Source of the DNA: Boletus sp. NGJ
Lineage: Eukaryota; Basidiomycota; Agaricomycetes; Boletales; Boletaceae
Length of the DNA: 64,000 nt
NCBI GenBank assembly: GCA_019096195.1
Contig: JAGTXK010000134.1
Location: forward strand, 434,001-498,000
Reading direction: 5' to 3'
Below are positions 1 through 64,000 of this stretch, in pieces; the stretch's first letter is position 1, and each line of letters opens with the position of its first letter. The notes under the pieces are model-generated. The model saw nothing but the letters and a program-made list of their open reading frames with translations. It was not told where the DNA came from and did no database searches. The translations under genes and the position numbers were made by a program.

Positions 1-55
1 CCTCAATTTTCAAACCATTTGCAAGCCATGTTGCAGCTCCACAGTGGGCTGCCGG

Positions 56-688
56 TGTTACAACTACCCTGGGTAGGGACAGGCGTTAACTTGGACGGTC
101 GAGTAGCATCAAGCTACCAGGGTCGAGAGGGGTAGCTTCAACGAGCTACGATACGGGAGAACCCTTGGTAGGGTCGAGGCTTTGACGACGAAGGGGAGTC
201 CTCGTCGTAGGGTCAAGGGTTCGGCGACAAAGGGTCTTCCTAGTCGCGGGGTCAAGGGTTTGACGACAAAGGGTCTTCCTAGTCGTAGTCAAGGGTTCAC
301 TCAAAGAGTGAAGACAAGATGTAGAAGAAGCGTTCACTCGAAGTGGAACGACGACTTTTTAGAGGTCCGGAGAGGCGATGATGAAAGTTCACCAAGTAGG
401 TGTAAATTGTGGGATCGACTACAGAGGTAGGGTTTATATACATGCTGAGGCATGGGAAAAGGATGACTAAGCCACAACACCGGAAGGATCCTATGGAGTG
501 GGAAATAGAAGGGATCCCCCGTGTGGAGTCAGTGTAGAAGTACAAATGATGCACGAGGTGCGAAGGTCGGCCTTGACTACACGGAGTCTCACTGTGTAGT
601 GAATGGTCCAAAGGGGATCCAAGAGGACGAGGCATGGACGAGGACGATTGAAGAGAAGGAAAAGGAGGAAAAAGTAGGAAACATAACA
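56..688 (+). repeat. Solo LTR (family 1) inserted in KDZ gene
   Basis: A 633 bp block starts TGTTACAACTACCC and ends GGAAACATAACA, so it has TGTTA...TAACA ends. It is bounded on both sides by the same five bases, GCCGG (51-55 and 89-93 of the following line, i.e. 689-693), a target-site duplication typical of Gypsy/Copia integrases. A TATA-like TTTATATACATG near 430 suggests plus orientation. No internal region is present, so it is a solo LTR left by LTR recombination. It lies inside the KDZ transposase and is younger than it. It holds a 39 bp tandem repeat (181-295). Confidence 0.85.
181..295. repeat. 39-bp tandem repeat, about 3 copies
   Basis: Three adjacent units of 39, 39 and 37 bp begin at 181, 220 and 259. 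Each runs from TT(T/C)G(A/G)CGAC through AAGGG...CCT(A/C)GTCG to GTCAAGGG. They lie inside the solo LTR, upstream of its TATA-like box. Confidence 0.8.
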
Positions 689-1310
689 GCCGGTGCGTGA
701 GTTACACTCTCAAGCATTTCCCTCTCAACGGCCTGTATGGTTGGTGCTGTACTCAGCAATGCATAAGCAACAGTCTGAGCTCTGTGGTGATATGCACCAT
801 GTCCCAACTCACCTTTGTGTAGCTGCACCTTGAATATATCCATTGCCAACGGATCACTGATGTGTCTCTCCAAAGCCCTCTGCTCCTCAACCAGCCACTG
901 CTGTCTTTGAATGTGGGCAACCCCCCCATTAAGGGCACGGAATGTCACCCTTGCTGATGCAAATGATTTCCACACAGCCTTGAGCTTCCTTGCCAGAGTT
1001 CTGGCTGGTATCAATGAGTACAGGCAGGATAAATGGGTAAACAACCACAGCAGAACATACACATTCTGATCATTTTGATAAAATTGGAATCATTCATTTG
1101 AAAGTCAAGAAGCTCTTGCCGATGGGGGGAGGTCATTCCTTGGGCAGACCTGGACACAATGTTCAAAGTAGACCATAAGGTCTCAATGATCTCACCATCA
1201 ACCCATCCTGCCCCAGGAATGAACAAGGGGGAGTACCGAGCAAAACATGAAGATTGATGTCCATGCACATGCCACACCCCGTGGCCAGATTTGGCAGCAG
1301 CCAAATGAAC

Positions 1311-2439
1311 CTGTTATCACTTAGCCAAGCTTGGAGCTATGCTGGCCCAGATGAATCAACCATGGAGGAAGAAGATTCAGTTTGACAGGATTTGAGGAGC
1401 CCATCCGTCCCCTACAGTGAGTGGTCCAAGAGCAAACAAGAAGCTAGGGACCTTCCTCAGAAAACAGTGTCATTCAAGGTGGGCGCTCCAACACGCAGTA
1501 TGGCATCAAAAGTGCATTTAGGTGCTTCATTTCGCTGATTCAGTGAAAGGATTAACCACAAGAAAACCCCAAATAGAGAGTGGTGGTGACCAAAGGGGCC
1601 AAAGTGAGGTGGATGGGCGACTGAGGCCAATCAATATTCGGACCTCAGTAAATGGTAAGTGGTTAATGCCCTCAGATATCACATTGTTGATGCGGTGGAT
1701 GTGTCCTTGTAGTGGGGCGACCACCAACCAAGAATTCAAAGAATGTGTCTCACCATCTGCAAAAACCATTTCAAAGTTGGACTGCCAAGAAATGCCAAGA
1801 AGGCAGATCAGGTAACTCAGGAGAATCCTGTCAGACATATTGGGCACAGGGATGAGATACTGGTGCACAGAAGGAACATTCGTTGCTAAAACCGACTTTG
1901 AAGAGAACCACCCCAGGCAACGATGATGACCGAGGTATGTGACTTGATTTCTCTCCAGATGGACTCAGCAAATCCATCCGACAATACAGCTTTAGCACCA
2001 CAAAAAAGAAGTTAAAGTTGGCTTTAAAGATGCCGAATCCATCGCCCCCTGTTGGTCATGCTGGAACTGAGGGTTGTAAAAAACCAAGGTCCTGAGCTCG
2101 CACCCCGGTTGTATCACAAGGGACTGGGAACCCGAACCCAAGGTGCGCTAACATTGGCTCTTTTTCGAATCATGGCTGATTCTAGATTTTTATCCATAGG
2201 CACAACTCCATGTCGATCAGGAAGAGCATGCAAGGCTCCACTGCCCCCATGACACAGAAGCATCGACTCCAGGACCTCGGCCGATCAGAAAATAGCTGTA
2301 TATGGCTCTTTACTCCTTGCATTATCTTGTAAATAGTTTGGACAATATTTGGCAAATAAGTTCGAAATACAATGCTAAGAACACTACTGAGGGGCCGAGC
2401 ATTTCCCTAGATGTTGCCCCTGCATCTTCCTCCTCATCC
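1311..2439. other. No recognisable gene (repeat-derived)
   Basis: Only short overlapping frames occur on both strands, none with a motif I recognise. It may hold the degenerate 5' part of the KDZ gene. A stretch at about 2,093-2,113 looks slightly like a tRNA T-arm/B-box but lacks a supporting A-box. Confidence 0.4.
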
Positions 2440-4357
2440 TCACCCAAAGCCCGCTCTTCGAGTGACTGTCTCCTCTGCAGCCATGCTCTCCATATCCATG
2501 GCATTGTCGTCCTCAGCTTGAATGGTGGTGATAGTCGGCATGGATACTGTCGATCTGGGTGTGGATTCCCCAGAAACACTGGCCATCTTGGGATCGAAGA
2601 TCGATGGAAGCTGTGGGAAACAGTCAGGGAGGCCCCCAACTTCCCTCTGAGATCACGCCTAGGCCACTGCCCCAAGTGATGGTCATGGCAACCCCAGTGT
2701 GAGGCTGCAGCACTCGACAGGGAAGGGAGGCGATCGGCTGAAGGGGTGAGTCTCTGATTGAAGGAGGGAGGGGGGGAGCGTCGGTAATACTGACATCTGC
2801 TTCCGGAGCTTGCTGGCCGAGAGATGGAGTGGGGGAGGAAGGGGAGCCAAGCGCACCTGGCTCGGTAATGGCATTGAAGAACGCCAAGGATGGTGCCCCA
2901 TTGATGGCTTTGTCACTGGCCTGCTGATGAATTTGTTGGAATGGGAATCACATTGTTGTGGATGAAGGATGAACTGTATCATCTGCAGTCCAACCCCAGC
3001 GGTCTCTGAGCTTGGTGATGACCTGGCTGAAACGTTTCCAAGGAGTTGGCCATTGCATTGACCCAATCCTCAAGGCATAAGTGACTTGCCTACAGCAGGC
3101 GGTGACTGGCCTGCAGTTGCCAGTGTGCTTGAAGCAGACTCTCATAGTCACTGGTGTCACCAGGCTCAGTGTGGCCAGACTGAGCATCACCTGATGTTCC
3201 GGTGGTGGATTGTTCAGGTGCTTGCATGGCTGGTACCAATTTCTTCACCCTGGGGATCACCACACCTTCAAGGACTATGTACAAAACATTAGTGGGCTGA
3301 ATATCACAAGTGTGCATGACTTACCTTGGGCTGGCTTCAATTGTTTGGCATTCTTTTGCAGGGGGGCCAACCTTGATGGTCAGCACTAGCTTACAGGCTG
3401 AGGGTGGTCCACGGCATGGGATGCGAATGGCTGGTAATGGCATGGGGATGGGTGGTGGTGGTGGGGCATCGTGTTGAACCTTTGACCAAGGTGGGCAAGT
3501 GCGAGACTCGCTGTGTTCCCACAGTTTCTTCGTTCTCTCCAAGGATGGGGATTGGCAGGTAAGGGAACTCAACTGTTGGTGCAGTCTTATCAGGGAGCAG
3601 TGTACCTTCCGCTGGTGGCACTGGGCACAAGCATGGCCAGGATTTGGGGTGCACCTGTCACCGTGTCATTTGCAGGCGGCACATACTTGCTCAGAATCCT
3701 CCATCTCTTTGGTGGGTGGTGGTGGCTGTGACCTGCCCCAAGAGCATCTATGAGATTTTCCCTTTCCCTGACACATCTGACGGCTTGATGTGTTGCCTTG
3801 AATGACCTCGCTCTTCAGAATCAGTTCCTGGTGGGTCAATATGCTGGGCCTTGCCCTTGCCTTTGTCCATACTCTCTGGCACCATCTGCACTTTATTGAC
3901 ATCATTGTCATTGCTGTCCTGTGTTGTCCTGACAGCCTGATCCTCAGTGTCGAGCAGCTGTCCTGATGGCCGAGCGACCTTTGTGGAAGATGTTGGGACC
4001 TTGAGCCATAGGTGATCCGGGTGACCAGAAATGTCATTCTTCAGGATCTTGCTCCAGTCCGGCCATCGGCTGTTTTGATACTGTGACATCTCAATGTCAC
4101 AGGTGATGGCCAGGAGAGGTACCTTCTCGGCACCACCTGCCACAGCTCGAATTGTGTCCTAGCATGCATGTTAGTTAGGCTGTGATGGTATGAATGCTAT
4201 GATCATGCACCAAGTGGCCCATGATCTCGGCAATGGCCTGGTGCCATGCTGCCATCCAGGCAGCAGCTCTCTCAGTTGTCCCAAGGACTTTCGTTTTGAG
4301 GACATTTTGGATGGCAGCTGTGGCATCACCAATGATGGCTTGGATGGTAGAAGACAT
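2440..4357 (-). pseudogene. Decayed gene for a Zn2Cys6-like protein
   Basis: Start ATG at 4,357 (MSSTIQAII...). Exon 1 (4,357-4,211) is followed by a convincing 52 bp intron (4,210-4,159) with a CTAAC branch site. Exon 2 opens DTIRAVAGGAEKVPLL and includes DWSKILKNDISGHPDHLWLK. Reading then shifts by one base in an A-run near 3,760. The new frame enters VCAACK-stop-HGDRC, then HACAQCHQRKVHCS. The cysteines follow C-x2-C-x6-C-x7-C-x2-C-x6-C, the spacing of fungal Zn2Cys6 clusters, interrupted by one TGA. A coiled-coil-like segment (LLQAHWQLQASHRLL) lies near 3,100 and ends at a TAG, and an acidic tail ends near 2,440. I know no function. It resembles lineage-expanded Agaricomycete proteins of unknown role. 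At least three disabling changes are visible. Confidence 0.55.
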
Positions 4358-4809
4358 GGTAGGGAATGGTGATGCAGAATGTGATGGAAAGAGATGTGTG
4401 GGACGCGGCGAGTTTTGCTTTGTGAACACTGAACAGCATTCACTGTTGTTTGGTTCTCTGCCATTGTGGCTCGGCAATTCCAGCTAATGTGCTATACTCC
4501 ATATTTCCCACATAACCACCCACTCCACTGCTGACCACATGCGTCACCATGCCCAATCCAACTTCATCCCATCCCTCCCATTCCACTTTTCCACCGTATC
4601 TCAGAACAGACTTGCAATGCAAAAGCAAGTTCAGTTCACAATTCCAGGTGAGTGCAACATTCCTGTTCTGAAGAAATTTTCCATTTGAAAAAATCAAATT
4701 CATATGCCACCTCGGTCACCATCAGTCTCAGCCTACAGCGAATCAAACTCCATTGGTAAGTGATTGGCCTTGGAATTGATCAGTAATTGACCACATTTTA
4801 GATCTAGAG
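4358..4809. promoter_or_regulatory. Divergent intergenic region
   Basis: A 450 bp gap lies between the start of the minus-strand Zn2Cys6-like gene and the plus-strand Pro-repeat gene. It is the only place where a shared promoter could sit. No clear element is recognisable. Confidence 0.3.
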
Positions 4810-5569
4810 ATGGCAAATGTATCAGATGTGTCATGGCGCATTCCCACCCCGCCTCCATTCCAACCCTACCCACTATCACTGATAACAACCGACTTTAACG
4901 ATTTCACTGATGCCCACTTACCAACCCCACCCCCCTTTGTGATACCTGACATCCAGCCGGACATGTTTGCGAGTGCCCATGTTCCAACTCCTCCTCTGTT
5001 TCTACTGAACGACATCCATATCCCAACGCCACCAAGATTCGTTCTGATGGCCAAAGACCCTCTCCCCTCCTCCATTCCACAAGAGATGGCACAGGCCGGT
5101 ATCCCTCAGCAGTCGCCTTGCCAAAAAGGCAAGACACATCTACCTGCTCAAAAGCATCGATCAGATGAGCCAGAGCAGAATGTTCGCATATTGCTCAGTT
5201 GTGATGCAAGACAAAAGCGTCAGGCAGAGGCCATGCAGACCATCAATCAACACCATGAGTTCAATCATCATCTCAGCTCCATGATATATATCTCATTACC
5301 TTGTCTGAATCTAGTGGCCGCAAGAAACGATGCCAAGCGTGATCAGTTCACCAAACAGGCCATTAACATAGATGGAATTCCGAATTTCGGTGAGTGCACA
5401 ATTAATGTGTAAATGGCTCATTTTGATGATATTGACAGTGTTTGAAAATGCTGCCATGGTTGATCACATGGTGGAGCAGGTATCCAATGTTCGGCATAAA
5501 CCAATCGAACATCTGCTTGCTCAGGTGGCGATGGAAATGGCCACAGAGTCTTTCATTTGGGCCTCATGA
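4810..5569 (+). CDS. Small Pro-repeat hypothetical protein
   Basis: Two exons, 4,810-5,389 and 5,439-5,569, are joined by a 49 bp intron (GTGAGT...GACAG), giving about 236 residues. The N-terminal half carries four copies of [ILV]PTPP-x-F, spaced 26, 21 and 13 residues apart and separated by Asp/Ile/Phe-rich linkers. The middle is basic and Gln-rich, and the C-terminal part is helical. An extra open stretch continues in frame past the TGA to 5,644 (RRMELLQTQIRLLDMLEYIQ), so the original protein may have been longer. No catalytic domain is recognised. It is divergent from the decayed Zn2Cys6-like gene, so the two may be accessory genes of one mobile element; that is inference. Confidence 0.5.
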
Positions 5570-5829
5570 AGAAGAATGGAATTGTTGCAGACCCAGATAA
5601 GGCTGTTGGATATGCTGGAATATATTCAAGAGCAGTGTGTGTAAGAATAGAATAGACATATACACTAAATCATAGCATGTAGATATGGTGGTCATACAAT
5701 GAGGAATATGTGGAAGCAGTTCAAGGCCACAACTGAGCTCAGTCTGTTAGCGCATTCATGCATGACCTTTGGTCTGCTATGCAGCGGTTGGTAATCCCTG
5801 CTATTCTCAGTCCCACTGTATGTATCCAG

Positions 5830-6790
5830 GTAAGTACTCACCCTGCTCAGCCCTGCTGTATACATCGAGGTCAGTCACACTCACACTGCTTGGTGTGGTC
5901 ATATACATCAGTACTGGTCACCTCCACCCTGCTCAGTGTGGTCATATGCATTGGGGTCAGTCACCCTCACACTGCTCGGTGTGGTCATATACATTGGTGC
6001 TTGGAAATTTCTGCCCTGCTCGGTGTGGTCGTATCCATTGAGGTCAGCCACCACCACCCTGCTCGGTCCCACCATGTCCATCGAGGTCGGTCATGCTCAC
6101 ACTGCACGGTGTGGTCATATCCATTGGCACTTGGTCACCTCCACCCCGCTCAGTCCCACCATATCCATCAAGGTCAGCCACCTCCACCCTGCTCGGTGCA
6201 GTCATATACATCGAGGTCAGTCACCCTTACACTGCTCAGTGTGGTCGTATCCATCGGCACTTGGTCACCCCCACCCTGCTCAGTCCCCTCATGTCCATCA
6301 AGGCTGGTCATGCTCACACCACTCAGTGTGGTCATATACATCAGTACTTGGTCACCTCCACCCCACTTGGTCCCACTGTAACCATTGAGGTCAGCCACCT
6401 CCATCCTGCTCGGTGTGGTCATATCCATCAAGGTCAGTCACCCTCACCCTGTGCAGTGTGGTCGTCTACATCGGTACTTGGTAACCTCTGCCCTGCTCGG
6501 TCTCATCGTATCCATTGAGGTCGTTGACACTCACACCACCTGGTGTGGTCGTATACATTAGCACTTGGTCACCTCCACCCTACTCAGTCCCACCGTATAC
6601 ATCGAGCTCAGTCACCCTCATACTGCTTGGTGTGGTCGTATCCATCAGCCCTCAGTCACTCCCAACCTGCCCGGTCTCATCGTATACATCGAGGTCAGCC
6701 ATGCTCACACTGCTTGATCCTGTTGTATATATTGGCACTTGGTCACCCCCACCCTGCTCAGTCCCATTGTATGCATTGACCTCAATCTTA
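5830..6790. repeat. 43-44 bp minisatellite, about 22 units
   Basis: A tandem array with unit starts at, for example, 5,887, 5,930, 5,973, 6,017, 6,060, 6,103 and 6,147, giving steps of 43-44 bp. Units share TGCTCRGT, then either GTGGTC or CCCACC, then RTATCCATYGAGGTCAG or a GCACTTGGTCACC variant. The alternation of variants suggests a higher-order repeat. Because 43/44 is not a multiple of three, each unit is read in a rotating frame. Long open frames occur in all three plus frames, which I take as composition rather than genes. Confidence 0.9.
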
Positions 6791-7645
6791 CTCACCCCAC
6801 CGGGGGCTGTTTCGTATCTATCGATCCTTCATCTAGTTACCCTTTTCAGGCCCTTCCGTATCCTACGTATATGCATGTTAGGCAGGCCCAGCCGTGTCTT
6901 ACACATCTCATATATCTCGGGCCTGTCATGGTATCAACCATACATGTCGGGTGTTTTGCAAGCAGGCTCACCATATGCTATGGGTGAATGTCACCACATG
7001 GGCTCGTTCCCACTCTAGTCTTTATATAATCATGGTATTGAATATATTTTGCAATCTGACAAGCAGAATTAGCTAAAATAAGCCAGATTAAGACACGTGT
7101 AATTTTACCGATGCTTTTCTCACCTCTTCGGCTCTGGCTGTTCATCCCTCTCAGCCGGGGGCCCCCTCAATCACCGTGACGAGAATCTCCAATCCCTCAG
7201 CCGTGTCGAGTCGCATGCTGGCACCCTCACCGTTTCGGGTAGTGACGGTGCTGCCATCGTTTCAAATGGTGTCGACCCTGTAGGCTGCGCGTCCGGTTCC
7301 CTCCTGCCTTTGTATTGAGGGACAGTAGTAACGTGGTCTCGCGGGTTGGTGAGTGGGCGCTGCCCAGCGACAACGACGAGGTCGACGACGACCGGCTCGA
7401 CATTCCGGCTGCTGAATTCACGCGCTCGCGCCCTCACGCAGCACTTACTAACTCAAGAAGCTCTCTCGAGTGGAAAACCGGCCTCCGTCCCAAGGGTACA
7501 CTCCAAATCGAAGAATTAGAGTACAATAATGTAGAGTGATGTACTGTTAAATGATGTATACTGACTCGAGCTACAAACTGCGACAAAGAGACACTTCGCT
7601 TCTCATGTGCATAAACAAAGAATGAAGGGAGAACTGAAAGATCTT
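6791..7645. other. Intergenic / unassigned
   Basis: This is the transition from repeat DNA to the gene block. Short GC-rich frames exist on both strands at 7,170-7,540, but no start, splice pattern or family motif supports a gene. Confidence 0.4.
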
Positions 7646-8119
7646 CTATTGCAGTCGTACAGATTTCCGCTTCCGCTTCCGCAGCATTGCTTGAGGGCTT
7701 GACGGGCGGGTTGCGGGTGAGGCTCCCGGAGGTCGAGTGAAATACGTTGATCGAGAAAGGACACTTAGAATAGCGGTGGAAATGTAGTGGCCGAGGATCC
7801 CGACTAAAGCCCCAATGATGCATGCAACAGCGCAGAATGCGTAGACCGGGTAGAGCGCAACTACAACCATACGGATGATCGAAAACGGTGTGGACAGCAC
7901 GATGGCGAACGCAATGTTGACCACGACAAAGATGGGCGAAAGCAACGCGTGAACGATGGACCAGGTGATGCGTAACGGGTACACCAGGGTGAGGAGAAAG
8001 CGGACCCCGAGGTGAAACAAGCGAGATGACCCAGTTAGGACTAACTGTAAAAGGGGGAGAAGTGATGCGATGGGAGGAGATTCCGCTGTCCGGGAGACGT
8101 TTTCGACTGTCTCAGCCAT
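7646..8119 (-). CDS. Small multi-pass membrane protein of unknown function
   Basis: Single-exon frame of 157 residues from an ATG at 8,119 (MAETVENVSR). A longer in-frame start upstream is less likely because MAET begins a clean Ser/Thr-rich leader. There are three or four hydrophobic segments, including SPIFVVVNIAFAIVLSTPF and ALYPVYAFCAVACIIGALVG. The tail ends RKRKRKSVRLQ, a basic cytosolic-looking end. I do not recognise the family. It lies tail-on to the repeat region, upstream of QCR6 on the same strand. Confidence 0.6.
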   Translation of the reverse strand: MAETVENVSRTAESPPIASLLPLLQLVLTGSSRLFHLGVRFLLTLVYPLRITWSIVHALLSPIFVVVNIAFAIVLSTPFSIIRMVVVALYPVYAFCAVACIIGALVGILGHYISTAILSVLSRSTYFTRPPGASPATRPSSPQAMLRKRKRKSVRLQ

Positions 8120-8449
8120 AGTAATTAAAACGCGACCCTCTAGTATGATTTCCGCTCCTAAGGAGGTATACGTCAAGCTACCACAAAGCACAACTGGACG
8201 CAATTGAGGTACTCACGACGCCCGAGGATATGCCAAGAACTACTTGAGCGGAACTTGCTTGGTGATGACAGAAGACTTGGACGATCACTTCATCTGGCGG
8301 AGCCAGTTGACAGTCATCACGTGCTTTCCAGGATCTTCAAGATGCTATATGGACTACATTCGGTGCTAGAGTCTTTACAGGAACTGAACGTGAACTGTAC
8401 ACTGTAGATGCCACCATCTTATTTGAGGGGAGTGAGCCATGTTCCATGC

Positions 8450-8830
8450 ATTTATCGCCAAAATTCACGGGACCCAAGGTTGGAGTTACCACTGTCGGAC
8501 AAGCAAATGACAGGCAGCTCTCGCACCCGAAGGAGCCCCAGAGGTCTCCGCCTGTAACGGGATAAAATCAGGCATGCGCCCCGAGGCCAGACTCGAACTG
8601 TTGATCGCCGACGCAGGAAACAAAGCAGCCTGGAATATCGCACAAGGACATAATGCTTTGCATACCAAGTGTCCGGAAACCAGTTCCATGTCCGCTGTTG
8701 CTGGGCTATCCAGATATCATGAAGAGGGGACGGAACAATGACCACAACCAGGAAGGCATACACAATCCCACTGCTTAGATACTCCGAATGAATATCACGC
8801 CAAGAAGAATGAAACAAAGATGCATTCCAT
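8450..8830 (-). other. Unresolved coding potential (membrane-protein-like fragment)
   Basis: On the minus strand a hydrophobic stretch, GIVYAFLVVVIVPSPLHDIW, is followed by IAQQQRTWNWFPDTW. It looks like real protein and could join, through a short intron near 8,660, to frames reading AALFPASAINSSSLASG. No complete gene could be assembled and no family is assigned. Confidence 0.25.
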
Positions 8831-8936
8831 CCTCAGATGAGGCTTGTGAGAAATCTAATCTATCAAAGTGTCTGAGTCTTGAGTTCGAGTGCAAGAAGGG
8901 TTCCTACCTAGCGTAATGACATAATTAGTACTTCAC

Positions 8937-9550
8937 CTACTTCAGCTTGGAGAATAGTTTTGGTCCTGCACAAGCCTGGAGAAAATGTGACGCTGTCGTG
9001 TACACAATAGGAGCGAGAAAACATACATCAACGCAGTGCATCATGCTTTAGACGTCAAGGTTAATATGTGAAACACGCATGATCTGTAGAACACGTACTG
9101 GACTTCCGTTGGCCAAGTTCAATCAACGCTGTGTCAGTTTGGTTTCAAGGAAGAGAAGGAAGACGTAAACATACATCTGTTAGAGCTATCTGTCAGCTCA
9201 CAACAGAGGAAATATGCGAGTTACTTACAATTCCTCAACACAGTCCTCGCCCTTGTAGCCTTCGCCTGCAGAGACCTTCTGTTGACAATGCTCAAAGTGT
9301 CGCGTCAAAGGTGCACATTTGGTCGAGCTTTTGCATTCATCCTGGATTGCTGGTTGCAACTGATGATGAAAAGCATGAGCGGGGAAAAGAACGAAGTTGT
9401 GTAGGTCTCACTGACATCTTCCGGCTCCTCCGCTTCTTCCTCCGCCTGTTCGACTTCCTCGGCCTGCGTAGACTCTATGACTTCTTCCTTCTCCTCTGCG
9501 TCTGCGTGGACGACATTCAGGAAGGACGAAAAAAACGACGAGAGGCTCAT
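8937..9550 (-). CDS. QCR6: Cytochrome bc1 complex hinge subunit (QCR6)
   Basis: The acidic hinge protein of mitochondrial complex III, which helps cytochrome c docking to cytochrome c1 on the intermembrane side. Four exons fit exactly: 9,550-9,416, 9,359-9,229, 9,045-9,027 (only 19 bp) and 8,975-8,937, giving 107 residues. The start MSLSSFFSSFLNVVHADA is the usual leader. It is followed by a Glu-rich acidic stretch (residues about 19-45) and then the conserved CHCH-like cysteines: DECKSSTKCAP, HFEHCQQKV, GEDCVEEF, MMHCVDAC. The end, AGPKLFSKLK, matches the family. Length is close to known QCR6 proteins. Intron 2 (about 183 bp) is longer than its neighbours. A long open frame on the opposite strand here is a shadow. 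Confidence 0.9.
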
Positions 9551-10441
9551 GGACGCGACTTGCGGAGGGTACTACTGGTAGATGCTTCAGACCAATTTTA
9601 CGTCTTCGCGAGTTTACGGGTCGGGGCACTCTGGGCGCCGCTTGAAATATACTTTGGACCGACCTCCATCAAAGCTTCAATTTTATCCGATATAACGAGG
9701 CTTTTTTTACCCAAGCCACATTTGCAGCGCGAATCCAGCTTAGTCTCTGACAGAAAAACTTGAATGAGTACGACACGATATCTATACTTTTGGATGGTTT
9801 TATCCAATAGGTTTTTGTATAAAACCGTCTGCCCACTCACACAGCCCACCCTGGCATGCCTTCACACCGTGTAGTACGTATTGTCACACATATAATTGGA
9901 TCTTCATCGACTCAGAGAAATGTAATATTAACAGGTGTGATACAGACCAACGATGATCGATGAACCCGGTCAATCGTATACCCCACTATCTGGAGAGTTC
10001 TCTCAAGTGGTCCGCCTCGTTTCTTTGACTTGTCAGATCAACGAGCAATGGCACTGTACCACGTGCACCTCTTGAACGTATGATCCTAAAATACTCGTAC
10101 TACCTGTGAGTGAAAAAACCAAGCTATGACAGTCCGACACGAGTGGGTGTGCGGAAGTTGCCCATAATTCTATCTTTGTTTCAAGTCGTATCTCGCGCAT
10201 GGTGTAGTGTCGACGAAGATTGTTCGAAATAACCAAATGCTGCGCACTCGATCCCTAATTTACGCTCACTCATACTTTAGTTGCTTATCTTTCCTGAAGA
10301 CACTCGAATGGGGTCCCACCTGACTTCAACGGTGGCGACGGCTAAGAATACTCGATAGGACATGATAAGAACCAAGGCTCGTATTTCACCCTCGTCCCAG
10401 TGGCTGCCAATCTTCCCCTTGAATCAAGTGTGTCTCCTGTC
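9551..10441. other. Intergenic between QCR6 and OPT transporter
   Basis: About 890 bp between two divergently transcribed genes. Only short shadow frames are present. It presumably holds both promoters, but no motif stands out. Confidence 0.4.
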
Positions 10442-13334
10442 ATGGATACAGCAGCGTTCGAAGGTGGTCCCCATAGCGGTTACTATCTGCCTTCTCCTGT
10501 CCTCACGGAGAATGATCCACGCTCCGAAAAAGAAAAAGATAACACAAACACACAAGTGGATATCGTTTCCGTAGAATAGCAGGATAGCGGCGCTCTCGAT
10601 CCTCACGCGATTAACACAGATGATCCTTTCCCCGTCGATCCAGACGCACCAGTGGAGGAACAGCAGTTTACCTTCCGTGCAGCTATCGTCGGTTGCGCAC
10701 TCGGTGCTGTTATTGCAGCTAGTAACGTTTACCTCGGCTTGAAGGCATGTCGTCCGTTATGGTTTACTTTTCTCTCTCAGTCTGATGACTCTAGACCGGT
10801 TGGACTTTTGGAGCATCCTTGTTCGGTGCAATATTCGGCTTCGCGATTTTAAAACCCCTGTCGAAGGCTCTGCCACGCTACTTAGGAGGCGGTTATTTTG
10901 GACCCAAGGAGAACAATGTCGCGCAGGTAGCTGCAACCTCGGCTGGATCCCTGGGGATTACTCTTCACCTCTGGCTTTCCTGCCGCTTATCAACTGGGAT
11001 TGCTCCAAGCGTCTCCAATCCAAGACATTGACCGTCTGTTCGCATTCACAATCTGTTGCGCCTTTTTTGGACTTGCCTTTTCCATTCCGCTCCGCAAGTT
11101 TTACATCCTCAAATTGAAGCTCGTCTTCCCAACGGGCGTCGCGACTGCGTATACTATTCAGTCATTGCATGTCGGCAAAAACGCAGTAGTGGAGGCAGGC
11201 AAGAAGACAAAGGCGCTCATTCTTTCTTTCTGTTTCGCTATCACCTTCCGAGTTGTGAGCGAATATGCGCCGGCGTTGCTCTGGGACTGGCACGTTTTCT
11301 ACACAATGAACAGGATTGGTTGGACTTCAACGATCGTGGCAGAGAGCTGGGTCAGTCCAACGTGCGCAACCTTCCAGTTTACGCTGATCCCAACTCAAAA
11401 AGGGATGGATATGGGAGTGGACGCCAGCCTTTATCGGTGTCGGGATGTTGACAGGCATTAACGCGTCCTATAGTTTCTTGGGTGGAATACGTTTTCCACG
11501 CAGCTATATCCTCTTGGGATCTCATTGTCCGTCAAGAGTTTTTTGGCATGGGCCACCATTGGGCCCGTCATCATCAGTAGAGGAATGGTACGTGTTATTT
11601 GTATCACACCGCCAAGACGACGTTCTGAGAGCTACGGTAGGTATCAGGGATCCCTGCGGACGAGAGCATACCCGGTTATATGAATTACTTTTCCATGTAA
11701 GCCGTTCCCTCAACCGACGCCAAACTCTCGGATCCTTACGCTTCAACCAGGATGCTCTCCGATCCGGTCAATGATCCTTCACCCAGATACTGGCTTGTAA
11801 TAACCACCATTTTTCGCATTCATTCACCTACTCAACGAGAGCTAGGTTTGGCCGGGTACGCTCATGCTACTCTGCACAAGCTTCGCAGAGGTGGCTTGTA
11901 ACGCGAGATCGATCTACGCAGCTCTTCAGAGGATGGTCTCGAGCGTATCTGAGAAGCTCCAGAAGCTACCTCTCAGTGATAGAACAAAGGACGAATTTTT
12001 TGACCCCGTTCCCGAGGACGAACGTGTACCTCTGTGGATGTGGGGTTCCGTGCTCCTCGCAAGTATCCTCATTAGCTGTGTCGTTATGGGCGTTCAGTTT
12101 GGTCAAAATGTGCTTATCTCATGCTTTTGTTCGCTCACTCCACTGCTAGCTATTCTCTTTGCGTTTCTCTCTAGTTTTATCGGAACTGAGAGTTGCGGAC
12201 GAACAAATATCACTCCAGTAACCGCAATCGGTTAGCTCAAATTTCGTTACGCCGTGGACGTGGCCCTAATGTGTTGAAATCAGGAAATGCATCTCAACTA
12301 GTATTTGGTGGTATCGGGAAAGGGAACAATTACTCTCCAAAGCAAAATGAGCTCCTTAACAGCCTCTCAGGTATGCTTGCGCTCGGTAAGTCCATCTAAA
12401 CGTCACCTGCATGGCAGACAACTAAAGTGTTTATACAGGCGCTTCAGAGCAAGGTCTGCATGCACTTTGATCCGATAAGTTCCCCGACTCTGAGATTGTT
12501 TCACAGCCGCGGACATGACTGTGGACTTGAAGGCTGCACATCTTCTCCGATCTTCACCGAAAGCTGTCTTTTATGCACAGCTGTGTGGGGCAATCGTGTC
12601 CATATTCATTTCTTCCAGCGTCTATGTTGTGTTTTCGTCAGCGTATCCTTGTATCAACAGTCTCTCTTACGAAACATGCAGTTTCCCGATTCCCGATGTC
12701 CAGGCTTGGCGCGTATGTCCCACGACGAACTGTTCCAGTTTATCCTATTACTGATGATTGATAGGCCATCGCAGTTGCAGTGTCTTCCTCGACGTTGCCT
12801 ATCCTGCGGTCATCGGGTTATACAGCCATTGGACTTGGCTTTGCCTCTATCCTATCGGTTGTGGTGAAATACAAACTAGTGCCTCCGAAATACCATGCAT
12901 TCGTTCCGTACGTATCACAGGTTAGCGCGCGCGTTCGAAACGCTCACTCTGACCCTGGTCCAGAAACTTTAACGCGATGGGAATCGCCTTCATCATGAGT
13001 AGGTCTCTCCACCTCTTGAAAAATCTGACATTGTTGATCACCCAGATTCACAGATGTGAGCACGTACCCCTTGGCGATGTTCTTCAGGTCCACTGTGGCG
13101 TTCTTTTGGAGAAGAGCGTGAGTGTATTCGGAAATGACCCGCGAAAAGTGTGTCCTGATGAAAAATGCCAGTTCTGCCCACAATTACCAGATGTATTGTT
13201 TTGCGATTGCGACGGGGTTCATCGCGGGAGAGGGTCTTGGCGGGATCGTTACCGCCATTCTGACGATTCCTGGTGTTTCAGGAGCGACGTACGGGACTAC
13301 GGTTGGTTGTCCAGGAGGGATTTATTGTGGATGA
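10442..13334 (+). pseudogene. OPT-family oligopeptide transporter, apparently damaged
   Basis: Multi-pass OPT transporter (proton-coupled oligopeptide/metal-chelate uptake). The N-terminus starts at 10,442. Recognisable blocks are FRAAIVGCALGAVIAASNVY with LGLK, ALPRYLGGGYFGP, KLVFPTGVATAYTIQSLH, FIGVGMLTGINASYSFLGG, SFAEVACNARSIY, ESCGRTNITPVTAIG, and near the C-terminus GLGFASILSVVVKYKLVPP and GEGLGGIVTAI. Many 45-60 bp introns splice cleanly, one of them GC-AG (10,745-10,794). Two faults are seen. An in-frame TAG lies at 10,577-10,579, ahead of the first membrane segment. One extra base near 10,960 shifts the frame before LFTSGFPAAY. The rest is well conserved, so this is either a recent pseudogene or a sequence-error locus. 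Confidence 0.8.
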
Positions 13335-13406
13335 GATAAGATTACTCATGGACTGACTCACGTGAGACATGTGACATATACGACTACTTGACACTCCTTG
13401 TTCCGC

Positions 13407-14198
13407 ATGTTCAGTCGCCTGAAGCAAGTTCGCACTGCGTTCGTCTCGCTCGCCACGAAATCATTCTCTACGACCGGCATCGATCCATCTCAGCATCGCT
13501 CTGCAATGAGTTCAGGTATCGATCACGACGCCATGACGAGCGTAATGCAAAGGAGCTCATGTCCGTGAAATTAGCATCACAACAACCCGAGATTGCCACC
13601 TTTGCGGCGGGTTGTTTTTGGGGCGTGGAGCACATCTTTCTGAAGCATTACCCACCCTCCCAGAACAAGGGGATCCTGAAGACCGCGGTAGGATACACCG
13701 GGGGCAAGGATTCGTCGCTCAACCCTAGCTACCAGCAAGTGTGTACTGGCTCGACGAATCATGCAGAGGCGCTGAGGATCGAATTTGATCCTTCCATTGT
13801 CAGGTATGACGAACTCATCGGTGAGTGCATGCGCATGCCAGGTTTGTTCCAAAAACTGACGTATCCAGAGTTCTTTTATCGGACGCACGACCCAACGACT
13901 GTGAACAGACAGGGAGCGGATACCGGTACTCGTACGTAGTGAGGACTGTGATCATATGTCTCCTGATTTCTGTACAGAGTACCGGTCTGCCATCTTTACT
14001 CACAGTCCTGAGCAAGCAAGCATTGCAAAGCGCGTCACGGAGGAGGTCCAGGCCAAACACTTTACACCCAAGGGAAAGAAGATTGTCACCGAGATTCTCC
14101 AGGCTGCACCGTGGTATGATGCAGAGGACTATCACCAACTCTACCTCTTCCAGAATCCACAGGGATACCAATGCCCTACTCACAAATTGCATTGGTAA
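13407..14198 (+). CDS. msrA: Peptide methionine sulfoxide reductase A
   Basis: Reduces methionine-S-sulfoxide in proteins, using thioredoxin as the final donor. Four exons join exactly: 13,407-13,515, 13,575-13,820, 13,869-13,931 and 13,978-14,198, giving 212 residues. The catalytic motif GCFWGVEH carries the nucleophilic Cys near residue 47. VGYTGG, YQQVCTGSTNHAEALRIEFD and FFYRTHDPTTVNRQGADTGT are standard MsrA blocks. The first exon encodes an Arg/Ser/Thr-rich stretch without acids up to FSTTGIDPS, a plausible mitochondrial presequence. An internal Met (MSS, codons 34-36) at the end of exon 1 could serve as a cytosolic start. The tail is QCPTHKLHW. Confidence 0.92.
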
Positions 14199-14529
14199 TG
14201 ATTGCATAACATTGGAAGCAGCGAATCATGTACATAGTATGTACCACACAGAGAACACCTCAGAGTAAAGCAAGCCCGTCCCTTTGCAATGTAACAAGGA
14301 GGGTGGTGCCGAACGGGCGATGTCAATGCGAACCCGTCGTTGAAAACGAGGGAAGCTCAACTCCCTGCACCGTCGTTTCTCTTCATGGGCGTTTTTGATT
14401 GTGGAAGAATCAAACATCAACAACCAGAAAAATCGAGTTTATGAGGATCATGCGTGGGAAAGCATTACACATATTCCCCTATCTGCCTTCGACTTTGTAA
14501 CGTCATTACTACAAAATTGTGGACGACAA
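14199..14529. other. Intergenic
   Basis: About 330 bp between MsrA and the next plus-strand gene. No RNA gene or coding frame is recognised. Confidence 0.4.
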
Positions 14530-15771
14530 TGTCGAGACAATGGTGAGTGTAAAAGATTGTTTTAACCCACAACCGTTTTTTTGCCAGTTCTATGCCTGTT
14601 CAACCGTACGAATTCCAAGTTAAGTTGTCGAGTCCATCTGCTTATATAACCAGGAACGTGGGATGCCACGTATGAGAATGACAAGTACTTGCTGAGTTCC
14701 ATCGACATGCCCGCAGCCCACAAAATACCAGAAAACCACCCAGTACACTCCTTTTTTGCCAAATGCGACCTGAAGGCAGAGATATATGTCACCCACATCG
14801 AGTCTACTAATGCATCCACCCGCAAGTCCGTCAAGCATCCGCGCTCGCTGAGCTTCCATGACTGACGTGTCCCGATATCCTAGACGCCACTTTCTAATGC
14901 TAGTGGGAATGAACCTAGCCTGGTCTTTGCTCCTCATGAGACGGGTATATCGCGGCATGTCCCGTTACGGGTTTTGGTTTGCCATTGGTAAACTAGTACC
15001 GAAGTGGACCGCGACTTCACCGGGCTTTAACATGGCGCTCCTCGGCAATATCGTCTTGGATCTCTTTATCTTCCTAATTCTCGTGCCTATGATACGTGAT
15101 TTTCTCAGTGGTGTCGCCACTCTGCGTTTCCGCCACGGATTCCCTCAGGAAGAAATCATTTTCCGTAAACCCAGCGAGTCTACCATAGCAAACATCGTTT
15201 CAGAGGCTCCGGAGAAGAGGGATGCCTTCATGAAGGATCTTCTTCGCCGTGCTGTCGATCCCGAGGAGATGAAGCAAACAACGTTTGGTTTACCATGGGA
15301 AGAATGGGTGTATGACTACAAAGCTATGTTGGCCGCCTGCGAAATGGACAGGAGAGGCATCATCGACGTGAAGACATGGGAGCTCTGCGTATGGATGAAG
15401 ATGAAAGATGGCTGGACTGCTGTCGAACAGGGAAAGGAGAACGATATCCAAAGTCAGATTGGTATGATGGATAAAATGAGGGTATGATCATCGTTGACGG
15501 GGTACGATCGGGTCTTTGCTCATGGTTCATGCTACAGGATCGTCTGCGCGCCATGGGCAAGATAAACGTTTTCCACCAGATGATGGAAGTCATACAGGTG
15601 AAAACGATGTCAAAGGATGGTACACCGCTCGCGGTGACAGAGGACGTAGATGCGATCATCGCGGACATCTTTAAACGAAATGATGTCGATTTCGAGAAGT
15701 TGACGAGCGAGCTGGCCAAAGACGCTCCGCCCTCCGCACGGTTCGCTAAGAGCTCAAAGAAGCTTGAATGA
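14530..15771 (+). CDS. Conserved-looking membrane protein of unknown function
   Basis: Main exons run from about 14,655 to a 57 bp intron (GTCCGTCAAG...CCTAG) ending at 14,882, then to 15,483, then from about 15,538 to the TGA at 15,769-15,771. The N-terminal part has WDATYENDKYLLSSIDMP. Two membrane segments follow: FLMLVGMNLAWSLLLMRRVY and MALLGNIVLDLFIFLILVPM. After them comes a hydrophilic domain of about 200 residues with FGLPWEEWVYDYKAMLAA and an acidic, helical end. The first one or two small exons (ATG near 14,529 or 14,585) are uncertain because the phase into 14,655 does not fit a simple splice. Family not recognised. Confidence 0.65.
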
Positions 15772-16153
15772 TGGTAGTGCGTGCACGGCAATAAGTTGTT
15801 CAAGCACCCCAACTTACTACAATGCTTCACCCGCGCACTGATCATACCTAGAAACCAAATGATACCATTTGCGCTCGGTGTTTTGTAAGCTCGTCGGACT
15901 GACACTTCCGTTTCTTAAGCAACAACCTTGTGAATGGCTCGAGGTGTGCTCCAACATTGACTTTCCCGATACCTTGTGACACTTCATGTTATCTCTCAGT
16001 TATCTTATAACCTCCGGTGATCAACTTCTCTCACACGGTATCATGAGTTGATACATCCGAACTTCACCATTTTCCCCGTTAGCCTTCCTCGTCAAGGATC
16101 ACCCATCTATATAAGGAGGCCTATCATACCTGAAAGTTCGAAGCGCATCCACC
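15772..16153. promoter_or_regulatory. Intergenic, with probable permease promoter
   Basis: About 380 bp ahead of the permease start. A TATA-like CTATATAAGG at about 16,107-16,116 lies roughly 40 bp upstream of the ATG at 16,154, a reasonable core promoter position. Nothing else is recognised. Confidence 0.45.
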
Positions 16154-18620
16154 ATGTCTATACTTCGCGTCCCTTCTAATACCCCTTCGTCTGGCACCCA
16201 AGGAGGGAAGCAAAGACATTTGCAGGAGAACCATGCACATGCATTGTCGACCAAGGAGGTAGACACTGGTGCACAGATTGTCGCTGGTTTGTCAACCGAG
16301 CTGGATCCCGTCGAGTCAGCACGCGTCAGGTGTGCAACAGTTCAATTCTGGCATCGTTGTGTTCCACTAACTTGGCGCGCACATGCAGGAAAAAGATTGA
16401 TTATCACATCCTCCCAATGATGTGCAGTGAGTTCTCATCCCATATCTTTCAAAGTGGTCGTGTTCCAACGCGGTTTGTTGTGCAGCGCTCTACTGGTGAA
16501 CAGAGGCGTTCTAATGACTCCCTGTTTTGCTCATCCTTTCTTGGGTTGCAAGGATCCAGTTTATGGATAAAACCACACTTGGTAGTGCTGCGATTCTTGG
16601 CATAGAGTGAGGTTCCCCGTGACATGGAACCGTGGAATTTCTTCTTACATGTGACAGCCAAGGCGCCCATCTATCAACCAATCAGTAAGTACTTGTGACA
16701 TGAGACCTCCGGTGGCTCTGATACGGCGCTTCACAGATATAATTGGTATCGCCAATCTATTCCCCGGTGGTCGCTAATATGTGTCTGATGTGTTGTTCTC
16801 AGGCTCGGAACGATATTTTACATCAGTTACTTCGTCTTTGAATATCCTCAGAACCTTGCACTCCAACGGTTCCCCGTTGGCAGATGGATGAGGCACGTGT
16901 CGCGATCATGTCGTCGTACTTCCCATCACTTACACTGCATTTAGCCTGAATATCTTCGTCTGGGGCATTTCATTGGCATGTCAGGCCGCCTGTACCAACT
17001 TTGCTCAACTCTTTGTGTGCAGACTCTTCCTAGGCATGTGTGAGGGTTCTATCACGGCGGGGTTCATGATTGTTAGTTCCATGTTCTACACGCGCAACGA
17101 ACAGACGTTGCGGGTTGGGTATTGGTGTGAGTACGCTTCGTCGTCAGGCGTTGTTATCTGTGCTAATAGGTAGCTAGTCTTGATGAACGGGACAGGTAAG
17201 TCGACTGAACTGGGTCGCGAGTGATGCTGACTCGTCCAACAGCCCAAATCATCTCTGGATTCATCAGCTTTGGATCTCTACACATTCAAACTGCTGGATT
17301 CGCTCCCTGGCAATGGTGAGGGTCTTGGCTGCTGAGAATTTGACGAGGGAAATCAAATTGTCTGCAAGGTTGATGATCATTACTGGGACCATAACACTCA
17401 TCGTAGCAGTAATTTACTGGTATTGCGGAGTCCTTGGCTCATAACCTCGGCTGACCATGGTTTCTGCAGGTTCTTCTTCCCCGATTCTCCTACCAATGCA
17501 TGGTTCCTTACGCCGAGCGAGCGTGCGACGGCGGTCCAACGTTTGAAGGTGGGGAACTCGCGGAAGGTCTGCCTATCGCCACTCTGTATTAATGGGACCC
17601 TCTAGGGAAAACCAAACTGGGGTGGAGAACAAACACTTTAAGAAGGAACAGTGCGTCTTCACACATTCATGTCCTTCATTTGGCAATGACGAGGACGCGT
17701 AGGATGATAGAAGCACTCCTAGACCCCAAGACATGGCTCTTTGCACTCTTTTCCGCCTTGGACAACGTACCCAACTCGCTCACGAACCAGCGCCAGATCA
17801 TCATCTCGTCCTTTGGATTTACCTACCTCGACACGACGCTTCTTGGATGTGTTGACGGGTTCATTGAGATCATGACCATCTGGACGGGAGTGACCCTCGC
17901 GGCTCGAATTCCGAACGGTCGTGCCTATGTTGGCGTGCTTTACTTCATTCCGTCCCTCATTGGGGTATTGATGATCGAGTTCTTACCGTGGAGCAATCAG
18001 GTTGGGTTACTCTTTGGGATCTGGCTCGTCGATATCAATACCACCGGGTTCGTCTTGTCTTTGTCCTGGTTAACTAATGTTACGGCGGGACACACCAAGA
18101 GGGTTCGTCCCGTCCAGTTTCTGTCGTATCCCCGCATCTTTCTCAGGTGGGCGTGTATGATGATGTAGGTCACGACGAACGCCATCATGCTCAGTGCCTA
18201 CTGCATCGGAAACGCAGCAGGTCCGTTTATGTGGCAGTTACAGTATAAGCCAAGGTATGTCCATCCATTTCTGCCTGACCGCGCTACGATGGTCGGAATC
18301 GCGTCCATGTAGGAACCGTATCCCGTGGATCGTCATTGGTATCTGTTACCTCGTCTGCCCGTTCTTGTTGTTGGTCATCCGCTGGTTGTTGGCGCAGGAA
18401 AATGCACGACGGGATGCTGAGCCGGTCGAGGAAGAAGAGGAATTCTTTATTGAGAAGGAATCGGAGGACGGGACGCGTGTGCAGGTCAAGATAGACAAGG
18501 TATGATGTTGTCGTTTGCGCTGTCGATGTCGATGTGGTTGGACGGACGTTGACGGGATCTTGACAGGAGTTCATGGATTTGACGGACCGGCAAAACCGCG
18601 ATTTCAGATACGTGCTTTAA
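16154..18620 (+). CDS. MFS permease of the Dal5/allantoate (anion:cation symporter) type
   Basis: Twelve-helix plasma-membrane transporter, likely for an organic anion such as allantoate, nicotinate or similar; the substrate cannot be read from sequence. Start MSILRVPSN at 16,154. QFMDKTTLGSAAILGI is the characteristic TM1 signature of the Dal5 family. It is followed by FVFEYPQNLALQRFPVGRWM, LFVCRLFLGMCEGSITAGF, WFFFPDSPTNAWFLTPSER, and the long C-terminal half with LLDPKTWLFALFSAL and NAIMLSAYCIGNAAGPFMW. The end is TDRQNRDFRYVL. At least ten short introns fit, including a 10 bp micro-exon (16,486-16,495). The reading appears intact across every splice I checked. Confidence 0.88.
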
Positions 18621-19303
18621 GTAAGGAAAGAGCGGTACGCTCGTCGCTGATAACATGACGGTTGGGGTCTGGGGAAGTCTGATGGCAATCACGTCACTTA
18701 TTCTGATGGGCCAGTCAAACATAAAATCTCATATGGCACATGTTCGGATGGGTAATGGGCATTTGAATTGGATGAGTTGCGTGAGTCGTCCGAAATTTCG
18801 GCATACAGGCGGACGTTCGATATGCCGATGTATCTCCGACTGTGGTTCACACTCCTTGGCCAAGAAGTAATGGATCAGCGACCAAGAAAAATGTTCACGG
18901 CGTTCCATGGCCCTGGGAGACGAGGAGCTTGAGGTTTGAGCAGACGTGTAACGAGACAAGTCGGACCCGAGAGTTACCACTGTCACTCTCCGACTCGGAA
19001 CGTGTCTAATTCTGGAGGCGATACATATTACTGTAATATCAATGACTCGGAAGGCTTGAACTGTACTGACAGTGGACTACAGTCGACCGTGGGCTTGTCG
19101 GCTGATAAGCATGCCGTTGCTTTGCTGATGCGCACCCGATTGTAGCTCACACATTTCATACGAATCCGCCATGAGGCACCAACGATAGTGAAACTTGTCC
19201 TTTTAGTACAGGCTCGGACGAACTGCGGTTATAAGGTGTCGTATGGACTACATATAACTGATCTAATTGACGCACAGGACCCACCCCCGATACCCCCCAC
19301 ACG
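18621..19303. other. Intergenic, with a possible protein fragment
   Basis: There is no convincing gene. Around 18,810-18,900 one frame reads FDMPMYLRLWFTLLGQEVMD, which looks protein-like and may be a fragment of a lost gene. No start or splice pattern supports it. Confidence 0.3.
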
Positions 19304-20625
19304 ATGCCTTCACAAGCAAGGTCAGTTTCCTCGTTTGCCACATGAACCAAGTTCTTAATCATTTGACATCATCGTTCACAGTGTTGAAGGCGGGTTTGCA
19401 GTGCCACGAGAGATTGGTCTCACAAGCGCTACCTTTCTTGCGTATATCCTTCCGCCTCTCGTGTGTCAGTACTTGATGGGAGTGCTCGTTCAACTCAACC
19501 GAACGCGCTTCTACCGCTTGGCGTTGTTACCTGTCACCGTTTGGTTAGCTTGGCGTGCGACCTTGGTGGATATGTCGGGAGGTCACCCGGCGAAAGTCCA
19601 GACGAATTCCATGCTCATCGTGAGTCTCACTCCGTTCAATGTTGTACGCCAATTGATGGGATCTGTCCCAGACCCAAATGTCATCCCTCTCAACGCGCTC
19701 CGCTGTGTGGGCATTTGCACCAGTGCGATATCGACGTCACAGTTCCACGGATAATCAAAACAAAGCGAATTCGGGAAGCGTTTACGCCGCATGTTGGAAC
19801 ACCTGGGATTTGCTCATCAACCCGCGAGGTATCGGATGGAATTGGCCACGGGGACTCGTCGTACCTAACCCCACCTTCGAAACCGACTCGCGCTTCATTT
19901 TCGTACTGTTGTCGGCAGCCGGTGTTGCATTTCACGCCTTGGCGTTCGATGCGTGTGTGCAAAGCATGCGCATCTTGTCCCCAGAGACGTTCGGCTCACT
20001 TCAAGGTGGCTCTCTCTTTGACCAGTCCCTCCCCCCCGTCCTAGAACTCTTGCGATCCGTGCTCGTATCACTATTGGGAGCGTCTTCGGCGTACTTTGGG
20101 TTGCAGTACAGCTACCAGCTTCTAGCGATCGTGTGCGTCATCTTGTTTCACCAACATCCATCTCAATGGCCACCCCTTTTCGACTCTCCGTGGTTGTCGA
20201 CTTCTCTGAGCGAACTGTGGGGACGTCGGTGGCATCAAATGATGCGAGATATGTTACTGACTCTGGGTGGTCAGCCGTTCGATTACATGTTTGGCCGGCT
20301 TGGAAGCGTGCTCGGAGTCTTCCTGGTTTCCGGGATCTTTCACGACATTGAACTGCGATCCTCTGGACGCGGGGGAAACTCGGTGGTCCCCGTCGGCTTC
20401 TGGACGATGCAGGGCATCGGGGTGATCCTGGAGCGTGTTTGGAAAAAAGTCACGGGGAGATCGGTCGGTGGTGTTTGGGGATGGATGTGGATGGTTGGGT
20501 GGCTGACGTTCTGGGGTGTCCCGATGGTGGACGAGTATGCGAAAGTGGGGAGGTTTGCTGCGTTGAGTTTGCCTGGTCGGTTCGAGCCATCGCTTGCGCT
20601 CGTTCGTGCGTTTGTTCGTGGTTAG
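19304..20625 (+). CDS. Wax-synthase-like MBOAT acyltransferase, paralog 1
   Basis: Membrane-bound O-acyltransferase of the fungal wax-synthase-like type (MBOAT_2), expected to acylate a lipid or terpenoid alcohol in the ER. Exons 19,304-19,320, 19,382-19,619 and 19,672-20,625 give 402 residues. A small first exon (MPSQA) leads into EIGLTSATFLAYILPPLVCQ. Conserved blocks are RGIGWNWPRGL, PLFDSPWLSTSLSELWGRRW followed by HQMMR, and VSGIFHDIELR, which carries the His expected at the active site. There are about eight hydrophobic segments. It lies in tandem with paralog 2; the two share exon structure and most residues, so this is a local duplication. Such enzymes occur in wax ester and secondary-metabolite pathways, but no other pathway gene is adjacent. 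Confidence 0.85.
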
Positions 20626-21167
20626 ATTGTGCGATTCAAGTAGCTGTTTTAGACATCCACAAACTCTGCAAATCAAAGAAGCATGCAAGTAGACGGCGAA
20701 AGTGTCTTGTATTTGTTACATCGTGGACTGGAATATAGAAGAACTCGATGCCGAGTGCATAGAATATTAGCTGGAACACCGGGCCTGCTATATTGCTCGT
20801 AAGGGATGCCGGTGAGGGTCATTGACTCGGAGTCGTTGATTCAACCATCTCTACAATGGAACAAAGAAACTATGTACTTGGTATCAACACGTCGGAGTCG
20901 AATCTACACATACCATTTTCCTGCATCGACGGTCTGCCGTTTGGCGACATATATGATTCACGACTTCAGTCGAATACGTGGTTGATTCCCGACGAAGGGG
21001 ATAATTCTATTCTCCCTCACGACGAGAGGACATGAGGCGGCGATACCAGACCCTTTTCGTTCAAACTTCTATTAATCATCCAAAATCATGGCCGTGCCTC
21101 GTTCGACCCACATCTGGTTAAAAACTAATCGGCTTGACGCTTGGATCCACTCTCCGATCCCCGCAAG
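20626..21167. other. Intergenic between MBOAT paralogs
   Basis: About 540 bp with no coding frame of interest. The stretch just upstream of paralog 2 should hold its promoter. Confidence 0.4.
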
Positions 21168-22504
21168 ATGGACACGCAAGCAAGGTCAGTTTCCTCGCAT
21201 CCTCCGTGAAGAGGGATCCTCATAGCCTACTATGACCAGTCAAGGTATTCAAGACATGGTCTTTACGACGTCGCAGAAGATCGGTCTCACAAGGGCTTCC
21301 TTTTTCGCATATATCCTTCCGCCTTTCGTATGTCAGTACTTGATGGGGGTATTGGTTCAGCTCGAGGGGACGCGCTTCTACCGCCTCGCGCTCTTGCCTG
21401 TCATCGTGTGGCTTTCCTGGCGCGGTATGTTCATTGACATGTCAGGCGGTGATCCAAAGCAAGGCCAGATGAACACCGTGCTCATCGTGAGTACATCCGA
21501 AACCCAGCGTGGCTGGCCATTGACGTAGTTCATTTCAGACTCATATGTGTAGCATCTCAATGCGCTGTACAGTTTGGGCTGTTGCCCAAGAGCGTTTTAG
21601 CCGTCAAAGTCCTTGGAAAAAAAAGGACAACTCAGATTCGGACAGCATCTACACAGCGTTCTGGAACGCCTGGGACTTGATGTTGAACGCGCGAGGCGTC
21701 GGATGGAACTGGCCGCGAGGACTCATCCTCCCCAAGCCCGCCTTTGAAACAGATTCTCGGACGATCTTCGTACTGTTATCGGCAGCCCGATTGGCCTTTC
21801 ACGCCTTTGCTTTCGATGCATGCCTTCAGACCATCCGCATTCTATCTCCGGAGACATTTGGCTCGCTCAATGGTGGTTCTCTGTTTGACCACACCCTCTC
21901 GCCCGGCCCAGAACTCTTGCGGGCTGTATTCGTGTCTTTCTTGACAGTCTGGATGGCGCACTTTGCGATACAGTGGAGCTACCAATTTCTAGCGATCGTT
22001 TGCATCATACTGTTCCAGCAACGTCCTTCCCAATGGCCACCACTTTTCGACTCTCCGTGGTTGTCGACTTCTTTGAGCGAACTTTGGGGCCGTCGATGGC
22101 ATCAGATGATGCGTGAAATCCTCGTGACGCTCGGTATGCGGCCGTTCGGTTATTTGTTTGGCCGACTTGGAGGCTTGTTTGGAGCCTTCCTGGTCTCCGG
22201 GATATTTCATGACATCGAACTTCGATCCTTTGGACGAGGCGGAAACTCGGTAATCCTCATCGGTTTCTGGGTGATGAACAGTGTTGGTGTGGTGTTGGAA
22301 CGTGTGTGGAAAGCAGCCACGGGGAGACCGGTGGGCGGGGTTTTAGGTTGGATGTGGACGTTTGGGTGGCTCGCGGTCTGGGGGGTTCCGGTGGTGAACG
22401 AGTGGGCCAAGGCGGGGCGGCTCGGAGCGTTGAGTTTGCCGGGCGAGCTTGAGCCAGCGCAAGCGCTGGTGGGGTTGGTTTGGCGCTTTTTAGTTGAATC
22501 GTGA
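21168..22504 (+). CDS. Wax-synthase-like MBOAT acyltransferase, paralog 2
   Basis: Exons 21,168-21,184, 21,240-21,486 and 21,539-22,504 give 409 residues. Exon borders, phases and first-exon length match paralog 1. It keeps the same core: RGVGWNWPRGLILPKP, the DSPWLSTSLSELWGRRW block, and VSGIFHDIELRSFGRGG. Differences concentrate in the N-terminal lead (QGIQDMVFTTSQ) and in the loop after MRCTVWAVAQERFSR. Both copies look functional. The role is inferred from family membership only, and divergence between the copies could reflect substrate change. Confidence 0.85.
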
Positions 22505-22623
22505 TGGACTGTGGATAGAATAACTTAATATGATGATATGTGCACGCGATTGTGCAGTGCATTTCTCATAAAAAGTTACAGTAATAAGTCAAAATCTAAA
22601 CACTTTCCCTCCCGCTGTTGTCA

Positions 22624-25600
22624 ATGGCAAACCCGACTTTTCTTCCGACCCTCCCTCAGTTCGACGTAGCCCAGGCAGCACAGGTACTAAATGCGATCTC
22701 CAGAACTACCCTTGCCTGATCCCATCCTTAAACTCTTCGCAGCTCATACAACAAGCCTATTCCCCTGTCAGCGCTGGCTCTTCAGACACTCAACGTCGTC
22801 TCCAACAGGAACTCTTCGACATCCAAAAACGATACGAGGCTTGGGGCTTGGTCATCCCATTTTTGCATCACGACGACGTCAATGTCCAGTTCTTTGGTGC
22901 GCATACTGTCCAGGTCAAAATCACCAGGGATTGGTACGTCGCTGATCATGCACGCCGAGTTGGGTACTGTAGGTCAGTGACACACACGACAGGGATACCT
23001 TTCCGGTGGACAATACCACATCCCTACGCGATTTGGTGCTCGAACTTACATCCCTTTCGATCGTGTCGGGAAAGAGCAAGATCATCCTTCGCAAACTATT
23101 CGTTGCGGTAACTTGGCCAACTTTTGATGACGCCTATCTGTCTGACGAGCGCTCTGATCAGATTACGTCGTTGGCGTTGAAAATTGCCCCGGGTTCTCCG
23201 TCAATATGGCCGGATTGGATAGTGTCGACCGTCGAATTCTTGTCTAGCCGCGGAACCCCTACAGAGATTTTGCTTGATTTCCTCTCCATCGTTGCGGAAG
23301 AAGTCGAGACAGCTGACTTGATTGGCGCGAGCAAGTGAGCATCTCACGAGTCCTTTCTCCACGCACCCCAGACCAATGTCCGAGTCAGGATGCAGATACA
23401 ACAGACTCTCCTCGACGCGGCCCCACTCGTCGTACAAGCCGTAGTCACGATAATCACTCAACCACGGAGTCAAATGCGCGTACGTGAGTTGGACTCCGCG
23501 CTCAAATGTCTACAAGCATGGATGTCCGTACTTCGTGGAAAGTACGTGTGGCGTCATGGAAACCCCTTGTTGACTGATCGACTGAGATTCATGACAGCGA
23601 TATCACTCCACTAATCCCAATGTTAATTTCGTTACTGACTCCTCCGAGCCCGGAGGCAGATATTGACCACGAAATTTTCTCTCCGGCCTCGGACGCGTTA
23701 CAGGAAATCATGACGCGTTCCTCGTTGGCTGGGGGTGCTGGTGTCATGTCGCTCACGCTTCCACTGCTCGTTTGGGTTAACGCATGGGCTCCCCGAATTC
23801 TTCAGTCCAGTACATCATGTGCGTTGCTCGTCCTCCCTGATACCATAGGGGGCATCTTAGATATCAAATTGCAGCCGGAGAAGCCTCAGAGTTATCTCAT
23901 TCTCTGTGCAAGCTCATCGTGACTCTTGGGGACCACTCGAATACATACTTTGCCACTAATATCACCTCACAACAGCCGGTAGCAGGTTCTCCGCACACAC
24001 GATCGCAGCTCATACAAAGTTTCCTTCGACTGTTACTCGGTTACACTGGTTTACCTGGTTACTTTGGTGTCGACGAGGAGGAGAGTGAGATGGCGCTTGG
24101 GTTCTGGTATCTCTTTCAGGAATCGCTCTGGAGTGTTGAGTATGACGAGGGGGATGACGAGACGGATAGTGTTCCACCCGCGGATGTGGAAGAGAGCAAT
24201 AGGCTGGCGTTAGTGAATGCTGTGTATGTCGAGCTTGTGAAGATCTTGAGGAGCAAGGTTGCATGGCCGCCTCAGAGTGTATTGAATGGGTGGCCAAAAG
24301 GTGGGTTGTTTAAGATTGGGATGCAAGACCCGCGCTAACATCGGTTAATACGGCATAGATCAGGTGGACAAGTTTCAAGTGTCAGTCGTATTTTCGCACT
24401 TTCAGAAACGACTCTGCTTACGGATCTCAGTTATCGGAGGGATGTGGGCGATACGCTCATCAATGCGTATGTATATGGTATTGAGGCGGTCCACAAATTT
24501 GACAGTTCTCAGATATTATATCCTCCGCAACGACATGATGGGCTATTACTTGAATGATATCCAAGAACGTCTCGCAAGTCGATCTGAATCCAGTGGATGG
24601 GAGGTGGGAGGTTTTATTGATCTCTCATTCAGTCAAAACCCACCATTGGCCTCTCAGGAAATAGAAGCTACCTTACATTGTATCATGTCTATTCAGGAGG
24701 CAGTCCCTCTCGAGGACAATCAGTTCATTGCTCGATTGTTTGGCCCGGATGTACTCGGACGCCTACCAACCACCGGTCAAGATAGGATACGACGCACTGC
24801 GCTTAGCCTCACTGGTGAGCCCCGTTTCGAGTTTGTGTTACGAAGCGGGACTGATGAGGCACGTTTCTTCGCGTTAAAAAAAAGGCACGTACGCGTCATG
24901 GTTCACCACTCAGTCTATCACGAGTACACCTGCATCATCACCCTCTCTTCTCATGAATGCCATTTCATACGTCGTTGCTGGTTTACCCGAGCCGTCGCTC
25001 TGTCTGTCGGCTGCAAATGGGCTCCGAGATCTCTGTGATGCCAATCGAGCCGCCCTAGCACCGCACATAGGGGCATTTGCAGAATTGCACGCTGGATTGA
25101 CTGGCATTCCCGTGAGTGATGTTGTGGTCCTAGTACACGTGTCCATCTTCTCAGTGTTCGCATCTCAGGACACGGAGAAAAGCAAGGTATTGCAGTCGAT
25201 AGCGAGTGTCATTCAGGCACTGCAGCCTGAAGACGCGATCCCACCTGTGCTCGCCATCGTGTGCCCTGTCGTCGAGAAACTCGAACAAGCCTTGCGGTCT
25301 TCGTCCCGGGTATGTGTTCACGGCGCTTCGTTGGTCATATTGTCGAGAAGGTTTTGCTAGCTGCCCGAAGAAGCGCGTGCTGTGGCAATCGCTCAACTCC
25401 AAACACTGTCGGGAGTAGCAAAGGGGCTTACCCGCACCGCGGATTCGTTGCTCGTCATCGATGAAACGCCTGCAGAGCGAGCAGAAACGGAGCGTTTGCG
25501 GCGGGCTCGCGACGATTATAGGATGCTCAAACTCCGAGAGGGTTTGTTCACAGCGGTGAGAAGTGCGTTTGAACTGTGGTCGACAGATGCGAGCGTGTCC

Positions 25601-26793
25601 GACGTGAGTCACTTTTTGTGAGATATGAGTAGAGGTGGATTGACAGTGTGCAACATGTAGGCGCTCAGCGAGTTCTTGCGCTCTATTACATCCTTGCCCA
25701 GTGACATCACACTGTTATCTCTGCCGCCGGGTCCACTGTTGGGGCTGATATGTATTGCATCTCAAAGGCAGCTCACGGCAGTGTGGCTCACGCTAGCGAA
25801 CATGCTTATCATTCAACTGGATCCACCCATCCTGTTCACGAATTCGACGCTGAAAACACCACCAAACGTTGAGGGAATGACGGTCGTGTCGAATGCGCTG
25901 CCTGTTCTGCTACAGACATCGTTGTCGATGCTCGGCCAACCAGGAGCCATGGAATCTGTGAGAGCCTCGATACAGATTGCGGGCATTGAAACTGACGCGA
26001 CTCAAGAACCCTGACATTGTGCAAGCTTTCTTTGGCTGCTTGGACTGTGTGAGTCTCTATTTGGCCGGACTTGTGCCCCGTGTATTAAAGACATGCGTGT
26101 GGATAGGTGGCAAAGCACTTTGTGGCAGTGTTCTACAATCTACCACCCGGTGCCCTCGATGCGTTGATGCAATGTGGGGTCAGCTCGCTGTCGCTCCAGG
26201 AGCGTTATTCTCTGGTTGCGACATGCACGTTCCTGGTGCGTCGGAGATCTTGCCGCCTTGGCATAATGAGCTCAGTGATAATCTCGTTAGGAAACGCTCA
26301 TTCGGCGCACTGCGGGATGCGACGACCTTGGAGAAGCCAGCACGATCCTCTTTCAGATGCATGGTCGGCCGATCCTTCGGGCGGTTCTAACCGGGTTCGC
26401 GGGTGTAGCCCCGAGGTCGGCGACCCAAAACCTGATCGAGCTATTGTCCATGATTGCGTCGAAATATCCGACCGAAACGAGGGAATGGATGGATGAGATA
26501 CTCTTTACCGTCAGTGTTGCATTGCCGGCTTCGGGGATGCTGTCGCGCTTATGAGACATTATCGCAGGAGGACTTTGTGCAATCCAAGGCCACTCCAGAG
26601 GCCAAACGGGCATTTGTCAAGGCTGTGGTTGGGTAGGTCTTCCGTAAGATCCAACCCGTGAGGTCATACTGACATGTTGAGCGATCGTAGGTCGAGGTCG
26701 CCGAGGCGGATGAGGGAGGCCGCCCAGCAATTTACGCTCATCGCGAGAGGACTGGAGGGCACGAGTTTCGGATACGCATCCGTCAGTATGTGA
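22624..26793 (+). CDS. Importin-13 / Kap122-type karyopherin
   Basis: Nuclear transport receptor of the importin-beta superfamily, built of HEAT repeats. The start MANPTFLPTLPQFDVAQAAQ at 22,624 leads into LQQELFDIQKRYEAW, then VIPFLHHDDVNVQFFGAHTV with QVKITRDW. This matches the N-terminal HEAT repeat of importin-13/transportin-3/Kap122 (one helix pair per 40 or so residues, FFGA motif). Further helices include LKIAPGSPSIWPDWIVSTVE and QQTLLDAAPLVVQAVVTII. About fifteen short introns break the frame. The C-terminal exon reads REAAQQFTLIARGLEG and stops at 26,791-26,793, although a splice at GTATGT 26,787 could extend it. Cargo cannot be told. Assignment among importin-13, Mtr10 and Kap122 is by N-terminal resemblance. 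Confidence 0.75.
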
Positions 26794-27326
26794 TTTGTCC
26801 CTGGGCGCGCAGTCATGGAGTCATGACATGCAGTGGCGTCGATATGGCCGTATGTCAGACACGTTTTTGCGGCAGGTCGTGTACATACTTGGCTTGGTCG
26901 TCGGACTTGTCGGTCTACGCTCACTTTTTGCGTGTTGCCGTTGGGAAGAAGCGAGCTCGGCGGCCATGAATTGACAGTGAGGGGAGTATATGGCTTCCCA
27001 CAGTGGGTGAATGTCGTGAGCACGGGCATATGTCTCAAGTCGGGGCCAGTCTTGGATTTACAGAGCACTTCGACTTGCCCATATGAGCGGCCGATGTGCC
27101 AGTGAATGCCGAAGTCGGCAGGTGCATTAGAAAAAGCAGAGATGATATTTATAAACATTTAATTATGATTGGCTGGACCGGCAAATTCAATCACGAGGGT
27201 TATCCGAACCCATAAAACGAACCTTTCGGACGGAAATAGCCGGAAGCAAGACTTTTCTCTTCGAAACTCTGGCCCAGTTCTTCATCGTAACCTCCTTCCG
27301 TGTCGTCGTCGACGCTTTTCCCGACG
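26794..27326. other. Intergenic / possible 3' extension
   Basis: Between the karyopherin and aconitase. A 90-codon plus frame (26,833-27,105) could be spliced to the karyopherin but has low-quality, Cys/Arg-rich content. I treat it as non-coding. It should hold the aconitase promoter. Confidence 0.35.
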
Positions 27327-30266
27327 ATGCTCAGTATCACTCCAAGAGCTCGTGATGCTCTGCGCTCAGTACGCCGCCTCGCTGCTGGCATGGCCACCGT
27401 CGCCCCGCGTATTGGCGATACCAAGGTTCCCATGTCGCTCCTGGAAAAGGGCGCGTACATAAACTATCAACGTATCGAGGACAACCTCGCTATTGTCCGC
27501 GAAAGGTGCTTCGGTTTCTTTTCGTTATATAGTAGACACTGACGCTGCTTCTTGGTACGTTAGGTTGCGCCGCCCATTGACATTGTCGGAGAAGATCGTC
27601 TATGGTCATTTGGATGATCCTCACAACCAAGACCTCGTTCGAGGTGTGAGCTACCTCAAACTTCGCCCCGATGTACGTCTGCCACTCTTGGTCCGGCTTC
27701 GTTCACTCAAGGATGTCCGTAGCGTGTGGCTTGCCAAGATGCAACCGCCCAAGTGCGCCAGTTCCATATGTCTCGGTCCGATATGCGCTTATGTAACGTA
27801 GATGGCACTCTTGCAATTCATGTCGGCGGGTATGGACACTGCTGCTGTCCCCACGACTGTCCACTGTGACCACTTGATTGAGGCTCAAGTCGGTGGTGTC
27901 AAGGATTTGGCGCGTGCCATCGACATCAACAAGGAAGTGTATGATTTCTTGGCAACGGCTACCGCCAAGGTGGGTTGCTTCCTTTCCCCGTATGAAGATA
28001 TAGTTTATCGAGGCGGGATTCATGCAGTATGGTCTCGGCTTTTGGAAACCCGGTTCTGGTATCATTCACCAGATCATATTGGAGAACTATGCTTTCCCTG
28101 GTGGTCTTATGATTGGTACCGACTCCCACACGCCCAATGCGGGTGGTCTCGGAATGGTTGCATGTGGTGTTGGTGGTGCTGATGCCGTCGATGTGATGGC
28201 TAGTATCCCTTGGGAACTCAAATGCCCCAAGGTTATTGGTGTCAACCTGAGTGGCAAAATCGGTGGTTGGACAACTCCCAAAGGTTGGATCGTTTGACCC
28301 GTATTCGCATTTGTGTCGCTCATGGCGTCGCCCTTGAAGATGTCATCCTCAAGGTTGCTGGTATCCTCACTGTCAAGGGTGGAACTGGTGCCATTGTCGA
28401 GTACCGCGGCTCTGGTGTCGAGTCGCTCTCTTGCACGGGTATGGCTACGATCTGTAACATGGGTGCCGAGATCGGTGCTACTACCTCGCTCTTCCCCTTC
28501 AACCACCGCATGGTCGACTACTTGAACGCAACCAAGCGTTCAGGAATTGCCCAATATGCTCAGCGCTTCTCCCACAACCTCAAGGCTGATGAAGGTGCCG
28601 AGTACGACCAAGTTATTGAGATCGTATGTGTTCATTTTCAACGTCTAGTGTGCATTCTGACCGTCCTGGAATAGAACTTGTCCGAGCTTGAGCCCCACAT
28701 CAATGGTCCCTTCACTCCCGATCTTGCTACCCCTCTCTCCAAGTTCGCCGAGGAGGTTAAGAAGAACAACTGGCCTCAGGAACTCAAGGTCGCTCTCATT
28801 GGATCCTGCACCAACTCTTCATACGAAGACATGTCCCGCTCTGCTTCGATTGCCAAGGAAGCTTCTGCACACGGTCTCGACGTCAAGAGCAAGTTCACTA
28901 TCACCCCCGGTTCTGAACAAATTCGGGCTACTATTGAGCGTGATGGTCAGATGAGTGCTTTCGAGAACGTTGGTGGTCTCGTCCTGGCGAATGCCTGTGG
29001 TCCTTGCATTGGTCAATGGGACAGACAGGATGTTAAGAAGGGAGAGGTCAACTCGAGTGAGTCGCCTCTCGATTATTTAAGAATTCTTTTAACTCTCTAC
29101 CAAGTCATCACTTCTTACAACCGCAACTTCACTGGTCGCAACGACGCTAATCCCGCCACACACGCTTTTGTCGCCTCCCCCGATATCGTGACTGCAATGG
29201 CCTTTGCTGGTGACCTCACCTTCAACCCTGTCACTGATACCCTCACCGGCACTGATGGTAAATCTTTCAAGTTCTCGGACCCCTCTGGAAATGAGCTTCC
29301 TCCCCGTGGATATGACCCTGGCCAGGACACCTTCCAGCCACCCCCCGAAGACCGTGCTGCCGTTGCCGTTGCCGTCAGCCCCTCGAGTGACCGTCTCCAG
29401 CTTCTTCAGCCCTTCCGCCCTTGGGATGGAAAGACCCCCAGCGATCTCCCTGTCTTGATCAAAGTCAAGGGCAAGTGCAGTAAGTGGACAATACCTGGCT
29501 TGATGTTGATGAATTTGATCGTTGCTTGGCAGCAACGGACCACATCAGTGCTGGTGGACCCTGGCTCAAGTACCGTGGACATCTCCAGAACATCTCCCGT
29601 GAGTTACAGCCACGGTTATGCCGGAATTCCATTCTCACCTCATATTAGAGAACTGCTTGATCGGTGCCATTAACGCTGAGAACGGTGAGGCGAATAAGGT
29701 CAAGAACTTGGTTACTGGTGAATATGGCGGTGTCCCCCAGACTGCTGCCTACTACCGCGACCACGGCATCAAGTGGGTCGTCATCGGTGACCACAACTAT
29801 GGTGAAGGCTCCTCTCGTGAACACGCTGCCCTCGAACCTCGTTACCTTGGTGGTCTTGCGATCATTGTCCGCTCGTTTGCTCGTATCCATGAGACCAACT
29901 TGAAGAAGCAGGGTATGCTCGCTCTGACGTTCGCCAATCCTGAGGACTATGACAAGGTCCAACCCTACGACAAGATGGACATTCTTGGCCTCGAGTCGTT
30001 TTCCCCCGGCAAGAACTTGACTCTCGTTGCCAAGCATGTGGATGGTACCAAGGATGTCAGTGCTCAAGATGGTATATTGTGAACTCGGTATTGACGCCTT
30101 GTCGTTTCAGGAAATTCCTCTTGCGCACTCGTTCAACGAGGGCCAGATTGAGTGGTTCAAGGCTGGGTCTGCACTTAACCTGGTCCGTCTTGGTTATTAC
30201 ACATCCATTGTCCTCGATCACTGATACCCCTGCTTTGTTTAGATGGCTGCCAGGGCAAGACAGTAG
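27327..30266 (+). CDS. ACO1: Aconitate hydratase, mitochondrial
   Basis: Interconverts citrate and isocitrate in the TCA cycle with a [4Fe-4S] cluster. The start [20 protein letters not shown] is a typical mitochondrial presequence, without acids and Arg-rich. The conserved series is complete: [70 protein letters not shown] (first cluster Cys), and [10 protein letters not shown] (the other two cluster Cys). The swivel domain follows with [38 protein letters not shown] (catalytic Ser region) and [18 protein letters not shown]. It ends SALNLMAARARQ. Eight or so short introns fit. Codon use is highly biased toward C-ending codons, as expected for a strongly expressed gene. Confidence 0.95.
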
Positions 30267-30734
30267 ATGAATAGACTAGTCGAACTCGCGACGCGATCTC
30301 GTGATCGCCCGCTACACGCTCTCTGGCTGCTTTCTAACCGGTATTCTCTCTATTTGGCGGATCCAGACCTTTTTTCGAGGTGGGCTCGTTTCATAACGCA
30401 TCTGTATCTCTTCTTTTCCCCTCTCTTGACTGAGTCTCTACACGCTGGGCATGATTGTCTATACAGCCATGTAATATCATTCTGGACAACGATTTTTATC
30501 ATTATAACAGACGTGTGCTGATGAGGGTAACTTGTGTATGTGAGGGCAAGGTTGATGATCTAGGTGCAACATGTATGCAACGTGGTAATGTATGACATGG
30601 ACGTTTATATTTTAGATGCGGCGATTAAATTAGACGCGAAGACTTGAAGGTATATAGAACCAAAAGTCCTTAACTCTGAACTTGGGTCGTCCGCCACGGC
30701 TCGACATCCGATTTTCTCGTCTGGATCCCAACAT
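30267..30734. terminator. Convergent 3' intergenic region
   Basis: The aconitase (+) and the DUF6534 gene (-) end facing each other. The gap is T-rich and holds presumably both 3' UTRs. No distinct poly(A) signal was singled out. Confidence 0.35.
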
Positions 30735-32679
30735 TCAGGCGTGTGAGGCGTGTGTGCCCGAGGAGAGAGAGAGAGCGATGGGACGCACGTCATGTACGAG
30801 CCCTTGCGCACCGTCCAGTTCCGAGGCGGTCGAGAGGTCCGACGGACGTGCGAATCGGAGGGAAATGACGGGGAGCTCAATAGGCGTGCTCGGGGCGTCT
30901 TCGTAGGCGCGCGAAGTAGCGTTTCGGATGTTGAGTCTGTCCCATGTTTGAAGGGGAAGGGGGGGGAACGAGAATGGGTTCGGGGGTTCGTTTTTTTCGT
31001 TGGTGCTTCGGAAACGGAAAGTGTCACTTACGATGTGAGGAGCGAGTTGGCGTAGACTGCGGTTTCAACCAACGCAAGCGCGACAAGGGACGTGGGCGCC
31101 GCGAGTCAGTGTGGTGTTTCAGGTCGTGTAAGAAGGGGAAAGGAGAAGGAGGGAGACGTACGTCTTGTTTGGACGAGGATGGCACCTAAAAAGGCGAGGC
31201 TTTGTGGTTGTGATAAGGACTGGGCATGGAGGGAGGCGTCAAGTGCGTCAGCGCTCAGAGGTTTTCTATGACAAGGAGAGTCAAAGCCAGACGTACCAGT
31301 ATGAGTGCGATCACGTCCACGAGTCTGTGTACGAACACGTCAGTACGATTACGTTCACCGCTACCCCAAAGCACACGCTGGTCGAAAAAAAAAGGGAGCA
31401 AGTACGCACAACGTCACCGCGCCAGTGGCGACAGCAAAGATGAGGAGGCGGTTTAAGAGGATGTCTATTCGACGCGGTCGGTCGGGGGAGAGCACGTGCG
31501 CCCAGGACTTGAATTCTCTGAGATGGTAGGCCATCGTGCCAGCTGAAAAGGCGTCTCCGATGATAAAGAGCACGTTTCCGACGATAAGGAGCATTCTAGA
31601 GTTGTTCAGATAGTCCTCCCATGTCGGTTTTAAGGCGCTGGCACTTGCCAGGTGAGATTATGGATAGTTGCGGGGGAGGACAGCTAGTCGTACCTCAAGA
31701 CACAGGAAACCATACTGATGACTGGAAGAAGTCAGAATCACGGGAAAACCAGAGGTTGCTGTTATACTTGCTTGTTCTTGATATAGAGAGCGCGAACTGT
31801 TGATTGTTCATGTTCAGGTACGGCGACGCAAATGGAGTCAAAACCTGAATGTACCATGAAAGCAACAATCCATGTTCTTTTTGTGACTGGATAAACACAT
31901 GAGAGCCGCAGAGATGACACATGAATAGCTGGACTGACATAGCCATATGCGCCAGGTAAAGTACCTGTAAGGAACCAAAGGACAATACGTCCCCCATCAA
32001 TGGAACCGGAACGAGACTCACAGGTAAACATAGAAATCAATGAGGAGCTTTAATAGGTTAGCTCGATGTGGTGCAAATCAATGAACGGCGCTTACCCCGA
32101 GGATGTAAAGTGACTTTGCCAAACGATCCATGTCACCGGATCACCTTCTCGAAGGATACAATCGGAAACTTACCGCAGATGTCCTTTGTAGAAACTGGGG
32201 TCAAATGCCACACAAAGTCAAGCCAAGAAACACACCAATTCCCCGACGCTAACGCTGGCACGTTGGCATATTCTACGATCAGGTAATCGTCCATGACCCA
32301 CATGGTCATGACAGCATGGACAGTCTCCAAGACTCTGCAACGAGACGACGTGAGTATGGATGATCCGTGCAAGAGCAGAGACCGCTCCCACACTAGCAAT
32401 GCCACCTAGGGATGGGTCGAGGTCAGCCAATGGCAGAGGAAGCGTTTCGATGGTTCGGCAGACTAACATACCGTCATTTTGAGTCCCCAACTGTCACGTT
32501 CGTAAGTCCGGAAGTAGCAGAAAGCTTGCATGCAAGTAACCCCGTATAGACTGTGATACCCTCATTGTGAGACACGGGCTGTGGGTGAAGCAAGGAGTGT
32601 GAACTTGCACTAAGCCGAGGAAGGTGCCGATGAGAGGCCCTCTAGCGAGAGGGATTGCGAACGCAGTCGCTGAAGACAT
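30735..32679 (-). CDS. DUF6534 seven-helix membrane protein
   Basis: A basidiomycete-expanded family of seven-helix membrane proteins of unknown role. The start MSSATAFAIPLARGPLIGTF is followed by LGLV and an intron. The next exon has FCYFRTYERDSWGLKMT, the family signature after TM1, and later ETVHAVMTMWVMDDYLIVEY covers TM2-3. The last helices include LLIVGNVLFIIGDAFSAGTM and RRIDILLNRLLIFAVATGAV. A short exon VYANSLLTS then splices to LNIRNATSRAYEDAPSTPIE and a Ser/Pro tail ending at the TGA 30,735-30,737. The middle exons (31,700-32,150) are less certain. The family is often present in many copies; a decayed relative lies just upstream. Confidence 0.75.
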
Positions 32680-32949
32680 GGTGGACCCTTGAGAAACTTG
32701 GCTTGGTGCAGGAAGCAGGACAGGGGCCTGCCGTCAGGGTAGTACTGCGTGCTGTGGAGGGTGTCGTGGGTGTATGTGGTGGAGTTAAAGTAAAATACAC
32801 AAATGGCAGGGCCCACGAGCACGCAATGTGGGCTATTAATTTAGCATGGGGCCGATTTTGGTGTTGGCGGTGATTCCGACGGCTCGGCCACCTCGGAATT
32901 GTTTCAGATGAGAGCCCCGCGGGATTCACAAGTCCAACTTGAAGTGAAT

Positions 32950-33725
32950 CTATAGTAAGAAGTTTTCTTTGGGGATTCTCCAGACATTGTCCTTTGAAGA
33001 AGACATGATACAACAAACTGGTCACCAATTGGCACATTCCTCAGAGTTACTTGGTAATTACGACAAATGTTGTTACAGTAAGCTACGACGTGAAAACTTT
33101 ACCGCGGGCACTGAGACGTGCGGCATGGTGGGCGTGTCCCAACGCAAATCTGCTTGTACGCCTCGGCCTGTATCGAAGCCCGATTTTCGCCAAGGGATTA
33201 TCAGGCATATCGGACATGGCGGACTCACCAAAGGACACATCCCGGTATTGACCGATGTGATTACGTTTATAATAATATTGCCAACAACAAGCTCACGGTG
33301 AAACCACCGTGAGTCGCCACACAATCAGCAACGTCAAGGGTCCGATCTGAAGATCTGACTGACGAGCTTTTGGATATGTTTATCACCGCTGTCTCCAACC
33401 AGACCACGGACATGCAGAAGTGTAAAAGAGATGGGAAGCCAAAATAGTTGTTTGGGGATCCCGTCCTTTTCAAGGAAGACAGAAGGCGTAAAGCCTGAAA
33501 CTTCGATCTTGACCGCGGTGTGAGTGGCAGTTTTCCATTGCGAAGATGGGCTTGTCCAAAACGACGTTGTCCGACAGGGACGAGAGAGATATCAGCGTGA
33601 CCAATATGTAGTGTTTGGTGTCTGCCGGAAAAACGTCTCTGCAAAGTGTCTGGCTGGGTAGGGAACTCTCCTGCGCGCGCAGATAGGCTGGCACTGATGG
33701 TTTACGCGTCAGCTGGGTCACGACA
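32950..33725 (-). pseudogene. Degenerate DUF6534-like fragment
   Basis: On the minus strand, pieces resemble the same membrane family as the neighbour: KHYILVTLISLSSLSDNVVL near 33,600, and ELVVGNIIINVITSVNTGM near 33,290, which fits the conserved penultimate helix. They lie in different frames without good splice sites, and no start is visible. I take this as a decayed tandem copy. Parts could be chance. Confidence 0.4.
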
Positions 33726-34240
33726 GCCGACGATGGCTAGTGTAGAACGTCGTGTATCGAGGTCCTTGGATCGACTTCAGCAGACGAGATGATGTCTCGA
33801 TTAGTGGAAAGGAAATTGACTAGAATACCACTTCGGTGATCTCCATGAGAGCATGGGGCCACCCTCAAAGATGCGGCTAGGCGTAGATCGGACTAGTACT
33901 CCTGGTAGATGATTGATGAGGGACCAGTATCATGGTCGCGTGTGGTTTAATTGTTTCGGAGGGAGGAGAGGGGGAGCGTGTGTCGCGGGGAGTTTGGTGA
34001 TGGGAAATGCTTAGTCATCAGTGGCTGTGCAATGTAGAGTTGAAGCAAAGGGTTGAGTTGCGAAATTCCAAGTCGCCAGGTCGAAAAGCAGGCTGAAAAA
34101 AATCGCGGAAAGATGCTGAGAAAGGGGCAGGCAGATGTGAGACATTCCTTTTTAGGCATCCTCCAACGCAACACCGTCTCCTCGTCCCCACCTTCCAACC
34201 TCCCGCCCGCTGTCGTTTTTCGCCCTGCCACGTCCACGAC
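33726..34240. promoter_or_regulatory. Intergenic upstream of HPC2-like gene
   Basis: About 515 bp without a gene. A pyrimidine-rich stretch (CTCCTCGTCCCCACC...) lies directly ahead of the ATG at 34,241, as is common in fungal core promoters that lack TATA. Confidence 0.35.
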
Positions 34241-36385
34241 ATGGGCGACGACATTGAGATGCTGGACGTAAATCAGAAATCACTTGAGGTTTCTCCAACA
34301 TCTCCCGCTGACGTTCCATTTACGTCGCATTCAAGCCACAATTCTGCAATCTCTGCTCGCAGCGACGTTATCGAGCTCAGCAGCCGCGACAACTCCGTCG
34401 GCCCTCCTTCCGGCAACGACGGGCGCACACTCGTCGGCGACGTCAGCCACGATGTCAAACCACCGCCCTCTAAGAAAATGAGATACTCGGCGTCGGTCGG
34501 CGGCTCAAAACCTGCCTCGACTGCGGACACGGGACCAAAACCAAAGTCGTCGAAACAGTCGCGACCGCGCTCTCGTTCTCCAACACCCCCACCACCCCCA
34601 CCACCACAACCGCTCGAGACAATTCGACTCGACATCAACCTGGGTGGCCCCGGCAAGTACGAGGTTGATATCGCGGCGCTCGCCAAAGCCTCCGGTCAGC
34701 GACCCCCGACTCCACCACCTCCTAAGCCAGACATCAGCGAGAGTGACGGCGAAGAGACGCACGATGACCAAGCAAAGCCCAAAAGGAAGAAGGTACTCCT
34801 GTCCACGTCAACGATGATTCCCCGTATAGGGAATCTAATCATGCTTATAGAAAAAACACACAACATCTGAATACTACGACGTCACAGACCCGTTCATCGA
34901 CGACTCCGAGTTGAACGTTGACAACCGAACTCACTTTGCTCAGACGAAACAACAAGGTTTCTACGTGTCAAGCGGCGAGGTCGCTCTCATGAAGGACATG
35001 TCAGACCCTCTCTTTGGCATCGGGATCTACACCACTCACAACCCCTATAGTAGCACGCCCAAGAAACCCAAGTCCAGGAAGCTTCCAGCAACTGAGCCAG
35101 GCACCAGCAAGCAGGAAAATGGCACGATGGAACATCCCGTCAGTCTACTTGGCGATGACAAGGTCGGCAAGAAGCGGAAGAACTACACTATCGTCGAGGA
35201 GAATGGAAAGAAGAGGAAAGTCGTCGACCTGGTATGCTTCTTCATCAACTCAACTCTCTGACTCCGACTGTCGCCTTCAGCGAGAATTCCACCCTGAACT
35301 CCAGGTCGCCTTTGAAGAACTCAAGGCTGTCATTTCGAAAGGTATCTGATACGGAAACCATCATCGCTTTGTAGCCACTAATCGATTCGCAGAATCATGG
35401 GACGTCAAGGGGAAATTTCCGCCTTCGGTCAAGCCAATTCTCGCCGACGTTGCGCTGAAGGCCGTAAGGCTCGGAGAGTATGATGAGGACTTTTTCAGCC
35501 TCATGCCTGTCTTGTTCCCCTATAATCGGTTCACCATGACTGTTCGTCTCCCATTGTTGGCCGTCCTATCCAGAAGGACTGACCCGTCCACTAGAAACTC
35601 ATCAAGAGGACTATTTTCCAAGATCATCTCAAGATTTTGACGGACAGACAAGACGAGTTACTCGAACAACTTGCGACACTGACAAAGGATGGATTTCCTA
35701 AAGCTAGGGAAGAGTGGGAGAAAAGCGTCGCTGCATGGGGTATGTCGTATTCCTTCTGTCCTGTCACGAAGCACTGATGTCGGAGTGCGCAGAGAAACGA
35801 CAAGAGAAAGCCAAGGCTGAATCAGAGGGTGGTACTGTTTCAACTCCAACTGCGGGTGATATACATCCAGAAGAAGGTGGTACTGCTAGTGGGGCGGAGG
35901 GAGAGGGCGCTGCTGGAACGACCAAACACGACGGAACAAGAGATGCCCACCCTCCGGCTCAAAAGTATCGCTTGACGGAGGCGATGAAGTCGATAACATG
36001 GCAACTCGTTATGCTGAGCAACGAGTGTTGTCGGTTGGAGAACGAGAAACAGTGTGTTACATCCTTTGGCTTCGCCGCGTCATCATCCATAACCGCGTCC
36101 ACAGCGAATTAGAGGGTAATAATGCGCAAGTAAGCGAGCAAGGTACACGGAAAGTGCTTTATCAAAAAGTGAGTCGAGAGCGTCAGAATCCACATGCAAG
36201 CTTAGGGTCGCTGTTATAGATTGTTGCTGCTTTCCCGGCTGGTTGGCTCAATTCAGGTCAGGTATCAAGAGAAGGTATGCATGATTCTGTTTGTGGTTCC
36301 GTCCGTTTGACGCAGTTTCTTCCCTTTCATAGTGAGTGCGATGAAAAAGAAACACGAGAAGGAAGCCATGGAACAAGAAGGCTGA
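34241..36385 (+). CDS. HPC2 / ubinuclein, HIR histone-chaperone complex subunit
   Basis: Subunit of the HIR/HIRA complex, which deposits histones H3-H4 independently of replication in the nucleus. The N-terminal 170 residues are Ser/Pro-rich and disordered, with a polyproline run (about residues 110-125). The next exon has EYYDVTDPFIDDSELNVDN, followed by GFYVSSGEVALMKD. This is the HPC2-related (HRD) motif, with the invariant DPFIDD acidic cluster that binds the HIRA/H3-H4 module. A basic segment (KKRKNYTIVEENGKKRK) follows. Then comes the ubinuclein middle domain: FEELKAVIS, WDVKGKFPPSVKPILADVAL and LIKRTIFQDHLKIL, with long helices. About seven short introns are present. The last exon reads SAMKKKHEKEAMEQEG and stops at 36,383-36,385. 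Confidence 0.85.
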
Positions 36386-37268
36386 TTGTTATTCCAACCC
36401 AAGATTGCCACTGTTATGTTCCGACCTTTGCCTCGAAACGCCATTCGAACATGACCGTCTCCTAACATTATTGTACACTTCTTCTGCCTGCTCCCTTCTT
36501 CATTTCCCAGCATCGGTAGTTCGTTTCCCCTATCACCGTCTACGACCGTCACCAGTATTATTATCTCCGCTTATTATTTCGTACACATTAGGTTCCTTCA
36601 TAGTGCTTTTTTGCGTTGTAACATCCATCTTTGCTCGTCCTCGTGTGGTTATTAGCAGTCCCCGACTCCCACGGTAGTGGGGGAGGGTTTTCTCAGCCAG
36701 AAATGTCCGGCCCTCTGCAAAGTGACTCGTGGGAATAATTAGATCATGTGAAAAAATTATCTAATTACTATACAGTTCCACTTATTATATTAATGTCATC
36801 GAAAATTGAAAATCATTCAGTTCATACCAATTGGCTGGTTCTGCCAAAATGTGAGTGAGAGCGATAGTCTCAATGTCCTTGACTTTGATTTATTGACTCA
36901 ACTTCATTGACAAGGCACCCTTTATTGTTACATGTGTTGTTAAAGACAGTATTTGTCCTCCTAGTGGTCCCCATGATGTTAAAGACTCCCCTTTATTATA
37001 TATTTTCTACATGCATCAGTAAATTTACACTGATCTTATTTGTGGCTCAAATGGTCTTATGTGCTAAGTGATTTGGGAAAGACAGTGAAGCTGAAAAGAC
37101 TGGTTAGACAAACCATAAAACATCAGGAAAAAAAGGAAAGTCTATGTGGTTCAATGTAGTCTATGTATCAATGATAGTCACTGTTGTCTTCCCCCTTCTA
37201 CTTAGTACCATATAGCATACCCAAACACTACCATAGTACATGGTAGTCATGGTAGTATCAAGGACCTA
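36386..37268. other. Boundary of gene block: AT-rich, CpG-poor repeat DNA
   Basis: After about 36,720 base composition changes abruptly to AT-rich DNA almost free of CpG. No coding frame or known element was identified up to the Tc1 insertion. It is probably the remains of an old transposon. Confidence 0.4.
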
Positions 37269-38867
37269 CAGTGGCTCAAAAAAGTGTCCCAATGTTTGGC
37301 TATTTTGCAAAGACTTGACATTTGCAAACGAACCAAAAGGTATTAGCCCTAACCCTTGCTGGGCCATTGATAGCCCTAATCCTTGCCCTGAAGATGAGCC
37401 CTTAGTCATATAATTTGGTTGTCATGGCACTGAGATATAGCCATATTAAAGTGACATGTCATTGGGACACTTTTTTGAGCAACATTTCTATTCTTCAATT
37501 TAGTACTTTGTATGCCCTCCCTTTGCTTTTATCACTGCCTCTAGTCTTCTAGGCATACTCTCTATCAATCCTTGACACTCCTCAACCTCTATCTTCCCCC
37601 ACTCCACTTCAATTCTCTCCCAAAGCTCCCATACTCCTTTTGGTGGTGTTGTATAGCTATTGAGTTTTTTTTTGAGGATTTGCCAGAGATGTTCAATGGG
37701 ATTAAGGTCTGGAGATTGTGCTGGCCAGTCAAGAAGCTTGATCCCTTGAGATTCCAGCCACTCCTTGGCTCTTTTAGAGGTGTGCTTGGGGTCATTATCT
37801 TGTTGAAAGATAATGCTCTCTTCAGGAATTCCAGAATTTTCCATGGAAGGAAGCAGATTATCCTCCAAAATGGAGACATACTGCTCAGCATTCATCCTCC
37901 CTTCAACCTCTGCAAGAATCCCCACTCCACTCCAACTCATGCATCCCCAAACCATCAAGGAACCTCCTCCAAACTTTACTGTTCCCTGAACTTCCTTGTC
38001 TTGCAAAGACTTTCCTGCCAATTTCCATACATACTTCCTTCCATCTGACCCAATCCTGTTGATCTTGGTTTTATCTGACCATATAACCCTAGTCCAGTCC
38101 TCCACAGTCCAATGTTGGTGCTTGAGAGCAAAGGCTAGCCTATGTTGCCTATGCTTCACAGACAAGAGTGGCTTCTTTTTCTTGACTACAGCCTTGAGAG
38201 ATGCAGACTTGAGAACATTCCTAACAGTTTGAGCAGAGACAGGAGAAGAGAGAGCAGAATTGATGAGATGGGTAGCCTGGACAGCATTTTCAACTTTGCC
38301 AGAGGTAATACTAGAGACAATTCTCCTTTTATCAGTAGGAGAAAGTTTGGAAGGACATCCTAATTTGATGTTTTCCTTGCCTGGGTGGATCTCCTTGATA
38401 ACCCTGGCCACAGTAGACTTCCCCAGACCAGTTTGGAATGATATTTGCCTAGTAGAAAGGCCAGATTCAGAGAGAAAAAGAATATTGGCTCTAGCAGAGG
38501 AGGGAGTGGATTTCATAATGAAGTAGGGTTGGCTGAATGGTATCTCTGCTCTTTATACCATTTGGAGTTATGTAAGTGACATAATCAGACAGGGTTGAAG
38601 CACAGCATCCATCAGAACCTTATGTTATTTACTAAATGATAGTTGATAATATCAGAGTCAAATAAGTGTCCCAATGACATATCCTTTTAATATGGCTATA
38701 ACTCAGTACCATGACAACCAACTCACATGACTAAGGGCTCATCTTCAGGGCAAGGATTAGGGCTATCAATGGCCCAGCAAGGGTTAGGGCTAATGCCTTT
38801 TGGTTCTTTTGCAAATGTCAAGTCTTTGCAAAATAGCCAAACATTGGGACACTTTTTTGAGCCACTG
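37269..38867 (-). mobile_element. Complete Tc1-like transposon
   Basis: A 1,599 bp element flanked by the TA duplication (37,267-37,268 and 38,868-38,869). Long terminal inverted repeats of about 200 bp begin CAGTGGCTCAAAAAAGTGTC and end with its complement GAGCCACTG. Within each terminal repeat the motif CTCAAAAAAGTGTCCCAATG recurs in inverted orientation at the inner end (left about 37,452-37,475; the right inner copy is shorter, near 38,665). This gives palindromic ends that may be paired transposase-binding sites. It holds a single open transposase gene and no visible defect, so it looks young and perhaps active. Confidence 0.93.
37500..38516 (-). CDS. Tc1-like transposase, DD34E, intact
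   Basis: Uninterrupted 338-residue frame, the usual Tc1 length. The N-terminal paired-type helix-turn-helix is SGLSTRQISFQTGLGKSTVA with RVI; a second DNA-binding half follows (GCPSKLSPTDKRRIVSSI). The catalytic triad is visible: Asp in VIWSDKTKIN (about residue 150), Asp in IIFQQDNDPKH, and Glu in SPDLNPIEHLW. Exactly 34 residues lie between the second Asp and the Glu. GGGSLMVWGCMSWSGVG is the conserved glycine-rich loop. It performs cut-and-paste transposition at TA sites. There are no introns. Confidence 0.95.
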   Translation of the reverse strand: MKSTPSSARANILFLSESGLSTRQISFQTGLGKSTVARVIKEIHPGKENIKLGCPSKLSPTDKRRIVSSITSGKVENAVQATHLINSALSSPVSAQTVRNVLKSASLKAVVKKKKPLLSVKHRQHRLAFALKHQHWTVEDWTRVIWSDKTKINRIGSDGRKYVWKLAGKSLQDKEVQGTVKFGGGSLMVWGCMSWSGVGILAEVEGRMNAEQYVSILEDNLLPSMENSGIPEESIIFQQDNDPKHTSKRAKEWLESQGIKLLDWPAQSPDLNPIEHLWQILKKKLNSYTTPPKGVWELWERIEVEWGKIEVEECQGLIESMPRRLEAVIKAKGGHTKY

Positions 38868-39017
38868 TATGACACTATGAACACTATGAAATGCTATGGT
38901 ACTATGATACTATGATACTATGATACTATGGACACTATGAATATACTATGGACACTATGAATACTATGAGTTATCTATGAAACACTATGGTACTATGAGT
39001 ACTATGAAACTACTATG
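38868..39017. repeat. Degenerate ACTATGA-type simple repeat
   Basis: About 150 bp of irregular (ACTATGA/ATACTATG)n sequence lies between the Tc1 element and Gypsy copy A. It was the target into which both inserted or against which they came to lie. Confidence 0.75.
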
Positions 39018-39587
39018 TGTTAAGAATGGACAACTCCGATGCAACTCCGAAGGACCGGAGTTACTTGAGGGTGTCGGGACTTGGCTTCACCTTATGTGGT
39101 GCACCCTTGCTCGAGTCCGATGTCCCGGATTTCAAAGACATAGGAGGATCAGAGGTTTGGACTTGACATAGTCGAATGTCAAGTCGAGTAGAGGGTCAGA
39201 GTGAGTCGTCGAGACTTGGACGGGAGACAGGACGAGTGTTCAGAGTTGATATTCAAACTGACTTTACAGGAGTAGTACTGAGGATTTATATACGATTGGA
39301 ACAAAGGTATTAGTAACAGAGTTCGTAAGGTGTAATGAGTAACAGGACAGAGATGGGACCTTGCCAGAGCAGTGCTCCTAAGTGAGACAGACACTGGGTC
39401 AGAGACAACTATAAGGTGGGACTAGGACGGATGAAGAAGCATAGGTTATGTACGAAAGAAGAAGTATAAATACTATAGTGAGGGTGTTACAAGTCTAAGG
39501 GTATGAGGATGTACTCCGAGGGAGAATGCGCTGGAGTTATGGACAGAGTGCTGGAGTTGGACTTGTCGAATTACACAGGATATGACA
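39018..39587 (-). repeat. LTR of Gypsy copy A (pol-side)
   Basis: A 570 bp terminal repeat, TGTTAAGAATGG...GGATATGACA on the plus strand. Its partner at 45,726-46,295 has the same length. A TTTATATACGAT box lies inside on the plus strand. Confidence 0.92.
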
Positions 39588-39742
39588 GTATCCCCCTCTT
39601 AGGCCTGAACCCCTGAAGGCCTAGGCGAGAGACAATGTGGAGTGGGGAAAATTGGAGTGGAGGAAAAAATCGGAGTCTGAAAAAAGGATATAAAGGGCGA
39701 GGGTGTGCCCTGGTCAATTCTGCATTACCCTTAATCCCTACC

Positions 39743-40536
39743 ATGTCCGACCTTGACAACATCAAGGAGTGGTCCGACGAGCACATTGCGGAGAACGAGG
39801 ATGATGATGATGAGGTCAGTATGGCCAAGTATGCCGAACGGCGGAGACGAGCGCAGGTCCAGAAAGAGGAGGCGGAGAGGAGGGCACGTGAGGAGGCTGA
39901 GTGGAAGGTGCATGAGGAGGAAGAGAAGGCGCACCGTGAGGCCAAGGAGGAGGCCGTATGCAGGGTGAGTCATTCTAACTGGAGTTTGACAAAACTAACC
40001 GGACTTCACAGGCAGAGGAGGTTAGGGCATGTCAAAGCGTCAAACAGGGGAAGAAGAGGGAGGCAGCGGAGCAGTTGTGCGTCCGCTGTGACAACCAGGG
40101 CCTCGAGTGTGTGCTCGGCCCCGGGAAGTCTAAGTCATGCATCGAGTGTCACGACATGAAAGCAAAGTGCGAGCGGACTGGCAAGGAGCAGCCAGAGAAG
40201 CGGAAAAAGAAGCAGAGGGTGGAGACTGGCGAGGCAGGGCCTAGTGGCTCCAACAGAGGGGAGTCGGGGTCCGGGGGGATAGAGGGGCTTTCAGAGATCC
40301 TTCAGGAGATCCGAGAGGCCCTCAAGACCCAAAACAGGCATCTGGAGTGGCAGAACATGCTGCTTAGGCACCTGGTGGATCTAAAGGCAGAGGAGGTGTA
40401 TGGGAGCGAGGAGTCGGAGGAGATAGAGGATGGGGAGGAGTCAGAAGTGGAAGCGGAGTTGGCCGGATTGGCTGCGGAGGTAATCAAGGAGAATGGGGAG
40501 GAGAGCGAAGAGGAGGAAGTAGAGGAAGAAGTCTAG
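39743..40536 (+). CDS. Antisense accessory gene of Gypsy copy A: Zn2Cys6-like coiled-coil protein
   Basis: Lies between pol and the LTR, on the strand opposite to gag-pol. Two exons, 39,743-39,964 and 40,012-40,536, join in phase across a 47 bp intron (GTGAGT...TTCACAG), giving 248 residues. The N-terminus MSDLDNIKEWSDEHIAENED is followed by a charged helix (residues about 30-75). The central cysteines in LCVRCDNQGLEC and SCIECHDMKAKCE follow C-x2-C-x6-C-x9-C-x2-C-x6-C, the spacing of fungal Zn2Cys6 DNA-binding clusters. A basic segment (KRKKKQRVE) and a leucine-rich helix (EILQEIREALKTQNRHLEW) come next, as in Gal4-type factors, and the end is very acidic. The frame is open from start to stop. 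Copy B carries the same gene. DNA binding is inference from spacing only. Confidence 0.75.
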
Positions 40537-40599
40537 TAGTAGTTCTTAGATTTACTTGTCTTTTTTCTTCATCCAATGGAGTTTGTGTCCGGTCATGCA

Positions 40600-43500
40600 G
40601 AGTGAGGTCTGGGTTTGTCTGGGTAGCGAGTGTGATAGTCCGCAGACAAGTTCGGAAGCATGGCTGAGTTCAGTGGCTAGAAGCCAGGACGTCTCTTTGT
40701 CTGTTCCTTCGTATCCTGACCAACAAACGAGGTACAGGAGTTTGCAGTTCCGGCAACGTCAGTCTATCTTCGAGTCGAGGATCTCTGAAACTTCATACTC
40801 TGGTTCTCCATCTACTTCAACCGGAGGTGGCAGAGATTGTACCCGGTTAGGTATTGTGTTGGGTATGGAGGGTTCTAATTGTGAGACATGAAAGACTGGG
40901 TGAATGGACTTCATAGACTCGGGGAGTTGAAGAGTGAAGGAGTGGGAGCCTGCCTGAGCGATGATTGGATAGGGCCCTAGGTTCTTCTCAGAGAGTTTCT
41001 TTGAAGGCCTAGTGGAGCGGAAGTACTTGGCTTTCATGAAGACTGGGTCACCAACTTTGAAGTCCAGTGCCAGAGATCGCCTAGCATCTGCGGGTCCTTG
41101 GTAACACTTTTGGGTGGCAGCCATCTCTTCATGGAGGTATTCATGGAGGGAATCGAGGTTGATGGAGTATTCATGGGCTTTAGCAGAGGTGAGGTTGCGC
41201 TCGGGATGTACTGTAACATTGAGATGATAGCCTTTATTGGCGAAGAACGGGAAGGCACCAGTAGTAGCACTCAGAGCATTGTTGTATGTGAACTCTGCTA
41301 ACAGGAGGAGTTCAGACCAGTTGTCTTGCTGGTAGTTGCAATACACGCGAAGGTACTGTTTGAGCATCTGGTTCATCCGTTCTGTCTGACCGTCTCCTTT
41401 GGGATATGATAACCGGAGGTAAAGTGGAGGCGGATGTCGAGAGCTTTCCCAAGCGAGCGGAAGAAGTGGGAGACGAATTCCGAACCTCGATCGGAGGTGA
41501 TGTGAGAGGGAACTCCGTGCTTAGAAAAGACATGGAGTAGGAATAGTTTTGCCAAGTCTGGGGATGTTACCGTGTCATACGTCGGGATGAAAATGCACTG
41601 TTTGGATAATTGGTCTACCACGACGAGGATAGCGGTAAATCCGGAGGACGAGGGGAGTTGCTCAATGAAATCCATAGTGATGGAATTCCACGGCTTCTCC
41701 GGGATGGGGAGTTGTTTCAACAACCCGTAGGGTCGGTGTCTTGGAACCTTTGCGCGGGCGCAAGTGGTGCAGGAGGAGACGTATTCTTTGATGAACGTCC
41801 TTATCCTTGGCCAGGTGTATTCGTGGCGTACAAGTTCCAATGTCCGATTTTGGCCGAAATGTCCGGAGAGGGGATGGTCGTGTTTGTACCGGAGGACTCG
41901 GAGTCGGAGGTCATTGGCATCGGGGACATAGATGCGCTTGTCGAGACGGAGGAAGCTGTCTTCGTCGACTGACCAGTGTGAGTCCGGATCGGGAGGTGGA
42001 CATGTGGAGTTCGGCGAGTGGGTCGGAGGGGAGTGCGGATAGGATGTCGCTGTGGAGTTGCTCTATATCAAGCAGGGTGCTAGCCTGGAGTACCGGAGCT
42101 GCAAGATAAGTAGCGCGGAGGGAAGAAGCGAGCTGTTCCTGTGTAAAGATGGGGCGGAAATTATGCGGATTGACGCGAGCGTAGTCCTTATCCCCCTCTT
42201 TGGGATAGACGTCCCAGTGTCTAGTGAGGGCATCAGGTTTCACGCCAAGTCGTCCAGGGCGAAAGCGGACGATCATGTGGAATTGGGAGAGGAACTCCAA
42301 CCACCGGGCTTGCCGGCAGGTCAGGAGTTTCGAAGTGGCGAAGTACTCCAGGTTCTTGTGGTCGGTGACGACGTCGATTGGGGTGCCGGAGCCTTCGAGA
42401 TAGTGCCTCCAAGCCTGGAAAGACTCGTGGATGGCGAGGAGCTCCTTATCATGAGTGTCGTAGTTGAGCTCTGGAGCGGTGAGCGTCCGTGAAAAGAAGG
42501 CGACGGGCCGGAGTTCTTCATCCGGACAACGGATGGAAAGAATCCCGGTGTTGGCGTAGTTGGAGGCGTCGGTTTCTATGATCATCGGAGCATCGGGAGC
42601 CCAATGGGTAAGGATGGGAGCGGTGGTGAAGGCTTCCTTTAGCGAAAGGAAGGCGGATCGACAGTCGTCTCCGAAGACCCAAGGAATACCCTTGCGGGTC
42701 AACCAGGTTAGTGGAATGACGATGTCGGAGTAGTTGGCGATGAAACGCCGGTAGAAGTTGGCAAATCCGAGGAAGGATTGGATGTCCTTGACTTTATGAG
42801 GTTCCGGCCAGTCCTGCACGGCTTTGACTTTGTCCGAAGACATTGTAAGGCCGGAGGGAGTGATGATGTAGCCGAGGTACTCCGTAGTGTCGGTGGACCA
42901 TTCACATTTCTCGGGTTTTGCGTACAGGCCATGTTTGCGGAGTTGTCGGAGGACTTCCTGGACATGTTCTCTGTGAGCGGTTTTATCCGCGGAGAAGATC
43001 AGGATGTCGTCCAGGTTGACGATCACGCTAACATCTAAAAGATCTGCAAAAACGGTGTTGACAAACCGTTGGAAAGCTGCGGGGGCGTTGGTAAGGCCGA
43101 ACGGCATTACCAGCCACTCATAGGAGCCATAGCTCGTGTTCGGAAAGACGTTTTCCATCCGTCTCCGTCGGCAATGCGGACCAAGTGATAGGCATGCCGG
43201 AGATCGATCTTGGTGTAAATCTTAGCGTGGCTCGGAGCGTCTAGGAGGTCGGAGATACTGGGGAGTGGGTAGCGGTCTTTCTTTGTGATCTTGTTAAGTC
43301 CTCGGAAGTCGACGCAAAGGCGGAGTGAACCGTCCTTCTTGCGGATGAAGAGGACTGGGGCAGATGGTGTGGGCAGAGGAAGAGGGTCTGATGAAGCCCA
43401 TGGCTAGGTGCTCATCGAGGAAAGCACGGAGAGAGCCGAGTTTGGAGGTGGAAAGGGAGTAGGTGGTTCCCAAGGGAGGAGAGGCTCCTTCCTCCAGGTC

Positions 43501-45690
43501 GATCTTCAGATCGTGTTCCCGGTGTGGAGCAAGCTGGGAAGCTTTGCTCTTGCTGAAAACATCCGGGAAGTTGTGATATTCCGGAGGAACGCCGGAAAGA
43601 TCGACTGGTTCTGGGGGAGTGATGGAAGCGGAGCGGAGATCGCTCTCCTGGGGACGGAGTTGCAAGCTGAATTGGACGGAGCCCTCAAGGCGACAAGCTA
43701 GTGTGAATGCTGGTGCACTAACGAGCGCGATGGGCGGAGCTTTGCGGTCAGAGAAACGCGGTGGATCGGGTGGGGTGTCAGCCGGAGGAAGGGATTCCGG
43801 AGGCTGCGGAGGGGAGCTCAGGGTTGCTGGCAAATGCTGCTCGGATGAACGGAACGTGATACTGCTCGTGACCCAGTCAATCAACGGATTGTGGCGGGTG
43901 AGCCAGTTATGTCCTAGAACAATGGAACAGGTGGAGTCCAGCGGAGTGACGTAGAAAGTCATCGGGGTGATGTCACCGGTTGTGAAGCAGACTGAGAGGT
44001 TGGTGGCTCGGGTGATCGTGCTATTGGTAGTTCCGTCGAAGAGACGGAGTTGGAGCGGAGGGATGGGGTAGGTTGAAAGTTCATTTTTGTTTACGAAAGT
44101 AGTATCTATGAAACAATCGGAGGAGCCCGAATCTACGAGCGTGGAAAAGGGCGGAATTGGGTAGGAGACTAAGGAGACGGAGGGCATGAGGGATTTGGGG
44201 TCGGAAAGAGCGGACATGTTGAGGCGAATCTCCTTAGCTGCACATGTGGGTTCAACGCAACCTCCAGTCTGTGCGGAGTCATGGAGGTCGCGGATTATTT
44301 TTTTGCCTCCAAGGTGGAGACCTCCGGTTTGGTTTCCGGAGTTGTGGTCGCGGCGCAACCCTTGGATGCGCTGGAGGTCGACTTTGGACAGTCCTTTGCC
44401 ATGTGACCTTGCCATGTGACTGGCTTGGCCACAGAACATGCAGAGCTTGTTGTCGAACCTGCACTTTCTTTCATCCGAAGTGAGCTTGCCGTCTTTCCCT
44501 AATTTGGACGACAAGTCCGGCTTCGGATGGGCGGAGGTGGTAGCTCCTTTGCCTTTGGACTCCTTGGAGTCCTTGGCGCTACCAGAGGGGCGCGGAGAGG
44601 ATGATGCGGTGGGGGTGGATGGTTTCGGGGCGGAGGATGGGGTCGACGCTTTAGTCTGCCTGCTAACTTCCGACTTGCGCTCCCAATAGCGTGCATCGAT
44701 GGCGTGTGCGAGGCTTCGGAGTTTGGAGAGTGTCGGGGGTTTCCCAACCCGCGATATCTCATCCTTGATGCGGTCCGGCAGACCGTTATAGAAGTGGTGT
44801 CGGAGGGCACCTTCTCCGTAACCATGCAGACTTGCGAAGCGATCCGGTTGAACTCGACCACGTACTTGTTGATGTGTTGGGTATCCTTCATCGACAAGTG
44901 GTCGAGCTGGTGCTCTGCATCTCTGACGGGGTCGTGCGGACCGAAGTTGGTCTGGAGCTCTAGGACGAACTCTTTAAAGTCATCCATTCAGAGCGGATGG
45001 AAAGTGGGATCTTCCATCTGGAGGAGATCCGGTTCAAACCACTCCAGAGCCATGCCCTTTAGGTAGGACTGTGCAAAGGTGACTTTGGCACGGTCCGTCC
45101 TGAAAGCCTTTGGGCGGTCTTGGAAGTTAAGTTCACACTGAACCAGAAAGACCTAGAGTTTGCGGGGCTCAGTCCCATCAAACTGGTCTGGTTACCGGAC
45201 CTTAGTGCATGAAGTGTGGTTGGAGGGACGACACGTGGAGCGAGTGAGGCCTTTGATGGCATTGGTGAGCAGTGTGAGAGTGTCTCGTGGGACATGCTTG
45301 TTGTTGGAGTCTGAGGGAGCATCATCATTGGGGAAGTCAGGATCATCATCTGATGGGTCATCTCCAGGGAAGTCCAGGATGTCATTGTTTGGGAAGAGGG
45401 CAGCCTGCACTCATTGACTCAAGTGTCAGCTTGTGAGCGGGGAGGTGGTGGTGGAGTCATCAGTGGGTAACTCGACAATGCGCACTCCTGGAGTAGGGGA
45501 CTCCGGGAGTGGTCATGACTGAGAGGTGGAGGTAGGAGTTCATTGAGTGGAGAAACTTTGGAACTGGTTGACGAGTTCTGGGCCTCGCCAACTGCTGCCG
45601 AATGCGCTCAACATGTTGTAATGTGGGAATGTGGAGGGGTTTGCGCTGATGGTGCAAGTCTGGGATCTAGTAGTATGTGTAGCCATATTG
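40600..45690 (-). pseudogene. Gag-pol region of Gypsy copy A (fossil)
   Basis: Parts recognised on the minus strand: the gag core (LELQTNFGPHDPVRDAEHQL), a CCHC knuckle (CMFCGQASHMARSHG), the protease motif LVDSGSSDCFIDT, reverse transcriptase ([20 protein letters not shown] and the catalytic LDDIL), RNase H (IIETDASNYA; HDKELLAIHESFQ), integrase (zinc-binding HHCC region, then ITMDFIEQLP and ITSDRGSEFVS) and a C-terminal HPVFHVSQLEPS block as in chromovirus integrases. The region is broken in several places and is treated as a fossil. Confidence 0.88.
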
Positions 45691-45725
45691 TGAGAGACTC
45701 GTTGCAAGTGGGAGTTTGAATATAC

Positions 45726-46295
45726 TGTTAAGAACGGACAACTCTGATGCAACTCCGAAGGACCGGAGTTACTTGAGGGTGTCAGGACTTGGCTTCACCT
45801 TATGTGGTGCACCCTTGCTCGAGTCCGATGTCCCGGATTTCGAGGACGTAGGAGGATCAGAGGTTTGGACTCGATGTAGTCGAACGTCAAGTCGAGCAGA
45901 GGGTTGGAGTGAGTCGTCGAGACTCGGACGGGAGACAGGAGGAGTGTTCAGAGTTGATATTCGAACTGACTTTACAGGAGTAGTACTGAGGGTTTATATA
46001 CGATCGGAACGAAGGTATTAGTAACAGAGTTCGTAAGGTGTAATGAGTAACAGGACAGAGATGGGACCTCGCCAGAGCAGTGCTCCTAAGCGAGACAGAC
46101 ACTGGGTCAGAGACAACTATAAGGCAGGACCAGGATGGATGAAGAAGCATAGGTTATGTACAAAAGGAGAAGTATGAATACTATAGTGAGGGTGTTACAA
46201 GTCTGAGGGTATGAGGACGTACTCCGAGGGAGAACATGCCGGAGTTATGGACAGAGTGCCGGAGTTGGACTTGTCGAATTACACGGGATATGACA
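45726..46295 (-). repeat. LTR of Gypsy copy A (gag-side)
   Basis: A 570 bp repeat matching 39,018-39,587. The gag start lies almost directly inside it, so in sense orientation the leader between LTR and gag is very short. Confidence 0.92.
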
Positions 46296-46458
46296 AGCCC
46301 ACAAACATGGGTTTACACAGTCAATATAGAATATATAGAAATCAAACCCAAATCAATTAAACAAAAAAATTTCACTACCATAGCTCTTATTGGTCTACTG
46401 TATGTAGTTGAAACATAGTGACTATGTTAGCTACCAGTAACATACAGTAGTTGAAACA
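46296..46458. other. AT-rich spacer between the Gypsy copies
   Basis: About 160 bp of AT-rich, CpG-free DNA with a short repeated CAGTAGTTGAAACAT-like motif (near 46,390 and 46,446). No gene. Confidence 0.5.
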
Positions 46459-47023
46459 TGTTATGAACAGACAACTCTGATGCAACTCTGATGAACTGGA
46501 GTTACTTAAGGGTATTGGAACTTGGCTTTATCTTATGTGGTGCACCCTTGCTCAAGTCCAATGTCCTGGATTTTGAGGACATAGGAGGATCAGAGATATG
46601 GACTCGACATGGTCAAATATCAAGTTGAGCAGAGGTTAGAGTGAGTTGTTAAGACTTGGACAGAGGACAGAAGTGATGTTCAGAGTTGATTTTTGAACTG
46701 ATTCTACAGGAGTACCGAGGGTTTATATATGATTGGAATCGAGATTACTAACAGAGTTCATAAGGTATAATGAGTAAAAGTAGCTGAGTAAAGAGAACAG
46801 AGATGAGACCTGGCCAGAGTGGTGCTCCTAAGCGAGACAGACACTGGTTTGAAGACAGCTATGAAGTGGAGCTAGGACAGATCAGAAAGCATAGGTTTAA
46901 GTATGAATGAAGAAGTATGAATACTATATAGGGAGGGTATGAGAGTGTGCTCCAGAGGAGAATGTGCTGGAGTTATGGACAGAGTGCTAGAGTTGGACTT
47001 GTCAAATTACACAGGATATGACA
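46459..47023. repeat. LTR of Gypsy copy B (left)
   Basis: A 565 bp repeat starting TGTTATGAACAG and ending GGATATGACA, clearly homologous to the copy A LTR but CpG-depleted, with TG or CA at most positions where A has CG. Confidence 0.9.
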
Positions 47024-47160
47024 GTATCCCCCTCTTAGGCCTGAACCCCTGAAGGCCTAGGTGAGAGACAATGCAGAGTGGAGGAAAATTGGAGTTCGAA
47101 AAAAGGTATAAAGGGTGAGGGTGTGTTCTGGCCAATTTCACATACCCTTTACTTCTCACC

Positions 47161-47825
47161 ATGTCTGACCTTGATGACATCAAGGAATGGTCTGACGAGT
47201 GCATTGTGAAGAATGAGGATGATGACAAAGAGGTTAGTGTGGCCAAGTACACCAAACACAGGCCTGGAAAGAGGAGGTGGAGAGGAGGGCATGTGAGAAG
47301 GAAGAGAAGGTGTGTTGTGAGGCCGAGGAGGAGGCTGTACGCAGGGTGAGTCGTTTTAACCAGAGTTTGTCAGAACTAACTGGACTTTCACAGGCAAAGG
47401 AGATTAGGGTGCATCAAAGCATCAAATAAGGGAAGAAGAGGGAGGTGGCAGAGCAACTGTGCTCCTGCTGCAACAACCAGGGTCTTGAGTGCATGCTTGG
47501 CCCTGGGAAGTCAAGATTGTGCGTCAAGTGTTGTGATGTGAAGGTGAAGTGTGAGTGGCCTGGCAAGGAGCAGCCAGAGAAGTGGAGGAAACAGAGAAAG
47601 GTAGGAGGGGACAAGGCAGGGCCCAGTAGCTCCAATGGAGGGGAAGCTGAGTCTAGGAAGATGGAGGGGCTCTTGGAGATCCTTTGGGAGATCTGAGATG
47701 CCTTGAAGTTACAAAACAGGTGGCTCGACCGGCAGAATTCTCTGCTGGAGCACCTGGTGGAACTGAAAGTAGAGGAGGTGCATGGAAGTGAGGAGGAGGA
47801 GGAGGTAGAAGAAGGGGAGGAGAAG
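47161..47825 (+). pseudogene. Accessory Zn2Cys6-like gene of Gypsy copy B (fossil)
   Basis: Counterpart of the antisense gene of copy A. The start MSDLDDIKEWSDECIVKNED, the following intron, and all six cysteines (CSCCNNQGLEC, then LCVKCCDVKVKC) are recognisable with the same spacing. The leucine-rich helix follows and the acidic end runs into pol sequence. It is broken. Shared presence in both copies shows the gene is a standing part of this element family. Confidence 0.75.
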
Positions 47826-47829
47826 TTCC

Positions 47830-48664
47830 CCTGTATCTCTGACCTCCTGGATGCTCTGAGCCACACGAAGATATATACCAAAATTGATCTCCAGCATGCC
47901 TACCACCTGGTCCATATTGCCAATGGAGACAAATGGGAAACTTCCTTCCAAATGCACTATGGCTCCTATGAGTGGCTGGTAATGCCTTTCAGCCTTATCA
48001 ACACCCCTGCAGCTTTCCAACAGTTTGTCAATACTGTATTTGCAGATCTTCTAGATGTTAGTGTGACTGTCTACCTGGACAACATTCTGATCTTCTCCAC
48101 AGATAAAACCACTCATAGAGAACATGTCCAGGAAGTCCTCTGTCAACTCCGCAAACATGGCCTTTACACAAAACCCAAGAAGTGCAAATGGTCCACCAAC
48201 ACTACAGAGTACCTTGGCTACATTATCACACCCTCCAGTTTTACTATGTCTTTGGACAAAGTCAAGGCTGTGCAGGACTGGCTGGAACCTCATAAAGTCA
48301 AGGACATTCAGTCTTTCCTTGGATTTGCTAAATTCTACCAGTGTTTTATCACCAACTATTCTGATATCATCATTCTGCTAATCTGGTTGATCTGCAAAGG
48401 TATTCCTTGGGTCTTTGGAGATAACTGTCGATCTGCCTTTCTTTTGCTAAAGGAAGCCTTCATCACTGCTCCCATTCTTACCCATTGGGCTCCCGATGCT
48501 CCAATGATTATAGAAACCAACACCTCTGACTATGCCATCGCCGGGATTCTCTCTATCTGCTGTCCAGTTGAAGAACTCCAGCCCATCGCCTTCTTTTCAT
48601 GGACGCTCACTGCTCTAGAGCTCAATTACGACATACATGACAAGGAGCTCCTTGCCATCCATGA
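47830..48664 (+). pseudogene. Reverse transcriptase / RNase H part of copy B (fossil)
   Basis: Shows the RT palm region ([20 protein letters not shown]), the catalytic LDNIL in place of LDDIL, the RT thumb (HKVKDIQSFLGFAKF) and the start of RNase H (PMIIETNTSDYAIAGIL). It stops at the hAT insertion. On the plus strand, opposite to the gag of the same copy. Confidence 0.85.
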
Positions 48665-48672
48665 GTCTTTAC

Positions 48673-51600
48673 TAGTGTTCTAAAGTCCAGTCCAGTCCGG
48701 TCCTTTTGGTGACCACAATGTGTTGGGACCAGACCAGGACTGATAAGGACCAGTCCTGTGTGGTCTTAGCTAGAGAAAGGACCGGTCCCCAAATGAAAAA
48801 CTGCCCTCAAGTAGATGATTTATTCCTGCAAAACAGCAACAATATTAATGCAGCATGCCCCAAACCACAGCTTACAACATGTATCATGCATGGAATGGAG
48901 TATATAAGTCTATCCACCATAGCTCAATGCCTGTATTGTAAAACTACCATCTACCATATCCACCAAAAGTAGCCCAACATCCGTGCACCATCATACCCAT
49001 AAGTCTTGTGTCATTTTCTTCCTGCCGCGCATCTGCCATCATTTGGCAATGTCAGAAACACGGAAATCAACCCGACAGAGAGTTCCCACTGCGAAGGTCC
49101 AAGAAAACACTGGTCAGCCAAGAAAAAACAGTATGCACTCTTGACCGCCCAAGTCAAAAGCAGTGCTTCCCCACAATGCGAAATCCAAGAAAAGAAAATA
49201 CATGTCAAGCACGAGCGAGATGGAATCAACAGACAACGGAAGCGAGAGCTCCCTTGAGGCTGAGCAATCAGACAAGCACCCCAATGCTCATTCAGCTCGC
49301 TCGAGGAAACAACAAAGAAAGGAGAAAAGACACAAACACAAGAGTATATCGTCAGTCGAGGTGCAGATAGACTTGACCATGGAGCTGGAGATGGTCACGG
49401 ACAGGGCTAGTAGCCCACCTGGGCACAAGTTTGAGATGGTCGACAGTGAGGTATGTAATTGCCTGCTGTAACATCAGTTAGCATGTCTAATATAGAAAAG
49501 GACGACCTCGAAGAAAGACATCGCACCTCTGAGGCGGTCATACATGTAGTCAAGAAAGACAGCACGAAGGACTTACTTACTATCTTCTCCAACACTACCA
49601 AAGTCACATTCGTGTGTGCAAATGATGAGACAGAAACCAAGATGGAAACCCTGACGGGTCACTGGTGTACCATATGCAAGTGAATACACACAAACTAATG
49701 CGTGCATGTTGTGAACTCACCGACAATCATTGAAAGGAATGATGAGAAACTCGTACAGAAACACAGTAGACGTAAAGCCTTCTTCACTGGCGGTAATTCC
49801 ACATGTCGACGACACATCCGAATCCACTACGAATTGTATAAGAAACGTTGTGCAGAAAAAGATATCCTTGAAAATCACCTTGCTATACCACCAAAAGTTT
49901 TGGAAGCCCAGAAAGCAAAGGGAAAGAGTGGCCAGCAAAGTATTTCTGGAATGTTGATGAAGAGGGTAGAGCGAACCTTCTCATGGACAGAGGTGTTGAA
50001 GGCTGTTGCAGAGTTTGTCGTTTGTGATGACCACATGGGTGAAAGACAATGTGGCTCAGAACACGAGCTAACCATGAGGCGGATAGTCGCTTGCAGTTGT
50101 TGATAAGGCGTTGTTCAGGAATAGCCTTGTGGCGATGCGACCAAAGTCTACCAACGCTGACTTGCCATCAGGACACAATGTCAAGACGTTCATTCACAAT
50201 GCGTTCACGGCCTTTCTCAAGCAGCTCAAAGAGGAGCTAGCGGTAAGTCAACCCAATCATCTTTTTCTCTCTCATTGACTGGCTTTTGTGTAAGTTAAAT
50301 GTTGCCGGTCGTATCTCAACCACGATGGACCTTTGGTCAGTCGATCAGACGAAGGCTGCTTTCCTCGGCATTACAGCACACTGGATCAATGGTATGATTG
50401 GGTTGAACTCAGAACCGTCGAAATGGACTCTACGCTCCGAAGTCATTGCATTCCATGGAATTGTTGGAGCACACACCGGTGACAACATTGGCCACTACTT
50501 TGTAGGTCTTTGTGAGCAAGTCAGAATCATTTTGAAGGGGTCAAGCAAGGTGCGTGTACAAGCCCTTTTGATATTATGTTGTTTCAACTGAACCATCTCA
50601 CCCTAGCTACTTTGTATCACTGCCAACAATGCTAGTAACAATGATGCCATGTGTGACAAAATTGAGCAAGTCCTCCACTGACGCAATGTATTTTCATTCG
50701 ACCCCACATACCACCGTCTACCGTGTCTCGCCCATGTTGTTAATCTATCTATTGTCGCCATCATGTCTACTATAACAAGAATTTCAAGCGTGGAGACTAC
50801 AGCTAGTATCTGGGAGTTTGATCCTGATCTCACTGGTAACCGCATTCTCGAAGACTCTCTGGATGCCATTGCTGCAGTCCACACATTGGCTGTCAAGGTA
50901 CATTCTTATCCTTATTTTTACTGCTTTTGCTGACTTCGAATGTCCTTATTGTACAGATACAATGTTCGACTCAATGGCTCGAGTACTTCAAGTCGCTTCA
51001 AGCCAAATATGGCATCATCCTGCCACTCAAGATCCCCCTCCATAGCAACGTGCGTTGGGGCACAGCTGACACCATGTTGGCGTGGTCATACAGCCTTCGC
51101 CAACCCATCAACCTGTTCATCAAGTCCGCAGATGAACTATTTGGCCCAATCATGACAATTCGGCGGAACAGCCATGTGGAGAAGCGCATCCTGTGGACTG
51201 CCTTCTTACTCGGAGCTTGTAACTGGGAGATTATCAATGACACACACGCAATCATTTCCGAAGCAAACAAGATTCAGCAATACTTTTCATCCGAGCAACA
51301 CATGACTCTTTGGTGCGCAATCCCTGTGCTTGAGGAGCTACAGAGCGCATGGGAGTCGAAGAGAGCTGACGCAAAGTACAAACGGTATCATGCCGCCATC
51401 AATAGTGGTCTCACAAAGATTGGAAAATACTACGCGAAGCTTGATGAGAAGCCGGTGTATATCTTAGCCCTTGGTATGTTTATTCTACGTGTATTCTAAC
51501 ATTCACTAACGATCATTAGTCCTACACCCTTACTACAAATTACATTACATCGAAATGGCATGGGGAGGAGTAAATGAGCAAGAAGAAGAATGTGCAAAGG

Positions 51601-52458
51601 GAAACATGCATGCCAAAAACTGGTATGACGAAGCGCTGCAAGTCGTCGAGAATACCCTTCGAGAGTATTGGGAAGAAACACAGGCTAAGACGCCATTCAA
51701 GCCCACTTCAGTGTCATCGCAGCCCAAACCCAACACTATGCTAGAGTCCGAATTTGATCGTCACCAACGTGAGTTGATTGAAAAGGCCCAGCAAGAGAAT
51801 AATCAATCGATCGGATGGGCTGCCGAGCTACACCAATATCTCACAATCATTGACAATGTCACAAAGGAGACAGATGTGGTCGAGTGGTGGGCGGTGAGTT
51901 TCTTGGTCCCTTTGCTATCACATAGTAATGTCAACGATATGAACCACACAGTGACATATCCAACTCTTGCACGTGTTGCCAAGGATATCTCTGCCATTCC
52001 TGCATCTTCAGTACCATGTGAACGATTGTTTTTGGCAGGTGCAGAGATTGCGACTGACCATTGTTCCCACCTGGGATCAGAGAGATTCGAAGAACTACAA
52101 ATACTTAAGCATTCCTGACACCATTCTATCTTTGATTGTGCACATGCCAACACATGCAATGTCGAAGAGGTTATATTGCAAGATTTCAAGGAGCTACATG
52201 ATCTGGACAAGGAGGCAGGGGGTCATGATAAGGACATTGAGTTGGTTGATACTTAGACTATGCTATGTTGTGTATGTCATATGAGGACTGGTCCGGACTG
52301 GTCTGTATCGGTCCTCACGTCTGATGAGAAATCATAGGACTGGGACCGCAATTTTTTGAAATGAGCAAGGACTGGGACTGCGGTCCGGTCCTAAATTGGT
52401 CCAGTCCAGTCCAGTCCCTGGTCCTTGACTGGTCCTGGGACTGGTCCTTCAAACACTA
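48673..52458 (+). mobile_element. hAT DNA transposon inserted in Gypsy copy B
   Basis: A 3,786 bp element flanked by the perfect 8 bp duplication GTCTTTAC (48,665-48,672 and 52,459-52,466), the hallmark of hAT. Ends are TAGTGTT...AACACTA. Both subterminal regions (about 48,680-48,790 and 52,285-52,450) are crowded with GGACTGG/CCAGTCC/GGTCC repeats, probable transposase-binding sites. It carries one transposase gene. It inserted into the RNase H part of the retroelement, so it is younger than copy B. Confidence 0.95.
49163..52256 (+). pseudogene. hAT transposase with two in-frame stops
   Basis: Multi-exon transposase. N-terminal basic/acidic lead (MLPHNAKSKKRKYMSS); BED-like zinc finger (GHWCTICK, then GGNSTCRRHIRIHYELYKKRC); RNase-H-like core with ISTTMDLWSVDQTKAAFLGI (catalytic Asp), RLPCLAHVVNLSIV and the block beginning LKIPLHSNVRWGTADTML; C-terminal dimerisation domain beginning YPTLARVAKDISAIPASSVP followed by CERLFLAGAEI. 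Introns of 45-60 bp fit, for example 50,038-50,097 and 51,893-51,952. Two stops interrupt it: TGA at 50,679-50,681, where HRRNVF is expected, and TGA at 52,116-52,118, where KHSW is expected. The frame then stays open to TAG at 52,254-52,256. Both stops are single-transition changes. The exon 1 to exon 2 joint near 49,450 is unclear. Confidence 0.88.
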
Positions 52459-52466
52459 GTCTTTAC

Positions 52467-52745
52467 AGACTTGGTGACATCATCTCAAAGGCTCCAGCAC
52501 TCCAATCAACATCGTTACCAACCACAAGAACTTGAAGTACTTCACTACCTCAAAACTCCTGACCTGCTGGCAAGCCCAGTGGTCGGAGTTCCTCTTCCAA
52601 TTCCATATGATTGTCCACTTTTGCCCTAGATGACTTGGCATGAAACCTGATGCCCTTACTAGATGCTGGGATGTCTATCCCAAAGAGGGGGATAAGAACT
52701 ATGCTTGCATCAATCTGCACAATTTCTACCCCATCTTTAAACAGG
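52467..52745 (+). pseudogene. RNase H / linker part of copy B (fossil)
   Basis: Continues the retroelement past the hAT. The TDHKNLEYF-like region appears as NHKNLKYFTT, and the sequence runs toward the integrase before the solo LTR. Confidence 0.75.
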
Positions 52746-52749
52746 AATA

Positions 52750-53693
52750 GTGTTATGGTTATAGAAGGGGGTACATCTTTTTCTCTCCCTTCTTCCTCCT
52801 CCTGGACTCTGGGACGACCTATTCTTTGATGCCTCCAACTACCCGGGATTCCCCCGCAATGCCCACACAAGCACCACCCCATCTCGGAACTCCCTTTCTG
52901 AGTGATGCACCGCCATGGCTGTGACACAGCCCTCTCTATTTCACCTCCTATGTATTTCACCTCTGATACAATCATAGACATTGCCTCCTCAGCTGTGCTC
53001 TCTTGCATACTCAGCCCAGTATTCCACCTTCCTTATTTGACCCATGACATGATCCTTTCTGGTAATACTTACGATTACCATATACGATACAAAGCCTGCC
53101 CTGAATAGGGAAGGCCTATTTATACAGGCGTCCGCCCTTCATGTAAATCCCAACCTAGATCTACACTACTTCCTGTGTAATCTACCAGCTCTCCCAGCTC
53201 TCGGTTCCACTTCACCTCAGAAGCCTGCGCCCACTCTGGAGGTGATCACCACAGTGCTTGTGATCGTCCTTCTCATCACTTCGCACTTGTGTGGCCTCGT
53301 CGCCATGTTCGCTCGCGTTACTAGCCTATGGCAACTCCAACGCCAACAGAGGTTGGCCTATGTAAGCCCAGAACTCTGCCACTGGCAGCATAGTAAATCC
53401 AGGACTCTGCCACTGGCACCCGTATTGGTCAGGACTCCACCACTGACCCCCATATAGGATAGGTCTGCCCTTCCTTTCGGATTGCGCCACCATCCTCAAA
53501 GTCCGAGACTCCGACATCAGTCATAGAGTAACAGCTCCAACCCCAAGGAAGGCTTTATGTTAAAGCTAGCTGTCAGTCCCTAGTCCAAGGAACCTTTGGG
53601 CCTTGGGAGGTATTTTCCCCTCAAGTCCGGCTAGTCCAGTAATCACACAGGGTTGATTACTCAGGAATGTGTCACTTGTTACACGGTGTAACA
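52750..53693 (+). repeat. Solo LTR (family 2) inside Gypsy copy B
   Basis: 944 bp starting TGTTATGGTTATAG and ending ACACGGTGTAACA, flanked by AATAG (52,745-52,749) and AACAG (53,694-53,698), a 5 bp duplication with one transition. A TATTTATACAGG box near 53,111 suggests plus orientation. The same family occurs in inverted orientation at 61,698-62,670. It is richer in CpG than its host element, in line with a later arrival. Confidence 0.88.
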
Positions 53694-53698
53694 AACAG

Positions 53699-55260
53699 CT
53701 CGCTTCTTCTCTCTGCACTACTTATCTTGCAGCCCCAGTACTTCAGGCTAGCACCCTGTTTGATGTAGAGCAACTCCACAGTGACATCCTATCCACACTC
53801 CCCTCCAACCCACTCACCAAACTACACATGTCCTCCTCCGATCTAGACTCACGCTGGTCAGTCAATAAAAACAGCTTCCTCTGTCTCAACAAATGCATCT
53901 ACATCTCTGATGCTAATGACCTCCATCTCCAAGTCCTCTGGTACAAACACAACCATCCCCTCTCTGAACATTTCAGCCAAAATCAGACATTGGAACTTGT
54001 ATGCTGCAAATACACTTGGCCAAAGATATGGATGTTCATCAAAGAATATGTCTCCTCCTGCACCACTTGCGCCCATACAAAGATCCCAAGACACCAACCC
54101 TACAGATTGTTGAAACAACTCCCCATTCCCGAGAAGCTGTGAAACTCCATCTCTATGGATTTCATTGAGAAACTCGCCTTGTCCTTCAGATTCACCACCA
54201 TCCTTGTTGTCATGGATCAATTATCCAAACAGTGCATTTTCATCCTGACATACGACACAGTAACTTCCCCGGACTTGGCAAGACTCTTCCTACTCCATGT
54301 CTTTTCTAAGCACGGAGTTCCCTCTCACATTACCTCCGATCAAGGTTCGGAATTTGTCTCACACTTCTTCTGCTCACTTGGGAAAGCTCTCAACATCCGC
54401 CTCCACTTTACCTCTGGCTATCATTCCAAAGGAGACGGTCAGACAGAATGTATGAACCAGACACTCGAACAGTACCTCCACATATATTGCAATTACCAGT
54501 AAGACAACTAGTCCAAACTCCTTCCATTAGCGGAGTTCACATACATACAACAATGCTCCGAGTGCTACTACCAGTGTCTCCCCATTCTTTGCCAATAAAG
54601 GCTACCATCCCAATGTCACAGTACACCCTGAGTGCAACCTCACCTCTGCCAAAAGCCCAGGAATATTCTGTAGACCTCAATTCCCTCCACAATTACCTCT
54701 GTGAAGAGATAGCTGCCATCCAAAAGCATTATCAAGGACCCACAGATGCTAGGCGATCTCTGGCACCAGACTTCAAAGTTGGTGATTTGGTCTTCATAAA
54801 AGCCAAGTACTTCCACTCCACTAGGCCTTCAGAAAAACTCTCTGAGAAGAACCTAGGGTCCTACCCAATTATTGCTCAGGCAGGCTTCTACTTCTTCACT
54901 CTCTGACTCCCTGAGTTAATGAAATCCATTCACCTGGTCTTTCATGTCTCACAACTAGAACCCTCCGTATCCAACACCATACCTAATTGGGTACAATCTT
55001 CGCCATCTCTGGTTGAAGTAGACGGAGAACCAGAATATGAAGTTTCAAAGGTTCTCAACTCAAAAATAGACTGATGTTGCCAAAACTGCAAACTCCTGTA
55101 CCTCATCCAGTGGTTGGGATACAAAGAAACAGACAAAGAAACCTCCTGGCTTCTAGCCACCAAACTCAGCCATGCTTCTGAACTTGTCCATGACTATCAC
55201 ACTCACTATCTGGACAAGCCTGGACCTCACTCCACATGACCAGAAACAAACTCCATTTAA
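53699..55260 (+). pseudogene. Integrase and C-terminal part of copy B (fossil)
   Basis: Recognisable pieces: zinc-binding region ending SSCTTCAHTKIPRHQPY, catalytic core with SMDFIEKLALS and HITSDQGSEFVSHFF, linker with ARRSLAPDFKVGDLVFIKAK, and the C-terminal block with FHVSQLEPS and a chromodomain-like stretch. Broken. Confidence 0.82.
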
Positions 55261-55279
55261 GAAGGGGAAAAAAGAAAAA

Positions 55280-57690
55280 GACAAGTAATCTACTATACTA
55301 CTTCTTCCTCTTCCTCTTCTTCTCCCTCTTCTTCTCCCTCCTCTCCATTTTCCTTGATTACCTCTGCAGCCAATCTGGCCAACTCCGACTCCACCTGAGT
55401 GGGTAGCAGTCCTTCTTTGTGATCTTATTGAATCCTTGGAAGTTGACACAAAGGCAGAGTGAACTGTCCTTCTTACAAATGAAGAGGACTGGGGCAGTGT
55501 GGGTGGAGGAAGAGGGTTGGATGAAGCTCATGGCTAGGTGTTCATCAAGGAAGGTACAAAGAGAGCTGAGTTTGGAGATGGACAGGGAGTAGGTAGTTCC
55601 CAAGGGATGAGAGGCTCCTTCCTCCAGATTGATCTTCAGATTATATTCCCGGTGTGAAGCAAGCTAGGAAGCCTTGCTCTTGCTGAAAACATTGGGGAAA
55701 TCATGGTACTCCGGAAGAATACTGGAAAGGTCGACTGGTTCTGGGGGAGTGGTGGAAGGGAGCAGAGATTGCTCTCCTGGGGACAGAGTTGCAAGCTAAA
55801 TTGAACAGAGCCCTCAAGGCAACAAGCTAGAGCAAATGCTAGGGCACTAATGAGCGTGATGGGCAGAGTTTTGCAGCCAGAGAAATGTGGTGGATCAGGT
55901 GTGGTGTCAGCCGGAGAAAGGGATTCCAGAGGCTGCAGAGGGGAGCTCAGAGTTGCTGGCAAATATGACTTGGATGAATAGAATGTGATACTGCTCATGA
56001 CCTAGTCAATCAACAGATTGTGGTGGATGAGCCAGTTATATTCTAGTACAATAGAACAGGCAGAGTCCAGTGGAGTGACATAGAAAATTGTCAGGGTGGT
56101 GTCACTGGTTGTGAAGTGGACTGAGAGATTAATGGCTTGGGTGATCATACTGTTGGTAGTTTCATTGAAGAGATGGAGCTGGAGTGGAGAGACAGGATAG
56201 GTTGAAAGTTTATTTTTATTAATGAATGAAGTATCTATGAAACAGTCAAAGAAGCCTGAATCTATGAGCATGGAAAAGGATGGAATTTGATAGGAGACTA
56301 GGGAGACAGAGGGCATGAGGGATTTGGGGTCAGAAAGAGCAGACATGTTGAGGTGAATCTCCTTAGCTGCACATGTGGGTTCAACATGACTTCCAGTCTG
56401 TGCAGAGTCATGGAGGTCATGGATTATTTTTTTGCCTCCAAGATGGAGATCTCTGGTTTGATTTCCAGAGTTGTGGTCACTGTGCAACCCTTGGATGCAC
56501 TGGAGGTTGACTTCGGGCAATCCTTTGCCATGTGACCAGCTTGGCCATTGAACATGCAAAGCTTGTTATTGAACCTGTGCTTTCTCTCATCTGAGGTGAG
56601 CTTGCTGTCTTTTCCTAACTTGGACAACAAGTCCAGCTTCGGATGGGCAGAGATGCTCCTTTGCCTTTGGACTCCTTGGAGTCCTTGGCACTACTGGAGG
56701 GGTGCAGAGAGGATGATGCAGTGGAGGTGGATGGTTTGGGGGCAGAGGATGGGGTCAACACTTTTGTCTGCCTGCTGACTTCCAACTTGCACTCCCAATA
56801 GCACACGTCAATAGCCTGTGCAAGGCTTCAGAGTTCAGAGAGCATCAGGGGTTTCCCAACACACAATAACTCATCCTTGATATGGTCTGGCGACTGTTAT
56901 AGAAGTGGTGCTGGAGGGCACCTTCTCTGTAACCGCAGATTTGCAAAGCGATCCGGTTAAACTTGACCACATATTTGTTTATGTGTTGAGTGTCCTTCAT
57001 CAACAAGTGGTCAAGTTGGTGCTCTGCATCTCCAACAGGGTTGTGTGGACTGAAATTGGTCTGAGGCTCTAGGATGAACTCCTTGAAGTTGTCCATCCAG
57101 AGAGGACGGAAGGTGGGATCTTCCATCTGAAGAAGGTCTGGTTTGAACCATTCCAGTGTCATGCCCTTTAGGTAGGACTGCGTGAAGGTAACTTTGGTGT
57201 GGTCCATCCTGAAAGCCTTCAGGCAGTCTTGGAAGTTGAGTTTGCACTGCACCAGGAAGACCTGGAGTTTGTGGGGCTCTGTCCTGTCAAACTGGTCTGG
57301 TTCCCAGACTTTAGTGCATGATGTGTGGTTAGAGGGATGATGTATGAAGTGAGTGAGGCCTTTGATGGCATCGCTGAGCAGTGCAGTGTCTTGTGGGATG
57401 TGCTCATTGTTGGAGTCTGAGGGAACATTGTCATTGGGGAAGTCGGAATCATCATCCAACAGGTCATCTCCAGGAATATCCAGGATGTCGCTAGAGTGTT
57501 GGCTTGTGAGTGGGGAGGTGGTGGAGTCATTATCAGTGGGTAACTTGACGATGTGCACTCCTGGAGTAGGGGACTCCAGGAGTGGTCATAACTGTGAGGT
57601 GGAGGTGGGGGTTCATTGAGCAGAGAAGCTTTAGAACTGGTTGACAAGTTCTGGACCTTGCCGACTGCTGCTGAATGTGCTCAACAGATT
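55280..57690 (-). pseudogene. Protease-gag part of copy B (fossil)
   Basis: On the minus strand: the end of the accessory gene near 55,300-55,390, the pre-RT segment (MGTTYSLSISKLSSLCTFLD), a protease region (MLIDSGFFDCFIDT in place of LVDSGSSDCFIDT), a knuckle (CMFNGQAGHMAKDCPK) and gag (LEPQTNFSPHNPVGDAEHQL). Orientation is opposite to the pol pieces of the same copy. Broken. Confidence 0.82.
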
Positions 57691-57792
57691 ATATCATGGC
57701 AGAGGGATTTGCACCTAGGGCATGAGTCTGGGATCTAGTAGTGTGTGTAGCCATAATATGAGACTCATTTGCAAGTGGGAGTTTAAATATAC

Positions 57793-58348
57793 TGTTATGA
57801 ACGGATAACTCTGATGCAACTCTGATGAACTGGAGTTACTAGGACTTGGCTTCACCTTATGTGGTACACCCTTGCTCAAGTCCAATGTCCTGGATTTTGG
57901 GGATGTAGAAGGATCAGAGGTATGGACTCGACATGGTCAAATGTCAAGTTGAGCAGAGGTTGGAGTGAGTTGTTGAGACTTGGACGGAGGACAGAAGTGA
58001 TGTTCAGAGTTGATATTTGAACTGATTCTATAGGAGTAGTACCAAGGGTTTATATATGATTGGAATCAAGATGACTAACAGAGTTTGTAAGGTATAATGA
58101 GTAAGTAGCTGAGTAAAGAGAACAGAGATGAGACCTGGCCAGAGTGGTGCTCCTAAGTGAGACAGACACTGGTTTGGAGACAGCTATGAAGTGGAGCTAG
58201 GACAGATCAGAAAGTATAGGTTTAAGTATGAATTAAGAAGTATGAATACTATATAGGGAGGGTATGAGAGTGTGCTCCAGAGGAGAATGTGCTGGAGTTA
58301 TGGATGGAGTGCTGGAGTTGGATTTGTTGAGTTACACAGGATATGACA
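57793..58348. repeat. LTR of Gypsy copy B (right)
   Basis: 556 bp, same ends as the left LTR. The pair differs by roughly 6-7% plus a few small indels, and both members share most of the CpG-loss states relative to copy A. Confidence 0.88.
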
Positions 58349-58539
58349 AGACATTACTAGCTACACGATTGAACTCTATACCACTACAGCCTAAATATAT
58401 TCCATATCCTGATAATCCTGCTTATCAATGTCTTTGCCCTGCTAATATTCCAAACCCCCATCATCTGGATCCTCAATCTTGCCACACTCATTCTCAGTTT
58501 CAGCATTAAGTGGGTCCACCATCTCCTTATCACTTTGGT
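58349..58539. other. Flank between copy B and the DUF6532 gene
   Basis: About 190 bp of AT-rich, CpG-poor DNA, with no coding frame of interest. Probably 3' flank of the minus-strand DUF6532 gene. Confidence 0.35.
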
Positions 58540-60680
58540 TGGTAACCTTTGCCATGGACCTTGGCCACTTTCTGAGTCTTGTCTGAGTCATACTGTGACT
58601 GGTCCTTCATCTCCTCATCCTCCATTTCCTGAAGTTCTCACATAGCATTCAAAAACACACGAGAGGGGATCACCTGCTTTTTTTTCCCACCTGTAGTTGC
58701 TGCAGTGGGAATCAGAAATCCAGCATGTAAACTGTCCACCCAGTACATTAGTAGATATACTCCCAAGCACTAGGTACATACCATCCCTTCTCATAGACTT
58801 GATGTAGCAACTTCGACAGCAAACCCATCTCTGATGTCATTTCACATCACTCTTCGAGTGATGTGAAATGGGTCTGAAACACACCTGAGTATTCATCTTC
58901 CTTGAATGCAATCATTTTGTGACAGCCAGACACCCATTCATTGATCACACACTCAATCTAACTCTTGTATTAGTGAAGTAGAAATATATAAATCTTTGCT
59001 TACCACTGTGAGTGCCATTGCGAATCCCATAGATGGAAAAGGGTTATAATATTGTACCCAACGAATGGCATTATTGTTCTTGTTTTTGAACAAGACTTCA
59101 TTGATGACTTGTTGAATAGCAGAATGGGTATATAAACCACTATGTTCATCCAAATTTTTACCACGGATCTTTGAACAAGGGTAAATACCACTGTCACTTC
59201 TATTATCAGGACTTACTCGGAAAATGAATGCTGAATCTTTCTTTAACTCGGCCACAAGAGCGCAATTTCTGGCTTGTAGGGCATTGTCACCACTTGTTTT
59301 GAACCCATAAAGCAATGTGACAATGAGTTGAGCCTTTGTCTTGAATTGTCCACGTAAATGTGATGTACAAGTGGTGATCTAGATAATAGTCAGTACAGGA
59401 CAATCATGAAATATTATAGGTTACCAATTTCAATAAAGTAGCATTGGGCACCATTATCACCATGTGGTGTTTACAAGCAAGTTCCCAAGCACTTTTTGCC
59501 CATTCAAGCTCTTTGATCATGGCTGGAAATGGGTCATTAGCTAGCAAAAGTGCACAATAAAGTTCAATTGCTATTTGGAGAATAGCATGTGTGCCAGTAT
59601 CATAATCTCCAGCCTTGGGTTGTTTTTCTACCATGCCCAGGCTGAGGGCCTTCAGATTCAAAGTGGAGTGGTCTTGCGAGTCTGTAAAATCCCTGGCCCA
59701 GATAGTATCCTCATGCACCTCATTAATGTTACTGATGGCCCCTTCATGCCATATGTGCTTTACCATTTGATCCCTGTCCTTAGGTACCTCATCAATATCA
59801 CTGATGGTGCTACACACCACATGTGCTTTGCTGGCATTCAATGGATATTCCTAGCCACCAGCACATCACTCTTGTCATCCGAGTTCTTAGTGAGTTCATG
59901 GCTTCTACACACCTGACTCAGCATGTGATTAAATTACAACTGATTTACTTACAGGGTAAATGGTGTGGCTTCACATCTCTGTTTCTGAGTGGTGGAGAAA
60001 TTCTTGGAGGCCAGGAAGTTGATTGCAATTACGTCAGGTGTCAGAATCCACACACGAGGAGATACAGTATTGACAATGGGTGTAGATGTCATAGGGGGGA
60101 CTTTGCTTTGCTGGGGAACCAGCTTGGATGATTTGCCCGCTTGGAGGGCAGCACAGCTGTTGTTACTGGTCATACCAAGACCACCTACTGTCCTTGAGGT
60201 GAACTGCATAACAATAAGTATTGGACTTGAAATAAGAAACAAAAAATACCATGTTATTCAGGGGAAGACTACTGGTTGTACTGAACCCACCTACAGATCT
60301 TGAGGTGAACTTTACAACCAAAGTTAGTATCACAGTTGACACAAGAAAAAAGAATTTACTATATCATCTGAGAGAAGGGCTTTTTGAACATTGGTTGCAG
60401 TTGGCTTTGCAACACATTCAGCTACATTAGCTGTAGTCAGCTTGGCAGCCTGCTCAGCTGCCTTGGTGGCTTGCTCGCACTGATGTGCCAACTTTTCATG
60501 ACATTGGGCCTTTTCATGTGCTTGCACTTCTGAAACCCTTCTTTGATTCTATCGCTCCTCTATAAATTGATGTAAGCATCATAATTAATGCATGAGATGA
60601 CAGATACCTATCAATGCTTGCACCTTCTCACTTGGCCAATGGACATAACCACTGCATGAGGTTGCTTTCTGCTGAGACAT
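58540..60680 (-). pseudogene. DUF6532-domain gene, probably decayed
   Basis: Start ATG at 60,680 (MSQQKATSCSGYVHWPSEK). An Ala/Gln/Lys-rich coiled coil follows (QCEQATKAAEQAAKLTTANV, 60,530-60,370). Short exons with Ser/Thr-rich linkers come next. The DUF6532 domain shows DTGTHAILQIAIELYCALLL, NDPFPAMIKELEWAKSAWEL, MLYGFKTSGDNALQARNCAL, AELKKDSAFIFRV and YYNPFPSMGFAMALTV. An intron at about 59,010-58,965 joins the last of these to IECVINEWVSGCHKMIAF. A TGA at 58,839-58,841 lies in the still protein-like tail. Function of DUF6532 is unknown; it is common in basidiomycetes, often near transposons. An exon is tandemly duplicated (60,185-60,310). It starts 165 bp from the divergent Plavaka gene. 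Confidence 0.7.
58838..58870. repeat. Perfect 15-bp inverted repeat with 3-nt loop
   Basis: CATTTCACATCACTC, then TTC, then GAGTGATGTGAAATG: a perfect hairpin overlapping the 3' part of the DUF6532 gene. It also contains the TGA noted there. Confidence 0.9.
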
Positions 60681-60845
60681 TGTTGGTGGGTTCCAAGAGA
60701 AACAGAATTTGTCGGCTTGCCCTGCCTGGATTAAATAAGTCACAAATTGAATAGGTCACGATTGGGTGATCATGTGACAAGGGCCACACTGCACTATGTC
60801 ATAACGATCCATCTTGCTTTTCTCCACTTATTTTTTTCAAGGGTG
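60681..60845. promoter_or_regulatory. Divergent promoter region, DUF6532 / Plavaka
   Basis: Only 165 bp separate the two start codons, so both genes must share regulatory DNA if both were ever expressed. No motif was identified. Confidence 0.4.
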
Positions 60846-63800
60846 ATGCCTCAGCTTGCACACAATTGTGCATTCAATCATCTCTGTGGCCATTGTGGCC
60901 AAGTGTTCCCTTCTGCAGGGGGGCTGTGAATGCATATTGCACACTTGCCCCACTGTCATGCAGCTGCACTGTGTAAGGCAGCAAGACCTCGGCCATTAGC
61001 AGAAGATCTGAACCACAGACATGCTGCTATGTCATCTGAATGTGAGGACTCACCAGACTATGCACCTGGTGGCGCATATGAGCCCCAGCCTCAGGTGGAA
61101 GGAGGCTTTGATGAGCCCCAGCTGGGTAATGAGGAACTAGATGAAGCCACACAGGGAGACTCCAAAATTTCTAGATACACATATGAGTTTGATGAAGGAC
61201 TGGCAGCCAAGGTTATTGGATCAGGTAAAACAGTATTTGAAAACTTGAAGGACTTACAGGAAGAATCAGGGCACAGTCTGTATGCTCTGTTTGCTGATCA
61301 GGAAGAATGGGAGCTAGCAGAATGGCTCGTTAGAAATGTGCATCAGTGTGGCACGGATAAGTTCCTGAAGTTAATGATTGTAAGCACAGCACATTAATGT
61401 TGAAAGAACTAGGTGCTTACCTTCCTGTAAATTTCCAAAGACACGGATGTGGACTCAACCAAGTTACTGAAGTAAATATACTTTTATGAAAATGATCAAT
61501 GAGCTCCCAACAGGACCAGAATGGAAATGTGAACTTGTGCAAGTCCATAGGGACTTGGATGTCCAAAACAAGGCAGATGGTGGGAATGATGTTGAAGAGC
61601 TCAAGCTCTGGCTGTGCAATCCTGTTGCCTGTGTATGCAGATTGTTTGGCAATCCAGCATTTTGAATGGAGCTAGCATATACACCAGAGAAAGTATTTGT
61701 TATGCCAGGTAACAAGTGACATGTTCCCGAGTAATCAACCCTGTGTGATTACTGGACTAGCTGGACTTGAGGGGAAAATACCTCCCAAGGCCCAAAGGTT
61801 CCTTGGACTGGGGACCAACAGCTAGCTTTAACGTAGAGCCTCCCTTGGGGTTGGAGCTGCTACTCTATGACCAATGTCGGAGTCTCGAACTTTGAGGATG
61901 GTGGCACAATCCAAAGGAAGGGCAGACCTATCCTATATGGAGGTCAGTAGTGGAGTCCTGACCAATACGAGTACCAGTGGCAGAGTCCTGGATTTACTGT
62001 GCTGCCAGTGGTGGAGTCCTGGGCTTAGGTGGGTGCTAGTGGCGGAGTCCTGGGCTTACACAGGCCAACCTCTGTTGGCGTTGGAGTTGCCACTAGCGAC
62101 GTGAGTGGATGGCAATGAGGCCACACAAGTGCAAAGTGATGAGAAGGAGGATCACGAGCACTGTGGTGATCACCTCCAGAGTGAGCACAGACTTCTAAGG
62201 TGAAGTGGAACTGAGAGCTGGGAGAGCTGGTAGATTACACAGGAAGTTGTGTAGATCTAGGTTAGAGTTATATGGAGGGCGAACGCCCATATATATATAG
62301 GCCTTTCCCATCTAGGGCAGGCTTCATATTGTATATGGTAATAATGTGTTGCAGACTAAATATTATCATAAGAGACCAAGGCATCAGTCAAATAGAGGAT
62401 TTGGAATACTAGGCTGTGTACGAGAGAACACAGCCGAGAAGGCAATGTCTATTGATCAAATCAGAGGTGAAATGCATATATCAATGAAAGAGAAAAGGGG
62501 CAGTGTCATGGCTGAAATAGATATCACCTAGAAAGGGAGTTCTAGGTGAGGTGATGCCTGTGTTGGTGTTGTGGGGGAATCCCTGGTCAGAGTCAAGGAA
62601 GAGGTTGTCCCATAGTCCTGGAGGGGGTGAAGGAAGAGAAAAAGATGTACCCCCTTCCCTAACTGTAACAGTATTTGCTGACACCAAGGGTCAAACTCAG
62701 TGGTACGATAAAATGTGGACAGGTGACTGGTGGTGGGAGACTCAGGTGAGTTCACATATTGAGGGAATAATATATATGCATCTAAATATATATATATATA
62801 GCAACATTTGTTTTGAGGTGCAACCATATTGCCTGTGATCATTACATCTGACAAGACCAAGCTGACAAGGTTCCAAGGTAACAAGAGTGCACGGCCAGTA
62901 TATCTCAGTATTGAAAACATCTCCAAACATATTTGATGACAGCCCAATCAGCAGGGCTGTGTTTTGCTGGATTACCTGCCAGTATTGAAATTGAAATCAT
63001 TTGAGGATAACTCAGTGGCCAGCTACCATCTATTTCACTACTGCATGAAGTACATCTTGCAGCCTCTAATAGCTGCTGGTCAAGATGGTGTTGAGTTGGT
63101 GTGTGCCGATGGGAAAAAACAACAGGTCTTTCCAATTCTTGTGGCATATATCAGTGACCATCCAGAGCAATGCCTTGTGGCTGGCTGTTCTGAAAACCAC
63201 TGCCCTAAGTGCCAAGTCCCTGCTGACCAATGAGGTGCAAACCTCCAATTTTCACTCCACAACCAAGAGCAAATGACATGTGCACTCTACACCCAAGCCA
63301 TCAGTCAATAACCACCTAAGTTCTTTGCAGACAGTCTTCACCCCATTTTCTCACCTTTCTGGGCTGACCTGCTCCACACCGATATCTTTTGCTGCATCTC
63401 ATCAGACATTCTACACCAGCTCCATCATGGAGTCTTCAAGGATCATCTCAAAAAATGGTGCTCTAATATCACAGGCAAGAAGAACTTCAACATGCGATTT
63501 CACACCCTCCCCCTCTATTCTGGGCTGCGGCATTATAAGGATGGCATCTCTAAAGTTAAACAGTGGATAGGCACTAATCACAAACAACTCCAGCATGTGT
63601 TTGTAGGTGTCCTGGTTGGTATGACATCCCATCACAAGGTTATCAAAGCTGCACAGACATTATTAGATTTCATTTACCTTGTGCAATATTAATCTCACAC
63701 TGACGACACACTTCTGGCCTTACAGAATGCTCTAGATGAGTTCCATACTCTCAAATATATTTTCATTGAGCTACAATGCCATGAACACTTCAATATTCCA

Positions 63801-64000
63801 AAAGTTCACTCATTGATGCACTACGTCGACACAATCAGACAATTAGGTAATGTTAGTCTTTTAATCTAGTACATTGACTCAATCAGGTGGTTAGATAGCC
63901 TCAATGGGCTCAACACTGAGCATTCTGAGTGACTACACATCAACTATGCCAAGAAAGCATATGCTGCCAGCAACTATAAGAACTACACTATCCAAATGAC
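60846..64000 (+). pseudogene. Plavaka-family transposase, interrupted and decayed (runs off right edge)
   Basis: Basidiomycete DNA transposase of the Plavaka group (CACTA-related). Start MPQLAHNCAFNHLCGHCGQV at 60,846, then a C2H2 finger (CGHCGQVFPSAGGL-stop-MHIAHLPHC). Next come LADQEEWELAEW-like helices, then INELPTGPEWKCELVQ. The core follows: [82 protein letters not shown], and LPLYSGLRHYKDGISKVKQW. A solo LTR splits it at 61,698-62,670. In-frame stops: 60,927 (TGA), 61,663 (TGA), 62,934 and 62,937 (TGA TGA), 63,231 (TGA), 63,309 (TAA), 63,690 (TAA), 63,930 (TGA). Six of the eight are TGA at positions where the family usually has Arg. Confidence 0.88.
61698..62670 (-). repeat. Solo LTR (family 2) inside the Plavaka gene
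   Basis: 973 bp, TGTTATGCCAGG...AACTGTAACA on the plus strand, flanked by the perfect 5 bp duplication GTATT (61,693-61,697 and 62,671-62,675). It is the reverse-oriented relative of the LTR at 52,750-53,693; the shared core includes TTGATTACTCAGGAA-type sequence and the CTGCCACTGG repeats. A TATATATATAGGCC box lies near 62,290. Inserted in a transposase exon. Confidence 0.92.

Follow-up and report, generated by a model that had tools for sequence, protein, structure and literature searches.

Can an LTR retrotransposon of a bolete carry a genuine protein gene on the strand opposite to gag-pol, and what could such a gene contribute to the element? The question is raised by a stretch of 64,000 nucleotides from Boletus sp. 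NGJ, analysed at its full length and hereafter called the window. A preliminary description had reported an intron-containing gene for a protein with six clustered cysteines, lying antisense to gag-pol in an element that is present in two copies, A and B.

The retrotransposon copies and their surroundings

Copy A is a Ty3/gypsy LTR retrotransposon on the minus strand of positions 39018 to 46295, with the domain order PR-RT-RNaseH-INT and LTRs with TG...CA ends. Self-BLAST placed the 3' LTR at 39018 to 39587 (-; TGTCATATCC...TTAACA read on the minus strand) and the 5' LTR at 45726 to 46295 (-); the two are 93.7% identical and differ at 36 of 570 positions. Transitions account for 35 of the 36 differences and CpG for 21, which suggests that cytosine methylation and decay are behind this bias. 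The likely polypurine tract AAGAGGGGG (39592 to 39600, -), assigned from its position adjoining the 3' LTR, is identical in copy B. A search of copy A for a self-priming PBS found no complement of 9 to 13 nt to the 5' LTR, and Rfam and tRNA searches gave no match within the window.

The gag-pol frame of copy A is broken into several minus-strand ORFs. Domain matches identified a split gag frame with a Retrotrans_gag match (44499 to 44987), the C-terminal part of gag (recognised by eye) together with the protease frame (RVP_2; 43294 to 44973), reverse transcriptase and RNase H (41911 to 43221), integrase H2C2 and core (41373 to 42062), and the C-terminal part of the integrase (SH3_Tf2-1; 40759 to 41520). 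The final part of pol (40648 to 40797, -) has a chromodomain match that is weak and read through one in-frame stop, with a score of 21.4 bits compared to the cut-off of 25.1 of Pfam Chromo; the stop ahead of it has the same place in copies A and B.

Copy B (46459 to 58348) is bounded by LTRs at 46459 to 47023 (-) and 57793 to 58348 (-), 91.7% identical in self-BLAST. It contains an internal inversion of a segment equal to positions 40441 to 43263 of copy A and two inserts, the first at about 48671 to 52453 with a hAT dimerisation match (51510 to 52118) and the second at about 52751 to 53693; one member of a repeat pair in inverted orientation (52746 to 53695 and 61696 to 62675, 80% alike) lies within the copy. 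The 5-nt flanks do not match as a target duplication in copy A (CTATG/AGCCC) and nearly match in copy B (AAACA/AGACA), imperfections for which recombination or decay is suggested.

Other features of the window include an element at 37267 to 38869, which we take to be of the Tc1/mariner type, with a 350-aa open frame (37500 to 38552, -; DDE_3 and HTH_Tnp_Tc3_2) and flanking 212-nt inverted repeats that are 95% alike. There are also an imperfect tandem array with spacings of 43, 87, and 130 nt (5806 to 6795), a tandem pair of MBOAT_2 genes that are 74% alike on the DNA level (19411 to 22470), and a DUF6532 match below threshold (22.0 bits; cut-off, 24).

An intron-containing gene convergent with pol

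The previously described gene was confirmed: antisense to gag-pol, it lies between the 3' LTR and pol of copy A and has an ATG at 39743, two exons in phase, an intron of 47 nt, and a frame that is open throughout and encodes 248 aa. Exon 1 (39743 to 39964, +) comprises 74 codons, has an acidic start, is rich in E/R, and ends in phase 0. The intron (39965 to 40011, +) reads GTGAGT...CTAAC...CACAG, with the same splice signals in copy B, and exon 2 (40012 to 40536, +) includes the stop codon. A TATAAAG box (39689 to 39695, +) lies outside the LTR, separated from the ATG by 47 nt, and may serve as the promoter; its block TATAAAGGG[C/T]GAGGGTGTG is kept in copy B, where it starts at 47107. Copies A and B match at 115 of 137 aligned positions between the LTR and the ATG.

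Eleven intron-like patterns of this kind, the introns of A and B among them, occur in the window, compared to a mean of 1.7 in 20 simulations. In the gag-pol direction its ends in copy A are CT...AC, so that on that strand it is not a GT-AG intron. The claim that such an antisense intron cannot be spliced out of the genomic RNA was hence upheld: because the packaged RNA carries this intron in reverse, it survives retrotransposition, and both copies retain it.

The pol frame stops at 40759 to 40761 and, if continued, at 40552 to 40554 and 40546 to 40548. Since the antisense gene stops nearby at 40536, the two genes are convergent, tail to tail. The distance of 10 to 16 nt to the later pol-frame stops means that transcripts with 3' UTRs would overlap, and the antisense RNA itself could then be the functional product, with convergent transcription yielding dsRNA that restricts copy number or enters silencing and with the protein being incidental, an option raised in part of PMC7264820; pol, however, already has its stop at 40759, before those at 40546 to 40554. 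This option is weakened by the frame-continuing placement of the intron, which is not expected if RNA alone matters; the codon-level evidence given below bears on it further.

Protein architecture and the zinc-cluster question

The predicted protein is composed, in this order, of an acidic start, an E/R-rich stretch, a cysteine domain, KRKKKQR, a G/S-rich linker, a zipper, and an acidic tail. The zinc-cluster-like domain (residues 97 to 127; 40078 to 40170, +), recognised by its pattern, a structural model, and Foldseek, contains six cysteines in the spacing claimed before, C-x2-C-x6-C-x9-C-x2-C-x6-C. The basic stretch KRKKKQR (residues 137 to 143; 40198 to 40218, +) is a possible nuclear localisation signal. 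A leucine zipper L-x6-L-x6-L-x6-L with a predicted helix (residues 171 to 192; 40300 to 40365, +) is followed by the acidic tail, with a net charge of -21 over 45 residues (40399 to 40533, +). The basic stretch, leucine-rich helix, and acidic end of the preliminary description were thus all recovered, the helix being a regular heptad zipper. With stops allowed, the cysteine pattern occurs three times in the window, i.e., in copy A, in copy B, and at a third locus with an internal stop, compared to an average of 0.025 per window over 40 Markov simulations.

Zn2Cys6 clusters have the spacing C-x2-C-x6-C-x(5-16)-C-x2-C-x(6-8)-C, and the six cysteines of A and B agree with the spacing of PF00172. 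The Pfam Zn_clus profile (PF00172) scored 9.6 bits for the whole protein and 14.4 bits for a 63-aa fragment, both under the cut-off of 21, so membership in Zn_clus was not assigned; the halves of A and B, taken as isolated pieces, gave no match. The stretch that separates cysteines 2 and 3 usually contains basic residues in Zn2Cys6 proteins. In both A and B, no K/R stands between the second and third cysteines of the first half and two stand there in the second half, and the start of the Zn_clus profile aligns to the second cysteine half of A. These two features raise the hypothesis that the halves may stand in reverse order relative to those of host zinc-cluster factors. In Zn2Cys6 factors, a linker is followed by a coiled-coil dimerisation helix, a succession found here in the G/S-rich linker, the heptad zipper, and its confidently predicted helix, with a putative role in dimerisation.

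Structure prediction, which had been proposed as a check, was applied to the cysteine region, where a Zn2Cys6 protein would be expected to fold in two halves around two zinc ions. An AlphaFold2 model of the 56-aa cysteine domain, built from three sequences, has a mean pLDDT of 77 to 85 over residues 11 to 40 and two short helices, each beginning directly behind the cysteine that opens its half. All 25 Foldseek matches of this model in the PDB at E values up to 10 are zinc-cluster proteins, although the best match is weak (E 0.15, prob 0.94, TM 0.49) and none reaches 0.001. They comprise Gal4, Pho7, Leu3, Put3, Ppr1, Hap1, the ethanol regulon activator, and 1cld, all of which, judging by titles and by what is known of these proteins, are zinc-cluster DNA-binding domains, 1cld being titled only "DNA-binding protein". 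In a 174-aa model of exon 2, the zipper helix is confident (mean pLDDT of 81 to 90 over exon 2 residues 91 to 130) and the cysteine region is not (38 to 40). Sequence comparison of the whole protein with the PDB gave nothing convincing (27 matches with a best E of 0.14, for the most part to designed ankyrin repeats), and NCBIfam gave only two unrelated matches above E 1. Zn_clus is the sole Pfam match up to E 5, with no bZIP domain. The earlier Zn2Cys6 reading therefore stands with respect to spacing and architecture and falls short with respect to the Pfam score and a basic first half: the evidence supports a predicted Zn2Cys6-like architecture, though not a clean member of Zn_clus.

The basic patch and the zipper could also act after transcription, in that a zipper dimer might bind cDNA or chromatin and aid nuclear import or steer integration, either together with the chromodomain or in its place. 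As the chromodomain match is below the cut-off and behind a stop common to both copies, another chromatin tether could be useful, and nuclear entry and accessory roles of antisense genes are discussed in part of PMC7264820. The acidic tail and the Gal4-like layout fit transcription factors better, and we regard a post-transcriptional role as rather unlikely.

The dead gene of copy B and the question of host use

The antisense gene is present in both copies within the window. In copy B, comparison with A located exon 1 at 47161 to 47345 (+), its frame broken by two gaps, of 13 and 24 nt, relative to A, an intron of 48 nt with the same signals at 47346 to 47393 (+), and the part of exon 2 that precedes the inversion break at 47394 to 47822 (+), with two stops and all six cysteines. 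Because of the internal inversion, the C-terminal tail was relocated to 55311 to 55400 (-), where it shows a 9-nt, in-frame length difference from the tail of A. The gene of copy B retains the TATA-like box, ATG, intron, six cysteines, and zipper, in which the four leucines are the same as in A, as are two asparagines that stand between them in the heptad register, and the alignment of exon 2 is gap-free over 429 nt. It is nevertheless dead owing to the two in-frame stops in exon 2, the frameshift in exon 1, and the loss of its tail by inversion. The statement that copy B has the same gene with all six cysteines was thus correct for the cysteines and not for an intact gene.

The open frame of copy A, standing beside a split gag-pol, had been taken to hint that the gene is under a constraint of its own or was recently put to use by the host. 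At half of the LTR divergence, the frame should have gathered about 23 neutral substitutions after the element inserted, and 44% of 5,000 neutral simulations, with substitutions only, leave the frame of copy A free of stops; its openness is therefore no evidence for host use, and the hint fails. Host domestication of copy A was rejected, as neutral decay suffices. Given also the LTR differences of copy A (36 of 570 positions) and the dead gene of copy B, a take-over of the copy A gene by the host, for which the fully open frame beside the split gag-pol would speak, is highly improbable.

Coding constraint between copies A and B

Differences between A and B were compared with a shuffle null that preserves base and CpG context. 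Over both exons, 69 codons change the residue (83.0 ± 4.2 expected; P = 0.0008), 38 are synonymous (27.2 expected; P = 0.014), and 2 become stops (5.5 expected; P = 0.064). Exon 2 alone has 52 residue-changing (64.8 expected; P = 0.0013) and 29 synonymous codons (18.9 expected; P = 0.010), and all six cysteines survive in only 1.6% of 5,000 shuffles (share, 0.016). The same comparison gave 55 residue-changing codons in RT (67.1 expected; P = 0.002), 46 in INT (54.3 expected; P = 0.013), and 138 in gag-PR (144.0 expected; P = 0.18), and the signal was absent from three plus-strand frames of the LTR. A minus-strand frame, one of the five others that cover exon 2, also had fewer residue changes (P = 0.0047), without an excess of synonymous ones (P = 0.22).

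Exon 1 alone showed no constraint in this test (17 residue-changing codons in 60; 17.5 expected), and protein-level constraint is thus demonstrated for exon 2, with its cysteines and zipper, only; the case for exon 1 is made by its ATG, the open frame, and the splice signals. A minus-strand ORF of 132 aa (39571 to 39969) overlaps exon 1 and the LTR edge, and the matching frame in B is largely open. This competing ORF was set aside because the A-B differences give no constraint (32 residue-changing codons in 111; 32.8 expected; P = 0.46). A neighbouring minus-strand frame over exon 1 and upstream had fewer changes (P = 0.021), again without a synonymous excess (P = 0.22).

The preliminary description had proposed a comparison of dN/dS with pol, which turned out in favour of the gene: NG86 gave dN of 0.204, dS of 0.690, and dN/dS of 0.30 over 203 aligned codons (0.28 once codons changed at CpG are dropped), and five gag-pol segments ranged from 0.23 to 0.56, a comparison of just two copies, one of them with a dead gene, and carried by exon 2, exon 1 alone being free of signal. 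As both copies decayed after insertion, these values probably understate the constraint in living elements. Synonymous divergence of exon 2 is 0.496 of sites, compared to 0.276 for four segments of pol combined (Fisher P = 5e-5, calculated from rounded counts), and fourfold sites are changed at 14 of 32 positions in exon 2 and at 62 of 278 in RT, INT, and INT-C. Exchange between subfamilies is a possible explanation for this high divergence. The most diverged 150-nt blocks between A and B are located at 40068 to 40367 and in one block of the LTR.

The excess of the cysteine pattern over simulations and the codon constraint led us to reject a chance frame, and from the sequence evidence as a whole we consider it likely that the antisense gene is a real protein gene. 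The missing codon-level constraint on exon 1 would suit a function of the antisense RNA itself, whereas the constraint on exon 2 and the retention of the six cysteines are not expected from it, and we judge such an RNA function to be unlikely.

A related domain outside the retrotransposon

The third locus (3597 to 3683, -), outside both elements, is a broken frame with the pattern C-x2-C-x6-C-x7-C-x2-C-x6-C and one in-frame stop. It was found by tblastn within the window (E 8e-5, with composition statistics and filter off) and shares 15 of 58 alignment columns with both A and B, among them those of all six cysteines, of a G that precedes cysteine 3, and of a PG within the loop. A 34-aa piece of it scored 18.3 bits with Zn_clus, under the cut-off of 21, and its second half also aligns to the start of the profile. 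A remnant of a KDZ transposase (1011 to 1313, -; Pfam KDZ 2.5e-16) and an intron-like stretch at 3324 (-) are located nearby, in the region of positions 1 to 4500.

The third locus indicates that the six-cysteine domain also exists outside the retrotransposon; zinc-cluster-like domains with six cysteines are common in mushroom-forming fungi, a kind of host with which the KDZ remnant, the DUF6532 match below threshold, and the style of the introns agree. The domain may accordingly come from another gene or transposon, and the antisense gene could be a captured host gene that travels as a passenger without a role for the element, an antisense intron being what capture would leave. A passenger would decay neutrally, whereas exon 2 is constrained like the integrase, and the gene is found in both copies at a synonymous divergence of 0.69; this origin without function is quite unlikely.

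Scans with exon 2 found no relatives in viral_contigs or genome_contigs, and scans with the RT found none in viral_contigs and three loci in genome_contigs (29 to 40% identity, in records labelled bacteria). The cysteine pattern is absent from the stretches of all three.

Proposed role of the antisense protein

The reading that we favour, at slightly less than an even chance, is that of an element-encoded, spliced, antisense nuclear regulator with a logic like that of HBZ. An antisense transcript would start near 39720 and would be spliced to encode a putatively dimeric nuclear protein that binds DNA or chromatin and may modulate transcription of the element from its LTR and perhaps also of host genes. 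The antisense position would both preserve the intron through retrotransposition and permit expression independent of gag-pol. The sequence basis for a regulator consists of the TATA-like box outside the LTR, the open gene, a well-formed intron, and the convergence with pol, and on the protein side of the six-cysteine domain, basic patch, zipper, acidic tail, and constraint on exon 2. According to parts of PMC7264820 and PMC11963269, some of the known antisense genes in such a position have products that are nuclear or are predicted to bind DNA.

A more far-reaching version, which we find doubtful, would make the protein a Gal4-like master regulator with reversed cysteine halves that binds the LTRs and tunes expression of the element, an independent fungal counterpart of HBZ, and possibly a source or sink of zinc-cluster genes, given the related broken domain near a KDZ transposase in the window. 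As candidate target sites in the LTRs, CGG/CCG triplets were counted in two stretches of each copy, with 13 and 16 in copy A compared to 1 and 2 in copy B; two of these stretches extend 170 nt past the LTR, and the counts are uninformative.

The intron offers a simple RNA test for expression of the antisense gene, and the readable architecture of the gene makes the idea of antisense genes as nuclear regulators directly testable. Zn2Cys6 proteins are a large class of fungal transcription factors, so that mobile elements carrying such domains bear on the spread of the class.

Comparison with known systems

In plants, genes antisense to gag-pol have repeatedly been found in the interval from pol to the 3' LTR, and they also exist in fungi; their roles are called unknown in the parts of PMC7264820 and PMC11963269 considered here. 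The plant elements Grande and Retand harbour an antisense gene in the same position and orientation as copy A, and that of Grande has its own upstream promoter and a nuclear protein (PMC7264820 and PMC11963269, in part). Retand TRP28 is predicted to bind DNA (PMC7264820 and PMC11963269, in part), like the putative DNA-binding domain here, and predicted DNA-binding domains of Retand antisense ORFs are mentioned in part of PMC11963269. Unlike the gene of copy A, those of Grande and Retand are described in these parts of PMC7264820 and PMC11963269 with neither a zinc cluster nor a leucine zipper, and the word "intron" is absent from the main texts of both papers, whereas the gene described here has one.

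Among fungal LTR elements, Boty has a positional counterpart. Its gene brtn was reportedly described by Zhao et al. in 2011, a study known here through citing papers. In Botrytis cinerea and Sclerotinia, brtn is likewise antisense and lies between pol and the 3' LTR (PMC7264820, in part); it is mentioned without its domains in parts of PMC8365987, PMC5987419, and PMC4227169. The parts of PMC3411680 and PMC5408684 considered contain nothing on antisense zinc-cluster genes, and the matches listed for open-licence PMC papers, as judged by title and start of abstract, include no report of an LTR element with a zinc-cluster gene on its antisense strand.

The retroviral genes HBZ of HTLV-1 and APH-2 of HTLV-2 are comparable by analogy only, as spliced antisense transcripts from the 3' side of the element (PMC3185765, in part). 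The nuclear factor HBZ contains both an activation domain and a leucine zipper (PMC3185765, in part). Its transcripts begin within the 3' LTR, whereas the TATA-like box of copy A is located outside, and it is a bZIP factor, whereas the putative DNA-binding part of the protein described here is a cysteine cluster.

Gal4, Leu3, Put3, and Ppr1 (PF00172) resemble the protein in cysteine spacing, predicted fold (weakly), the succession of linker and zipper, and an acidic region. It differs from fungal Zn2Cys6 factors in its score below the Pfam cut-off, in the basic residues of the second half, and in being encoded by a retrotransposon. The antisense gene of copy A is an accessory gene of the positional class represented by Grande, Retand, and brtn of Boty, with an architecture of which the matches listed for open-licence PMC papers gave no other example.
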